This document shows positions 1-64,000 of a DNA stretch of 64,000 nt, in pieces. This stretch comes from Cafeteria roenbergensis. Taxonomy: Eukaryota > Sar > Bigyra > Bicosoecida > Cafeteriaceae. The stretch is taken from positions 434,001-498,000 of the forward strand of contig VLTN01000008.1 of the NCBI GenBank assembly GCA_008330645.1. The letters are read 5' to 3'. Made by a program: the position numbers and the translations under genes. The notes beneath the pieces are model-generated. The model was not told the origin of the DNA and did not search any database. It saw only the letters and a program-made list of their open reading frames with translations. Every line of letters starts with the position of its first letter. Within the stretch, counting starts at the first letter, position 1.

Positions 1-461
1 TCGGCCCTGAGTGCAGGAAGGCGAGTCCCTCATCTCGATGTCCTGTGATGATGCGTGCTACGGCTTGGTCTCGGATGCGGAGCGGCTTCAGCGTTGGTTT
101 CGCCGCCGCAGACTTGTCCTTTGGGGGCGGTAACCCGCATGCGGGCAGTGGCGGCGTTTGCGTTGTGTGCTTGCGGCTCAAGGCCTGTGCAGGGGCGAAG
201 TTGGGAACCGCCCCTGACCTGCCAGTCGCTCCTCGCTGGCCGTCCGCCGAGCCGTTCGCGCTCGCGACGAGCACGCAGTCCGCACTGGGCAGGCGCCACA
301 CACCAAGCGGCGCCAAGCAATATTTGCAACCCGCTGTGTATGTCGCGCGACAAAGACCTGGAGCCAGGCATTGGAGCGCCACCTGCGTGCCCGCTGTCGC
401 GCCCCGCGCCCGCGCCTCGGTAGGGATATCGCAAGGCAGGGCTGAGTGGGCCGGGGGTGGC
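1..461. other. Left-edge region upstream of the EF-hand gene
   Basis: The reading frame of the EF-hand gene has no stop codon back to the first base of the window, so this stretch could be 5' untranslated sequence, part of the coding region, or the end of a larger exon. In-frame ATG codons occur at 48 and 51, but the residues they would add look unlike a conserved protein and are rich in Arg, Cys and Gly. I see no other gene, repeat or RNA here. Confidence 0.4.
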
Positions 462-3400
462 ATGGACGCCCCCTGGGTCGCGCCCGAAGACGCGGCATAC
501 CTTGCCAAGCAGCGCGAGCGGTTGCTTGCTGCCGCGCGACTTGGACGCTCGGCCGAGTGCAAGGCAATCTTGCAGCGCGTCTCCCGGCGCGCAGGCCCAG
601 GGTGCGAGGACGACTGGATAGCGCGGGTCGGCGCGGCCGAGGCGTCCCGCTTGGCCTCAGAGTCGGGGTTTGGCGCGTGCGGCGCGGCGCTTGCGGAATG
701 GGCACGCGCCGAGGCGGGAGCTGGAGGCTCGCCGGCCCTGTCCATGGCAGACAGCCAGTCCAGGCCACTCGTCTGCTCGATCAGGCGGGGAGGCCTCGGG
801 GTCGGTGGCTCGGCGCCAGCGTTGCCGGCGCTCGCGGACCTGCCTTCGGCGCGCGGCGCTGCTGGCGACGGCGCCAGCGGTGCCTCGACGCTGCGCGGCG
901 TTGACGATCCTTTCCAGGCCTCGGAGGACGCACCTGCCGCCGTAGCCGGAACGTCCAGGCTGCAGGAGCTGGAGCAGCAGTACCGCGAGCGGCACCGGCT
1001 GGCGAGGGCGTCTGCCGCTGCCGCCAGCCGCGAATCCCTCGAGCGTGTTCACGCGCTGCAGAGGCAGCGCGTGGCCGCCAGAGCAGCCCGCCTCCGCTCC
1101 CGGCGCTCGGGCTCGGGCTCGGAAAGGGGCACCGCATCCGTCCCCGGCCTCCCATCTGCATCCATCGCCAGCGCATCCACACTCAGTCAAGGCTGGCCTG
1201 CCGGCGGGTCCCGCCGCGATCTCGCCATGCCCCGAGCGGACACCGGGGCGGACCACCAAGGCGCCCTCCGTGGCGGCTGGCCAGAGCGCGGCCGCGGCGG
1301 CGCCTCGGCCGGCCGCGTTCCGCGCGCCGCAGCCTTCCTGCCTCCTCCCCGACTTGCCGCAGCCCCCCTCGAGCTCGCCTCAGCCCGCGGGGCGCACGCG
1401 CAGCAGTCACCCCTCTGCGTGGCGCTGGAGGGAGCTGGCGCGTCGCGCGTGTCGGTCGCGTCCTCGGTTGACTCGTCGCGCTCCGGCCAGGCGAGCCTGC
1501 CATTTCCGCCCCTGGACGACGACTCGGCGTGGCGCGAGGCGGCGCTGGCTGAGACCGCGCCGTCGCCCCGTGTCCTTACGCCCCGCGCGCTGAAGCGGAG
1601 GCTGGCCAGGGCGCAAAATGCGCTTCGCGACACGGAGGCGGAGGAGGGCTTGGAGCGGTGGCTCGCCCGGCACGGCGCCCCCGTCACCACGCGGTTCGAC
1701 AGGGAGCAGCTGCGTCAGCTGCGCCGCTGGTTCGACTTCATGGACGCGGACGGCTCCGGCCAGATCGACGTGAGCGAGCTGGAGGAGCCGCTCGTGTCAA
1801 CGGGAGTCGTGAGATCGCGGCGCGAGCTGCTGGCAGTGCTGCGTGTGGTGGACGCCAACGGTGACGGCGAAATTTCCTTCGAGGAGTTCGTGCAAACCCT
1901 GCTCATGGCGAGGCGGCAGTCTCGCGACGCGGCCGAGGCGGAGGGCGCAGCGGGGGATGCGCAGCATGCGGCGGGCAGGGCGGGCGCCGCGCTGCGCGGC
2001 GCTGCTGCCGGGCCAGGGCCGGGCTTTGCTGGGGCCACGGCGCGCGGAGCCGCGCACAGCGCTCAGGCGCGGCTTGCCGACGAGATAGGCGAGGCAGCGG
2101 CGCAGGCGCTGCGGCAGGGACAGGCGGTGGCGTCGGCAGCGCGGCCGTCGGCCACGCACGCGGAGATCGGTCGCCTGGTCATGGCGGAGCGCCGGGCCGC
2201 CGCCGCGGCGAGAGACAAGGCCTTGGTCGTCAGCGGCCGGGCCGACGAGGCAGCCCTCTTGCGCCGCGTCGGCTGGCTCTCCGACCTCGTGTTCGTTTGC
2301 GAGACTGTTCCCGACACGGAGCCCGAGGAGGCGGAGGAGCTGCTGCTGGGCCGCGTCTCGCAGTCGCTGCTGGCGCGGATCGGAGCCGCCTTGGCCGAGG
2401 AGCCCAAGGCTGCCATGGACGTCGGCACAGCCGCGCTGGCAGAGCTCCACCGTGTGCTGCAGTCAGACGCCACGGCGACGATCCGAAGCGCCGTCGCGGC
2501 GGAAATGGCCCCAGGAGGCGTGCTGGCCCGGGAGCGCGAGGCGGCGGCCAGGGGGGCCGCGCTCGGCCCGGCCGCGGGGCTGGGGAGGACGGGCGACAGG
2601 GCCGGGGCCAGGGGGCCGTCACAGCTGCACGACCGCTCCGACGCGTGGTCGTTCTGGCGGCGGCGGCGAGGCAGGCAGTCCAGACGGGAGGCGCGCGTGG
2701 CGGCGTCGGCGCGGCAGCGGCAGCGCGAGAACGCTCGCGCCGTTGCCGAGGGCCTGCTGGATCCCCGGCTGCCGCCGTCGATGCTCCGGGCGGCGGAGCG
2801 CGAGGCGGCGAAACAGTCGCCCGAAGCGCCGCCGGGCAGCGGCGTCGCTGCTTCCGAGCCGGGTCGCGGCGGGGCGACTGCACCCGGCGCCGCCGCCACG
2901 GGCGCAGGCGAAGCGCCAGCCGGCACGGCAGCGGAGGGCGGAGCTCCCCAGAGCGCGGCTGCGACGGCCGGGAGCGGTGGCGGCGACCGACCTGGGGCAG
3001 CCGAGGCCGGCAGTGCCGCGCCCGGCGGTGCCGCTGTGGCGGCGTCATCCGCACGGCCCGACCCCGACGCGTCAGGGACGATCTCCAGCAGCGCGGGCGT
3101 GCGCTCCGGCGCCGCGGCGCCGGCCCCCGCCCCAGCCTCGGACGTCTTCCCGCGGGCAGGGCCGGCCAGCGCTGCGCAGCCGGTGCCCCCCTCGCAGGCT
3201 CAGGCGGTGGTGGCCCGGACGTCGGCTCCGGCCTCGAAGCAGGCGCTGCCCCCGGGGCGGGCACGGGCCGCGCTGGAGCCGGACCGCGTGGAGGAGCTTC
3301 AGGCGAGGCTGGAAGCGGCCGCGGAGACGACGATGCACCTCCCCACGCAGCTCACCGCCCACAGGCGCCAGCTCCTCATCAGCGCGCTGGTCACCTCTCG

Positions 3401-6104
3401 CCGCGTCGACACGATTGTGTCGAACGCAACCCGTCAGCTGCTTGCTCGGGCCGCGGACTTGTCCTCCCGGCGCATCACGCAGCGCGTGCGGTCGCTGCGC
3501 CAGCGGTACGAGGCGTCGGCTGAGCGACGCGCGGAGCGACTCGAGTCGCTCGCCGACGTGGTGAGCCGCGTGCGCGAGCTTGAGGCGCAAGCAGTGACCT
3601 CGTCGCAGTACCGCTGGGCCAGGGCCTCGCTTCGTGCGGAGGTCACAGGGGCGTCGGTGGCGCAGGGGAGCGGCGCGAGGCCGCCTGGGGCGGCAGCTGC
3701 GGCTATGGCCCGGTCAGCCGGAACGCTGCCCGGCGGAGGGACGCTCCGGTCGGGGCGGAGCCACGCTCCCGAGAGCGGCACCGGCGGCCGGCCGGAGTCG
3801 CCAGGCGCACCGTCCGGGCTGCGACCGCCGTCTCCCGGACCGGGCGGCAAGTGGCAGCAGGCGCCGCTGCATTCGCGAGCCTCCCCCCGCAACGACCGCC
3901 CGGGGCTCGGCCGCGGCCCCGAGCGAGCGGAGGCCGCGTCCCGCCGGCCGATGCCGCCCTCGGAGCGCAAGACTGGCTCGGAGCTCACGCCGCTAGACAC
4001 TGTCCACGAGAGGCGGCTGCCGCAGCCTGGCGGCATCGCGCTGCCGGGGCCCGCGTTTCGCGGGCGCGCGTCTGTGGACGGCCCGGTGGCTCTGCCCGGC
4101 CGCGCGTTCGGAGCGGACCCTAGCCGCCCTGAGTCCGCCTCGAGCGGGGACGCTTCGCTCGCCGCTGCGGCCATATCTGCGGCCGCTGGCGCCTCGCGGC
4201 CTCCGTCCCAGGGAGCCGGTGTGCTCTCCAGCCGAGGCTCCCCCTCCGCTCGGGAACCGAGCGACGCACCCTCGCCCACTTCCGGGACGGACGACGCGCC
4301 AATTCGCCACGGGTTTGGGTCCGCCGGGAGCGCTGCGCAGCACCGCAGCACCGGGCGGGGTCGCCTCGGCGCCACTGGCAGCTCTGCCGGCCTGCTTCAC
4401 TCGCAGTCGTTCGGCGAGGAGCCGAGCGCTCGCGCCCTCAAGGCGAAGGAGCGCAGGGCCGAGCGACGCAGGGAAGCGCGGTCCCGCGGGCTGCCGACAC
4501 CCCCGCCAACCGCGGCGCGGGCCTCGTCGTCCAGGCACGGGAGCACCGGCCTGCTGGCCCGGGCTGCGTCCTCGTCGGGGCCGATTTCCGCGCTTGCGTC
4601 CTCCTCTCGAGCCGACGGCAGCGGGCCCGACGAGGACGACGAGCTGGCCATTTCCAATGTGCAGCTCATGCAAAGCCTCACGGCAGCGAGGCGCGGGGGA
4701 CGCACGGACGCACGAGCGGCTCTCGCCTCGTTCGTGGTGTCGGTCGAGCTGGAGGAGGCCGACGCCGCGGACCGCGAAGCCGGCCGCGAGGGCGGAGCGA
4801 CGCGGCTCTTGGAGGCAGCGGCAGCGGGCGCTGAGCGGGCAGGCGCGGTGTCGCTGATGCCGCCCCTGGCAGCGCCCATCTTCAAGCCGCGCACGCCTGG
4901 CTGGGAGCGACACTCGGCCGCGGCTGCGGCTGCAGCCGAGTCTGAATCCGTTCGCTCGTCGCGTTTCGACCCGGTCATCACCGCAGACACGCTGGCCACG
5001 GAGGGCCTGGCCGTGCTGGGGATCGGCAGCGCGCCTTCGTCCCCGGAGCGCAAGCGGCAGTCCCCGCCTCGCCCCGTAGGCAGACCAACCCCGCCGGCGT
5101 CGCCCGTGTCCCGGCCGCACTCGCCGCAGAGGCGGCCGATGTCCCCCCTCAACCCCGTGCTGACGGACCCGACGCCGCGCTCCAAGCCGGGGTCCGGCCC
5201 CGGCGCGCCTGCCACGGATCGTCGGCTGGCGCGGGCGCTGGGCCAAGGCAGCCACGCCATTCTTCACGCCATTGGCGGCATGGACTCTGCTGGGACTGCG
5301 GATCGAGGAGGCACCGTCGTGTGGGCGGGAGGGCAGCCTCTCGCCGACGCAGGCCGCGCTGCGGCAGCGTCCCTCACCCCGCACCCCGCAGACGAAGCAG
5401 TGGAACAGGCGCATGGCTTCGCCGAACGCAGCTCCGGGCAGCAGCGGCGAGAGCAGTCGCCGGGCCCGCGGGTCATTCCCAAGCAGACTGATGCTGGCAC
5501 CTCGCTCCGCAGCCAGCCACAGCAGCGGCAGCAGCAGCCTCCGATGCCCAGGGCGGGCCGGCAGCGGCGAAAGGCCGGGGCGGCTGTCTCCGCAGCCCAG
5601 CTGGCCCACAAGCACGTCTCGATTGTCGGCCGCGTGGGCGGGTCGCTCATGGATGCCAAGCCAGGTGACTGGGCGCCCGACGAGGACGAGCCGCTGCCGG
5701 GCGCGGGGCCGGTGCTTCCGCGCCTGCAGGTGCCGCCCGAAACGCTCTCTCGGGTTCGCGAGTACCTGGGGCAGTTCAAAGGCTCGCAAGCGGCGTCCCG
5801 TCGAAGCAGCGCCGCGTCGCTGGGGCAGCGCGCGCGCTCGGGCTCCGGGGCAGGCGCCGGCCAGGTGCACGCCAGCGCATCCCAGCGCCGCAAGGCAGGG
5901 CGCAGGGCGACCACGCCGGAGCGCTCAGCAACGAGGCCCGCCCACATGGGCCGAGACACTCGCACAGTGGCAGCCAAGCTCAACGCGGACGCGCTGGGGG
6001 GGCACGTGGGCAGCCCGGGAATGTCCTTTTTGCCGCTCTCCAGCAACGTTCAGGCCGCCAGGGCAATGGCGACGCGTGTTGTTGCGCTTGCGGGCGAAGA
6101 CTAG
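462..6104 (+). CDS. Large EF-hand protein, mostly low-complexity, about 1,880 residues
   Basis: A single open frame ends at TAG 6102-6104. I chose ATG 462 because a plausible folded helical start follows it (MDAPWVAPEDAAYLAKQRER), but the frame is open further left, so the true start may lie upstream. Two canonical EF-hand loops lie at about residues 428-439 (DADGSGQIDVSE) and 464-475 (DANGDGEISFEE). Both have Asp at positions 1, 3 and 5 or equivalent and Glu at 12, so Ca2+ binding is likely. Residues about 940-1065 are charged and helical (probable coiled coil). The rest is Ala, Ser, Pro, Arg and Gly rich with no domain I recognise. The protein has no signal peptide or membrane segment from this start. 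It converges on the poly(A) polymerase gene with 176 bp between the stops. The Ca2+-sensor pair is clear; the cellular role is unknown. Confidence 0.75.
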   Translation: MDAPWVAPEDAAYLAKQRERLLAAARLGRSAECKAILQRVSRRAGPGCEDDWIARVGAAEASRLASESGFGACGAALAEWARAEAGAGGSPALSMADSQSRPLVCSIRRGGLGVGGSAPALPALADLPSARGAAGDGASGASTLRGVDDPFQASEDAPAAVAGTSRLQELEQQYRERHRLARASAAAASRESLERVHALQRQRVAARAARLRSRRSGSGSERGTASVPGLPSASIASASTLSQGWPAGGSRRDLAMPRADTGADHQGALRGGWPERGRGGASAGRVPRAAAFLPPPRLAAAPLELASARGAHAQQSPLCVALEGAGASRVSVASSVDSSRSGQASLPFPPLDDDSAWREAALAETAPSPRVLTPRALKRRLARAQNALRDTEAEEGLERWLARHGAPVTTRFDREQLRQLRRWFDFMDADGSGQIDVSELEEPLVSTGVVRSRRELLAVLRVVDANGDGEISFEEFVQTLLMARRQSRDAAEAEGAAGDAQHAAGRAGAALRGAAAGPGPGFAGATARGAAHSAQARLADEIGEAAAQALRQGQAVASAARPSATHAEIGRLVMAERRAAAAARDKALVVSGRADEAALLRRVGWLSDLVFVCETVPDTEPEEAEELLLGRVSQSLLARIGAALAEEPKAAMDVGTAALAELHRVLQSDATATIRSAVAAEMAPGGVLAREREAAARGAALGPAAGLGRTGDRAGARGPSQLHDRSDAWSFWRRRRGRQSRREARVAASARQRQRENARAVAEGLLDPRLPPSMLRAAEREAAKQSPEAPPGSGVAASEPGRGGATAPGAAATGAGEAPAGTAAEGGAPQSAAATAGSGGGDRPGAAEAGSAAPGGAAVAASSARPDPDASGTISSSAGVRSGAAAPAPAPASDVFPRAGPASAAQPVPPSQAQAVVARTSAPASKQALPPGRARAALEPDRVEELQARLEAAAETTMHLPTQLTAHRRQLLISALVTSRRVDTIVSNATRQLLARAADLSSRRITQRVRSLRQRYEASAERRAERLESLADVVSRVRELEAQAVTSSQYRWARASLRAEVTGASVAQGSGARPPGAAAAAMARSAGTLPGGGTLRSGRSHAPESGTGGRPESPGAPSGLRPPSPGPGGKWQQAPLHSRASPRNDRPGLGRGPERAEAASRRPMPPSERKTGSELTPLDTVHERRLPQPGGIALPGPAFRGRASVDGPVALPGRAFGADPSRPESASSGDASLAAAAISAAAGASRPPSQGAGVLSSRGSPSAREPSDAPSPTSGTDDAPIRHGFGSAGSAAQHRSTGRGRLGATGSSAGLLHSQSFGEEPSARALKAKERRAERRREARSRGLPTPPPTAARASSSRHGSTGLLARAASSSGPISALASSSRADGSGPDEDDELAISNVQLMQSLTAARRGGRTDARAALASFVVSVELEEADAADREAGREGGATRLLEAAAAGAERAGAVSLMPPLAAPIFKPRTPGWERHSAAAAAAAESESVRSSRFDPVITADTLATEGLAVLGIGSAPSSPERKRQSPPRPVGRPTPPASPVSRPHSPQRRPMSPLNPVLTDPTPRSKPGSGPGAPATDRRLARALGQGSHAILHAIGGMDSAGTADRGGTVVWAGGQPLADAGRAAAASLTPHPADEAVEQAHGFAERSSGQQRREQSPGPRVIPKQTDAGTSLRSQPQQRQQQPPMPRAGRQRRKAGAAVSAAQLAHKHVSIVGRVGGSLMDAKPGDWAPDEDEPLPGAGPVLPRLQVPPETLSRVREYLGQFKGSQAASRRSSAASLGQRARSGSGAGAGQVHASASQRRKAGRRATTPERSATRPAHMGRDTRTVAAKLNADALGGHVGSPGMSFLPLSSNVQAARAMATRVVALAGED

Positions 6105-6280
6105 CAGGCCACAAGGTGCTGCGCACGTGTGTGCTCGAGGTTTGCGCGCCCTGCCTCGGCTGGGGCGGCCGCGTGCTGAACGGCCGTGGCTGCACTCGCT
6201 CGTCGCTCGAAGTGACACGGCCCCAAACGCAGGAACGGCGCAAAGCAGCCAGCGGCCAGCAGCGTTACTCGCCGGCTGGC

Positions 6281-8491
6281 TCAGAACCACGCGCCGCGAG
6301 TCGCGGCCTCGTCCTCCACGTTGCGCTCTCTCCTTCCGGACAGCAGGTCTGCGATGAGTCGCGGCCTGCGCAAGCTCCCGATCAGAGGGGTGAGGGAAGG
6401 CACATCCCCGTCGTCCGCGGCTGGCGCCGAGACCAGGCCCCGGGTGGCGGCAGCGGAGGCCGCGGCTGCGCTGACCTTCTGTGCGGCGGCACCGGCCATC
6501 GCGGCTGCGATCACTGCCTCGCGAGCCTGCTCCTCGCTGCGGGGGCCCTCCCCGCCCGCTGCCGGTGGCGCGGCTGCTGAGCCAGCGGCTGCTGAGCTAG
6601 CTGGTGCTGAGCCAGCGGCTGCTGCTGCCCCGCCCTGTTCGGAGCCAGAGTCGCTGCTGTCCTCGATGACCACGGGGCTCGATTCGGAACCGCTGTCGGA
6701 CCCATTCCAGCTGCTCTCTTCGCCGCCGCCATCGCTACTGTCGTCGTCATCGTCGTCGTGGAGGGAGATGACCGAGCCGGAGCGCTGGCGCTCTGGACGG
6801 GCCCGCTTGGCTGCGTTCCCGGAAGCGCTCGTGAGGCTGAGATGGCGGGAAGGAGACGCCTCCTCAGTGCCGTGCGGCTTCCCACTCCGGCGACGGGCCT
6901 CGGCGACAAGCGCATCGGCCCGGGCGCGAAGCCGCGAGTCTTGCGCAATCACGGCCGCAAGTGGGCTCACGCTCAACGCCCGCTGCCTCGCCAGGGGCGT
7001 GTTGCCAGGTCCCGGCAGCGGGGGGCGGGCATGGTCGAGCGCATCGGCGAGCGAAAGGAAGGCGACGAAGAAGGCCGCGCGGACCCCCTTGATCTCGAAC
7101 GAGTTGGACCCGATGTCCGCCGAGTCGTCCACTGCGGCAGCGTCGGGCAGCCCAAGCAGAACAGCAGAAGCGGCAGAGCATTGGGCAGCGCAAACGGTGC
7201 GAGGGCAACACGCGCGCTAAGCCACAAGCCCGCAGCCAAAGGCCGCTGGAACTTTGCGGCGACACCCTTGCCGGGAAAGGCAGCCGCATCCGACACACAG
7301 GCTGTGCACCATCTCACCAGGCGACAAGAGGCTGAGCAAGAAGGGCCTCCCCGGGACGCCGAGCTCGTAGTCGTACTTGGAAATGGTGCAAGGCTCCGGA
7401 ACGAGCACGATGGCGTCGTGCTCGTAGCGAAACCGACGGCCGAAGTACTCCAAAAACGTGAAGAGCAGGTATCCCAAGTTGAGCTGGGCACGAGGCAAGG
7501 CGGCCACTCGCTGAGAGCGCGGGCGGCTCCTGGGCTTGGCGGCCTCCGCAGCGGCTGCATCGGACGCAGCATGGCGGGCCTCGCCTGCCGCTTCCCGCTC
7601 TCGGTCGAGCGCAACCTGGGCCCAGGCCACGTCCCGCACCCCTTGAACATGAACCATGGTGTCAGCCCTCATCATTTGCAGGTGGTGGACCACCATGCAG
7701 GTGAGCAAGAACGAGCCGATTCCGCCCTTGAAGGTCACGTTGAGCCCGCGCTGGGACAAGAAGTGCTTCAGCACCACGACCAGCGGCACGAGGGCCGGAA
7801 ACTGATCGACGAATGCCCGGACTGCCGCGGCAGACACGCACCCAGACTCTTCCCCGTAGCTCACGTCCAGCTCGATGCCGGTGGCCGCGTGCCGACACTT
7901 GACGATGGGCACCCTGGCGCGGAGAATCGGGTTCACTTCGGTAAAGTCCGGCCGCCTCTGGAGCGCGGACGCGAGCGCTTGCAGCGTCGCGATTTTCCCC
8001 CTGCTCCCCTTGACAATCGTCACATCCCAGTCTGCCCACGGCAGCGCTAGCCCGTAAACCCTCGACCCGAACACGCGTAGCTCGGGCCCCTCGCCCACGG
8101 CGTCGCGGAGCGCGTCCTTCATCGCGTCGAGCACGATGCTCGCCTCCTCCGCCTCGGCCGGAGTCTCCCGCGACATGTCCCAGAAGTCAAGCACCTCCTC
8201 GTGCAGTCGCAGCAGCGCCGCCGCAGTGGGCCTCGACCTGTGGCCGTGCCTCGCGTGGGCCACTTGTGCCCAAGGGGTCTCCTTCGGCAGCGGCGGAGCT
8301 CCGCTCGGACCCTGGTGCAGCAGCATCGGGCTCGCCGCAGCAAACGCGTGCAGGTCTTCATCGTATCCCAAGGAGCCCTCCCCCGGCCTGGGCCGCTTGT
8401 TTGAGCGCTGGGGGACCGAGACGGACCGCCGGCTCGGCTTTTGCTGAAGCGACAGAAAGTCGGGCGCCGCCTCGCTCTCTCGACCCGCCAT
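6281..8491 (-). CDS. Non-canonical poly(A) polymerase, TRF4/PAPD5 type (2 exons)
   Basis: This nucleotidyltransferase would add A tails to nuclear RNAs, as TRF4/5 do in the TRAMP complex. Exon 1 is 7318-8491 (ATG 8489-8491) and exon 2 is 6281-7131. The 186-nt intron has donor g|gtgaga and acceptor gcag|tgg and is phase 1, giving 674 residues. The catalytic module reads FGSRVYGLALPWADWD at residues 141-156, with the paired aspartates D154 and D156 and the third at D209 (GIELDVSYG). The central domain has KGGIGSF near 255-261 and NLGYLLFTFLEYFG near 333. The join restores the family motif that the unspliced frame loses: exon 2 opens with DDSADIGSNSFEIK, matching the D-x-x-x-D-[IVL]-G-x-x-S-F region of TRF4 proteins. 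The C-terminal tail is acidic and Ser/Ala rich (disordered). Assignment to TRF4/5 rather than another non-canonical polymerase rests on these motifs. Confidence 0.88.
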
Positions 8492-8834
8492 TGCAACGCG
8501 CTGCTGCTCAGGCGCTGCGGTCAGCACGTGTCCCTGCTGGCAAGCGGTTCGACAGGCTGATGGCTGCGGGCGCTGCGGTGCCTGGCGAACACGCTGGCGA
8601 GGTCTCACAAAGCGCGATGCAAATGCCCAGGCTCGGCCGGCAGAGCCGCAGGTCTGCGGGACAATCGCGTGCAGGCGCGGCGCGCCGGCGGCGCAGTGCG
8701 CGCACCTGGGTCGCGCGCAAGCAAAACAAAGTGCGCTGTTGTCATGTGCGTGAGCCTGCAAGAATGGCGAGCGGGGCAGCGCTGCGGCGGAGCCATGCGC
8801 AGGTCACAGCCCAAGTTTGGATTTGCGCTGAGCG
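8492..8834. other. Spacer between the DUF3638 gene stop and the poly(A) polymerase start
   Basis: These 343 bp separate two minus-strand genes, so they should carry the 3' end of the DUF3638 giant gene's transcript limits to the left and the promoter and 5' leader of the polymerase gene. The polymerase frame stays open upstream of ATG 8491 to about 8761, but those residues are Arg/Cys-rich and unlike the family. I see no tRNA, clear TATA box or canonical AATAAA signal. Confidence 0.4.
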
Positions 8835-11800
8835 TCACTCAGCAAACGACTCGGCGAAAGGCCTGAACGGGCCGAACGTGGCACCGCTAGCCATCTTCTG
8901 CTGGTCGGTCAGGCCCGCAGGCAGGGGGTCATGCGGTCCTCCGAAGAAGAAGCGCGCGCCACAGTACGCCTGCAGGAGCACCGCTGGGCGGAGCACCGCT
9001 CCGCGGGCTGCAACCTCTGCGGAGAAGGTCGCCGACTTGGGCTCGGACCAGTCCCATGCGGGCCCGTCTACCGGGAGCCTGCCCACGCGAAGGATCAGCC
9101 CCGTCCCGCCAGCCTTCGCGTCCGTGACAACCTCGAAGGCGAAGGCGATGATGTCGTCCGGCTGCCAGGTGTCGGCGAACACCGACAGCGCGCGCCTGGC
9201 AGGAGAGGAGCCTGCCACGCAGGCAGCCGCAGCCGCATCAGAAGCTGCAGCAGAAGCCTTGCGGCTCCCCCCGGCCGCAGCTCCCCCTTCCTCTGCGTCC
9301 GCCGCCGCGCCTGTGGCCGCTGCCGCTGCCGCCTTGGCCGCCTCGGGCGCCTCGGGCGTTTGGCCGGCAGCCGCCGCAGGCTCCTGTCCTGCTGGCCGGG
9401 CCGCCCCCCCAGCCTCCGCCGCGGCCATCATGGCCGGGGACGGGGCGCGGAACCTCATTCGCGAGTGCCCGTCCCGGAGGACAATGCGGCGCTTGCCTGC
9501 GGGGCGAACCACACCGATCCCGCGGCCTTCCTCGGCCAGGCCAAGCCCTCGCGTCATGCAAAGCTCCGCCGACGCGTCAACCAATCCGATCTCCACGGGC
9601 ATGCTGCCCAGAAGCTGGACGGCAAAGACCCACTTTCCCGACGACACCCCCCCCAGGTGCCTGCTTGCCGCCACCGCGATCATGGACTGCTCCGAAAACT
9701 GGATTTGGGCGTTTCGCTTGACGAAGGCGGTGTGCCCGCCGCCCACGAAGCCGATGCTCACGGTGTCGGGCGTCACGCCAAAGACCTCCAGCTTGGCAGG
9801 CAGCGGCCGGCTCGGGTTGATCAGCGGGTGAGAGTGAAGTTTGTCGCTCGTGGAGGCGAGGAGCCAAGAGGCGGAATCCGGCTGGAGCACCGACGGGTCG
9901 TCCGTCGCGCACGCGGAAGGGCGACGTACAGAGCGGCGCAGGGTAGCCGCGGTGGCTCCCGGGGCTGCCTCGCTCAGGGGAACCACGCCCGCAAGGACCT
10001 CGGGGGGCAGCTCAGCCGGCACAACGGCGTCACGATCCCGCTCTGCAGCGGCCAGCGCCTCGGCACGCTTTGCATCGAGCGCGGCAGGGTCCTTGGCAGC
10101 CACGGACTCCCATGGCCAAATCCATGGCCCGACAACGCGCCCACGGAACGGGAGCGCGCGGTAGAAGTCGGCAACGGCGCGGAAGGGAGTGCTGCCGGGA
10201 GCGACCGGAGGAGGGCTGAACTTGAAAGGCATGTCGGGCCGGTCACCAATGTTGGGCGTGACTGCGTACCCCTCGCCAACGAAGATGGTGGGGATTGTGT
10301 CGTCGCTCGAGAACATCGAGTGCGCGCCCATCACCCCCCAAGGCAGCTCCCACCTGCCGTTGAGCGACGCCATGAACGTGCGAGTGTCCGCATCCACGGC
10401 CAGGCCGATGACATCACCTGGCCTCCCAAACGGAGAGCCGAAGGACATGGTGGCAGCGTTGGCCTCGCTGGGAATCTCCGTGAAGTGCTTGCATTGGGTG
10501 GTAGAGGCGGCGGTTCGCATCTGCTTGGCCGACATGGCCGCTGAGGGCCCGCCGGCTGCGGAGCTGGCAGCTGCAGACCCGTCTTCGCCCAGAGAGTGGA
10601 CGACGGGCTTGCCAATGGCGTGGATTCGCATGGCGGGCACAGCACCATCCTTGCTCGCCACCCCGCCCTCCACCTGGTCGGCGTCGGCGTCCAGCATTGG
10701 GCACTGGCTCGGAATCACAGTCCAGCGCTGCTCGGAGCTCAAATCCGGCAAGGCGCCGCCCTCAGTGGCGATGTGGGTGATACAATGCGCAGCCTTTGCC
10801 TGCCTGTCAACCAGCGCAGGCTCGGACGACGCATGCGCAAAGACCATCGAGGGCGTCCCAAAGCCCGCGCGGACCCCGACGTTGCGCACCTGCTGGCGAC
10901 CGCGGCCGTGCGACATCTGCGCGAGCCCGGTCACAAGCGCCTTGGCGCGCATCTCGGCCGCCTTGGCCTTGCCGCACTTCCCTGGCCACTCGCTGATCTC
11001 CACCTCGTAGTACCACCGACCGCGCGCCAAGCTTGGCCCGTTCATGAACAGGCGAAGCGCTGTGCCGTCTGACCGCCCGCCGCCGCCGTTGTACCGGTTC
11101 GATGACGACCCCTCCTCGAGCTCCGACTTGCCGCTGGGCTCCGACCACACCGTCCCCGTGGAGCGGTCCCAGGTAGCGCTGGAGGCGTGGATGCCGGCAG
11201 ACCAAGTGCCTGTGGAGTACCCGGAGGCGGTGCCCTGCAATAGCGCCGAGCGCGCCCTGCTGTACAGGTTCAGGCCGAACGCGCGACGACGCACGTCCGG
11301 GGGGCCTGGAGGCGGGAAGCGAAGGGCCCCGGGAGACTTGCCCAGCACCATCTGCGCTTTGAAGCCTCCGTACAGCGACAGCACTGAGACGGCCCCAAGG
11401 GCAGCCTCGCCGCCAAGAAGGCTGCCGACGCGGACGGCCCAGTCGACCTGCCAGTCGGAGCCGCGGGGGTGCCGCTCGCCGGAGCGCATGTCCACCGCTT
11501 CGCCATTGACTGAAAACCAGGCCAGGCCCGTGTCTGCATCAACCGTGACGCCCACCACGTCGGCAGGCCGGAGGGGCTTGGCTGCATCGCCAGGCACCGC
11601 AGCTGCGCCTTGGCCGCACTTGAGCCACGCAAGGCGGGGCCGGCCGCGCTCGTCGATCGCTGCAGCCGGCGCGAGCTTGAGGCACCGGAGCCGGGCGGCC
11701 GCCGAAGCGGCCCTGTCCCCGAAAGCGTGCGAGGCAAACTCGTCGCCGACCATGGAGAGGGCGTGGCCGCGAGCCTGCCACGAGGCGCAGGCGACACCGA

Positions 11801-14800
11801 ATCGGCACTCCGCGCCATCTTCGGGGAGGTCTCCCACCGTCACCTCCCACCGCAGCGCGCCGCAGCCGCGATGCATGATGAGGCCGCAGGCTCCCACGGT
11901 GCTGGGCGGGCTGCCCACAGGCCCGACAGCGAACATGGACGGGGTAACCGTGGCAGACGTCATCCCCAGAGGCACGATGGAGGTCAGCGAGTAGTTGGGG
12001 TCGTCCGGCTGCATGCCGCGGGGGATGAGACGCGCGGCCTCCGCAGCACTTCCAGGACGCACGCTGGGCTCGGATTCCGCGCCTTCGAGGCGCTCAAGGC
12101 CCGAGCTCATGTCGAACACCACCTGCGCAACACGGGACGCGAACGCGCCGTCAGTCCGCGAGCTGCTCCCGCCCGGCTTGCCCCTAGCTGCGGCCTCGTC
12201 GGTCTCGGTCGAGGCAGCTTCTGCAGCCACCGGCATCGCCTCGCAGGCGCGCCCCAGCCTGGTCTCCATGCACAGCTCGACTGCCATGCAGGCTTGGGCG
12301 CTCTGCAGCGAGCTGGGGGTTTCGGATGCAGAAAGGGCCTCGGGAGCAAGCACACCAATCGGCAACAGCGGCGCGGTTGCCGACACCGCTGTCGAAACGC
12401 CCAGCTCACCATCGTCCGGCTGGAGCACCGCGAGTGGGCTCGTGTTCCAGTCGCCGCCGTCGCGACGCCTTCCAGACACGCACGCGCGGAAGAACCGCTG
12501 GAGCGCCGTGAGGCTCGCGAGGCGCCGGCTGGCCTGCTTCGCCCACGGAACCACGTCCTCGGGCAGCAGCGGGGAGCCATTGAACAGCGCCGTCGCGCAC
12601 GCAGCAGCCCGGGAGGAGCCTGGCAATTTCATGCCAAGCCCCCTTGCCGCGGCTGCGTCGCGTGCCTGGGCAGCAGACACGTCGAGCGGCTTGGCGAGGA
12701 AGAGGCTCGTGGCGGACTGTGGGTCGGCAGCCGCTTGGGTCAGCATCAGTCGAGCCGCCATTGCAGAGAGCGCCGGGTGCGAGTGGCCGAGCAGCAGCTT
12801 CACAGACGCAGCCTCTGCTTGGGAGACGAGCAGAAACAGCTCTTCGGGGACGCCAAGGCTGGGCGCGCGGGCCTCAGAAGCCGCTGCAGCTGCAGCCGCA
12901 CCCGAAGACGACGACGAAGACGACGTCGTCGTCGACGCCAAGCTGCTCGCCGAGAAAGGCAGGGCAAGCGCGATGCCGCAGTTCTTGAGGCGCCGCCTGC
13001 CGACAGGAGGACGATGCCTGGGGGTCTGGTTCTCGGTCAGCCAGAGCCACGGCATGGCCCATTCCGGCGGGGCGCAGAACCCGTCAGACCCAACCGGACC
13101 CAGCGCGTCCAGCTCGGCCATCGAAAAGATGGCGCCTTCGCCAGCCACCGCCGGGGGAGAGCCGGAGCCATCCGAGGCCGCAGCACGGGCGAGGGCCAGC
13201 TCAGACGCCTCGGCCAGCGCTCGGATCGGCCAGGTCGACGAGGACTTGGAGGCCTCCGCCCACTGGCCCTGGCTCTCCTTCTCGACCTCCGTTTCGATGG
13301 ACTTGGACCGCTCATTGTCCATCTCGTCGTCCACCTCGAGCTGCAACTGCGTGACCATCTCGCGGTCGCGTGACAGCACGTCCTTCGTCGCGCCGAGCAT
13401 GCCCAGCGCAAGCTCTGCTGCCCGAGCCTGCGTAATCACTGCGGCAATGTCGTCCTTGCTCGTTGCGGATGTGACCAGCCGCATCCAGCCGCGCTCCTGC
13501 GCAAGGTCTGCGAGCGCTCGAAGGCTCTCGGCAAACGTCGACGGCCTGCGGAGCTCGTTCGCGACGGGAGTTTCCAGCGGGGAGACGAAGCAGGCGACGG
13601 CAGCCGACGCCACAGCAGGAGACACCGCGAGGGCTGACCTCCTGTCCGCCTCGTGCTGAAGGAGCGCGCGCATTGCCCGCGCCGGGGAGAGCCTCATGGC
13701 TTCGGCCTCTGCCACCCCAAGGACCTCCCCGGCGTGGCGCCGCGTCGCCACTGCCAGCCGGTCTCCGACAAACGCGGACCACATCCGCTCGAGCGCAGCG
13801 TCGCTGGCCTTGGAGCCGTCCAGCACCGAGAAAATGGTGCCCTGGGCGCCCAGCACGCCAAACATCGCATCCCTCCTGGTGGAGCTCGAGCTCGTTGACA
13901 CCGTCGTGGCCCCATTGAGCAGCAGCCGGAGCGCCGGGCGGCGCCAGTTGTCCACCAGCTGCTGCTCGGACAGCTGCAGGAGCTGCGTGGTCTGCGCCTT
14001 GAGGCTGTTCCCCATGAGCCACGTCATCACGTCGCTGGGGAGCGGGGCCGCCTGGCCGTCCTCGCTGTCTGCCACCGACGCCTCACGTCCGAGCCCGGTG
14101 CCGTCTCCAAGGCCAAGGGCGCCGCTGGCCCGCGCAGCCGCTTCTTCCGCCGACAAGGACGAGCCGAGGGAAGGAGAGGCGCCCAGCGCCGAGCCGGTCG
14201 CTGTTGCAGGGCTGCTCGCGGCGGAAGCCGCAGCGGCCCGGACCAGGGCTCCAACCTCTGGCGGAAGCACGGCCGTCAACGTCTGGCCTGATCCGATCTG
14301 CCGCATGCGCCAGGCCCCCTGCGCGTAGTCGCGCAGCGTCACGTCCTTTCCGACGGTGATCACGGCCCGCGCATCGAGCGTCTGCGGAATGTCCATGCCC
14401 GTGCAATGGCTCTGGTCAAAGAAGGTTGCCCGCTGCGAGTCGCTCACGCCGCTGCCGGCAAGGTCGCTTCCCTCGGAGTCCTCTTGGCCCCGCAGGAGGA
14501 TCCGCTTGCGGCCCGAGGCGTCCACAAAGACGACCCCGCGTGCCCACTTGAGCCCCATGCGGAGGAGCTCGCGAGCGATCTCCACGTTGGACATGTTGGT
14601 GATGAGCGCGCCCGCGTCGATGAGGGCGTGCAAAGGAGGGTCGTGCTGCGCGAACCAGCGGAGCAGCGACCGCGCCGACCACTGCTTGTCCATCACGTGC
14701 ACCGACAGCACGCTGGGGCTCGTGAGCACCGTTGCAATCTCCGCCTCCGACCCCGGCTCGAACTCGCAGCGCATGCCGCGCGGTAGCAGGTTAGACGGCG

Positions 14801-17800
14801 TGCCACTGAAGCCCACGCGGCGCCTGAACATGGTGCCCCCAGCGACGTCGACGCCCGACGCAGACAGCCGCTCGGCCTGCGCGCGAAGCACCGCGGGCAG
14901 CACCTTGGTTCGCAGGTAGTACCCGATGGCGTCCGAGTTGCGCCGGAGCGCCGTGTGGCAGCGGCTGGACTGCGCGGCGTCCGAAGTCTGCATCAGGTCC
15001 AGGGGCAGCACGGCCCGCTGCCTGACAGCCGCGTCTGCAGCGAGCTGTGCCCGGGCCCACTCGGATTGCACTGACTCGGCGCCTGCCGACGCGGCGCGGC
15101 GAACCGGGTTGAGCGCCGAGGCGCTTGCCTGCCCGACATCGTCGTCGTCGTCCCCGCCGCAACCGTTGTCAGCATCAGGGAAGAGGCCTGGGGCAACCGG
15201 GCGACTGTCCAAGAGGCCGGCTTCTTCGCCTCCTTGCTCAGCGCCCGCTGCGGCGGTGCCCGCCGGCGCAGTGGAGCCTCCAGCGAGCCACCTGTCGAAG
15301 CGGCAGTAGCTCTGGCGCAAGTGGACCGGGCCCTGCTCGCGCACCAGGTCCCTCTTGAGGCCGTCCACGAGGGAGCGGGTGTCATGCGCTCGCAAGCCTT
15401 CGTACCGGAATGCAAGGAACGTCATGGCGATGCGGACGTCGGGCTGCGCAAACTCCGACGACGGGGACGGGGTGTCCAGCGCCACAAAGGGCACAGCCAG
15501 GAACCGCCGCGAGGGAGGCTCCACGCGCTTCCCGCTCGCGTCACTGCCGGAACTGTCCGAGCCGCCGTCGGCGCCTTCCAACCCCGAGGCGATGGCGTTG
15601 CTCAGCAACCCGAAGTCGATGCGGTTGGCCTTGCCGAGGCAGTGCGGGGTGATGTTGGTCAGCCACGTGCGGGAAGCGACAATCAGCCGGATGCCCTCCG
15701 ACCCAATCGCCTCCATGCACCGCTGGGCAGCAGCGCTGTCCATTGGCGCGCCGGACATGATGGCCACGACTGAATCCTCCTCCGGCAGCATCGACATCGG
15801 GGTGGGAAGCACCGCGGCCGCGTCTGACTCGGATCCTGCCTCATGCTTGGCCCCCCCGCGGCCCTTGGATGCACCCTCAGCTCCCGCCGCAGAAGCACCT
15901 GCATCCGCAGCAGCCTCGGCCTCGGCGGCCGCCGTTTTGGGCATCATGGCGCGCCGCCTGCGCAGCCACAGCACGAGCCAGCGCGTGAGCACTGGCAGCA
16001 TGCGCGCAGCGTAGAAGCGCTTGGAGAGCAGCACAGCATGGGGCTGGCGCTGCATGGCGCTGGACGCTATCCCGTCAGCGACCGCCGACTGGAACTCCCC
16101 GCACAGCAGCTCGGCCTCGTCGACCTCCTGCGGGGTCGGGCTGTCGATGCCGATGTGGATCAGGAGGCGCTCGCCGATGCGCGCTCCCGGCGGCAAGTCT
16201 GCGGCGCCGAGCCACGAAGACGCCCGCCGGAGGAGGGGACCAGCGCTCTCTGAGCCCGTGGACGAGTCCCTCGCCAGCTTCGGGGCTCCCCCCTGGGACG
16301 ACAAGGCCCCCAGGGCGGGAGGTGCACCGAGCGAAGCCGAGCTCTCCCGCTGCAACCCCGAGGCGGGCTTGTCGTTCGCGCGAAGGGCCATCGCAGAGGC
16401 CGTCACGCAGAGCTCGAGGACGTGCATGCCGAGGTCCCATCGAGCAGGCGAGAGGTCGACGGCCGTGCGGTCGCCTGTGGGGAAGATGAGCTCGGACTTG
16501 AGAGGCATCATGATCAGGTCAACCTCGTCGATCAGCGCCACGCTCTGGGGGCCGCAAAGCCGGCAGAGCATCTTGCGCAGCGACTCGGCAAGGTTCATGA
16601 GCAGTCGCGCCCGGGCCAGGCAGCGTCGCGCCTCGTTCGACTCTGCCTTGAGCACGGCCGTTGCCTTGCCGGCGCCGCTGGCTGCTGCGCCCGGTGCTGC
16701 CGCAGCAGCTGACGAAGCTGATGCCGTGTCGTCGCGCAAGATCTTCGTCTTGATCTCGTCCGCGCGAAGCTGCAGGGCCTGCGCCGAGTGAAGGACGTCG
16801 ATGAATTGCAGCATCAGACTCTTGACCGCCTCGGGAGTAGCCACGACCACGCCGCTGCCGAGCACAAACGCGTCCATTCGCCACACCATGCGCGCCGCTG
16901 CGCTGAGAGCGTGAATGATCTTCGTCCGCGAGGACTTCGGCTTGTTTGGCGGCCTCCAGCCCGTTGCCGTGCCAAGCAGGGTCCACCGGCCAAAGGCCTG
17001 CTGCCCTCCAGATGAGCCCAGCTGAAGCGCCTCAAGAGGGTCGATTGGCGTGTGGAAAGGCCACTGCTTCGCCTGTTCCCGCTCCCGCCACTTTCGGGAG
17101 CGCCGCCCGGAAGCCTTGGCGGGAGTAGCAGGAGAGGGCTCCGCCGTCGCATCCTCCGCCGCGCCCTCGCCCTCCAGCTGGAGGCCAAGCATATCAAGCG
17201 GCGGCAGGGCGAACCGCTCAAAGCGGAACGCACGCACGTCGCGCTCCAGGGCCCCACGCAGCGCAGAGCGCTGGGCTGCTCTCGACATTTCCAGCAGCGC
17301 CTCCGGCACCACGGAAACGACGGCCCCCCTGCTGCTGGAGAGGCCCGCAGCCAGCAACGGGCTCACGCAGGTGCTCTTGCCGCCCCCCATCTGGAGCTGC
17401 ATGATGCTGTGGCCTTGCCCAGCAGGCCCCAGGGCGTGCTGGAAGTGGTGGACCAGCTCGACCTGGCGACGGCGCAGCACGAATCCCGTGGAGTACTCGA
17501 ACGCAAGGGCGTTGGCGTCCACCTCGACGGCACCGGCGGACGTCATTGCCCCCCGCAAGGCCGCCAACGAGGAAGTAGTCGACTTGGCCCAAGTGAGCTG
17601 CGGCGGGCGGAAGCACCAGCGCCGGGTCAGGAACCCCTGGGCAACACGCCTCACCGCAGGCCCGAGCGAGTTGAGCTCAGCCGCGAGGTCGGCCTCCCGA
17701 ACGGCAGGGTCGGACGTCGTGCCCGCTGAGGTGGAGTCGCCGGCACGCTTCACAGCGGCGAGCACACCTGCGTCGCCTTCGTCGTCCAGGGACCGCAGCG

Positions 17801-20800
17801 CTGGGCCTTCCGGTGTGCCCGCAGCGAGGGCCACGAGCAGGACGCGAATGCGACGCAGCCTCGACGAAAGGGAGGCAACAGCGTCAGCGAGCCCGCCGGC
17901 ACGGGCCGACGTGACGCTCAGCAACATTGCAGCCGCTGCAGTGGCCGCCAGACTGGCAGTCGCTTCAGCGTCCTTGAGGCTGCTATCCTGGCCCACCACG
18001 CACGCCCTGAGCACGTCCACGAACGACACGCTCTCCTCCTGCACCATGCTTGCAGCTGCGGACTGTCCCGCCAGTGCGGCTCGAATGCTGATCATCTGCC
18101 GAATCGCCGCCCCGACCGCGCTGGACGCGGCGGCTCCAGCCTCCTCGCCCACCACACGGGCAGCAGCGACGGCAGCGTCTGAGCGGGTGGCTGCAGCCTC
18201 GAGGGCCAAGCATGCGCTCAAGAACTCGTCGGAGCCATCGCCGGCGCGCACTGCCAGCGCCGAGGATGCCGCGTTGGCACGCAGCGTCGAAAGGGTCTTC
18301 TCATCCAGAAGGCAAAAGGCGGTGGCCGTCGTGGCCTCGCCAGAGGGGGCGCGCGAGTGCGTCAGGTCGTGGGCCATGCGGCGAACGTCGTCGATGGACA
18401 TGCTGGTCCTGGACCATGCTGCCGGAGGCACGAAGGGCAGCGCCGCTGCTGCCTCGGCATTGGTCCCTTCGAAGTCCCCGTCCCCCCGCGAAGACGGGAT
18501 GCTCTCGTCTCCAGTGGCGAGGGCAGACACGCTCTCGCCTGACAGAGCCACAAAGGCTCGAGACAGCGGCCCAAGCAGAGGCTGGGAAACAGCCTCGAGC
18601 GCGGCCTCGGGACAGCCGCCGATGCTGTCGCAGCGCCCGCGGCTGCAAGCCTGCTCCAGCGCAAGCTGCAATGATTCAAGCGACAGCGTGAAGCGACGGC
18701 CCCGCTGGGCGCTGGCCTCGCCCCCAGGGCCACTTGCCGCGCCCTTGGGTGTGGTCCCGGGGCCCTCCGCACGCGGATCGCCGTTTCTGGGCGCCTCGGC
18801 GCCAGACCGGGCCGATTCGTTGACGAAGCTGTCGACAACGTCTGTCGACACCGCCTCGAGCACGTGACTTCCGCTCACGGCAAACAACTGCAGGTCCTTC
18901 GACGTCGCGATTTGGTCCCACGACGTGCCCAGTGCGGCCGGCACCACAGCTTCCTTCCAGATCGAGCGCACCGTCTTGCACAGCTGGACGATGGCGGCGA
19001 GGCGAGACCCACCAGAGCTAAGCTCCTTCTCCGCGACCTTGGAGGAGAGCTTGGTCAGCCAGGCGAGGTCCCTCAGCCCCGAGAAGCGGCGGGCTGCTGC
19101 TGCTGCTGCTGCGGTGCTCCCTGCATCAATCAACTCGTAGAGCTGCTCTGCCGCTTCCACCGCGGCGGTGAGAAGAATCCACAGGCCACCCTCGTACCTC
19201 ACGCTCACAAACCGAATAGAGCTCTGGAGCGGCAAGCTCCGAAGGCGCACACTCTTGAGCATCATTCTCGCGCATGCCAGCGCAGCCCTCGAAGGCAGCT
19301 GCACAGGTCGCTCGTGTGACGAAAACGGCTTGCACTCCGGCGCAAGCGGGAGAGCAGGCATTGGCGTGCCATCCGCAACGTCGTCGCCCAGGTCGAGGAG
19401 CGGTTGCAGAGACCGCGGCTGGCCAAGCGCGGTGAGAGTTCCTCGGCCAGTTGCCAGCTCGAGTGCGTCGGCAACCACGACTGCGGACCGGCCGTGACCG
19501 ACCGGGGAAACAAGCATCGTGGTGTTTCCGGGGTCGCGGTGAAGACCAATGGCACGGAAACCCTGGCTCATGCTGGGGTTGGCGAAGCCGTAAAGCATGG
19601 CCGAAAGCAAGGGCTGCAGGGCCCCGTCTGCCACGATGGCAGGCGACACTTTGGCGACAACGCCAGAGAAGAAGTCATCCATTTTCCACGCACACTGTTG
19701 GTACCGCATTGGCAGCGAGGCCGACGGGACCAAAATGGCATCGTGAGGCAGCGGCGATGGGAGGGGTGCGGCCGCCGCAAGTGCCACTTGCGTGTCCCGC
19801 AAAAGATCCGTCGCCGGCCGCCCAATGCCACGAACTGGCGACACCAGGCCGGTGAGCCGAGGCGGCTGCCCCGGCGAGCCCAGGCTTGCTGTTCCAGCCA
19901 CTGACATCGAAAAGCCCGGGAACGCAAGCATCTGGTCCGGCACGAGCGCATCCGACTGAATGCGCATCGCGTTCTGAAGGCCAGTCGCCACGTCCCCTGC
20001 CTTGCCGAACGGGTGCTCGGAGGCCTCGATGTTTTGCTGCACAACTGGAGCGAGGCCAAAAACATGCAGCGCTGCCGGGGTGGCAAGCACGGGCAGGGTG
20101 ATGGCTCGCCTGCCAGCTGCCGCAGCCTCCCGCTCAAGCTCCGAGGCCGCAGCAGCAGCTCCCGGCAGCTCGCACGCGGCCTCCCAGGCTCTGATGATTG
20201 GGCCCGGCTCGTCCCACACCCATGCCGGGGGCAGAGGCAGCCCCTTGGCTGCCAAAATTTCGCGGGAGGCATCCTCCTCGGACGGGTCCTCTGCCGGCGC
20301 GGCGGCACCGCTGGCCGCCTCGTCACCGACGGCTGCCGGTGCCTCAGGCGAGAGCGACGACGCACCGGGAGGATTGTCGCTGGGAGACGTCGGCGAACTG
20401 TTCGCTGCAGCGGTCTTGACCAGCTCCGGGTGCAGCTCTGGGCGCAAGACAGCGGCCGCGGCCGCCACGAACTGGGGCGGAGGCAGGGTAATGACTCGGA
20501 TGAAGCACAAGTCGCCCGACAGCGACAGAGCATTGTTGCCAGTGGTGGCCCACGGCCGCGTCGCCCGGATGCGCTTGCCCAGCGGTGCAGTGGCGGCTGG
20601 TCCAACCGAGCTCTGCGCTTGCAGGCTGCGCGCCGCTTCGTCCGCCCCCTCTCGCTCGTCGTCGCTGCCGCCGTCCGACTCTGAGTCGTCAACAATCGCC
20701 CGGCCCCTCCCCGACCGGAAGCGGTTGCCGAACTGAGCTCCAGCGCGTGGCGGAGCAGGTTCCATCCCCATTGCAATGCCACTGAAGTCCGCATCGCACT

Positions 20801-23800
20801 CGCCCCGAGTGCCAGGCTTCCACCGGACTGGGACGGTACAAGCTTCGTCCTCGTAAATCGCGATTCGCTGCCGCGAAGGATCGATGGTGCTGCCAGTGTT
20901 GAATCCTAGCTTCACTGCTCGGCTGCCAGGCGCATGCAGCCGGAACACGATCTCGCACGAGCTGAGTGCCGGCGAGACAAGAGTGGCGAGCGAATCGCCC
21001 GTGGAAATGTGCAGGCTCGGAGGAGGCTCGCTGCCAAGCGCAGTGCTCCGACCAGCAAGCCGCTGCTGGACTGCGAGCTTTCCGATCGAGGACGCCACCC
21101 TGGTCACGTCGAACGCCTCCTCCGGAGACAGGCGAGCCCAGCGCGGGATGTGCGAGGCTCGAGCGGACATAGCACGGAAGAGGTCCGCGGCCGCTTTCGT
21201 CGCCCAAGCCTTGACGTTGTTTGACTTGCTGTGCGTGGCAACTGTGCCGATGCGGTCGATCACGCCCGCGATGCTGGAAGACCAGTCTCCCATCGCCATG
21301 AGCCGGGCGCCGAGGCGAAGCGCAACGGCCTGGCACCCAGGGTCCAGGAGATGGAAGGCTGGCTCCAGCAGCTGGAGGCTGCGAGCCGGGCCAAACACAG
21401 ACCGTGCGACCGCCCGGAGCACAGAGGTTGGCGACTCATCCACGGCCACGGCCGCGGCTGCAGACATGGCATGCTGTGCAAAGCCAGCAGCCAGCAAATG
21501 CAGCGTGACCACGGCGGCCGCGTCGGGCGTGGTTGGAGCCAAGTCTGCCCCGTCGGGCTGCAGGTCGGCCAGGACGAAGGGTACCGTGCCGAACTGCACG
21601 CCCCAACCCTCAAGGTTGCGCGCGATGGAGGAAGGCCCGTGGTCCGTGTTCACAGTCGGGAAGAAGGGCAGCGGCAGCGGCTGCGCCATCATGGGGGCAA
21701 GATCGATCGTCGAGGTTCGCATGGGCCACGTGGGAAGCAGGAGGCTGTCCGTGCCGTTGCTGCCCCTGAGCACCAGCACGTGGCAGAACTTGGCCAGCAG
21801 CGCCAGGTGGGCGTCGTGCCTGGCGTCGCTGAGCCACTTGCCCCCGAGCGTGTCGCAAACGAGCCTCCACACCGGCGACGTTGACGACGACCGCTCGCCA
21901 GTGCTGCGCGGGTCGACGGCCTCCCGCGACCACTGGCCATTGAAGGTGATGCCGGTACGGACCAGGTGCACTTGCGCCACTTCGAGGGGCACGCCAAAGC
22001 AGCTGAACTGTCCCTGGCGGGAGCTGCGGTAGGAGCCGCAGGCCTCGCTGGCAGGCCTCATCCACACCAGAGTGAATGCGCCGAGCTCCACCTTGCTCAA
22101 GCAGGCGGCCAGGCGGCCAAGGGAGCTTGCCTCCGGCGCAAGCAGCGTGTTGGCCAACGTCTCCACCTCCACCTCAGGGCCTAGGGCCACCCAATCGGCC
22201 GCCCCACCGCTGGCAGACTTTGACAGGGCCTCGACGGCTAGGTCCAAGGCGTGCAGCGGGATCCTGTGAACCAGAGCAGACACCTCCAAGCCAACCTGTC
22301 CGGACAAAAGCGCCTCGGAGCTCCTGGAGTTGGGCAGCGAGGCATCGGCTCTCGCGCTCGGCCCAGCGGCGCCAGCCGATGCTGCGCCGGCTGCCGCGGC
22401 TGCTGCGGCTGCCGAAGAGGAAGGCGACATTGACGCGACGTGAACCGTTCGCAGCTGGCGCTCGAAGACGCGAAGCACGAGTGCGCGCCCGCCGGGGAGG
22501 CGGAGCGACTTGCAAGCGGCGAGGTCCGGGTACCCGACGATGATCGCCGTGGGCCGAGCGATGCAGCCATCGGCACATTCCACGAATGCTGTGTCAAGGG
22601 GCACAGGCCGAGCGAAGAAGACGTGGGACATGAGAAGCACCAGAGGGATCACTCCGCGGAGCGCTTCGCGGGGCACAACTCTCTCAAACCCGCTGAATCC
22701 AGGCAGGGTCGGGGAGGCAGCCTCTCGCAAAGCACCAGCCTCCGACGCGGCTGCGGAGGAAGAGGAGGAGGAAGACGACGACGACGACGACTGCAAAGAC
22801 TGGGGCGCCGGAGTCGCAGCGGTCGCATGCGCGGCCGACGGGGTGCTCGCCTGCTCGCTGGAGCCGCCTTCCCGCGTCCGCCACACCTCCACGCCCTTGG
22901 CCAGGTTGCTGTACCAATCCGTCGAACCGGCGTACATTGAACGCTGAATCGCATCGCTGTGCTTGGGCACCAAGACGATGTGGGCGGACGCCTCCAGCAG
23001 GCTGTCGCAGCTGCCAGCGCTGGCAAGTAGGTGGTGTGGAATGCGCCTGCGTTGGGGAAAGGACGGGGCAAGCGAGTCCATCTCGCGGAAGGTCTCAGAG
23101 GACGCCGCAGGCAGCCGCAGGAGGCGGCGCGCTCGTTCAAGCAGCACGAACGAGCGAATGACCGGGCGATGCCGCAAGATCTCGAGCTCCTGCCAGCGGT
23201 TGGCGTCTGCACCGTCGTACCCGTCCGGGTCGTGCCGAGCAACCAAGATGATCCGGCCGAGAACGGCAAGAGCCGCCTCTCCGGCCAGGTCTGGCGCCTC
23301 TGCGGCCACACCTCCGGCCTTGACCGCTTCGCCCTGCAGCCGTGCCGCCTCCCACACCGCTGACGTTTTGAGCGCCTCAACGAGCCCGTCGGCAACCCAA
23401 GTCTGCATGCAGGAGGCAGGCAGGACCTTGCTCAGCCGGAACGACCCTGCCACGGGAAGTCCCGCCCACTGGTCGAGCAGCTCCCCGACGAGGCCGAGGT
23501 CCTCCTTGTCGAAGCCACGCGAAAAGCGCTGGCCGCGGTAGAACATGACGCCATCCTGAATCATTGGCTGTCCGAAGAAGAAGACGTTGGCAGGCTGCTG
23601 CGCCACCAGGGCCTCAGGCTCGGCTGTCGACGCCTCGACGAGAGGAGTGGTGGTCGCGCCCAGCTTGGGGTCAGGGATGGCGCGAAACGCAGGGCATGAC
23701 GGCATCTTCCGAACCTCCACAAGGTCAGGGAATGCCTGCGTCGTGGCACCTTCCGACTCCGCGAGGCCTTCGAACACACGCTCGACCGAGTCCTGAACCT

Positions 23801-26800
23801 TGGAGTGGATCAGCGCCGTCACGGTGCGGTCGTCGTTCTGCATAATGGTGCTCTTGATCACGGGTCTCGGCTCGCGCAGGGAGCGAGGGGCGAGCTCCAT
23901 GTGTTTGGGCGGGGCTTGCCCGTCCTCGTCCGGGCAGGCCGGGCCAAAGTTGCGGTTCCAGACCCGGATAGTGTAGGCGTAGGGCCCCTGCATCACGCGC
24001 CAGTCGACCGCGCCTTCGAATCGCCGCACAACTGCGCCAAGCAGGACGTTCTGGGCTTCGTCTGCGCGGCCTGCACGCTTTCGGGCCTCCTTCCGAAGCG
24101 CCGGCGGCTCCGAAACGCCTGCTCGGTGCAGCTTGAGGTTCTGCAGGGCGGCGAGCGCAGCGGCGTCAGGATCGACGTCCACACCAAGCGCTGCAAGCTC
24201 GGGCTCGTTGAGCAAGCTGCCGGGTAGCCTTTCCAGCGTCTGTCCCTGCAGCAGGATCTCACCCGTCTGCGCATTGATGGACACCTGTCCTGATGCCGTC
24301 GCGAACAAGCCATTGCGGGCAGCGGCTTCCGCGCGCTCCTGTGCCTGCTTGGCACTCTCCATGTCGTCGGCAGCGTGTTTTGCCGCGAATGTCGAGAGCC
24401 AGATGCGAGCCGCGCACACGTCGTTCCTGCAGGCAGCAAGCGCCCGCTTGCACCATGCCATCGGCCACGTCGACGGGACAGCGAAATCCTTGGGGGCCCC
24501 GCAGGCAGCGGCACCCTCCAAAACCTTGGCTGCGTCTTGCTCCCCCAGGCGCACTCCGGCAAGCGCAGCAGCTGCCTCTTCGCACACTGGCGCCTCCACG
24601 ACAACGCGGAAGCCCCAGATGCGAGTGGTGGCCTGGCTGGACTTGTGCCCGGGCTTGGCCTTGGGGTTCCACCTTCCCGACCCATATCTGTTGGCGGAGA
24701 TGCAGATGGAGTCTTCTGGGATGATGAGCGGTGGGCGACCCCTGGCTCCCGGGGTGTAGTTGTCGTCGCCTTCCAGCCACGAGCGAGAGCCTGGGGCCTC
24801 GGAGCGCCGGAAACCGAGGGAACCGTGCTCCTCAAAGTCCGTGTTCGAGTCGCACGTGACGCGAAGCCACTCCGCGCCAGGGAATCTGACGAGCTGGGAG
24901 AGGGAATGCAAGTCCTCGCACGGGTGGCTGGTCTCCAAGACGACTCGGCACAAGGGGCCCGAGTGCGTCTTGGCTGCTTTCCATGCGCCGGCTTCCACAT
25001 CCGAAGGCTTTTGGTCAAGGCCGGCCGACACGGCCAGACGCAGCATTGCCGCCCGCGAGCTCGCGTCAGAAGAGGCAAGCAGGTCGCAGACGGCGTTCCG
25101 GTGCCGCTGGCATGCCTGGTACGCCTCCACTGCTGGGCAGTTGAAGTCCGGGCCGTCTGCTTGCTCCATGGGGCTGCTGGGCTTCTCCGCCTTCGGCTGC
25201 CTGTGCCCGCTGCGCCGGTTGGCATCCGCGACTGCCGCGAGCTGGGGCTCCATGTGCAGCCACGAGGTGAGGTGAGCTTGGGCCGTCAAGAGCATCGCCA
25301 GGTGGACTCGGTGGAGCGCAGACGACGGCTGCGAGCCGATCACGACGGCCAGGTGAGCGTACACCCTGAGGCGCGTTCGCTCCTTTGCCGACTCTGCCAC
25401 AGAGGCTTCTCCGTCCTGACCACCCTCGGCGCCTTCCCCGGCGTCTCCCTCTTCCGGCTCGGCTTCGCCTGCAGAGTTGCCGGCCGCCTGAGTCGCCAAA
25501 TCCGCGTCCATCAGTCCGGCTTCGACTGCCAGCTCGATCAGCGAGTCAACGGACATGCCATGGCCAGCATGGGAGACGCTGCCCGCCTTGCTCAGAAGCA
25601 GCAGAAGACGGCCCACGCACGGCCCCATCAGCCACGCGTTGAGGGGCTTGAGCTCTTTCTCCAAATTGTCAATTTGGAGCGCGAGCCGCCTGCGGTCCTG
25701 GCTTGCTGAGGCCTTGCCGCTCGACGCGTCAGACCCCATCGCTGCCAACTCGGCTCGCATGCGGTTCAGCTGGGAGTCGGCGAACCCGGCAAGCCTGGCG
25801 GCAAGCCTTGCGACAGCGTGGAACACCCGGTAGAAGGAAGCTGCCGTCTGGGTGGTGCACATTTCACCTGCTTGGCAAGCGAGGCTCGTGATCGGTCGGA
25901 GGAGCGAAGAAGGGCTCGTCGACAACTCGTGTGAGAGCCTGCCCATCGGCGTCTGGGCCAGCTCGTTCAGGGTCTCGCGGCCGAGCGGCAGAGAGGTCTG
26001 CGCGGCAGCGGTTTCCTCGAGCGTCGCAGACAGGTCCCGTGAGCCGAGCTTGGTTGCAGGCACTCCGTTGGCGATGACCTCCGTCACGCCAGCCGCCGGG
26101 AACTCGCCCGGCTCGAACAGCACGCGCTCCGTCAGACACAGCCCGGCGTCGCTGCAGAACGCGCCCAGCCGGCCGTTGGCGAAAAAGCCAGCAAGCAAAG
26201 GCGCGCGCAGCGACGGTTCCAGAAGGGAGCACAAGAGCTCCTCGCCCTCCTGCGGAGACAGCGCCCCACCAAGCGTAGGCAAATCGTCGCTGCGGAGAAT
26301 TGCATCCTCTGACACCGACCCGACCGGGGAAAGCTGGACCTTGGATGAGGACTGGCCGCCGGCCTTGACGTTGCCGCTGGCGCCCTTCCCCTCATGCTTG
26401 GACCAGGCCATGATGCTGCCAGGGTCCGCAACGCGTCGGCGTGACATCCGCTCGGGTGCCGAGTCCATGGCAAACAGTTTCGCAAAAGGGATCCTGGACA
26501 CCTGGTCAGAGAAGATCACACCCTCGGGGTCGTCGGGCTTGACAATCCCGTCTCCAGTGCCGCTAAACTCCGTGACAACCCCCATCGCCTGCCCGGAGCA
26601 GCAAGCCGATGCTGCGGCGAACGCTGCAACGGCCTGCAAGGTGCGCAGCTGCCGGAGCTCCGGAAGCTGCCGCTTGGACATGCTGTACATGCAAGCGGTG
26701 ACAAACCCCTTGCAGGTATCGCCGAGCTTTCGGGCGTGGAAGTGCTTCACGAAACGGGCCCCGGCCATGATGCTTCTGGTCTCCACCTGGCGCCGCTCGC

Positions 26801-29800
26801 GGATTGGCACCTCGTAGTACCCGAGGTCGGCCAGCTGCCAAAAGCACTCCGCGTACGTGTCCTCGGTAACCGAAGTGATGTACAGTGCCTGCAAGACGCT
26901 GAACTTTGAAGGCTGCCACACAAGCTGCCTGGTGCCCGCGGCAAGCGTCTCGGCCTCCAGGGCCATTAGCGCCATTCGCCAGGAGCACACTGTCTCCTCA
27001 AGCACGAGGGCATCTGCCGTCCACTCGGCGAGGTTGCTGGCCTGGGATCTGCGGAACGGCACCGAGTGCGACGGGGCCAGTCTCATCGGGATGGAACCCG
27101 GGCGCGAGCTGGCGCCAGCAACGGCGGCGGTGGCTGCTGCGGCTGCAGAGCTGGAGCTGGAGCTGGAGCTGGAGCTGGAGCTGGAGCTGGGCGCGTCCCC
27201 GTTGTCGCCCGAAGGCTTCGCGGCAGCCTCGCCGGGCTTGTCCACGTCTTCGTCATCACTTCCGCTTTCATCGTCATTGCCCCCTGCGCTGGCAGCGTCG
27301 TCTGCCTCGTCGTCGTCGTCGTCCGCAGCCTCGCCAGCTCCAGCTGCGTCCTCGGCGCTGGCTACCACCTTGCCCTTGAGCTTGGCGTCGGGGCTGATAC
27401 CCCACAGGTACAGACTCAGGGGGACCGGCTTGCTCCCGGTTGCGATGACGGAAACGACGGCGTTCCAGTGTGCCAGAAAGATTGCAGCCACGACCGAGGC
27501 CTTGGCCACCTGCTGGCGGTGGGTCGGCATGCAATGCACGCACGTTGCGTACGCAGTCATGAGCTCCGACAGTGACATCAGGACGCCGCGCTGCTCCAAG
27601 GCGCCAAGAGGCGCCTCCTCGCCCTCACGGCCCCAGGGGTCGCAAGGGGAATCGGCAGCCTTGCGCTCGCCCGCGGCCTGGTCAGCGGCAGACAGGGCCT
27701 TTCCATACGGCGTGGCGAAGGAAGAGCCGCCCGTGCAGAGAAGCGCGTCAGGCCGCCCCTGCCGCCTTGCCTCAGTCGCGGTAATCGGGGGCGGCAGGTG
27801 GTGGATGGCAAAGTCCTCGATCATGGCGCGCACTGTGAGCACGTTGGCCGTGGCGCAGCCCTGCTGGATGCGCGAGAACATTCTGAGCACCCGACTGTGG
27901 ACCCCACTCAGCAAGGAGGCTGTCTTGGCCCACCGGCACCCCGTCTCCGGGGCAGGCAGGGATGGAAGGCCCCGGGAGTCCAGCGGAGGCGCGTCTGGAA
28001 GGCGCAAGTCGATGAGGGCGTCGGGGGGAACGGTGCCGCGGCCGCCCAAGAACGGTGTGGACGCTCGAAGCTCGGCTGCGCACTCCATGCCATGGAAACC
28101 CACTGCTGGGGCGACGATGGGAGACCCACCATTGCCGACCTCCGGCGGAACGGACGCGCGCAGACGGGCCGTGGTGCGCACTCGCATCCAGTGGCCATCG
28201 TCTTCCTTGGGCTTGTCATCGCCAGGCGACGCGGCAGCACTTGCGCTGCTGGAGCTGCTGGAGCCATGTGCCTCTGCTGCGGCCGACGACTCTGCAAGCA
28301 ACTGCGCAGTGTCGCACGACAGACCGAGAGCGTTGCCAGCGTCCAGCGTCGCCACGAGCTTTTGGACTCGCGCCGCGAGCCGCTCGCACTCCGCCACAGC
28401 GTGGTGGCTGATTGGCTCGGGCCCGTCGCGCTGCTTTCGCGCCGCCCTGCAGAGCTGACGGGACGCAAACGCGATGAGCTTAACCTCGTGGGGAAGCAGG
28501 GAGATGGGCTCCCTGTCGGGCCCCGCCGAGATGTCCAGAGCCGAGCCAAGACGGGCCTCTGCCGCGTCGGCCTTTCGGCGCAACGCAAGCAGCTGGCGCT
28601 GCACGAGCTGAAGCATCTCGTGCCGAACCGCCAGGGTCGCGCGCTTGCGCTGGGAAGCGCTCACGCCACGGCGCTGCAGGATGTGCTTGACTGAGGCGAG
28701 CGCGCAGCGAAAGTAGCACGTGCCGGAGCGCTGGGGCACGGACGGCTCGCCGTGAAGCCCGCGAGCCTCGGCCGCCTCCGCGGCCGCTCGAATTGTGTAG
28801 CCGCCCGTGACCGAAGGAAGAATGGCCGTGTACCAATGCGAAGGCCCGTGGCGCTGGTCGGGCGCGCGCTGGACCACCATGCACTGGAGCCAGAAGGGCA
28901 CCGAAGCAAGCGCCTCAGGCTTGATTCCGCTCAAGGCGAGCGCGGTCCTGAACTTGGGGCCGCCCACGGCAGGGGCAGGCCCACCCGTTGGGTGATAATC
29001 GAGCCCCGAACCCGTGTTGATAACGGTCAAGACCATCTCGCTCGAGCCTGGGGCGGATTCGAACTCCGGGCCGGCCTCAGCCGTCGCGGCCGCCTCGGCC
29101 GCAGAGGACGGAGGAGCCGCCTCCGGCAACGGCGGCGTGGTTGCGGCAAACGGTGGCACTGACCCATCGCCTCCCTCCACAAGGGCCGCAATCGCATGGC
29201 CCCCGCTGTTGGTTCGCCACACCACGGGCAGCAAGATCGACTCGCCAGCTCCGAGCGCCCGCACCGTGCCCGCCAGGCGCCGGGCCAGCGCCACGTTGTC
29301 GTCTGAAGAAGTGGTCGACGCGAAGGTCCACCCGATGTTGGCGGCCCGCTCGCACTGCGTCGCGGCGTCGGCCAGCGAATCCATCGTGGCCGGCTCCACC
29401 CCAAGCAGCTCCGCGGCGGCGCTTGCTTGGCAAGCCTCACCGTGGTCTAGATCCCAGCTAGCCTTGATGCGAACGTCGAGACCGCTGCCTGCGCCGCGCA
29501 GGTCCTCCGCCGCCGCCACCGACCTCCAGACGAAAGGGTTTGCCGGGTCCGCGCCGAACTTCCGGCCCACGATCGACCCGCAAACTCGCGCGAGCGTGGC
29601 AAAGGACGTCTCCGGGAGCCCGCCCTGGATTTCCGCGTCTGCGATGGAATCGCGGGCAGGGGGCGGCAAGAGCGCTCGTGCCAACGCGCTCGCGCCACAG
29701 CGGCATGGCTCCGTGGACCGCGGCAGAATTATCAAGGAGCGCGCCCCGCCCCGTCCGCTCACCCACTACCACGGGGTCACAGAACATCCCCACGAACGAG

Positions 29801-29853
29801 GCTGTCACCCAAAATCGCTCATCCTCCCCCAGAAAGAGCTCTTGGCGCTCCAT
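8835..29853 (-). CDS. Giant DUF3638/DUF3645 ATPase-like protein with UBA-like and SPRY domains (2 exons, about 6,964 aa)
   Basis: Exon 1 is 29763-29853 (ATG at 29853) and exon 2 is 8835-29638. The 124-nt intron is phase 1 (g|gtgagc ... gcag|ac). The long exon alone has no in-frame ATG near its 5' end, which is why the first exon is needed. Visible parts, in order: a module with GGHAIAALVE (H178), an NTGSGLDYHP stretch and QRSGTCYFRC (C338), which looks like a Cys/His hydrolase but is unproven; a UBA-like helix bundle near 1757-1785 (CKRALAACRNDVCAARIWL); the DUF3638 core with Walker A QMGGGKST (K4118) and Walker B LIDEVD (D4401, E4402); DUF3645 near 4740-4780 (LAVPFVALDTPSPSSEF); FSGTPSNLLP near 4974 and RMRQIGSGQT near 5142, helicase-like; then SPRY-like domains near 5930-6080, 6220-6500 and 6660-6930. 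Fungal relatives are annotated as ubiquitin hydrolases. Poly-Ser tracts separate the parts. ATPase and ubiquitin-linked roles are inference. Confidence 0.85.
27148..27191. repeat. GAGCTG hexanucleotide repeat in the DUF3638 gene
   Basis: About seven copies of GAGCTG in tandem, read on the minus strand as alternating AGC and TCC codons. They encode a pure serine tract inside the giant DUF3638 protein, in an Asp/Glu/Ser-rich linker. This is a likely length-variable site. Confidence 0.9.
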
Positions 29854-30416
29854 CGGACTGCCCGCCCCCCAATGCGAGGAGCTTGTGCGGTCCGATGCTG
29901 GCCTCGGCGACAAGAAGGCCAGCCGACGAAATATACAGAGCTGCAGAGCGGCCGGTGCGTGACGCGCTCGCACCAGGCCAACGATCAGCCTCTCGGAGAG
30001 CGCACCGGGCCCCTCTGCCTCGCGCGAGTGCCCTCGCTCGCCACGGCGCGCTGGAGGCGCTTTTTGCGCGGATCGCCGCCACTGGCACCGTGCGGACGCA
30101 ACAATCATCATCGCAAATTGGGTCGTATTCGGGGCCCGAATTCAAGCGGCATCCGCTCTGCGGCGGTGTCGGTGACCGGCTAGCTCGGCGGAACACGCAC
30201 CCCGGGCGCTGCGGGTGCCAAGCAAAGGTCTCGCCCCTGGATCGGCCGACCTCCGCCTCCCAAAGGCTCCCGCTCCCGCCTCAGCCGCCCTTGGTTGGCA
30301 GCTGCTGGCCACGGGCAGCCTCGTCCCAGCGAGAGTTGCTGTCCGATCTCGCCGGACTGTGACCCAACGGGGCTCCGCTCGGAGCTTGGCGTTGTCAGGC
30401 TTTCAAGCTGGCAGCC
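29854..30416. promoter_or_regulatory. Divergent promoter region between the DUF3638 and K+ channel genes
   Basis: The two start codons face away from each other across 563 bp, so both promoters and 5' leaders must lie here unless further upstream exons exist. I see no strong TATA box. The sequence is slightly less GC-rich around 29925-29945 and 30100-30135. No tRNA or conserved RNA was recognised. Confidence 0.5.
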
Positions 30417-33400
30417 ATGATGTCGGCAGTGCGCACCAGCATTGTGGCGAAGCAGCCGCTGGTGCTGCCGCCCCGCAAGGGGGGGCGGCGAGGCACCGCG
30501 GCGGGCACGGAACTCGCGCGAGCGACGACCTCAGCCGTGGCCGCGCACGGAGGGACTCAAGAGCGCCAGCCCCATCGCCACGACCAGCGCATGAGCCGCA
30601 GCCACACCAGCACGTCGCCTTCTGCGGCGCGGCAAGGCCGGGGCAGGCTGGGCTCCGTGCCGGACGACCACTGGCTGCGCGGCGATCGTGGGGACGCTCC
30701 GGCCCCCCCCCATCGGGACTCGGCGGACCGGCGCCACGACAGCCGCACGCGGGACGATGCTCACAGCACCGCCGCGAGGCAGCCGCGGGGGCGAAGCGGA
30801 AGCGCTGCTGCCGCGCCTTCGAGCAAGTGGTCGCGAGTGCTGCGCGAGGTCGGGGCAGGCACACGGCCCGGCGAGTCGTTGGTCTCCGGCCCAGCATCCA
30901 GGAGAGCCCCTCCCCGCGCCCAAGACTTGACCGAGACTGGCGCGCGAGTGCCCTTCACCCATGGTTCCAGCCGGCGCGCACCCCGCTCTCGTACCGACGA
31001 ACGGTCCTCGTCGACAGCGGCGCCTGATTTCGCGACGATCGGATCAGCCAATGCGGACGACGTTGCGCGCGTCGCTGCCATGTGGCAAGCGGCTGCAAAA
31101 GCCGCCAAGGCTGCGTCGCGCGCTTCGGCGGCTCTCAGGGCTGGCAACAGCGACGCGGCGCTCAGCAGGCGAGCCAGCCGACAGCCGAGCATCACGGCCG
31201 GCGCGCAACCGCCCAAGCAGGACACGGAGGACAGCAAAGCTGTTCGCCCTGCTGTGGAACCCGATCGTGCCCGTGCGCGCGCTTCGTCCGCCGCGGAGTC
31301 CTCCAGAACACGACCAGAACCCTCGCCGGTCCAGCAGCACCAGCACCAGGCCAGACGTTCCGACTCGAGCTCAGCGGCGCCTCGCCCGGCTCCGAAACAA
31401 TCAGGTGGGTCCGGACCATCTGCCTCGGCCCCGCCGGCGATGCCAGCGCCGGCTCCACTTGCTCCAGTGGCGTCGCCGGGGTCCCGCTCGGGCTCGCTGG
31501 CCGGCAACCCCGCCAGCCCTGCTCCGCGTCCCGCCAGCCCTGCCCCGGCTGCCCCCCATTTGACGGCGACCCCCCCGGCTCACGGCCCTGGCAATCCCCC
31601 CGACTCTCGGCAGGCAGCCCCGACCATGGCGGCCGTTGCCGCTGCCTCGGGCGATGCGCCTGACGGGCGCCCTCGTCGGCTCATCCGCCCCGCAACATCA
31701 CCATCTCTGCTCAGAGCGGGGCTCATGTCTCCGGTAGCCGGGGGCACCTCAGCTGCAGCGGCGGGGATCCCGCAGGCATCCCGCTCCGGCAAGCCCAAGG
31801 GCGGCAAGGCTGCGGCGGCCGCTGCGGCAATCTTCGCTCTGAAGGCCATGGAGGCCCAGGCCGCCGCGGCGCGCGGAGGGCTCCCTGCCCCGGGCAGCCC
31901 GACCCGGCCAGCGCTTGGCCCAAAAGGGCCGCCGGCGCGCCTCGGCGCCTACAGCCAGCCTGTGCCTCCGGGCGGCGCGGGAGTCCTTGCTGGCGGAAGC
32001 CTTGCAGGGAGCGTCCCGCCGAGCCAGGCGCCGCAAGCGACTGGAAACCATGCCGGCGCTGACTCCGGCGGCTTCGAGGGCGGGGAGCTGACCCGACAGC
32101 GGAGCAAGACGCTCCCTCGGTCGGCTGGCTCCTTCCGAACCTCGCCCTCGGTAGGGGCGCCGTCCTCGGTGGCGGGAGGGCAACTTCACGAAGAGAGCTG
32201 CTGCGATCGCGTAAGGGCCATCCATTGCTGGCCACGGGCCCGCGACCCATGTCATCTTGTTTACAAGGTGCTTTCGGTCCCAGACTCCTTGTCCGGCCAC
32301 GCCTTTGCGTGGCTGGTGATGGTAGCGATCATCGTGTCCATCGTGATCATGTGCATCGACAGCACGCGTGAGTCGCGAGAAGCCCGCATTCGCGGTGCCA
32401 AAACGCCAGTGCTGGACGCGCTGGAAGCAGTGGCGGTGGGTCTCTTTACCGTTGAGTTCTTCGGGCGCCTCCTCACCGTCACCTCGGCGCCGCTGAGCGA
32501 CCAATACTCGGCCGAAGTGTTCGGGTCAACGGATGACGAGCTTGACGACGCCTTTGCGGGCGACGATGACCCTGGATACGCCGACGGCGCCGGAACTGCT
32601 TCCGACGCAAGCCGCTCCGAAGCGACCGGGGCCGGGGGAGGCGGGTTTCCGGCAGACTCATCCGCGCCAGCTCAAGCGACAGCGGCCGGCTCGCAGAGCC
32701 GCGCAGGCGCCAAGGCACCGGCAAATGCTGCCGTCCAGTCGGTGATGGGCGGCGAGGGCGGGCCGAAGGCGTCGCCGCTTGTGGCGCACTCGTCCGCGTC
32801 TGTGGGAGGTCAGCCATCACGGACGTCGAAGCTGGCGGCGCTGGGGCGGAGCAGGTCGATCGACGGGTACAACGAGTGCGCGGCAGCCGCTCGGAAGGAG
32901 GCAGCTGGCGACATTGGTGATGATGACACTTCGGTTGAGCCGTGGCACGACCTTGGCGAAACCACGTCTGCAGAGGCGCTGGAGCACAAGTTCGCACGGG
33001 CCATCGGAGGCCGCGATGCGCGCGCCCGCACCCGCGCGTTGGCCAGCTACAAGCGCAGCCTATGGCAGCGCGGACGAGAGTTCACCTGCTGCTGGGGCTG
33101 GTGCTTCCCTCTGCAAAGGCTCCTTTGCTCTTGCTGCCTGCTGCCGCCGTGCTGCGAAATCATCCCCTCTGCTGGCAAGCCGCGGTCGCTCGGCAGGGTT
33201 GTTTGGTCAAGGCTGTGCTCGCCAAGGGCGCGACTCAAGCTCTGGGTGTTTTGGACGTCGGCAATGAACATGATTGACCTTGCAGCAATTGCCCCCTTTT
33301 ACACCGAGCTCGTCGTGATGGCGGTGGACCCCGACCAGACGTCAGGCAACGGCGTGGCGCTCTCGGTGCTTCGGGTCCTGCGCGTAGCCCGGGTCCTGCG

Positions 33401-35366
33401 CGTTCTCAAACTTGGCCGGCGCTCGTCTGGGTTTGCCATCATCTCCAAGGCGCTGGCCAAGTCCGCTTACGCGCTGTTCTTGACGTTCTTCTTTGTCTTC
33501 CTTGGGATCGTCCTCTTCGGCGCAATCATGTTCTATTCGGAGAGCGGTGAGTTCGACCAAGCCTCCGGACTTTGGCTGAGACCTGACACGACGGGAACTG
33601 GCGTGGAGGAGTCGCCATTTTCCTCAATCATGGCTGCTTTTTGGTTCTGGTGAGTTCCATTTGTCAGGCCTCCCGCGCAGCGACTTGTGTGTGGGGGGGG
33701 GGCGGGGAGGGATCTCGTTCGCCAGTGCCCACGCTTCCCCCCGCCCTCCCACGCCGTGCATTGCTCGATTCGTGACGCCGCTTTGTGTGCTCCCTGTTTG
33801 AAACTGCTTTCGAGCCTGCCGTTGCCCCGCAGCATCGTGACAGCCAGCACCACCGGGTACGGAGACTTGGTACCGACGGGCCTGATCGGCAAGGTCGTTG
33901 CTTCGTGCCTGCAGATTGCTGGCATCATCGTGCTCGCGCTGCCCATTAGCATCATCGGGAGCAATTTCACCACGGTTTACCGCGAGTTCGAGGGCCTGCG
34001 CGGGTGGATGCGCATGGGCTACTCCAAGGAGCAAGCCAAGCAGCTGGTCTTGGCTGGCCACTTCCCGGAGGACGTCGCTCCGGGGGCGATCGCCGCTGCG
34101 GAGGGCGAGTATGATGGTGGGCATGTGCACCAGGGAGCGCTGGGGCTCGCGTACGACGGATACCCTGCCATTGCTGCGTCCCCATCCGTGGGTTCGTGGA
34201 GCCAGCCGCTGTCTCCGTTCCCCGGCCACCCTTTCGAGCTCGTGAAGCAGAGCAACCAGGCTGACTCGTGGGAGCAAGCAGATGGTGCCATGTCAGCCGC
34301 GTCGTCTGGCCGCCGAGACTTCTGGGAGTCGCAGCCGGTAAGCGTGCAGTCAGAAGGCGCGCAGTTCATGCAGCCCGGGGCTTGCATCAGCGAGCGCAGC
34401 GACGACGACGACGACGAAGACGCTGCGAGCCGTGGCGAGCTGGCGTCGGGTCAAGTTTCCCGGAGGCAGCGAGCAGGCGCGGCGGGAGAGGAGCCTGCGC
34501 AGTCGGGGTGGGACACAGGATCGCACAACCTGCCCGCGCCCACGGCAACGCTCGCGACAATTTCGGAGGCTGCCTCCAGCCCCAGCGGCCTGGAGTCCCT
34601 TGGTCGAGGGCCGGCCTCTGGAGACGGCAGCACGGCTGGCTCGGCCAAGGGCTCTCCAGGGACGTCAGAGCCGCACGATGATGCCATGGCCGACAGCGAT
34701 GAGGAGCCAGGCAGCGAAGGCTTGGGCCAGGCGACGACCAGGCCGGAGAGCCCCCAACGCGGGCCGCCAGCTCCCACGGAGGCTTCGCCTGGGAGTGGCG
34801 GCGACATCACTCAGGTGTCAGACGTTACAGACCTTGATTCGCTGTCCAGTCACGACGGCGCAAGCGTCCGTTCCAGCGGTAGCCGAGCGACTCCGCAAGC
34901 GCCACGGCGCGCCGAAGCCTCAAGCCTGCACAACCGCAAGACGAGCCTTCCGGAAATCGACACGCGCGACGCCGACGAGCGTGGCCCCCGCGCCGGCCCG
35001 TGGTGCGAGCCTTCCGTGGCGACCCCTGGGGCGTCCAGCGAGGGCCTCGCGCCGCGCAGGTACTCGCTGCTCTCCGGCTTCTCGGTGCCACGGGCCGGGC
35101 CCCGAGCCCGGCCTCAGGGCAGATTGCCCCCTCCGCCCCCGGCATCCCCGTCCCCGCGCCTTCGCTCGGGCACTGAGTTCCCGTCCATGAACTTCTCAGG
35201 CCAAGCTGGCAAGGGCCCCTCCGAGCGCCATCGGTCTCGGGCGTCCGATTCGGCCGACTCCCCTTCCATCGCCGAGCTCCTGGCAAGGATCAGCTCTCAG
35301 GAGGCGCAACTGCAGGAAATGCATGCGACACTCCGGAGTGTGCTCGCTGCTGTGCGACGGGGCTGA
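30417..35366 (+). CDS. Voltage-gated potassium channel (2 exons, about 1,588 aa)
   Basis: Exon 1 is 30417-33649 and exon 2 is 33833-35366. The 183-nt intron is phase 2 (ctg|gtgagt ... gcag|c) and falls inside the pore loop; splicing yields AAFWFCIVTASTTGYGD with the K+ selectivity filter TTGYGD at residues 1084-1089. Membrane segments: S1 about 628-647, S2 666-688, S3 942-970, S4 981-1003 (VLRVLRVARVLRVLKLGRR, a basic residue at every third position), S5 1017-1041, S6 about 1095-1125. The S2-S3 linker is about 250 residues, far longer than usual, and ends in a segment with eight cysteines (FTCCWGWC, LLCSCC, PPCC) just before S3. The first 600 residues are Ala/Ser/Pro-rich and disordered. The C-tail is acidic, lacks a cyclic-nucleotide or ankyrin domain that I can see, and ends in a short helix suited to coiled-coil assembly. 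It should form a plasma-membrane tetramer opening on depolarisation. Subfamily is uncertain. Confidence 0.9.
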
Positions 35367-35636
35367 CGAGCCCAGGCTGCCCGAACACCAACTCGCAGCG
35401 CGTCATCCATGTTCCACCAGCTTCGCAAACACTGTGCGTTCGCTTGTCCGGCTCGAGCGACTGCTTGACCTCTGCTTTTGACTGAGTCTTGTTCAGCGGG
35501 TGGCGTGTGGCAAATGCGCTCCGCAAAACGCTCTCAAACCTTGCATCACGAAGACACACGCAGCACGCAAACCACGAAGTAGCGCGTTGCCATGAAAGGC
35601 GCACGCAACTGTGGCGGGCCATCGCCGCAGCCACAC
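35367..35636. other. Convergent 3' spacer between the K+ channel and the giant modular gene
   Basis: These 270 bp separate two stop codons on opposite strands. They must hold both 3' untranslated regions. I see no AATAAA signal and no small gene. Confidence 0.4.
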
Positions 35637-38600
35637 CTAGTTTGCCTGCACGTCGGGAGACAGGGCGACGTCGCTTGCCGACAGCACGTGCTCGGCCGCG
35701 GCCTGAGACTCGAGGCCGGCCGCAGTGTTGCCGGCGCTCCCCCCTCGCGTCTCACGGAACCACATGCTGCCGCCCGTGGCAGGAGACACTGGCGGCAGCG
35801 TCATGGGTCTACCCAGGGGGCCGGGAGCAGGCCAAACGAGCTCTGGGTAGTCGCTCATACGCTTGTCGATCGGGGTGATGTCGCCAGACACGTGCCGCGG
35901 CGCAGGCTTCCGCGACGGCCACGGCTTGAAACCGGAGTCGGACTTCCCGGTGGGCTTTTTGTGGCCCTTGTGTGACCCTCCGCCGCCGTCGTCGTGATCG
36001 TCGCCGGGCGGTGTGTATTTCCCAAGCCCAACGCCGTTGTCCTGCGCTGGCACGGGCGGCCCCCCAGAGGGGTTTGGAGACGGGGGCCTCGGGCGAGAGA
36101 CCCTGATGCGGTGAGGTGCGTGGGGGACCTCCACAGTGGCGGTCCCGACGAGGCGGCGCCGCAGCAGCTGCTCCGAGAGTCGGGTAACCTCTGCCGCGTC
36201 CTCCGCGCTGAGCCAGAACGCAGCGTAAGCTCCTGCTCCCGCAGTCTGCTTCCAGGCGTCGCGCCACAGCACGACGGACTCCTCCACGACGGTGGAATCT
36301 TCCTTGGTACCTTCAGTGGCGGCCTGGTAGCGCTCTCCGCCAAACGCAGCGTCGACTTCAATTTGCTCGACGGCCTCTTGCAGCACTTGCGCGTCGGTTG
36401 GAGGCGGGTCGAAGAACCCGGCCACTTGGTTCCTCACAGCGCCTGCCACTGACGAGATGACGCCCGGGTTATGCAGAAGCGGGTCCGCGTCGGCCGCGCC
36501 AAACGCGCGCTTGAGGGCGGCGCCCACGTTGCCGCTGTGCTTCCGCTGCGCCTCACGATGGCGGTGCTCCTCCATTGTATGCCGCAGGCTCTCGTGCCTC
36601 CCTTCGGCAATCGTCTCTGCGTCGAGGTCGCGCAGAAGGGCCTTGGAGGTTTCTGATAGCTTGTGAAGCGTGACCGCCCGCGTGTCCGTGCTCGGCACCG
36701 TCGCTCCTTCGAGCACAGCCATGACCTCTTTTGCCGAACTCGCCGTCCTGAAGCCCTGGCTGGGGGCCCGCGAGCGGCCGCCCACGACGTCGTTGAGCTG
36801 CCCCGGCGCCTTTGTCGCCAGCGTGCCGAACTCAAACGCCCGCAGTGGCCAAATGACTCCCTGCTGGCTGCGAGTCGCTGCCAGCTGCTGCCGCCGCTCC
36901 TCGGCGTGTTCCAGGTCTGCGTCGGGCGGCAGCTCAATGCCCATGCGCGAGAGCCCCTCAGAGTGCTCTGTGAGGATCCTTGCGACCTCGGGGTCGCTTC
37001 TGTCGGCTTGGAGTTCTGCCACAGCCCTGTCTAGCGCGGCCTTGGCTGTGTCTAGGCGTGCCTCAGCAGCCTCGACCTCGGCCGCCAAGGATGAAACTCT
37101 GCCCTCCGCCTCTGTCTTTGCGATCTCGAGCTGGCCGACTTCATCGGCTTCCACAGCTTCGCGTGCCTGTACACGGCTTTCCGCCTCTGTCAAGGCGGTC
37201 CGGGCAGCGGCAGCGTCCTGCCCCTCCTCGCTCTGAGGGTCGACTGAGCCGTCGGGCCTGCCCAAGGCATGTTCCGCATTTTCAGCCACCCTTCGAGCCG
37301 CGTCGCGCAATTCCTGGAGGACTCCCAGCTCTGGCGACGGACGGCGCGCAGCGACGAGCGCCGCCGTAGCCCGTTCCAGCACCTCAGCCGCGTCCTGAAG
37401 AGATTGCTTGGCATCGACGACCTCACGCTCCGCGGCCCTCGTCGCGGTCCAGCAAGTGCGGAACTGTGCGACGCTGGGAAGCGCGCTCGTGCTCGAACCT
37501 TCCTGGCCGGACTCTTCGCTGCCGCCCCCGCTCGCGTCTTCGTTGGCCTCCTCATCCACGTCCCCGCTGCCGTCCCCGCCCGTGTCTTCGTTGGCCTCCT
37601 CATCCACGTCCCCGCTGCCGTCCCCGCCCGTGTCTTCGTTGGCCTCCTCATTCACGTCCCCGCTGCCGTCCCCGCCCGTGTCTTCGTTGGCCTCCGCATT
37701 CACGTCCCCGCTGCCGTCCCCGCCCGTGTCTTCGTTGGCCTCCACATTCACGTCCTCGCTGCCGCCCCCGCCCGTGTCTTCGTTGGCCTCCTCATTCACG
37801 TCCCCGCTGCCGTCCCCGCCCGTGTCTTCGTTGGCCTCCACATTCACGTCCTCGCTGCCGCCCCCGCTCGTGCCTTGGGCAGGAGTTCCGCTTGCCTCGT
37901 GGACGGGTTCCTCGTCCTCCTCCTCCTCCTCCAGAGCAGCAGCATCAGCCGATGAGCGCGAAAGCGCGAAGCGCGGGTGATGGTGGCGATCACGCAGGGC
38001 ATGGATGCGGTGCGTCGCGCCCCGTGCGCGCGAGGAGGCGACGCTGCCAGCAGACTCTGACGGCGCAAGTGACGCAAGTGAGTCCGTGGAGCGCGCCCTC
38101 TTGCGCCATGCGCGGCCAGCATGTGCCGCTGCCCTCCCCGCGCTGCCTGCTTGGACCTGGGTGAAGACGAACAAGTCCATTGCGTCGTCCGCGCCCGACC
38201 CCCCCATGCGCGCACCGACTGCCTCCAGCAGCTCATGGGACTGGCGGGCTGGGCGACTATCGGTCAGGACTGCGGGTCGCTGAGCCTGGAACCGAGGCTC
38301 CGAGGCTGCCAGCTGAGCAGTGGCAACCGCAGCGCACGGGACAGCCGCGCCCTCGAGGCCCAGGCCTGACTGCTCGCCAGATCCGAACAACTGCGTTACC
38401 TTGGAGGCAAGGCTGTCAACGGCGACGGTGTTCTTAAAGGCCACAGGCACGCGAGTCCGCCTCAGCATGTCGGTCGAGCTGGTTGCAGCTGCAAACCAGG
38501 CCACTTCGTCCGAGGCTGGCGCCCAAGGCGGCCGTGAGGCACCGACGCGCGATGCCGGCACCACAACGTCCTGGGGCGGCCGCTGCTCAGCGAGCCCGAG

Positions 38601-41600
38601 AGTCGAGAACAGCGTTGACAGCGACCCGGCCTGCATGTGCGCCATGGCGCTGGGAAGCAAACGAACAGGCATGGTGCCGAACTCGGGAGTTGCGGTCGGC
38701 GCGAAGGCGCATCCCAAGCCATCGGACGCGGGAGCATCGGGGGCATGCAGGGCAAGAACGATGGCGCGAGTAGCCTCAGTGGCGCCACTGCTGTCGACAT
38801 GGGGCTGGCCGGTCAGCCGGTCCAAACCCGAGGCGGGCGACGAGCAGGCCAACACTGCGACGCAAACGAGCTCCACACTCCGGGCGTCTCCTCGCGCCGA
38901 GAGCGGCGGCGCCACAGCCCCAGAGCGCCAAGTCGCTGCAAAGTTGATGTCCACATGAGCGAGCCAGCCTTGTCCGAGATGTGCCGGCTCCAGGGTGCGG
39001 GCCGGCCCAGGGGCGCCAACGGCAGCGCAAGACGCGTGCAGCAGGGAGCCTGGGCAGGTGGGCTCCACGGCGGCTGCCTTCTGGGCAACTTGTGTAACTG
39101 CCGCCGCTGGCGGAGTGGGAGAGCGCGCAGCAGGGCTGGCCTCAACTGGCGCGGTCGGCGGAGCTGCGGCTGGTGATGCGGCCAAGTGGCTCGCCGCCGC
39201 AACCGGCTTGCCAGCTTCGCGCTGCTCGTCAATGAACTGGACCTGAGGCATAGCGTTGAGGTGTAGCTGACCGTGCCCAGAGCGGCTGCGCTGGGAGAAG
39301 CGCATGGGGCGCTCACCCTCCGGCGACGGCAGCCGGCACCCAGCAGGGCTGCTTCCAATGCCTGTTACTCCGTACGACACGCAGGCGAACGCCAAGAACA
39401 GCGGCGACGCTTGCTTGACCACCCTGCTCCCCTTGACCACCTCGGGGGACGCAGGCTCCATCCTTGCATCCAGCCAGGAAGACGAGTAAAAGGGAAAGTA
39501 GCCGTACGCCTCAACAGCTGCTGACGAGCCAAGCGGTGTGAAGGCAGTCGTCGTTTCGAAGCCGCCATGGGCGCTTGATGCAACCGAGAGACGGCTGCCC
39601 AGGTGATCACTGAGCACTTGAGCCTGTGGCTTGAAGAACATCGTTGTCACATAGCTCCCTGTGTTCGCAGTGCAGTGGAAATCGGCCATGTTGAGCCCGA
39701 AGCGGCGAGGCTTCTCGGCGAGCCCGTCAATTTCCTTGCGCTTTGGCAGCTTTGTCCACTGCTCGGCCGCCGATCCATAGATGTGAGCCACCAGGAAACT
39801 GTCCGCGTCGCCACTACCAGCGCTGCACCCTGCCATGACCACGCACACGGGAGCGAAAGGCGTGAAGTACTCCGCCTCCTGGCCATTCCGCCGCCCGGAC
39901 ACGCTGTTTTGGTGAGCGCCCCGCTGAGGCATGAGCTGCGCCTGCAGAGCCAGCGCCCCTGCTCGCTGGTCTCCCTTCAGAAGAACCCGGTTCACGCACA
40001 TGCTCCAGCGGGACTTCACCTTGGTTGCAGATGCAAGCTGATCAACAGCCTGAGTGCGGAGCGCGTCCGCCAGGTTGACGGCCCAAAACTTGCGCCCGAC
40101 GTCCTTCGGGTCGCCGTCGCTGGTCATGCAGCCGACAATCTTACTCCCGGACATCACAGTGCCCGCCTGCAGATCAACGGAGAAGGAAGTGCCCAACTGC
40201 CGACTGCTGACGGCCTGTTTCCAGTCGTTCAGGGTGCGCTTCCGCGTCCACTCCTTGCCCAGGTCGATGCTGAGGTCGTACCTGGCCAAAAGGTCCGCAA
40301 GCTTGACCTTGGGGACGGAGGCACCCACGCTCGCTGGATCTTGCCCCGTCAATGCCGCGGGGTCCGCGAACATCTTTGCGTCACGCATCTCGTGCCGGCT
40401 GACACGCAACGCCAGCAGAGACCCTGAGCCCTTGTTGTACTCGTGTCCCGGCATTTCGACGCCATGCATGTCCGCAGGGCACCCGCCTGGGTCGGGAACG
40501 ACCGGATCAACGACCTTGGGCGGGAAAAGGAACCCCAAGGGGATCCATGGCTTGCACTTGCGAGGCATGCGCTGGCTTGCGTCGTTCGGGTCGACGGGCG
40601 CGAGAGCGCTCGTGATTCCCGCGTAGAGGCGATCAAGACCGCGGTGGGCAAGCACGGACCAGTCGGAATCGCTGGCTGACCCTTGCGTTGCTGCCCGCAG
40701 CTCCACAGCCGTGCGCCGGCCTCCAATCACGGCGGTGATCGACAGGGACTCGGTTGCTCCGTCCTCGTCGACGTTCAATGCGGCCGACGCCACGGGGATT
40801 GCCCCAGCAAACACCGCGTCGTCAGTGTCGCAGTACTCCGCGTCCGGCAGGCCGTACCGCAGCCGAACTCCGTACACGTGCAAGATCGCAACTGAGTCCT
40901 GGTGGTAGTGGCAGGCGGATACCACCATGCAAGCAAGATGATCGCTGGTCCGGGGGAGCTTGGGAACGGCATCCATCACGAACTCGCCGTCAACGTCCAC
41001 TTCCGTCGACGTGAGCTTCTCGAGGTTCTTGACGAGCCCAAAGTCCCGTGACGCAAGAAGCCTTGCAGCCGAGCCACGCAGGTCGACGAGTACTCCCTTG
41101 CTTGAAGACGGACCCTCGCCGCGCCGCGCAGAGAAGCTCGGAGGCGTTTTCAGAGCCGGGTTGTCGAATGGCGAGACGACGAGGTGCCGGCCGTCATAGT
41201 ACGGGTCCAGGCTCTTGTCTTGAGCTGACAAGCAAAGATCGCAAGCCGCAGTGGTTGCGCTGGACTCAAAGTCCGTGCCATGCGATTGGTATGTCTCGAT
41301 GACCTTGGCTGGAGGGACGTTCGAGCCGCAGATGGCCACGGCGTTCTCGTCCGTTGGGAACCAGCCAGAGGGTAGTTGCAGGCCGGACGACCCGTCAATG
41401 TCGATGATGGTCCGCAACGCATCGAGCAATCGCTCGGCGCCAATATCCACGCGCGCGTTCCAGAGCCGCGCCTCCTTTGACTTGGAGTTCATGTACGGAA
41501 GGAAGCCCATTTCGCCACCTTTGATGTGGATCAGCTGCTGGCCCTTGAGGGTGCCCCGGGCGTTGAAGTCGCGCATAAGACGCTCCGTTGCGCGCTGCGT

Positions 41601-44600
41601 TCCGGTCAAGCCTCTGGCATACTCGCGGTGCGCGTTTGCGGAGGCCTGGCAATACGCTGGGTCGAGGCGACTCGGGATGGTGCGCAGCGGCTCCTCCACG
41701 GTGAACAGGTGGAAGCGGCTCGCGGCCTCTCCCTTGCCGTAAAGCTTGTCTGCCTTCAAGCAGGCAGAGACTGCCATGCACACTAGGCCGCTGCTGTCCG
41801 AGGGGGAGTCGCCAATGACGACCAGGATTCCCGTCGACTCGTCTGAATGACCGGGGTTGAAGCCGGGCAGGAAGTAATGGGCCTGCTTGCCGTCGGCTTC
41901 GCAGGTCGAGCAGGAGGCGTACTCCTCGTCTTTGAACCAGGGAGTGCCAGGCAGCACGGCGCGACCGGAGCAGAGCAGCTGCTCGCTCTCGAACGCAGAC
42001 TTCGCGTCGGTCCCGGACTGCAGCTTGGACACCAAGGCATGGGCTTCCGAGACTGCACCAAGAATGGTGGCCAAAGCGTCGTGCGAGGCCTTGAGCCACG
42101 ACGCTCCTGTCGTGCTGGACTCGGCCACGCCGCGAGTCGCGGCTTCGAGCACCAGGTGCGCGTCCTTACCCCCTGCCACCACGAGCGTGATCGCGTCCTT
42201 GGCTTGCGAGCCGCGAATGGCCTCAGTCGCCTTCACATCAATCGGCACGACGCCCAAGAGGCGCTCTGCCGGGGCGTGGCACCCAAGAGGCCAGCCGAGG
42301 TGGTTGCGGGGACGCGAAAAGAACCGAGCCATGGCAGTGACCGACGCCGTCCCAGAAGCCTTGTCGCCGTTGTCGAGGCAAGCGGACACCACAACGCACA
42401 CCAGCGACGGCGTGGCGTGCTCAGGGAACGCGATGGGCCCCAGATCGGGGACTTCGGATCCGAAGCGGACGGGCTCCGAGTCCGGGTCTCGCTCAAGCGC
42501 GGCAGTTGGGATCAGAGCATGCAGCTCGCTGTCCGCGGCGACGGAGACGAGCATGCCACGACCGGCCTTCGCGCCTTCCGCTGGGAACTCGGAGAGCGCC
42601 ACCTGCGCGGTTGGCCCCTCTGACTCGCACACTCCGCACGCCTCCGCGAGCGCCCCCTTCCACTCGAGGACAGTCCCGGAGCTTGCAAGCTCTTCGCCGT
42701 ACAGGCGCTCGTCCGCCTCGTGACTTGACTTCTCCAGGTTGCTCGGGCAGGCGAGAGGCGGCGGGACGCTGTCGCTGCCCAGGCCGTCCGCCGATACCGG
42801 CCTCACGTCGTCGCCGTCCAGAATCCCCGCGACGCTGTCCGTGAGTCTGCGTGCAGCTGCTGCCACAAGCGCGTTCCAGTCCGCCGCCGACCCGGCCATG
42901 TCATCATTCGATCGCCAGGGCAGCAAGTAGGACCCGAGCACTGGCGTGTGCTGCCCACGGGCGGCTTGTTCCAGGGATTCGTGGAATGAGGCCGCGAATG
43001 GGAGCTTCGTCGTCGCCACGTACGAGTCCTTCTTGATCTTGCACGCGTTGGGCTGACCAGTCGAGCGGCCGAAGCTGCCAGCTTCGGCAATGGCGAACTC
43101 GTGGACGAGCAGCGTCGCCGTGGCAGCGAGCTCCTCGGCGTCGAAGCGCATGCAGAGCGACAGACCAACGCACACAAGCGCCTCTGGGTCGCCCTCCTTC
43201 CCGAGGGCGACGCCGTATTCCCCGTCGTCGCTGATGTCGAGCAAGTGGTGGGACACCTTCTCAACGCCGCTGGGCTGGCAGGCCGAGCAAACGGCATCCG
43301 GGTCCCACCACTTGCCGCCCTCCGCGTCGCCGGCCCCCGCTAGCTCGTTGAGGGGGCAGCGGCTTGGGCCAAGCTCCAATACATCGGATGTCGTCCCAAG
43401 AGACACAGTCGTGCCCTCCGGCAACGCGGAGCTCTCCTCGACGCCGAAGGCTGCCGCGAGACGGGCCAGGCCGCGCACGCACAGGTCAAACCAGCGAGGC
43501 TCGCTCGGATGCTCCGACTCCAGCGCAGGCGTTGTGCCCCGAAGTGGTGCGAGCAGGTCGACGGGCACGTGCGCACTTCCAGAGCTCACGAACCCCACGT
43601 GCAGGCTCTGCGCGTGTAGCGCCCGGCCGCTTGTGCGCGGGGACGCGGACACGCCAAGGAAGGACTCCTCAGAGACGCGGCAGTGCTCGGGGTCACCGAG
43701 CGGCTGCTTGGAGCCTCGCGCAAACCAGCGAAGCAGCACCATCTCCACAGGGGCGGCGTCGGCGCTTGCGGAGGTGTCTCGCTCCTCACAGATGCTGGCC
43801 ACAACGCAGAACAGGTCCGGCAGGTAGGAGCCAGTCTCCTCGCTGTGGCCGAGCAACTCGACGGCTTCCTTCAGGGACCCGAGCGTCAGGCCCTGCGTGT
43901 CGCCCATGGTGCTGAGAAGCGCCGAGCGCCAGTACGAAGGCGTGTGGTCCCCGCCGGCAGTGACCTCCTCTCCCTGAAGCAAAGAATGCGGGAGGATCGG
44001 AATGTCCCCCGCCCTGGCCCCGACGTCCACAAGGACGCCGCGCAAGGAGCGGCTGGCCGACGGCTTGGGCGCCTGGTGGCTGCCCAGTTGGGCGACGCCA
44101 AGCCTCACCATGCGGTCTTGCAGCGAGGGCAGCGACACGTCCCCCGAGAAGCCTGCCAGCTGGAGGTGCTTGGCTTGCAGCGAGCTCTCCCTGCCGGACA
44201 CGAAGAAGTTGCAAGCTCCGCAGGCTGCAAGTGCCGAGGACTCGGCCCAGTTGGCAGACTCCTCCGAGTCTGCCACTGCGGCCGGGACGATGTTTGACGG
44301 GCAGCCCTCTGGCGGGGCGGGGCTGTCAGAGGGGAGCCAGCCGGCTTCGCCGCCCTCCGAGCGCTCGCTCACTTGCTGGAGCGCCAGGCGGGCAGCTCTT
44401 GCGAGCTCTCGCAACTGCTCCGAGATGCCGTCGTTCCATGCCGTCCGCTCGCGCACGTTGCCGCGGCCGCGGAGGATCTTGTTGCCGGGCAGGACAAACG
44501 CCGGCCTGAGCGTGGCGCTGTCGGCATCGTCCTCGCGATTGTGGTCGGCTACACTCAGGCCCGGCAGCTCCCACAGGCCCTCCTCGTCCTCTGCCGGCTG

Positions 44601-47600
44601 GCCGTCCGCCATGGCCTCCAGCATCTCCACGCGACTCTCCTCCAGCGGCATGTCGAAGCGGAGGTCCTTCGAGGTCGAGGCCTTGATGCCAGCGAAGCGG
44701 AAGCCGAAGCCGCCGCTTTCGACCGAGCCGTGCCTGTCCTGAAGCCGGCGGCCGCCAGCCTGGAGAAGCGAGGCCTCCGAAGTGGGGAAGGAGTTGCACT
44801 TTTGGGGCCCGTGCTTGACTAGCGGGTCCAGCGATTGAATTGACAGCGTCGCCTGAAGGATGAGTTTGGCCGATCCAGGCTCGCCGCCGCTCGGCGCCGA
44901 TAGGCAGATGGTGGGGATCATGCACACACTGTGCCTCTCTTCGCCCACTGTGGCATGCATGAGGACCCCGGCGAGGGACTCCTCTGACAGTGGCACGTGC
45001 ATGGTGTACGCCCCCTCCATGCCCTCGATCTCGATTCCGTCTTCAGACCCCGCGCCGGGAGTGCAAACGCTGCACATGTCCGATGCTGAACGCTGAATTA
45101 CCTCAGAGGAAATACCGGCTGGGGACCGGCAGACCCCAGGGCTCGGGGGTGCTGCTACCTCACCGTCCAGCACCGAGCTGTCTTGGGCGGCTTCCCCCAA
45201 AGCGTCGAAAACTCGCTTCAGCCCCCGGAACGCTGCGTTGTACCAGCCGTTGCCAGGCGCGTCCCCTTGGGTCGCGGCTGAGAACGTCACAGTTGCGCCT
45301 CCCGGAGCGGACGCAGTGAAGGAAGGCGTCGCCGCCTCGCCCAGAGCCTCGGGTGCGCTTGTGATGGCCATCAGGCCAATGAACGCCTCCGGATTGGTCG
45401 TGCAGCTCTCTGGGTCTCCCAGGCCCTCTCCGTACAGGTGCTTGAAAAGGTGCACGATGCCAATGGCCTTCTCGTTCTGGCCATCGGCGGCCTCCGCGCA
45501 CCTCGTGACAGCCACGCAGAAGAGCCCGGGCGCGGCCTTGTCCGCCCCTGATCCGTCGGCATGCGAAACGGAGTGCAGCGTCGCGGCCCCCTGCTCGATT
45601 CGCAGGTCCAACAACGCCGGCAGCATGGCCACATCGTCCCAGTCCTCTGGCTTCAGCACCACGGAAGCGCTGGCGTCGCTTGGCCCGGCGTCGATGTGGA
45701 CAAGCGCGCCGCCACCTTGTTTGTGAGCGTGCTCCGTCGAGACGATGTCGCTGCCTCCCAGCGGGGCGGACAACGAGTCGCCAGGCTGGGGCCTGTCGTC
45801 GCAAGCCACGTGTTCCATCAAACGACCGCTTCGGAACGTCCCGACTTCCATGTGCGCCATTCGAGGGTTGCTGGGCGTCACGTCGTCGATTTTGGCCAGC
45901 TCCGGCCAGCAGGCGTGGCACCCCGCTGTGCGGCGTTTGCTCCACCATGAGGTTTCCGCTGGCTGCGGTGCGCCCCGGTCGGGGCAGTGCAGGTTGGCCG
46001 AGCACGACATCGGAGGCAGAGGGGCGGCGGCCGGCAGCGGCGGCACGTGGGAGATCACTCGATCCGCCAGGGCTGCAAGCCAGCTCATGGCTTGTTCAGC
46101 ATCTTCCGTCACGTGCGCACACGCTTCGGGTACCTCGCCGTCGGTGCCAAAGCACTGCTTGGGGTTGGCCAGGGTCATCTCCACCGTGTTGGAGCTGCCC
46201 TCTTCCAGCATTTGGTCCACCTTCAGGGACACGGAGGTGCTCGCGATCGAGCCGACGTTGGTGATGCGCATCAAGCCCAGGAAATCCGCAGGCGCCGCTT
46301 TGCACCTGGCGACCTTGAAGTCCGCAGGCGGTGTTCGGTCCACCGAGAACACGTGAGCAAGCAGCACCGGCGACGTTGAGTGCTTGGCGATGGCGCTGGC
46401 CGAAGCCGGTGCGCAGGCAGTGAAGAGCATGCAAACGGTCACCGAGTCAGACGCGGCTGCCTGGAGAAGAGACACCGCCTCGTCCGTGACTTGCTGCTGC
46501 TGCTGCTGCTCCTGCTGCTCATCGCCGACTGTGTCCTGGCCCTCGGCCGTGTGCTGCTGCTGCGGCGACTGCGCCTCTTGGCTGCCAGTGCTGGACGCGT
46601 CGCGCTCCGCGGGCCTCTCCTCTTCGTCCCCGTCCGGCTGCTCGGTGCTCTGAGACGGGCTGTGCAGGGCTGCCAGCCGATCGGCAAGCGTCCCCGTCTC
46701 GTGGGCAGGCTCGAACGGGCTGCCGCGGCCGTGACTCAGGTCAAGAGTCGCCGAGCCAGGGAGGCTGACCATGGCTCCATGGCCGTACTGGTTGCTGCCG
46801 GGCTGCCCGTCACGAGAGCCCATCTGCTCGTGGTGGGGCTCGCCATAGTGCGCGAAGTCGCTGGACTCGCAGAACTGGCAGGCAGCTGAGAAGGGGGAAT
46901 CGTCATTGGGGAAGCCCTCCCATCCCGGCGGCGGGGGCGACTGGGACGGGCACATAGCGGGTGGGGGCTGCAGGGCGATGGGAGCGGACCCCTCGGCCAT
47001 CAAGGCACCCCGCAGGCGCTTGTAAGCCTTGCCTGCCAGGTCCGCCCAGCTGTCGCCTCCTTCGCACGCAGCCTGCTCGGAAAGAGGGACTCTGAAGTGG
47101 ACGTGCTGCACTCGCGAAATGGTTGCCTCCGACTCGGGAAGCACCGTTGGGACGGCAAACGTCAGAAGGCCGTCCTCCAGGTCCTCGAGAGCCTCTGGCA
47201 AGCGCTGCCCCGGCTTCGTGACGGGCAGCGACGCCGCAAAGTGTGCGGGATCGGCGACGCACTTGTCGGGCACTCCCACGAGGGGAAGGCCGGGCTCGCC
47301 CGCCAGCTTGAACAGGTGCAGGATCGGCACTCTGCGCAACTCCGGGGCATCGAACTGGGGGTTGCGCAAGGGGCTCCCGCTTGACATGTGCTCCTCGTGG
47401 TCAGCCTGTGCGGAAGAGCACATGGTGACGATGGCGCAGTACATGGTGGTTGGTGCCAGCTCACTGAGCTCAACCACTGCCTCCGCGCCCTGCAGCGCAG
47501 GCATGCCCACGAGCGGCGGCCGGCCTTCGTGCGCGCCCATAGCGAGCAGCCGGGACAGACCCGCCGCCGCGGGCCCTTGGAGCATCACACCGTACGAGCC

Positions 47601-50600
47601 GATGGCCTCGCCGTTGACCACCTGGGGCTCGAACTGCTCCAGGACGTGGTGCGCCATTGCCTGAGCGCGCGAGCACAAGTCGCAGCCGACGTTGACCGCC
47701 GTGCCGGGCGCATCCCAGTTGGCCGGATCCAGGGGAGGCAGCTCCCAGACGTTGCACATGCATGCCTCAGGAGGAGCGGGCTCGAGCAAGCGAAGTTCGG
47801 CCTCGAGGGCCTGCTTCAGGCTGTCGCTCAGCCGCTGCTTGCCGGCCTCGACGAGCTCCTTCGCCCACTCCGCCTCCGTCTGGACGCCCTCTCCCGGGCT
47901 GCCGCCCTTGGAGAGCAGCGGGGGCGGGATCTTCATCGACACTGGTCGGATGAAGATGTTGCTCTCCGCCGCCACAGGCACCTGGAGCTCAAGGATGTCC
48001 TCGGTCGCCCACTTGCGAAGCGCGCCTTGCACCCGAGGCAGCGGGACATCTTCCAGCCCAGTCTTGAGCAGGATGGGAATGACGCCTTGGAACGAGCCCT
48101 TGGTGATTTCGCACCGGTCTGGAAGGACCTGCGTGCTGGAGCGGAGCGACTCGGCGAACCCGTCCGACTCGGCCCTCTGCTTGGCCGACTTGCCCGTGGC
48201 GAAGACGTGAAGGAGCGCGACGCGAGCGTGCTTGCCGAAGGTAGCGGCCATGAGCCCGTCGTGCGCAGCGGCTGAGCACGCGGAGGCTGTGACACACATT
48301 GTTGCGTCGACGTCCAGGCGCGCGCGATGCTCCTTCTTGAGCGGAATGAGAGGCACGCCGCGCTGGGGGCAATGCTGGTCGTCGTGCTCTGGCTCGTGGG
48401 CGAGGCCCGCGACCAGGCGGACCATGCAATCTGCGTCGCTGCCGATGCGGCTTGGAGGGACGAGGTCAGCGCCCTCGGGGAAGTTGACGACCACCCCGGT
48501 GGCCTCCTCCCCCTCGCCCGCCGAGAACAGCTCCAAGTGGTGATGACTCGCACCCCCGAACGGGTTGCACAGTCCGCAGGCAGCCGAGGGCTGCTCGGCT
48601 GCCCATGGCAGATTCTCGGAAGTGGGCGGGATCTCCACGGACGGCAGCGGAGGCGGGCGCCACGCTGGGCCACGAACGGCTCGCAGCACGCGGCCAACCA
48701 GCTTCACCGTCTTCGCGTCTTCTGGGAAAGCCTCCAGATCGTTGGCCAGCGGCTCGTCCGTGTCGAGGCCACGCATGAGCGTCTCTGACGTGGCCTTGGC
48801 AATGAGGTCGGCGCGGTGCTGCGCCTGTTCGTCGCTGAAGGCTGTGCTGGTCTCGGCAAAGGCATCGAGGCCCTCGTCGGCGCGATGCAACGGAACCAGG
48901 CCAAAGTCAGCGTCCAGAGCAAAAGTGCCGAGGATGCTGTCCACGTCCTCCTCGTTGAGCTCAGCGGGGCATGCCAGCGCGTCCTCGGTCTTGACCGACT
49001 TGCTGAGCCTCACGACAAGGCGGTACGTGCGAGGGTGAAGGGTGTTCAGCTCAACGGGCGTGGGGCGCTCCAAGAACGCCGGGGAGCTTGCGAATCTCTG
49101 AACGATGCCGTGGAAGTCAATGGGAGTCGTTTTCCTGGGCATGTTGGCCAAGAAGCCCTTCCCATCATTCCGAGACGCACCCGAGGCCAGCTGCAGCAGC
49201 GACGAAGGGTGCTCCGCATCCTCGTCTTCCTCGGAGTCCTGCGTCTCCTGGTCGAGCCCGTGCCCGCTGTCGTCGCCGCTCGGGTGAAGCGGAGAGCCGA
49301 GCACGCCTCGGATGCAAATGGCAAACTCGGCGCAAACGGTTTCGTCTGAGAAGTCGGTCATCCGCCTGGCAAAAGCGATCGGATCCAGCTGCGAGGTCAC
49401 GCTCGCCGCAACTCGAGCCAGCACACGAAGCGCCCTTCCGTCGGAAGTCGGGACGCGCACGAGCTCGCCGTCGTGGCACCCCATGGTGCTGGGTGAGGTC
49501 ACAGGCAACGCGGTGTTGAGAGCAGGCCGACGCGTGCTCGCCTCGTCCTGCTGCGTCTCTTGCACCTCCGAGTCGCCGCTGCCCTGAGCTTGGGAGGAGG
49601 GAGCTTCATCCTCGCTGTCGCTGACCTGCGAGCCAGAGCTCTCGTCGTCGCCGTCCTCTCTCCGGCGACGCCGACGGCCGGGACGCACAGCAGCTCCACG
49701 GCCGCCCCTCTGCAGCAGCGACCTGGGCGGGGCCTCCGATGACAGACCCTGGGCGACCTCGTCGTCCGTGTTGTCTTCGTCCTCGAGGCCGCTGACATCG
49801 ACGCCATCTTCGTCAACGTCCTGCGTGGGCTGACCATGGCCTTGAGAAGACACGCCGCCGCTCTCGATGGCGCGGCAGACTCCGTGGGGCTGGATTGCTG
49901 GGCTGCCACCAACGTCCTTGGCCAGTTGGGCTGCTCTGGACAGGGCTTCGATTGCGTGCTTGCGCACAAGCTCGCAGTTGGTGTCGGTCAGAGTGCACCT
50001 GCCGCCGATGCGGACCACCTGGTGGCCTGCAGTCCTGGATTGCCGCAGAGCAGTGGCCTCGGACACCCCGAGAAGCGCTGCCCCGTCGAAGAGAACTCGC
50101 TTCCCGCTCTCGTCCAGGTTGTCGCCCAGGCTCGGCCACCGGAGGGGCAGCGAAACCAACCCCGAGCGCGACGACATGGACAGGGCGTGCGATGTCGATT
50201 GCCCGTTGGAGGCCAGCTCCCAGATGTCGTCGGCCATGACTGCCGACGACTTGCTCGCCTGAACTGTGAGGTCCAGCTTCACCTCGCCAAAACGCGGCGC
50301 CGACCGTGCCGTCACCCCGCTGTCGTCCTTGGGGGAGCAGAAGACTGCCTCGGCTGCCTGAGTGCGCGTGGACATCCCAGCAAAGTCCGGCGAGGCGCTT
50401 TCGGTTGGCAAGACTTCGAAGAGCCGCAGCCTTACAGAGTGATCCTCGCCGCAAATGTAAGGCACCGCGCACACCGACTGCATGAACAGAGGCAGCGCCC
50501 CCTCTCCGCTCTTGAACGAGGCGGACAGATCGAGCGACATGCGGATGCCGGACAGGCCAGCGTCGGCGAGCGGCTGGGCAGCGTCGTAGACCGCGCCCGA

Positions 50601-53282
50601 GCAGAGCGCCCCGCACTCCTGCGCTGACGCGATGTCGTCCAGCGGGGCAGCCAGTGGGCACACGAAGACGCGCCCCGCAGTGCCCTTGGCAGTTTGCGCT
50701 TGGGTCAGCTGCTTGTCACCTTTGTGCTGGATTCCAAGCACCTTCTTCAGCTCCTCTTCCCACTCCTTCTGTTCGCGTCGATCCACGCCTTGGATTGACG
50801 TCCTGACTGTGCGTTCGACAGCAGCGCGGTCAATCGTCGGCTCTGCGTCGGGGTGCTCCGAAATGAGCCGGTCCAGTGCGGAGAAGACGAGTCTGTTGAT
50901 CCGGTCCTCAAGCCTTACGTCCTGACCCTTGATGATCATTCCGTTGAGCGCTTGAACCTTCGAGGTCAAGTCCTCCGAGGGCGAGGCCGCGCTTTCGAGC
51001 AGTCGGGCAAAGTCTGCCTCCGCCTGGGACACACCCGCTGCCTTGATGGCCGCAAACCGCTTCTTCGCAGGGCCGTGGTGGCAGGTGTAGGCTGCTCGAC
51101 TGGCCTGCAGCATGACCTGCATGGAGGTCCCCAACTCGGGGCCATCGCCTTCCGGTTGCAGTGCGTCGATTGCTGCAATTGCCGTCTGGACGTCGGGGCA
51201 CTGCACCGAGTCGCCGCTGTTGACTTCCTCGCCCAGCTTCGCGAGCTCGCTCTTGGCAGCGGCGAGACGCTCGCTGATTCCCACCATCTTCTCGGCGACG
51301 ATGCTCTGCAAGTGAGTAGGCGTCGCTCGCTTCGGCGGCACGGCGGAAGGCCCGTACTCTCGGCGGGTTGCGTCCCCCCTCGCCGTCTTGATCACCAGAG
51401 CAATGCCAGAGGGCTCCGGCGCGATGCTGCCCTCCGCTGCGGGAGGCGGAAACACAGCTCTCCCCGGCAGCGCTTGCTCGAGCAAAGCGGCTGCGTCCCG
51501 GACGACGTCCAAGTCGATTCGCTCCTCGCTGCCAAATGCCTTGAGCACGCTCGCCAGCCGATGGTCGACCTCCGCCTGCTCTTCCCGCTCTCCCAGGATT
51601 GACAGCATATTGCTGGCGTGCGCGTCGTCGCCGCGAAGTCCTGACACGGGCATCATTACCTGGGCGATTGTGCGCAGCCACTCCGGGTACTCGCTCGCCC
51701 CCTCGACCTCCTCCAGTAGCGCCGCCAACGGCGCGGCCTTGCCGTCTCCGTGCTCGCCCTCGGCGATGGAGTGAATTTCGGCGGCCAGGCTCTGTGCCTG
51801 GTCGATCCATGCTGCCAGGCCCTTGACTGGTTGGGCGAGGCTGACCGAGTGGTCGCCCTTTCCAAGGCGGCAGGGCTGGGACTCGTCCTCCGGGCACTTG
51901 GCCGCAGGATCCGAGAGGAGAAGGGCATGCCGGTCGGCATCCCGCGGAACGCAGCGCTGCAGGCCGCCAAGGCAGTAGACGCTGTCGGACTGCCCCCCGC
52001 ACTCCGCTTCCTGCCCGTCTCCGCCCCCCTGAGATCCAGCCACAGGCCCTGTGCCGTGCGATCCAGCCTGTTCGGGGGGCGTCATGTCCGCGACCACGCG
52101 CGAGGAAGTTTTGAAGTCGCTGGTGTAGCTGAAGAGCAGCTCGGGCTCCGAGCGGACGCTCAGTGTGGCGGGCATGGCAATGGACACCCAGCCGCACACC
52201 TGACTCTGGGAGCCGTCGGTGCCAACGACCTTCACAACGAGCCCGGGCTGTGCCACGACCCCAGGGTCCAGCCGCAGGGGCGATTGGCTCTCGTCCACCG
52301 CCAGCTCGACGTCCGCGCTGCGCTCCTGGCTCTCGCGCCCCTGGGACGAGTCGGACTGCGGGCTTCCAACATCGCTGCCCTCGCTGGTGCCGCTCCCCCT
52401 CCCACCGTCTCCACTCGTGGCATCTCCTTCGTCGTCAGTCCCACCCTCGCTGCTGGAATCCAGGCTCCCATCCTCTTGACCGTCCTGGGACTGGGGCGGC
52501 AGAGGGCCGGTTGAGCCGTCGGACACCTGGCTTTCGTTCTGCTCGTCTTGGTCGCCAGTGGACCCGCTGTCGGGGTCCAGCGGGCGCCTCCTGCGGCCCG
52601 CCTGCGCCTGCAGAAGGCTCTCTTCGCCGGAACCACTCTCGCCGTCTGCGCTTTCCCCTGCCTGCTCGCCGCGGACGTCCGCCTCTTGCTGTGGAGGCAG
52701 CAGCCCCACCGAGACTAGCTGCCTCAGCTGCACTTTTGCGGTCCCGGCAAGCCGCATGGCAATGTCCCACGACCCATCTCGGTCGTGGTCCTCCCTTGGG
52801 CTTGCTGGCGTCGCCTGGCCGACGGCAGCCGGAGGGGGAATGCGCACGACCAGCATTCCAAGCTCGGCCTCCTTGCAATTGCCCACGACGGCCGGAGCCT
52901 CCCCAAACTCGTCCTTCATGTGCTGGGCAAACTTGGCGCCCTGGCCAATCCTGACGATGGGCCCGGCATACTCCTCCATTTGCGTCACGGGTAGACCCTG
53001 CATAGGCGCGGAGGAATCAGGGTCGCTCGGGAGCAACACCACGAGGTGGAGCGAAGCAGCGGACATGCAAGAGACCAGGGCACGACAAGGTAGCCGAGTG
53101 AGGACCTTTTCCGTCGCAACGCGGGCAGACTGCTCGCGGAGGCAGGGGCGCGGCCCCGAGCCTGTGCCAAAGCTCGTTCGGCGACCTCGCTCTTGCGCCC
53201 TCACCCGCTCCGCGACCGCCGTCGCCGCCAGAAACGCAGCCACAGCAGCGAGTGCCGCCATGAGAACGCCGCGGCCTGACAT
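35637..53282 (-). CDS. Giant secreted Cys-rich modular protein, 5,881 aa, family not recognised
   Basis: One uninterrupted frame starts at ATG 53282. The N-terminus is a typical signal peptide (hydrophobic Ala/Leu/Val core to about residue 24), and I see no convincing transmembrane helix later, so the product is probably secreted or wall-associated. The body holds 15 copies of a C-x5-C motif, roughly C-[VMA]-x-x-[ST]-x-C, as in CVVVSAC, CMAVSAC, CVTASAC, CMLFTAC and CVAVTRC. Their first cysteines lie near 53087, 50471, 49338, 48299, 47443, 46438, 45522, 44926, 43811, 43175, 42402, 41783, 40933, 39846 and 38870. Most are preceded by a CxxC (ACGVC, ACDLC, VCSAC) and followed by a V-x-H-[LV]-F strand and a lone Cys, which defines modules of about 200-380 residues. 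The C-terminal sixth has a 16-residue acidic repeat, a coiled coil near 36900-37480 and a Pro/Gly-rich end. The family and function are unknown; a surface or matrix protein is my inference. Confidence 0.85.
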   Translation of the reverse strand: MSGRGVLMAALAAVAAFLAATAVAERVRAQERGRRTSFGTGSGPRPCLREQSARVATEKVLTRLPCRALVSCMSAASLHLVVLLPSDPDSSAPMQGLPVTQMEEYAGPIVRIGQGAKFAQHMKDEFGEAPAVVGNCKEAELGMLVVRIPPPAAVGQATPASPREDHDRDGSWDIAMRLAGTAKVQLRQLVSVGLLPPQQEADVRGEQAGESADGESGSGEESLLQAQAGRRRRPLDPDSGSTGDQDEQNESQVSDGSTGPLPPQSQDGQEDGSLDSSSEGGTDDEGDATSGDGGRGSGTSEGSDVGSPQSDSSQGRESQERSADVELAVDESQSPLRLDPGVVAQPGLVVKVVGTDGSQSQVCGWVSIAMPATLSVRSEPELLFSYTSDFKTSSRVVADMTPPEQAGSHGTGPVAGSQGGGDGQEAECGGQSDSVYCLGGLQRCVPRDADRHALLLSDPAAKCPEDESQPCRLGKGDHSVSLAQPVKGLAAWIDQAQSLAAEIHSIAEGEHGDGKAAPLAALLEEVEGASEYPEWLRTIAQVMMPVSGLRGDDAHASNMLSILGEREEQAEVDHRLASVLKAFGSEERIDLDVVRDAAALLEQALPGRAVFPPPAAEGSIAPEPSGIALVIKTARGDATRREYGPSAVPPKRATPTHLQSIVAEKMVGISERLAAAKSELAKLGEEVNSGDSVQCPDVQTAIAAIDALQPEGDGPELGTSMQVMLQASRAAYTCHHGPAKKRFAAIKAAGVSQAEADFARLLESAASPSEDLTSKVQALNGMIIKGQDVRLEDRINRLVFSALDRLISEHPDAEPTIDRAAVERTVRTSIQGVDRREQKEWEEELKKVLGIQHKGDKQLTQAQTAKGTAGRVFVCPLAAPLDDIASAQECGALCSGAVYDAAQPLADAGLSGIRMSLDLSASFKSGEGALPLFMQSVCAVPYICGEDHSVRLRLFEVLPTESASPDFAGMSTRTQAAEAVFCSPKDDSGVTARSAPRFGEVKLDLTVQASKSSAVMADDIWELASNGQSTSHALSMSSRSGLVSLPLRWPSLGDNLDESGKRVLFDGAALLGVSEATALRQSRTAGHQVVRIGGRCTLTDTNCELVRKHAIEALSRAAQLAKDVGGSPAIQPHGVCRAIESGGVSSQGHGQPTQDVDEDGVDVSGLEDEDNTDDEVAQGLSSEAPPRSLLQRGGRGAAVRPGRRRRRREDGDDESSGSQVSDSEDEAPSSQAQGSGDSEVQETQQDEASTRRPALNTALPVTSPSTMGCHDGELVRVPTSDGRALRVLARVAASVTSQLDPIAFARRMTDFSDETVCAEFAICIRGVLGSPLHPSGDDSGHGLDQETQDSEEDEDAEHPSSLLQLASGASRNDGKGFLANMPRKTTPIDFHGIVQRFASSPAFLERPTPVELNTLHPRTYRLVVRLSKSVKTEDALACPAELNEEDVDSILGTFALDADFGLVPLHRADEGLDAFAETSTAFSDEQAQHRADLIAKATSETLMRGLDTDEPLANDLEAFPEDAKTVKLVGRVLRAVRGPAWRPPPLPSVEIPPTSENLPWAAEQPSAACGLCNPFGGASHHHLELFSAGEGEEATGVVVNFPEGADLVPPSRIGSDADCMVRLVAGLAHEPEHDDQHCPQRGVPLIPLKKEHRARLDVDATMCVTASACSAAAHDGLMAATFGKHARVALLHVFATGKSAKQRAESDGFAESLRSSTQVLPDRCEITKGSFQGVIPILLKTGLEDVPLPRVQGALRKWATEDILELQVPVAAESNIFIRPVSMKIPPPLLSKGGSPGEGVQTEAEWAKELVEAGKQRLSDSLKQALEAELRLLEPAPPEACMCNVWELPPLDPANWDAPGTAVNVGCDLCSRAQAMAHHVLEQFEPQVVNGEAIGSYGVMLQGPAAAGLSRLLAMGAHEGRPPLVGMPALQGAEAVVELSELAPTTMYCAIVTMCSSAQADHEEHMSSGSPLRNPQFDAPELRRVPILHLFKLAGEPGLPLVGVPDKCVADPAHFAASLPVTKPGQRLPEALEDLEDGLLTFAVPTVLPESEATISRVQHVHFRVPLSEQAACEGGDSWADLAGKAYKRLRGALMAEGSAPIALQPPPAMCPSQSPPPPGWEGFPNDDSPFSAACQFCESSDFAHYGEPHHEQMGSRDGQPGSNQYGHGAMVSLPGSATLDLSHGRGSPFEPAHETGTLADRLAALHSPSQSTEQPDGDEEERPAERDASSTGSQEAQSPQQQHTAEGQDTVGDEQQEQQQQQQVTDEAVSLLQAAASDSVTVCMLFTACAPASASAIAKHSTSPVLLAHVFSVDRTPPADFKVARCKAAPADFLGLMRITNVGSIASTSVSLKVDQMLEEGSSNTVEMTLANPKQCFGTDGEVPEACAHVTEDAEQAMSWLAALADRVISHVPPLPAAAPLPPMSCSANLHCPDRGAPQPAETSWWSKRRTAGCHACWPELAKIDDVTPSNPRMAHMEVGTFRSGRLMEHVACDDRPQPGDSLSAPLGGSDIVSTEHAHKQGGGALVHIDAGPSDASASVVLKPEDWDDVAMLPALLDLRIEQGAATLHSVSHADGSGADKAAPGLFCVAVTRCAEAADGQNEKAIGIVHLFKHLYGEGLGDPESCTTNPEAFIGLMAITSAPEALGEAATPSFTASAPGGATVTFSAATQGDAPGNGWYNAAFRGLKRVFDALGEAAQDSSVLDGEVAAPPSPGVCRSPAGISSEVIQRSASDMCSVCTPGAGSEDGIEIEGMEGAYTMHVPLSEESLAGVLMHATVGEERHSVCMIPTICLSAPSGGEPGSAKLILQATLSIQSLDPLVKHGPQKCNSFPTSEASLLQAGGRRLQDRHGSVESGGFGFRFAGIKASTSKDLRFDMPLEESRVEMLEAMADGQPAEDEEGLWELPGLSVADHNREDDADSATLRPAFVLPGNKILRGRGNVRERTAWNDGISEQLRELARAARLALQQVSERSEGGEAGWLPSDSPAPPEGCPSNIVPAAVADSEESANWAESSALAACGACNFFVSGRESSLQAKHLQLAGFSGDVSLPSLQDRMVRLGVAQLGSHQAPKPSASRSLRGVLVDVGARAGDIPILPHSLLQGEEVTAGGDHTPSYWRSALLSTMGDTQGLTLGSLKEAVELLGHSEETGSYLPDLFCVVASICEERDTSASADAAPVEMVLLRWFARGSKQPLGDPEHCRVSEESFLGVSASPRTSGRALHAQSLHVGFVSSGSAHVPVDLLAPLRGTTPALESEHPSEPRWFDLCVRGLARLAAAFGVEESSALPEGTTVSLGTTSDVLELGPSRCPLNELAGAGDAEGGKWWDPDAVCSACQPSGVEKVSHHLLDISDDGEYGVALGKEGDPEALVCVGLSLCMRFDAEELAATATLLVHEFAIAEAGSFGRSTGQPNACKIKKDSYVATTKLPFAASFHESLEQAARGQHTPVLGSYLLPWRSNDDMAGSAADWNALVAAAARRLTDSVAGILDGDDVRPVSADGLGSDSVPPPLACPSNLEKSSHEADERLYGEELASSGTVLEWKGALAEACGVCESEGPTAQVALSEFPAEGAKAGRGMLVSVAADSELHALIPTAALERDPDSEPVRFGSEVPDLGPIAFPEHATPSLVCVVVSACLDNGDKASGTASVTAMARFFSRPRNHLGWPLGCHAPAERLLGVVPIDVKATEAIRGSQAKDAITLVVAGGKDAHLVLEAATRGVAESSTTGASWLKASHDALATILGAVSEAHALVSKLQSGTDAKSAFESEQLLCSGRAVLPGTPWFKDEEYASCSTCEADGKQAHYFLPGFNPGHSDESTGILVVIGDSPSDSSGLVCMAVSACLKADKLYGKGEAASRFHLFTVEEPLRTIPSRLDPAYCQASANAHREYARGLTGTQRATERLMRDFNARGTLKGQQLIHIKGGEMGFLPYMNSKSKEARLWNARVDIGAERLLDALRTIIDIDGSSGLQLPSGWFPTDENAVAICGSNVPPAKVIETYQSHGTDFESSATTAACDLCLSAQDKSLDPYYDGRHLVVSPFDNPALKTPPSFSARRGEGPSSSKGVLVDLRGSAARLLASRDFGLVKNLEKLTSTEVDVDGEFVMDAVPKLPRTSDHLACMVVSACHYHQDSVAILHVYGVRLRYGLPDAEYCDTDDAVFAGAIPVASAALNVDEDGATESLSITAVIGGRRTAVELRAATQGSASDSDWSVLAHRGLDRLYAGITSALAPVDPNDASQRMPRKCKPWIPLGFLFPPKVVDPVVPDPGGCPADMHGVEMPGHEYNKGSGSLLALRVSRHEMRDAKMFADPAALTGQDPASVGASVPKVKLADLLARYDLSIDLGKEWTRKRTLNDWKQAVSSRQLGTSFSVDLQAGTVMSGSKIVGCMTSDGDPKDVGRKFWAVNLADALRTQAVDQLASATKVKSRWSMCVNRVLLKGDQRAGALALQAQLMPQRGAHQNSVSGRRNGQEAEYFTPFAPVCVVMAGCSAGSGDADSFLVAHIYGSAAEQWTKLPKRKEIDGLAEKPRRFGLNMADFHCTANTGSYVTTMFFKPQAQVLSDHLGSRLSVASSAHGGFETTTAFTPLGSSAAVEAYGYFPFYSSSWLDARMEPASPEVVKGSRVVKQASPLFLAFACVSYGVTGIGSSPAGCRLPSPEGERPMRFSQRSRSGHGQLHLNAMPQVQFIDEQREAGKPVAAASHLAASPAAAPPTAPVEASPAARSPTPPAAAVTQVAQKAAAVEPTCPGSLLHASCAAVGAPGPARTLEPAHLGQGWLAHVDINFAATWRSGAVAPPLSARGDARSVELVCVAVLACSSPASGLDRLTGQPHVDSSGATEATRAIVLALHAPDAPASDGLGCAFAPTATPEFGTMPVRLLPSAMAHMQAGSLSTLFSTLGLAEQRPPQDVVVPASRVGASRPPWAPASDEVAWFAAATSSTDMLRRTRVPVAFKNTVAVDSLASKVTQLFGSGEQSGLGLEGAAVPCAAVATAQLAASEPRFQAQRPAVLTDSRPARQSHELLEAVGARMGGSGADDAMDLFVFTQVQAGSAGRAAAHAGRAWRKRARSTDSLASLAPSESAGSVASSRARGATHRIHALRDRHHHPRFALSRSSADAAALEEEEEDEEPVHEASGTPAQGTSGGGSEDVNVEANEDTGGDGSGDVNEEANEDTGGGGSEDVNVEANEDTGGDGSGDVNAEANEDTGGDGSGDVNEEANEDTGGDGSGDVDEEANEDTGGDGSGDVDEEANEDASGGGSEESGQEGSSTSALPSVAQFRTCWTATRAAEREVVDAKQSLQDAAEVLERATAALVAARRPSPELGVLQELRDAARRVAENAEHALGRPDGSVDPQSEEGQDAAAARTALTEAESRVQAREAVEADEVGQLEIAKTEAEGRVSSLAAEVEAAEARLDTAKAALDRAVAELQADRSDPEVARILTEHSEGLSRMGIELPPDADLEHAEERRQQLAATRSQQGVIWPLRAFEFGTLATKAPGQLNDVVGGRSRAPSQGFRTASSAKEVMAVLEGATVPSTDTRAVTLHKLSETSKALLRDLDAETIAEGRHESLRHTMEEHRHREAQRKHSGNVGAALKRAFGAADADPLLHNPGVISSVAGAVRNQVAGFFDPPPTDAQVLQEAVEQIEVDAAFGGERYQAATEGTKEDSTVVEESVVLWRDAWKQTAGAGAYAAFWLSAEDAAEVTRLSEQLLRRRLVGTATVEVPHAPHRIRVSRPRPPSPNPSGGPPVPAQDNGVGLGKYTPPGDDHDDGGGGSHKGHKKPTGKSDSGFKPWPSRKPAPRHVSGDITPIDKRMSDYPELVWPAPGPLGRPMTLPPVSPATGGSMWFRETRGGSAGNTAAGLESQAAAEHVLSASDVALSPDVQAN
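37514..37870. repeat. 48-bp tandem repeat (minisatellite) inside the giant secreted protein gene
   Basis: About seven in-frame units of 48 bp encode a 16-residue acidic block of the type GDGSGDVNEEANEDTG. Units alternate between GDGSGDVN and GGGSEDVN versions, and the two types are interleaved, which suggests duplication of two-unit blocks. The length preserves frame, so copy number can vary without breaking the gene. Confidence 0.95.
46491..46520. repeat. CTG/CAG triplet tract encoding polyglutamine
   Basis: A short interrupted CTG run on the plus strand is read on the minus strand as glutamine codons with one glutamate (QQEQQQQQQ) in a linker of the giant secreted protein, just before the CMLFTAC motif. 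Confidence 0.85.
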
Positions 53283-53749
53283 GCCGCGGGTCCCTGCCCC
53301 TTGCGGCGGGATCCCTGTGGGGTATCGCGGTCTGCGGCCCGACGCCCCTGCTCTGTTGCTGCCGCGCTAATATTGGGCCAGCCCCGCACGCGTGGGCTGC
53401 AAAACCCCCGACCTCCCAGGTTGCGCACGGCTAGTGCCCAGGCCGAGCCTGGGCATCGAAGGCGCTGCACCCCGTGGGCAGGCTCCACCCAGGGACGCGC
53501 CGGCTTGTCGAGAGACGCGGCGGTCCCGCTGGCTGGAGGGCCGCTCTCATCTCACGCAGGCAGAGCCTCAGTGCTGCCCAGCTGTGGGCCTGCCGTGCGG
53601 ACTCGAAAGTGCCCACGGGTGTGCCACGAGAATAGGCCACTGGTTCGTGTGCTTGTGAGCAGGTGGACACGGTTCGCGGTCGGCGGTTGCGAGCGCGCAG
53701 AAGCGTTTTGCATTAAAATCAGATACACTGTTTAGGCACATCCCCTCGT
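53283..53749. promoter_or_regulatory. Spacer with the promoter of the giant secreted gene and the tRNA 5' flank
   Basis: These 467 bp lie between the ATG of the giant minus-strand gene and the plus-strand tRNA. They should contain the giant gene's promoter. An AT-rich patch just upstream of the tRNA (around 53706-53722, with TTAAAAT) may help position TFIIIB. No other gene was found. Confidence 0.4.
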
Positions 53750-53830
53750 ACTCAGGTGGCGGAGTGGTTAACGCGCTAGATTCAGGCTCTAGTCTCTTCG
53801 GAGGCGCAGGTTCGAATCCTGTCCTGGGTA
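53750..53830 (+). tRNA. tRNA-Leu (anticodon CAG)
   Basis: The 81-nt cloverleaf is complete and has no intron. The acceptor stem pairs ACTCAGG (53750-53756) with CCTGGGT (53823-53829), leaving A53830 as the discriminator base, which is the leucine identity base. The D stem is GCG/CGC with the GAGTGGTTAA loop. The anticodon stem CTAGA/TCTAG encloses loop TTCAGGC with anticodon CAG at 53783-53785. A long class II variable arm follows (about 53793-53805), then the T arm GCAGG-TTCGAAT-CCTGT. The A and B box promoters are intact. CCA is not encoded, as expected for a nuclear gene. Confidence 0.97.
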
Positions 53831-53837
53831 CTTCCTA

Positions 53838-53843
53838 TTTTTT
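53838..53843 (+). terminator. RNA polymerase III terminator of the tRNA-Leu gene
   Basis: Six consecutive T residues begin eight bases after the tRNA 3' end, the usual signal for RNA polymerase III release. A second T run at about 53868-53875 could act as a backup. Confidence 0.9.
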
Positions 53844-54505
53844 GTTTCCCCTTTGGTGCAGGACTCCTTTTTTTTGCCGCCACTGAACTCCGAACGCCCA
53901 ATCCAGACGCCTCAGCTTGCAATGCCAGCACAGGAACGCGCGAGAGCGATAAGCCGGGACCAAAAAAAGGCTTTGCCACGCGATGCTAGGCTCCTGCCAA
54001 GCGCCGAGACACTGAAACCTCCGCGAGTCGAACGCTGTTGAAGCTTGACGCGCGATGCCATGCTACGAGGCGAGACCTTCCGCGAGGCAGCAACAGACGC
54101 TTCAGTGCCCTCCACAATGCCCAGAGGCGGCCTGGCCTGGCAAGCAGGGCGCCATGCGCGCTTCGCTCCGTTCCAGAACCCAAGCGAGCTGCGGAAGGCC
54201 AGAGACATGCTTTCCTGTTGCGTAGCGCTGGACTGGGAGCCAGCACGGTTGTCTTCCTGCGAGGACAAGCGCCTGTCTCGAGTGAAACCGGAAAGCACAG
54301 AAAGTTTCGCGCCTCGGCAGCCGCTCTGGGAGACTGCCGAGGCCTTGGCAGCTCGCATGGCACGCCGAAACACAGACCCGAGCCCGAGGCGCGGTCGAGG
54401 CCAATAAAGTTGCCAACGTCGCCGTTGAAAGACCTCTGCAGCTCTGCCAGCGCTCGGCCAAGCGTGCTGCCAGCCGCAGGGAGATGACACTAGCCCCCGA
54501 CTCGA
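53844..54505. other. Spacer between the tRNA and the MACPF-lectin gene
   Basis: About 660 bp without a gene I can support. Open frames on both strands show no signal peptide, membrane segment or family motif. A CCAATAAAG string near 54400 lies about 100 bp upstream of the MACPF start and could be a CCAAT-type promoter element or chance. The region presumably contains the MACPF gene's promoter. Confidence 0.4.
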
Positions 54506-56670
54506 ATGCGACTTCTGGCAGCGGCCCTTGTGGCCGCGGGTGCGAGCGCCGCCAGCCTGCGGCGCGGCATGGACCAGAACACGGCCATGGTTCTTGGACC
54601 GGATGCAGTCAGCCCTACAACGCGCGATGTCACGACCCGGGAGGGGCTAGGCGAGAATCTGCCGTACCCGAGCGTCGATTACCTCGGTGAGCGCTCGTCA
54701 CCGAGAACCCCGAAGCCTGGCTCCAAGTGCGCCGCGATAAGCTGGGGGGCGTTGATAACGTTCGGGGGGGGGGGGGGGTTCGCGAGGGCCCAAGAGGACA
54801 GCTGTTTTGCGATCGCAGAGCAGCCGAGGCGTTGGGTTGGCAGCCTGATCGACTGACCCGCATTCGCTGAAGCTCGTCCCGGACCGCCGCTTGCTCGTTC
54901 GCAGGCGTCGGCTATGACCTCATCCGGGGCAACCCGGACGGTGATCCCGAGACGCAGCTCGACCCCGGCTTCCGAAACTCTGTCGTGGAGCTTGTCTGGG
55001 ACCAGAGCAACGAGCACCTGTCCAGGGACATGCGCTATCTCCAGCCTGTCGGCGGGTTCGCCTTCCCAGAGTACTCTTGCCACATGTCGTCGTCTTCGCG
55101 CGAGCTCTCGACCGAGTCGGACTACCAGAGCTCCCTCCAAGTCGACGCAAGCGTGCAGGGGGGGTACGGCGTGGGGGGGTTCTCGGGGTCCTTCTCTGCT
55201 TCGGCCGGCTTTGGGGAGTTCGCCCGCGACGTCGCGAGCAAGGGCTCGGAGCGCTTCGAGCTCGTGTCATACTGCCTTCAATTCGTTGCAGGCTTCAACA
55301 AGGGCGCCGACACGAAACTGAAGCAGATGCCCCACTTTGAAGCTGCAGTGCAGGGCCTTGTCGGAGGCGACCAGGACACATGGAACGCCTTCTTCGAAGA
55401 GTTTGGAACGCACTACATCAGCAAGGTCCACCTCGGGGGGAAGATGATCCACCAGGTGACCATGGACCGCAGCAGCGTGGAAAAGATCCGCAACAGCAAC
55501 GTGGATGTCAGCTTGGCTGTGGAGGCGTCCTTCGGTGCTGGCTCCGGTGGATCCTCGGCCAGCTTTTCCAAGAATAAGGAGGCGCGTGACGCAATGCAGT
55601 CGGCAAGTGCGGAGTCTCGCACGCTTGTGCTCGGTGGCCTGCCCCCCACTGCCGGGGGCAAGGACGACAGCGCATTTGGCGAGTGGGCTGCATCCGTGCG
55701 CGAGGCTCCCATGCCTGTCCGCTACGAGCTGACTCCGTTTTACGAACTCGCGACGTCGATGGACAAGTCCACCTACGACATGATGTTCAAAACGTACTCG
55801 GACGAGCAAGTGAAGCTCGCGAAGAAGAAACAAAGCCAGTCGTCCGGTCCTGTGTCAAAGCTCTTCCCTGGTGACACGCTGCCAGCCGGCAAAAGGCTGG
55901 ACCCTCCTGGCGGCAAGGCGTACGGCCTGCTGGAAGACGACGGGAGCTTTCGCCTCAAGGACCGGTACGACAATGTTCTCTGGGAGGCCCCCGTCACCAC
56001 TTCGTCGGGCACGGACGGAGAAAAGGCCGAGTTGCGATACACCACCAAGGGGACTTTCGACATCAGGCGCGGGCAGAAGACGCTGTTCTCGGCGCATACG
56101 GGCATGCACAAGTGCCACAACAACCCCCCCGGTCGTCTGGAGCTCCAGATGGACGGCAACCTTGTCGTGTATAGCTCCAATGGCAAGGTCATGTGGATGA
56201 GCGGCACTGACGGTGGCAAGATGAACAGTGAAGGAGTCCGCAACAACGGGTTCTTTGGCGAAGGCTGCAAGCTCCCCAACCCCACGGAGATCAAGAAAGG
56301 GCAGTCTCTACGAGCCGGTGAGAAACTCGTCAGCGGAGGGGCGTCCCTCGAGCTTCGGAACGACGGGCGCATCAGTCTGTTCGGCAACGGGCGCGAGTTG
56401 TGGCACAACCACCTGGAGAACCAGCACAACGGTCCCTTCACCCTCACACTCCAGCCCGATGGCAACCTCGTCGAGTACAACAAGGACCACAGTGCTGTGT
56501 GGGCCGCAAACATCCACGACTGCGACAAAAAGGGAACAGTGGCCCGCCTCAACGGCGACGGAAACTTTGTCGTGTATGAGGAGTACGGTGAGCCGGTCTG
56601 GTCAACCGACACTGGCGATTTCAGCACCAACCGCGACGACCCGCTGGGCGACCGCGAGAGCGCATGCTGA
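54506..56670 (+). CDS. Secreted MACPF (perforin-type) protein with bulb-type lectin repeats (2 exons, about 648 aa)
   Basis: Exon 1 is 54506-54686 and exon 2 is 54905-56670. The 218-nt intron is phase 1 (g|gtgagc ... gcag|gc). Exon 1 supplies a signal peptide (MRLLAAALVAAGASA). The MACPF domain spans about residues 60-355: a GYDLIRGNP-like opening right after the splice and the family signature FGTHYISKVHLGG at 227-239. Proteins with this domain can form membrane pores. From about 380 to the end are bulb-type (B-lectin) repeats: two intact mannose-binding motifs QxDxNxVxY at Q475 and Q577 and a third with Asn replacing Gln at 610, plus degenerate copies. The lectin part would direct the protein to glycans, for example on prey, competitors or its own surface. 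Whether it truly makes pores cannot be read from sequence. It has no neighbour that suggests an immunity or activation partner. Confidence 0.9.
54764..54778. repeat. Poly-G run (15 G) in the MACPF intron
   Basis: A homopolymer of 15 guanines sits mid-intron, about 77 nt after the donor. It has no coding effect. Its length may be inaccurate or variable, and a G-run of this size can form a quadruplex in RNA. Confidence 0.85.
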
Positions 56671-57451
56671 GTCGGATGCTCCAGCTACATCCTGGAGGGG
56701 TCCCAGCTACACAAGCTGAAGCGAGACCGAGCCCTCCGTCGAGCATACGCTCGAGACCAGGCGCTCCCAAGGTGCTACGCGGTGCCCCCCAGTCCCGACG
56801 CGGTACACGCAGGGCCAATCTACGTCCACAGCTGTCTTGGTCTGACTACAGCTCAAAAGGAGGCTGGCTTGTCCGGGCACTTGCTGCGTCTTTGTGTTGA
56901 ACTTGTTGTTGGCGTGAAGCGAGCAAACTCGGCGCCTTGTTGGTCCGAACGATCCGCAGCACCCCACCTTCGCGCACCGAAAGCGTTGCTACGCAGGCCA
57001 ACCTTGCGAGCCTCCGGGCTCGCCACGTGCGACCTGGGGGGTGATGGTCGCTCTTGGGCAACCACAGTTCCCCTCCCCCTCCATCTTCGGATGACATGAC
57101 TTTCCGCTCAGGCGCAAGAAGACAGCTATCCCCAAGATACACGCTTCATTCAACCCCTCGGCTCCGCTTCAGCCCCTCGATGCCGGGCAGAACCCCCCCA
57201 CATACCTCAGCCGCCTGTCTCATGTCCGCCGACCGCGTGTTCACTCGTGTGCGTGTAGGTTGTGTCGCAGCCTGCCACCATGACCCCGTCGAATTACGCA
57301 CGGGGGCGTTGGATGTCCTGGGAAGCCCGCCAGCTCGAACCTGGCGCCTTTGCGGTGCACGCCGAGTCGCGCTCGCCTCCCAAAAGTCGCGTGCAGAGTT
57401 GAAGCGCCAGTCGAACTCGCTCTGCACCTCACTCCGTAGCGCTTGACGACA
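56671..57451. other. Gene-free spacer between the MACPF-lectin and LYR-DUF167 genes
   Basis: These 781 bp contain no frame with a recognisable motif and lower coding character than the flanks. They should hold the 3' untranslated region of the MACPF gene and the promoter of the LYR-DUF167 gene. A perfect 5-bp stem with a 7-base loop at about 57340-57356 resembles a tRNA T arm but has no matching acceptor or anticodon arms. Confidence 0.4.
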
Positions 57452-58530
57452 ATGGCCCTTTCGACCAAACCCGCCGTCATTGCGCTGTACCGCGGCCTCT
57501 TGCGGACCATTTCACGGGTGAGCGTCCCTGCTCGTCTGGGGGGCGGGATCTGTCGCCCAACGCGGTTTCTGCGGTCATGTTTGTTCGTCAGCCGCGTGCC
57601 CTCCGATTCTAAGGTGCACAGGTTTTCGCTGCGGACGCGACCGCACGGTCCCAGGCCATCGCCCAGGCCCGGCAGATGATCGAAACAAACAGGAATGCAT
57701 CAGAGGACGCCGTGGCCGGTGAGGCTCGCGCCGCTTACCGCGCGCAAAGAGGCCCCGAAGTCGGCACCGTTCTGCGCTGTCGTGCGCCTCCTCAGACTTG
57801 GCCCCGCTCCCGTTGTGCGCGGCTGCCTCGACCGTAGCACAGAGACTCACCTGCTGGAGCTCGACGAGGCGGAACAGTTTATCCGGACGAGTGTGGTGCA
57901 AGCCGCGCTGAATGACGAAGGCCACTACGGTGAGCGCGCTCTCGCTGCGATGGGGCGCCCTCGAGCCGACCTGGGATGCGCGAGGTTGCCTCCTCGGTCG
58001 CTGCGATGCGCGTACTGGCCCCAAGTGGCAGTCCCTCGGTCCGCTTGTCCTCCGCAGCCATGGCGGTCGAGCCGAGGCACGTGGGGACCGATGACCCGCT
58101 GCCCGCCGGCCAGCCAGTTTGGGCCTCGCCCTCGGGCGACGACGCCATCGCAATCGACGTGCACGTGCAACCCGGTGCCAAGTCCGCCGGTTTTGTGGGC
58201 GACTTTGGACGCAAGCTCAAGGTGCGCGTCACGGCCCAGCCGACCGACGGCGGCGCCAACAAGGCCGTCGTCGCCTTGTTTCGCGATGCCCTGCGCCTGG
58301 GCGCGTCCGACGTGGAGGTTGTGCGCGGACGCAAGTCTCGCGAAAAGCTCGTGGTCGTGCGCGGCGTGTCAATGGAGGACATCATCGAGGCGACAGGCTG
58401 GGAGGGCCCGGCTGAGTCCGCGCCCAGCGGCGGGCTCCAGATGCAGTCCGCGGAGGACATCGCGGCAGGTGATGCCAAGGACCCCGGAGGGTGTGGCTGC
58501 AGCCACGACGAGCATGACCACAGGGCTTGA
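57452..58530 (+). CDS. MZM1/LYRM7-like LYR protein fused to a DUF167 (UPF0235) domain (4 exons, about 240 aa)
   Basis: Exons are 57452-57517, 57622-57718, 57843-57929 and 58058-58530; introns are 104, 124 and 128 nt with phases 0, 1 and 1, donors gtgagc, gtgagg and gtgagc. Residues 1-83 read as an MZM1/LYRM7-type LYR protein: ALYRGLLRTISRVF, then AQARQMIETNRN, then FIRTSVVQAALND, matching the family order. Such proteins sit in the mitochondrial matrix and chaperone the Rieske Fe-S protein into complex III. Residues about 113-190 are a DUF167 domain (VHVQPGAKS, LKVRVTAQPTDGGANKAV, GRKSREKLVVV). The tail is CGCSHDEHDH, which could bind metal. The LYR frame has no stop before the DUF167 exon, and the last acceptor (tccgcag|cc) joins in phase, so I model one gene. 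A separate DUF167 gene starting at ATG 58060 remains possible. Confidence 0.75.
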
Positions 58531-58770
58531 GCGTGCGTGTGTGGCAAGCGAAGCAAATCCAGAGGTTTCGTGCGCGCGGCCGCGCGCTGGGCTGCGACGC
58601 GCGCTCTTGCTCGCACTGCCGAACGCCCCAGCATCTGGGCGCTGCGTTGCGGGTGCACCTCACTTCCCTCTCTGGACCCCAAACGCACCGCGTCGCCCCC
58701 AGCACAGTCGCAGAGGCGCCCACGCGTCCCCGGCTGCCGTGCCCGTGCTGCCGCTAGGCACGGAGCAAGC

Positions 58771-61700
58771 CTACCCCAGCGGCAGGTCCCGGGCGCCTGG
58801 GGTGATCCCCGCGTCCACGCAGCACGGCGGGGGCCTCCAGCCGAACCGCGCGGCACCGACACCCGAACGCTCAAGCGCCGCGCCCCCCACCGGGACCACC
58901 GTCTGGTCGAGGCGCAGCGCAGCCCCGATGGTGAGGTGGTCCATGCCCAAGCCGGACACGAGCTGCACGCCGAGGGGCAGACGCGTGTCCGGCACCTGGG
59001 CGTCGGCGCAGGTGGTGAGCGAGCGGCCCGGCGCGGCAGCGCGCTGCGCCAGCGCCGCCGAGTGCTGCTGCGGCGACAGCAGCGTGACGGGAACGGAAGT
59101 GGCCGGCAGTGTCGCGGCGTTGAAGATGGCTGTGAAGGCCACGTTCACGAACTCGAAGAGCGGAGCATCGTGGGGCGGGGCCGCAACTGGGTGCGTGGGA
59201 AACACCAGAATCCCGCCGCCGCCGGTCGCTGAGCCAGCCGAGAGGGTCTCCGAGAGACGGCGACGAAGCGCCACAGCAGCGCGCGCCATTGCGGCGTACA
59301 GCCGAGGAATGAGCCGCGCTTGCAGCGGCTCAAGCACGCCGAGGCCGAGCGCGGGGATGCCGTGACGAAGGCAGCCGAGAGGGCCCCTGCCCACGCAGGG
59401 GCGGTCGATAACTGCGGGGTCCCAACCGTCCTTCGCAGGGCGCGCTGGGCCGCCGCCCAGCCCAGCACAGCCGCTTGCAGCGGTGAGGGGCAGGCCGCAG
59501 AGGCGGGCCAGCAGCAAGCGAAGCGCAGGGGCCCGGGAGCCAACCGAGGGCCGCCGGTCCGCGAGGAACTCCGACTGGGGCGTGGGCTCCTCTGCCTGCA
59601 GAGCCGCGCTCCAGACGCTGAAGGCCTGCGTGAGCTCCGGCAGCGCCAGGCGCTCGACGCCCTTGCAGCCAAGCCGCGAGCAGAGCGCCAGGGCGGTGGC
59701 ATCTTGCGCCGAGAGGGCCCCCTCCACGCCCGTGGTGCAGGGGGAAGCGAGAAGCTGCGACTGGGAGGCCAGGTCGGGCACGCAGAACACGGTCACGTCC
59801 GCCCAGTTGATGCGGTGCGGCCCGCGAACCCATCCCGCCTCCACGCAGGGGACGGGGGGCGCCGGAGCGCGGGGCAGCGAAGGCCGCCCCTCTCGCCACG
59901 GAGCGCCGCCAACGGGGGCGCGCAGGCGGGCGTAGCGGCGGAACGCGGGGGTGCCCCGCACCGACTTGCACACCTGGGTCTGGGAGAGTCTCGGCGCGGA
60001 CGAGGTGGCCGGAACGCCCCCCCCTGGCGCGAGGAGCGGGCGCGGCTCCGAGCGCTCCGCGGGCTTGCGCCGGCGCCTGACGCGCGCGGACGACGACGCC
60101 CGGCGCGGCGGGGAGCCGCTGTGCGACCCAGCACCGGCCGCCGCGTGGCGCCCAGCGTGCTGCGCCTCTGTGGCGGGGCTGGCCAGGACACCACCCACAC
60201 GGCCGGCCGCTGGCTCCGCCGGCCCTTCCTCGGGAACTTCGCAAGGTCCGGGGCCCGAGTCCGCCCCGACCACGAAGGGCAGGTCGGGGATGGGCGTTCG
60301 GCCCGCGTGGGCTGGAGAGCGGCGCACGGGCCCCCCACGGCACGAGTTGCGCGGCGGGTCGGGACCCGCAGCGCCGGCGCCGGCGCCGGGGCCGGGGCCA
60401 GCAAAGCCGGCTGCGCGAATGAGCCCAAACACGCTGAGGGGCTGCCCGCGGCAGGCGGCGTCGCCGTCGGCGTCAGCGCCCGCGACGACGCACAGCGCCG
60501 GCCACAGGTCCTCAGCGTACCGCGCGATCGGGCCCGTGCATAGCAGGCGCGTGGTCGCGAAGGGGAACTGGCCCGTGCCGGGGACCAGCCCGCCGGTGGG
60601 CTTGTGGCCGAACACCCCGTTGAACGCGGCGGGCATCCGGATGCTGCCCCCGATATCCGACCCCACGCCCAGGGGCACGGCGCCGCTCGCAACCACGCAG
60701 GCCTCTCCGCCGCTGCTCCCGCCCACCGTGCGCAGGAGGTCGTAGGGGTTGTTGCTGCGGCCGTAAACCGGGTTGGTGGCTTCGTACCACAGGCAGAGTT
60801 CGCTCAGATTTGTGGAAAAGAGCGGAATCAAGCCGGCGCCATTCCCGGGGGGCAGGGCCTTCCGCAGCGCCGAGGCCGAGCTCGCAGCCTGCCCGTCCGC
60901 GTGCCCGCTGCCAGCGTCACTGGCAGCGCCGTCGGAGGCGCCGCTTCCGTCCCTGTCGTCGCCGCCGTCGTCCGCGTCGTCGCCGCCGTCGTCCGCGTCG
61001 TCGCCGCCGTCGTCCGCGTCGTCGCCGCTGTCGTCAGCGTCGTCTGCGGCCCTGTCCCATTCGTCTAGCTCGAGAAACAGCGGTGGCGCCCGGCCTGCCC
61101 CAGCGGCTGCCGGTACATCGGAGGCGCGCTCCTCCGCGCCGCCGCTCGAGGCGCCCCTCGAGGCGCCCCTCGAGCCGCCCCTTGCCGAGCCCGGGCGTGC
61201 CTGCGCCCCCCTGGAGGTTCCCGCCCCCGCTTCTGCTTCGGACCCCTCCCACGCCGCTACGTCCGCAGGGCTCATACGAAGCATCCACGGCCCGGCTTCT
61301 CCTCCGAACGCCCCGAGGGCATCGTCGGCGCGCGCGACGCTCCGGGGGCGGGCAGCAGCGCTGGGGGCCGCCGCGACCGGCCCGCCCGCTCCGTCCACGC
61401 CACAGTCCGCCGCACACGCTGCCACAGCCTGACGGACCATGGCGCTGTCGCGCAGCGAAGCGGCCGCGAGCCGAAGCCGCGAGACGACGGTCGCGTCCTG
61501 CGAGGGAGTGACGCGGGAACTGTCCTCCGCGCGAGGGACGAGGCCGCTCGTTCGCGGCATGCCGCGCAGACCAAGACACTCTTTCACGCTGCAGCCGACG
61601 CCGAAGAAGGGGCCCACGGCGTGCGGAGACACGGCCGTCTCGCCGGTGGCCAGCCGCACGCGGGCCAGGAACCGGTCGGCCAACGTTGCCTCTTGCAGCG

Positions 61701-62103
61701 CGGCCCGTGCCCGCCAGGCGACGACAGCGTTCGTGTCGGGATTACAAGCCCGCGCCCACCGGAGCGAGGCCAGGCAGACCTCGGAAGATGTCAGCTCCCC
61801 AGCGCGGATCAAGGCGGCCAGCGCTGTCGCCGAGTGCGACAAAATCCGGGTTTCCCGAAGGGTCAGCTCCCCACGCCCCAGTGCCTTGCGGTCCACTGGA
61901 GTCCTCCGCGGGCCCAAGGCCTCCTCCCGGTTCAGGGCTGCCAGGGCCGGCCCATGCGATGCGGGGCGCTGCACGAGTCCCGCCCACCGCGGACTGTTCA
62001 CCCACGCCCAGCTTGCGATGAGGCCGAGCACCAACGCCAATAGAGGAGCAGCAAGCGCGGCAGCCAGCAGTTGCCACCCGTCGAGCTCCCATGGCGGGCC
62101 CAT
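58771..62103 (-). CDS. Membrane-anchored amidase signature hydrolase, FAAH-like (about 1,110 aa)
   Basis: An amidase of the fatty-acid amide hydrolase type, which would cleave amide bonds of lipid or other substrates at a membrane. ATG 62103 was chosen because it gives an N-terminal hydrophobic helix (about residues 11-33) followed directly by family sequence; the frame is open further upstream but Arg/Gly-rich. The catalytic triad is visible: Lys174 in VGCSVKECLGLRG, cis-Ser463 in GGSSGGEA and nucleophile Ser487 in GSDIGGSIR, with the family spacing of 24 between the serines. STNLSELCLWYEATNPVYGR matches FAAH2-type enzymes. Two long inserts break the core: about 200 disordered residues between the Lys and the serines, with DDADDGG repeats, and a Pro/Arg-rich stretch of about 170 after the signature. 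Family enzymes are usually 500-600 residues. I see no consensus gtgag donor that would remove the first insert. It ends 240 bp from the oppositely oriented LYR-DUF167 gene. Confidence 0.85.
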   Translation of the reverse strand: MGPPWELDGWQLLAAALAAPLLALVLGLIASWAWVNSPRWAGLVQRPASHGPALAALNREEALGPRRTPVDRKALGRGELTLRETRILSHSATALAALIRAGELTSSEVCLASLRWARACNPDTNAVVAWRARAALQEATLADRFLARVRLATGETAVSPHAVGPFFGVGCSVKECLGLRGMPRTSGLVPRAEDSSRVTPSQDATVVSRLRLAAASLRDSAMVRQAVAACAADCGVDGAGGPVAAAPSAAARPRSVARADDALGAFGGEAGPWMLRMSPADVAAWEGSEAEAGAGTSRGAQARPGSARGGSRGASRGASSGGAEERASDVPAAAGAGRAPPLFLELDEWDRAADDADDSGDDADDGGDDADDGGDDADDGGDDRDGSGASDGAASDAGSGHADGQAASSASALRKALPPGNGAGLIPLFSTNLSELCLWYEATNPVYGRSNNPYDLLRTVGGSSGGEACVVASGAVPLGVGSDIGGSIRMPAAFNGVFGHKPTGGLVPGTGQFPFATTRLLCTGPIARYAEDLWPALCVVAGADADGDAACRGQPLSVFGLIRAAGFAGPGPGAGAGAAGPDPPRNSCRGGPVRRSPAHAGRTPIPDLPFVVGADSGPGPCEVPEEGPAEPAAGRVGGVLASPATEAQHAGRHAAAGAGSHSGSPPRRASSSARVRRRRKPAERSEPRPLLAPGGGVPATSSAPRLSQTQVCKSVRGTPAFRRYARLRAPVGGAPWREGRPSLPRAPAPPVPCVEAGWVRGPHRINWADVTVFCVPDLASQSQLLASPCTTGVEGALSAQDATALALCSRLGCKGVERLALPELTQAFSVWSAALQAEEPTPQSEFLADRRPSVGSRAPALRLLLARLCGLPLTAASGCAGLGGGPARPAKDGWDPAVIDRPCVGRGPLGCLRHGIPALGLGVLEPLQARLIPRLYAAMARAAVALRRRLSETLSAGSATGGGGILVFPTHPVAAPPHDAPLFEFVNVAFTAIFNAATLPATSVPVTLLSPQQHSAALAQRAAAPGRSLTTCADAQVPDTRLPLGVQLVSGLGMDHLTIGAALRLDQTVVPVGGAALERSGVGAARFGWRPPPCCVDAGITPGARDLPLG
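60955..61038. repeat. 21-bp tandem repeat in the amidase insert
   Basis: Four in-frame 21-bp units, the last with two changes, encode DDADDGG-type acidic repeats within the disordered insertion between the catalytic Lys and Ser segments of the amidase. Confidence 0.9.
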
Positions 62104-62313
62104 TTCTCGCGAGTTTGCGTGGTGCGCGCGCCTGCTGCTCTGTGCAGAGAGAGGCCAAGACAGAGTTCGCCCTCCCCAAATATGCGCTAGTTGTACCAAT
62201 AGCACGCTGGCCCAGCCGACCGCCCAGAAACGCCATCGCCGCACATCTGCGGCGGGCGGCGCCGGGAGCGGCGACCCGACCCTCGAGGAGCAGCGAGGCG
62301 GGGGGGGGAAAGG
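62104..62313. promoter_or_regulatory. Short divergent promoter between the amidase and the right-edge secreted protein
   Basis: The two ATGs face apart over 210 bp. The region includes a CCAAT string (about 62196-62200) within a relatively AT-richer patch (AAATATGCGCTAGTTGTACC, from about 62177), the best candidate for a shared core promoter. A run of purines precedes the plus-strand ATG. Confidence 0.5.
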
Positions 62314-64000
62314 ATGGCTATGCCATTCATCCGTCTTGCGGCTCTCGTTTGCGCCGCTGTCCTGGGGGCAGGCGCCCCGGTGCTGCAGCAGCGAGCGTTC
62401 TCGGCGCTGGCTGGCTCGCTCGAGGGACCCCGCATCGTCTTTGCCGCGCGGCTTCAGGGATCCGGAGGTGAGCTGGCCAGACAAGGCGCGAACGGGGGGC
62501 AGCGGTGCGCCTTCCCTCGCCGCGGCAGCCTGGGGCGCAGCCGAGGCGGCCCGTCGCGACGGCCGAAAGCCCCGGCCCCCCCCCCAGCCTTCCGCCCTGC
62601 CCGCAACGCTCGCCCTCGTCAGCCCCCCCCGCCCTCCTCGTGGCGCTTTGCCGCCCCGCTCCTCTGTCGCAGACGCCATCATCGCGGTGGCTGCGCCGCG
62701 GCCCGCCGCGGCCGAGCTTGGCGCCCTCGAGGCTGCGGCCGGAACAAAGGGACGCAACGTGCTTTCGCTGCTGCGCAACGCAGGCCTCCTGCCGAAAACG
62801 CCCCCCGCGTCGACTGGGGAGCCCCCGCCGTTGCCTCACCCGGCGGCGGCGCTTCGGCTGGCCCATGGCCCTGTGGCCCCAACTGACTGCAGCGGCCTGG
62901 ACGGCGCCGCCACGGGCTCCTTTGCGCTGCAGGTGCTGCGCTGGCACGCAGCAGGCACCGAGTCGCTTGCCACCGACCTGCCCGCCACTGCCATTGCAGC
63001 CTTCGCCACACCCGTGGCTTGCGTCTTTGTCCCCCCTGGGACAGTCGCTTGGGCGCGCGTCCCGGCCGAGCTGGTGGCGCCGGAGCTGGGGGCCGACGCA
63101 GCGGACTGCGACACTTCGCTGCTGGCCGCCGACGCTGCGCTCGCGTCGGCGCGGTCTCGGAACAAATCGGCCGTCTGGGCGCCTGCCGCGGCGCCGGCGG
63201 GAGCTGCTGACGGGCCCAGCCCTGGAAAGTGCTCGGCCTTTCTTCAGCTTGCGGTCCCTGCTGCGGTGCTGGCTGCGGGGGACCCTGCGGCGAGCTTGGT
63301 GGCCGCGCAACAAGGGCAGGCGCGCGGGAGACGGGAGGCCGGGCTGGGAACCGCACGGCAGCGCGACACAAGCGCCGCTTCGGCCAGCGCCGGGGTAGTG
63401 GAGGGCGACGACGGGCAGGCTCGGGTGCTGGTGGGCCCGGTGACAAGGCTGGGTTGGCGCGCCATAGGGCGAGCGTCTGAGCCGTCGGCAGCCGCGTCTC
63501 CCGGTTTCGGGACAGGCACCTCTTCGTCTGCGACCGCTGGCGAGCACATGGACGCCGGCGGGGCATCGGACGTTCGATCCGCCGCGGCCTCTGGTCGCAG
63601 CCTCGTGGCGTCCGTGCTCACGAGCGCCGTCGGGGGAGAGGCGCTGGCCTTCGCCTCGTGGCCTCAGAAGGACTGCGTCGTCCCGACGGGCGCCTGGGTG
63701 GGCGGCGCCGAGGACCAGCTCGTGTCGTCGCCGCTCCGCCCCTGCCTCCCGGGGCACCTGCCGCTGTCAATGGCGCTGTGGGGGCCGACGGCCGCGGTGG
63801 CGGGCGCCTCTGGCTCGGCGCTTGCAGTGTCCGCTGGGCCGGTGTCCGTGCCCTCGCCCTCCCGCGGCGGCGCCCAGGAGGCCTCGCCACTGGGCCGGTC
63901 TGCTTCGCTGCCGGCCAGCCTGGCCTCGCAGCTCGGCCTGTCAGTCCGAGCCCCCGGCGCGTTTTCGCTCGCAGCGGTGGGCTGGGACCCCGGAGCGCTG
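62314..64000 (+). CDS. Secreted protein of unknown family, 3' end beyond the window (2 exons seen)
   Basis: Exon 1 is 62314-62467 and opens with a signal peptide (MAMPFIRLAALVCAAVLGAGA). The intron of 205 nt is phase 1 (g|gtgagc ... gcag|ac). Exon 2 runs from 62673 and is open to the last base, giving at least 494 residues. The product is Ala, Gly, Ser and Val rich with scattered cysteines (for example TDCSGLDG, PVACVFVPPG, GKCSAFLQL, KDCVVPTG) and no domain I recognise. Exon 2 starts with DAIIAVAAPRP, a natural continuation of the mature N-terminus. It shares a short divergent promoter with the amidase. It does not show the C-x5-C pattern of the giant secreted protein. Function unknown; extracellular or secretory-pathway location is inferred from the signal peptide. 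Confidence 0.65.

Follow-up and report, generated by a model that had tools for sequence, protein, structure and literature searches.

Cysteine-rich modules strung together in a secreted precursor are familiar from the saposin-like proteins (SAPLIPs), in which the spacings CxxC and Cx5C occur, a middle cysteine pair lies between these two motifs, and each saposin domain spans about 80 residues. According to the excerpts of PMC11542183 used here, SAPLIP domains consist of four to five helices and mostly contain three disulfides. A second familiar kind is the giant chain of tandem domains, and 2 of the 20 10-kb stretches sampled from the present genome hold such frames, each open over the whole 10 kb and encoding tandem domains of often-extracellular types: TIG/IPT in the one (L037; 3-9998, minus strand), where near-identical repeat blocks are visible in the translation, and fn3 in the other (L032; 3-9998, minus strand). 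The locus described below resembles the SAPLIP precursors in its probable secretion, in having several cysteine modules in a row, and in the CxxC and Cx5C spacings, and differs from them in module size (about 215 profile positions as against the 80 or so residues of a saposin domain). Its modules also look partly beta by crude propensity, whereas SAPLIP domains are helical (PMC11542183, same excerpts). Like members of the giant tandem-domain class, the protein strings homologous domains together in one very long chain; the domains of L037 and L032, however, belong to known Pfam families.

The window, that is, the whole 64,000-nucleotide stretch of Cafeteria roenbergensis DNA analyzed, contains an ATG-initiated ORF of 5,881 residues (Table 1), as originally predicted; it lies on the minus strand, a point on which the prediction was silent. 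A primer from PMC6972860, designed for strain RCC970-E3, matches the genome once and its reversed control does not match at all, which supports the species assignment. GC content at codon positions 1, 2, and 3 is 0.69, 0.52, and 0.78, and position 2 has the lowest value in every one of the 30 blocks (200 codons each), so that the ORF can be read as a single coding frame; toward both ends, a few blocks show only a weak excess at GC3. On codon-position GC, the ORF reads as coding throughout its length, and the single exon of the original prediction is a putative one. As to the surroundings, a tRNA-Leu (CAG) gene is located at window positions 53750-53831 on the plus strand, about 470 bases upstream of the start of the giant gene, a 6,975-residue ORF with DUF3638, DUF3645, and SPRY domains (listed from a GTG) occupies positions 8835-29762 on the minus strand, and the neighboring ORFs at 30417-33653 (plus), 45-6104 (plus), and 58771-62778 (minus) give Ion_trans, EF-hand, and Amidase matches.

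The protein had been predicted to contain 15 C-x5-C motifs, mostly 0.6-1.2 kb apart, about ten of them preceded by a CxxC. A regular-expression search finds 16 Cx5C matches (mean 1.96, maximum 9 in 2000 shuffles), and the one at residue 2427 was judged coincidental, leaving 15 as module anchors. The gaps between them measure 594-1137 nt in 13 of 14 cases, the first being 2616 nt, and ten CxxC motifs are present, in m4-m13 (shuffle mean 2.01, maximum 8). The hydrophobic H-[LV]-F strand said to follow most Cx5C motifs proved less general than claimed: by eye, H[LV]F is found after 5 of the 15 and H-x-[FY] after 8.

Profile self-comparison shows that homology is shared by nine of these modules. 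In leave-one-out runs, with profiles trained on m4-m13 minus the tested module (m8 thus being in the training set) and 300 shuffled segments per run, m4-m7 and m9-m13 score 29.8-76.2 bits, compared with at most 7.0 bits for the best shuffle in each run. Module m15 reaches 14.6 bits (best shuffle 6.1), while m8 (5.5 bits; best shuffle 5.6), m14 (3.8 bits; 6.1), and m1, m2, and m3 (0.1, 0.0, and 0.7 bits) all remain at shuffle level. When aligned to the nine-module profile by hhalign and compared, module by module, with 30 full shuffles and a further 30 in which the cysteines were fixed, m14 (score 27.0) and m8 (20.5) exceed all shuffles, m15 (21.4) exceeds all full and 29 of the 30 Cys-fixed shuffles, and m1 and m2 fall within the shuffles; the hhalign score of m3 (28.1) was discounted, because the matched stretch is the start of m4, which had been included in the cut. 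The chain is therefore giant and modular as proposed, with nine certain modules among the "about 15" of the original prediction, weaker support for three more (m8, m14, and m15), and the cysteine pattern only for m1-m3.

The nine core modules lie within residues 1544-4223, joined by linkers of 8-26 residues except for the gap filled by m8; they sum to 2,262 residues, or 38% of the protein, a share that rises to about 53% when m8, m14, and m15 are added as cut. Long acidic low-complexity linkers and a tail with acidic repeats and a charged region are also found in the chain. The module signature reads C1, CxxC, HxxLxxF, GVLV, Cx5C, HxF, C6, FxG, Trp, in which five cysteines (CxxC, Cx5C, and C6) and the Trp are invariant in all nine, C1 and the His of HxxLxxF are each kept in eight, and the His of HxF is kept in seven; C3 and C4 lie anywhere between 36 and 146 residues apart. 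Averaging propensities across the nine, a crude measure, points to strands at GVLV, LVCVVVSA, and ALLHVFA, with FLG a less clear case, and to a helix following the Trp. Joint loss of cysteines was considered as a clue to their pairing, m1 and m3 having four cysteines and no CxxC, and was judged weak because m1 and m3 are not proven members of the family and m14 and m15 make no simple fit. Pairwise identity among the nine is 15-28% (mean 21.7%), and neighbors are no more alike than the rest (21.1%). The modules had on this account been called necessarily old, a claim that finds no support, as a single gene in a single genome is all that is seen of the family and fast divergence is equally possible.

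Table 1. Features of the giant ORF (window positions; residues are those of the encoded protein)
Feature	Position	Strand	Basis
Whole ORF, 5,881 aa, ATG start	35637..53282	minus	ORF listing and translation
Signal-peptide-like segment, residues 1-24	53211..53282	minus	hydropathy
m1, Cx5C unit, residues 47-136 (C47, C66, C72, C136; no CxxC)	52875..53144	minus	cysteine pattern only
m2, residues 870-1000, six Cys, CxxxC replaces CxxC	50283..50675	minus	cysteine pattern only
m3, residues 1255-1450, four Cys, no CxxC	48933..49520	minus	cysteine pattern only
m4, residues 1544-1822, without C1, two extra Cys	47817..48653	minus	profile
m5, residues 1837-2095	46998..47774	minus	profile
m6, residues 2106-2413	46044..46967	minus	profile
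m7, residues 2422-2695	45198..46019	minus	profile
m8 (derived), residues 2713-2985 (hand-set ends), all six Cys kept	44328..45146	minus	weak
m9, residues 2990-3278	43449..44315	minus	profile
m10, residues 3305-3485	42828..43370	minus	profile, matched as two stretches
m11, residues 3507-3745	42048..42764	minus	profile; best match to consensus in genome search
m12, residues 3767-3956	41415..41984	minus	profile
m13, residues 3981-4223	40614..41342	minus	profile
m14 (derived), residues 4263-4640 (hand-set ends), no CxxC	39363..40496	minus	weak
m15 (derived), residues 4740-4940 (hand-set ends), no CxxC	38463..39065	minus	14.6 bits leave-one-out; one of 30 Cys-fixed hhalign shuffles higher
Tandem repeat of 48 bp in 7.5 copies, encoding an acidic 16-residue unit of Gly/Asp/Glu	37517..37876	minus	sequence
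Charged Ala/Glu/Arg-rich region, possibly coiled-coil, about residues 5290-5450 (placed by eye)	36933..37415	minus	FliJ/SMC-like matches, all sub-threshold

The family was predicted to be an unrecognized one, and no match above chance was found among Pfam, NCBIfam, or PDB sequences. Judged by sequence, neither outcome that would have overturned this prediction, a lack of shared homology or a Pfam match, is seen for the nine core modules. Neither Pfam (searched with the protein in two overlapping halves and with ten modules) nor NCBIfam (two overlapping halves) gives a match above the curated cut-off; at E up to 1, Pfam returns two matches, both at chance level and both to the C-terminal half, and NCBIfam likewise yields two. 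PDB sequences show no match at E up to 10 to two profiles and one module. Searches of phages with m13 and m11 as queries, and a scan of viral contigs and prokaryote genomes for a few exact peptides, which would miss distant relatives, detected no relative. In the organism's own 36,303,456-base, 167-contig assembly, searched with introns not modeled, a consensus query run at E up to 10 gives 12 matches, two with E above 0.01; every one falls in the giant gene, and together they cover the nine core modules, not m8, m14, or m15; because the consensus was built from those nine, finding them again is no independent control. No second locus for the module is thus seen by the consensus query in the 36.3-Mb genome, where a paralog as diverged as m8 would be missed. 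Single-module queries recover one sister module (m13) or two (m7), and m5-m13 as one query and the first 1,544 residues each match only themselves; these queries were drawn from the chain up to m13. In the partial literature covered, on giant, secreted, and Cys-rich proteins of Cafeteria, mastigonemes, and extrusomes, no description of the protein was found.

Secreted repeat proteins of giant size are already familiar, and what may be new here, relative to Pfam, NCBIfam, and PDB sequences, is the domain itself. The module may instead adopt a known fold too diverged for detection by sequence, in which case nothing would be new at the fold level; we put this just short of an even chance, and it is compatible with any role. 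The profile was fed by only nine sequences at 15-28% identity and its sensitivity is therefore low, as this explanation would have it, but agreement below threshold is absent: when the ten modules are compared to Pfam at E up to 10, five unrelated families appear, each in one module. That the modules represent an undescribed fold stabilized by six cysteines, confined to a tandem array in a single gene of Cafeteria and related organisms and under selection against N-glycans, seems to us unlikely.

Hydropathy agrees with the predicted signal peptide: residues 6-24 form a hydrophobic stretch with a mean Kyte-Doolittle value of 2.42, the two 19-residue windows that rank next (1.78 and 1.72) are located on Cx5C strands, and no second segment of clear membrane strength is found in the protein. 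The protein has one NxS/T sequon in 94 Asn (shuffle mean 12.35; 0 of 2000 shuffles with one or fewer) and ten copies of the reversed motif, a test chosen post hoc, after looking at the sequence. The neighboring DUF3638 ORF (97 Asn) has 11 sequons versus 13.0 expected, and the other four neighboring ORFs, with 8-16 Asn each, are little informative. For a broader comparison, 64 ORFs from the 20 sampled stretches (200 kb on contigs C1-C3), some of them cut by the stretch ends and all chosen by a codon score trained on the giant gene and its DUF3638 neighbor, contain 133 sequons and 88 reversed motifs, of which the TIG-domain giant L037 contributes 46 (for 69 Asn) and 8. With L037 removed, the per-Asn sequon contrast remains (Fisher p 3.6e-5), and is weaker against the reversed motif (p 0.0095). 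Among the sampled ORFs, the three whose starts resemble signal peptides show no depletion (6 sequons versus 5 reversed motifs), and the eight with at least two membrane-like segments have 10 sequons versus 14 reversed motifs. Because the signal-like ORFs are undepleted and the TIG giant is sequon-rich, sequon avoidance is no general mark of secretion here. For the giant protein itself, the depletion together with the hydrophobic start supports, post hoc, a route through the ER on which N-glycans are selected against, and the protein is probably secreted.

Our best guess, held at somewhat less than even confidence, is that the giant protein has a putative role as a multivalent secreted scaffold or adhesin. 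A chain with signal peptide, acidic linkers, a Cys domain in nine clear copies and three weaker ones, and a charged tail would enter the secretory pathway; the six cysteines would be joined in disulfides stabilizing a domain of mixed alpha/beta type; and the module array, released or kept at the cell surface, would contact prey or substrate in this naked bacterivorous flagellate. We infer the adhesion role from this architecture; the TIG and fn3 open frames in the genome sample were counted toward it. In Cafeteria, named C. burkhardae in PMC7852580 and PMC8547959 (both seen as excerpts), genes upregulated in stationary phase are enriched in cell-adhesion domains including IPT (PMC7852580, excerpts), and the giant gene is not named in those excerpts. 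Against the adhesin reading, no known adhesion or ligand-binding domain is found in the protein; no membrane anchor is found either, which leaves surface retention without explanation.

The main rival role, which we consider unlikely, is that of a processed polyprotein, cleaved in its linkers into small disulfide domains that would act as food-vacuole effectors or antimicrobials, like protist prosaposin-type precursors. The row of core modules with short linkers and m8 in the one larger gap suits such a precursor, as do the CxxC and Cx5C spacings that recall saposin-like proteins. There is, however, no conserved cysteine between CxxC and Cx5C (two in m4, one in m7, and none in the other eight CxxC modules), and a Pfam search with the ten modules at E up to 10 returns neither SapB_1 nor SapB_2 (very weak matches may be lost to the HMMER filters), which counts against the saposin form of this reading. 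A possible processing or sorting motif is SLLQ, the most over-represented 4-mer outside the tandem repeat, which occurs 6 times versus 0.18 expected (Poisson 3.8e-8, post hoc) and accounts for all six LLQ; elsewhere it is rare, with 2 in the 50,766 aa of the 64 sampled ORFs (Fisher p 2.9e-5) and 1 in the five neighboring ORFs, in the amidase one. The six copies (residues 222, 1188, 1361, 2271, 2838, and 3100) lie mostly in acidic, low-complexity, or inserted stretches: two inside modules between CxxC and Cx5C (m6 and m9), one after C6 of m8, and three in or after the doubtful m1-m3. They are thus not placed at core-module borders, and the motif was picked after looking; nor is any of the eight runs of at least three basic residues found at such a border. 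SLLQ was also considered as the trace of in-frame introns, a translated polypyrimidine-CAG splice acceptor, and this was rejected because its codons vary and include G. Quite improbable, in our view, is a dense-core or matrix protein stored in the lumen of secretory granules or phagosomes and selected against packing-disturbing N-glycans, a reading in line with the near-absence of sequons, the acidic repeats and linkers, and the single clear membrane-strength segment, but for which no granule-specific motif or relative was identified, and the avoidance of sequons could have other causes or be a chance effect spotted in hindsight. The wall or scale role originally suggested finds no support, as another bicosoecid, whose posterior flagellum anchors the cell, is described as being without lorica or cell wall in excerpts of PMC6723347, a figure legend of which nonetheless mentions a smooth cell wall surface.

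C. burkhardae is a widespread marine bacterivore (PMC7852580, excerpts) and hosts a giant virus together with a virophage of that virus (PMC6972860 and PMC8547959, excerpts), and surface and secreted proteins have a bearing on how the cell attaches, feeds, and comes into contact with viruses. Modular ORFs of giant size are in themselves no rarity in this genome; a repeat domain that is unrecognized and seen in a single giant gene offers structural work a clean target.
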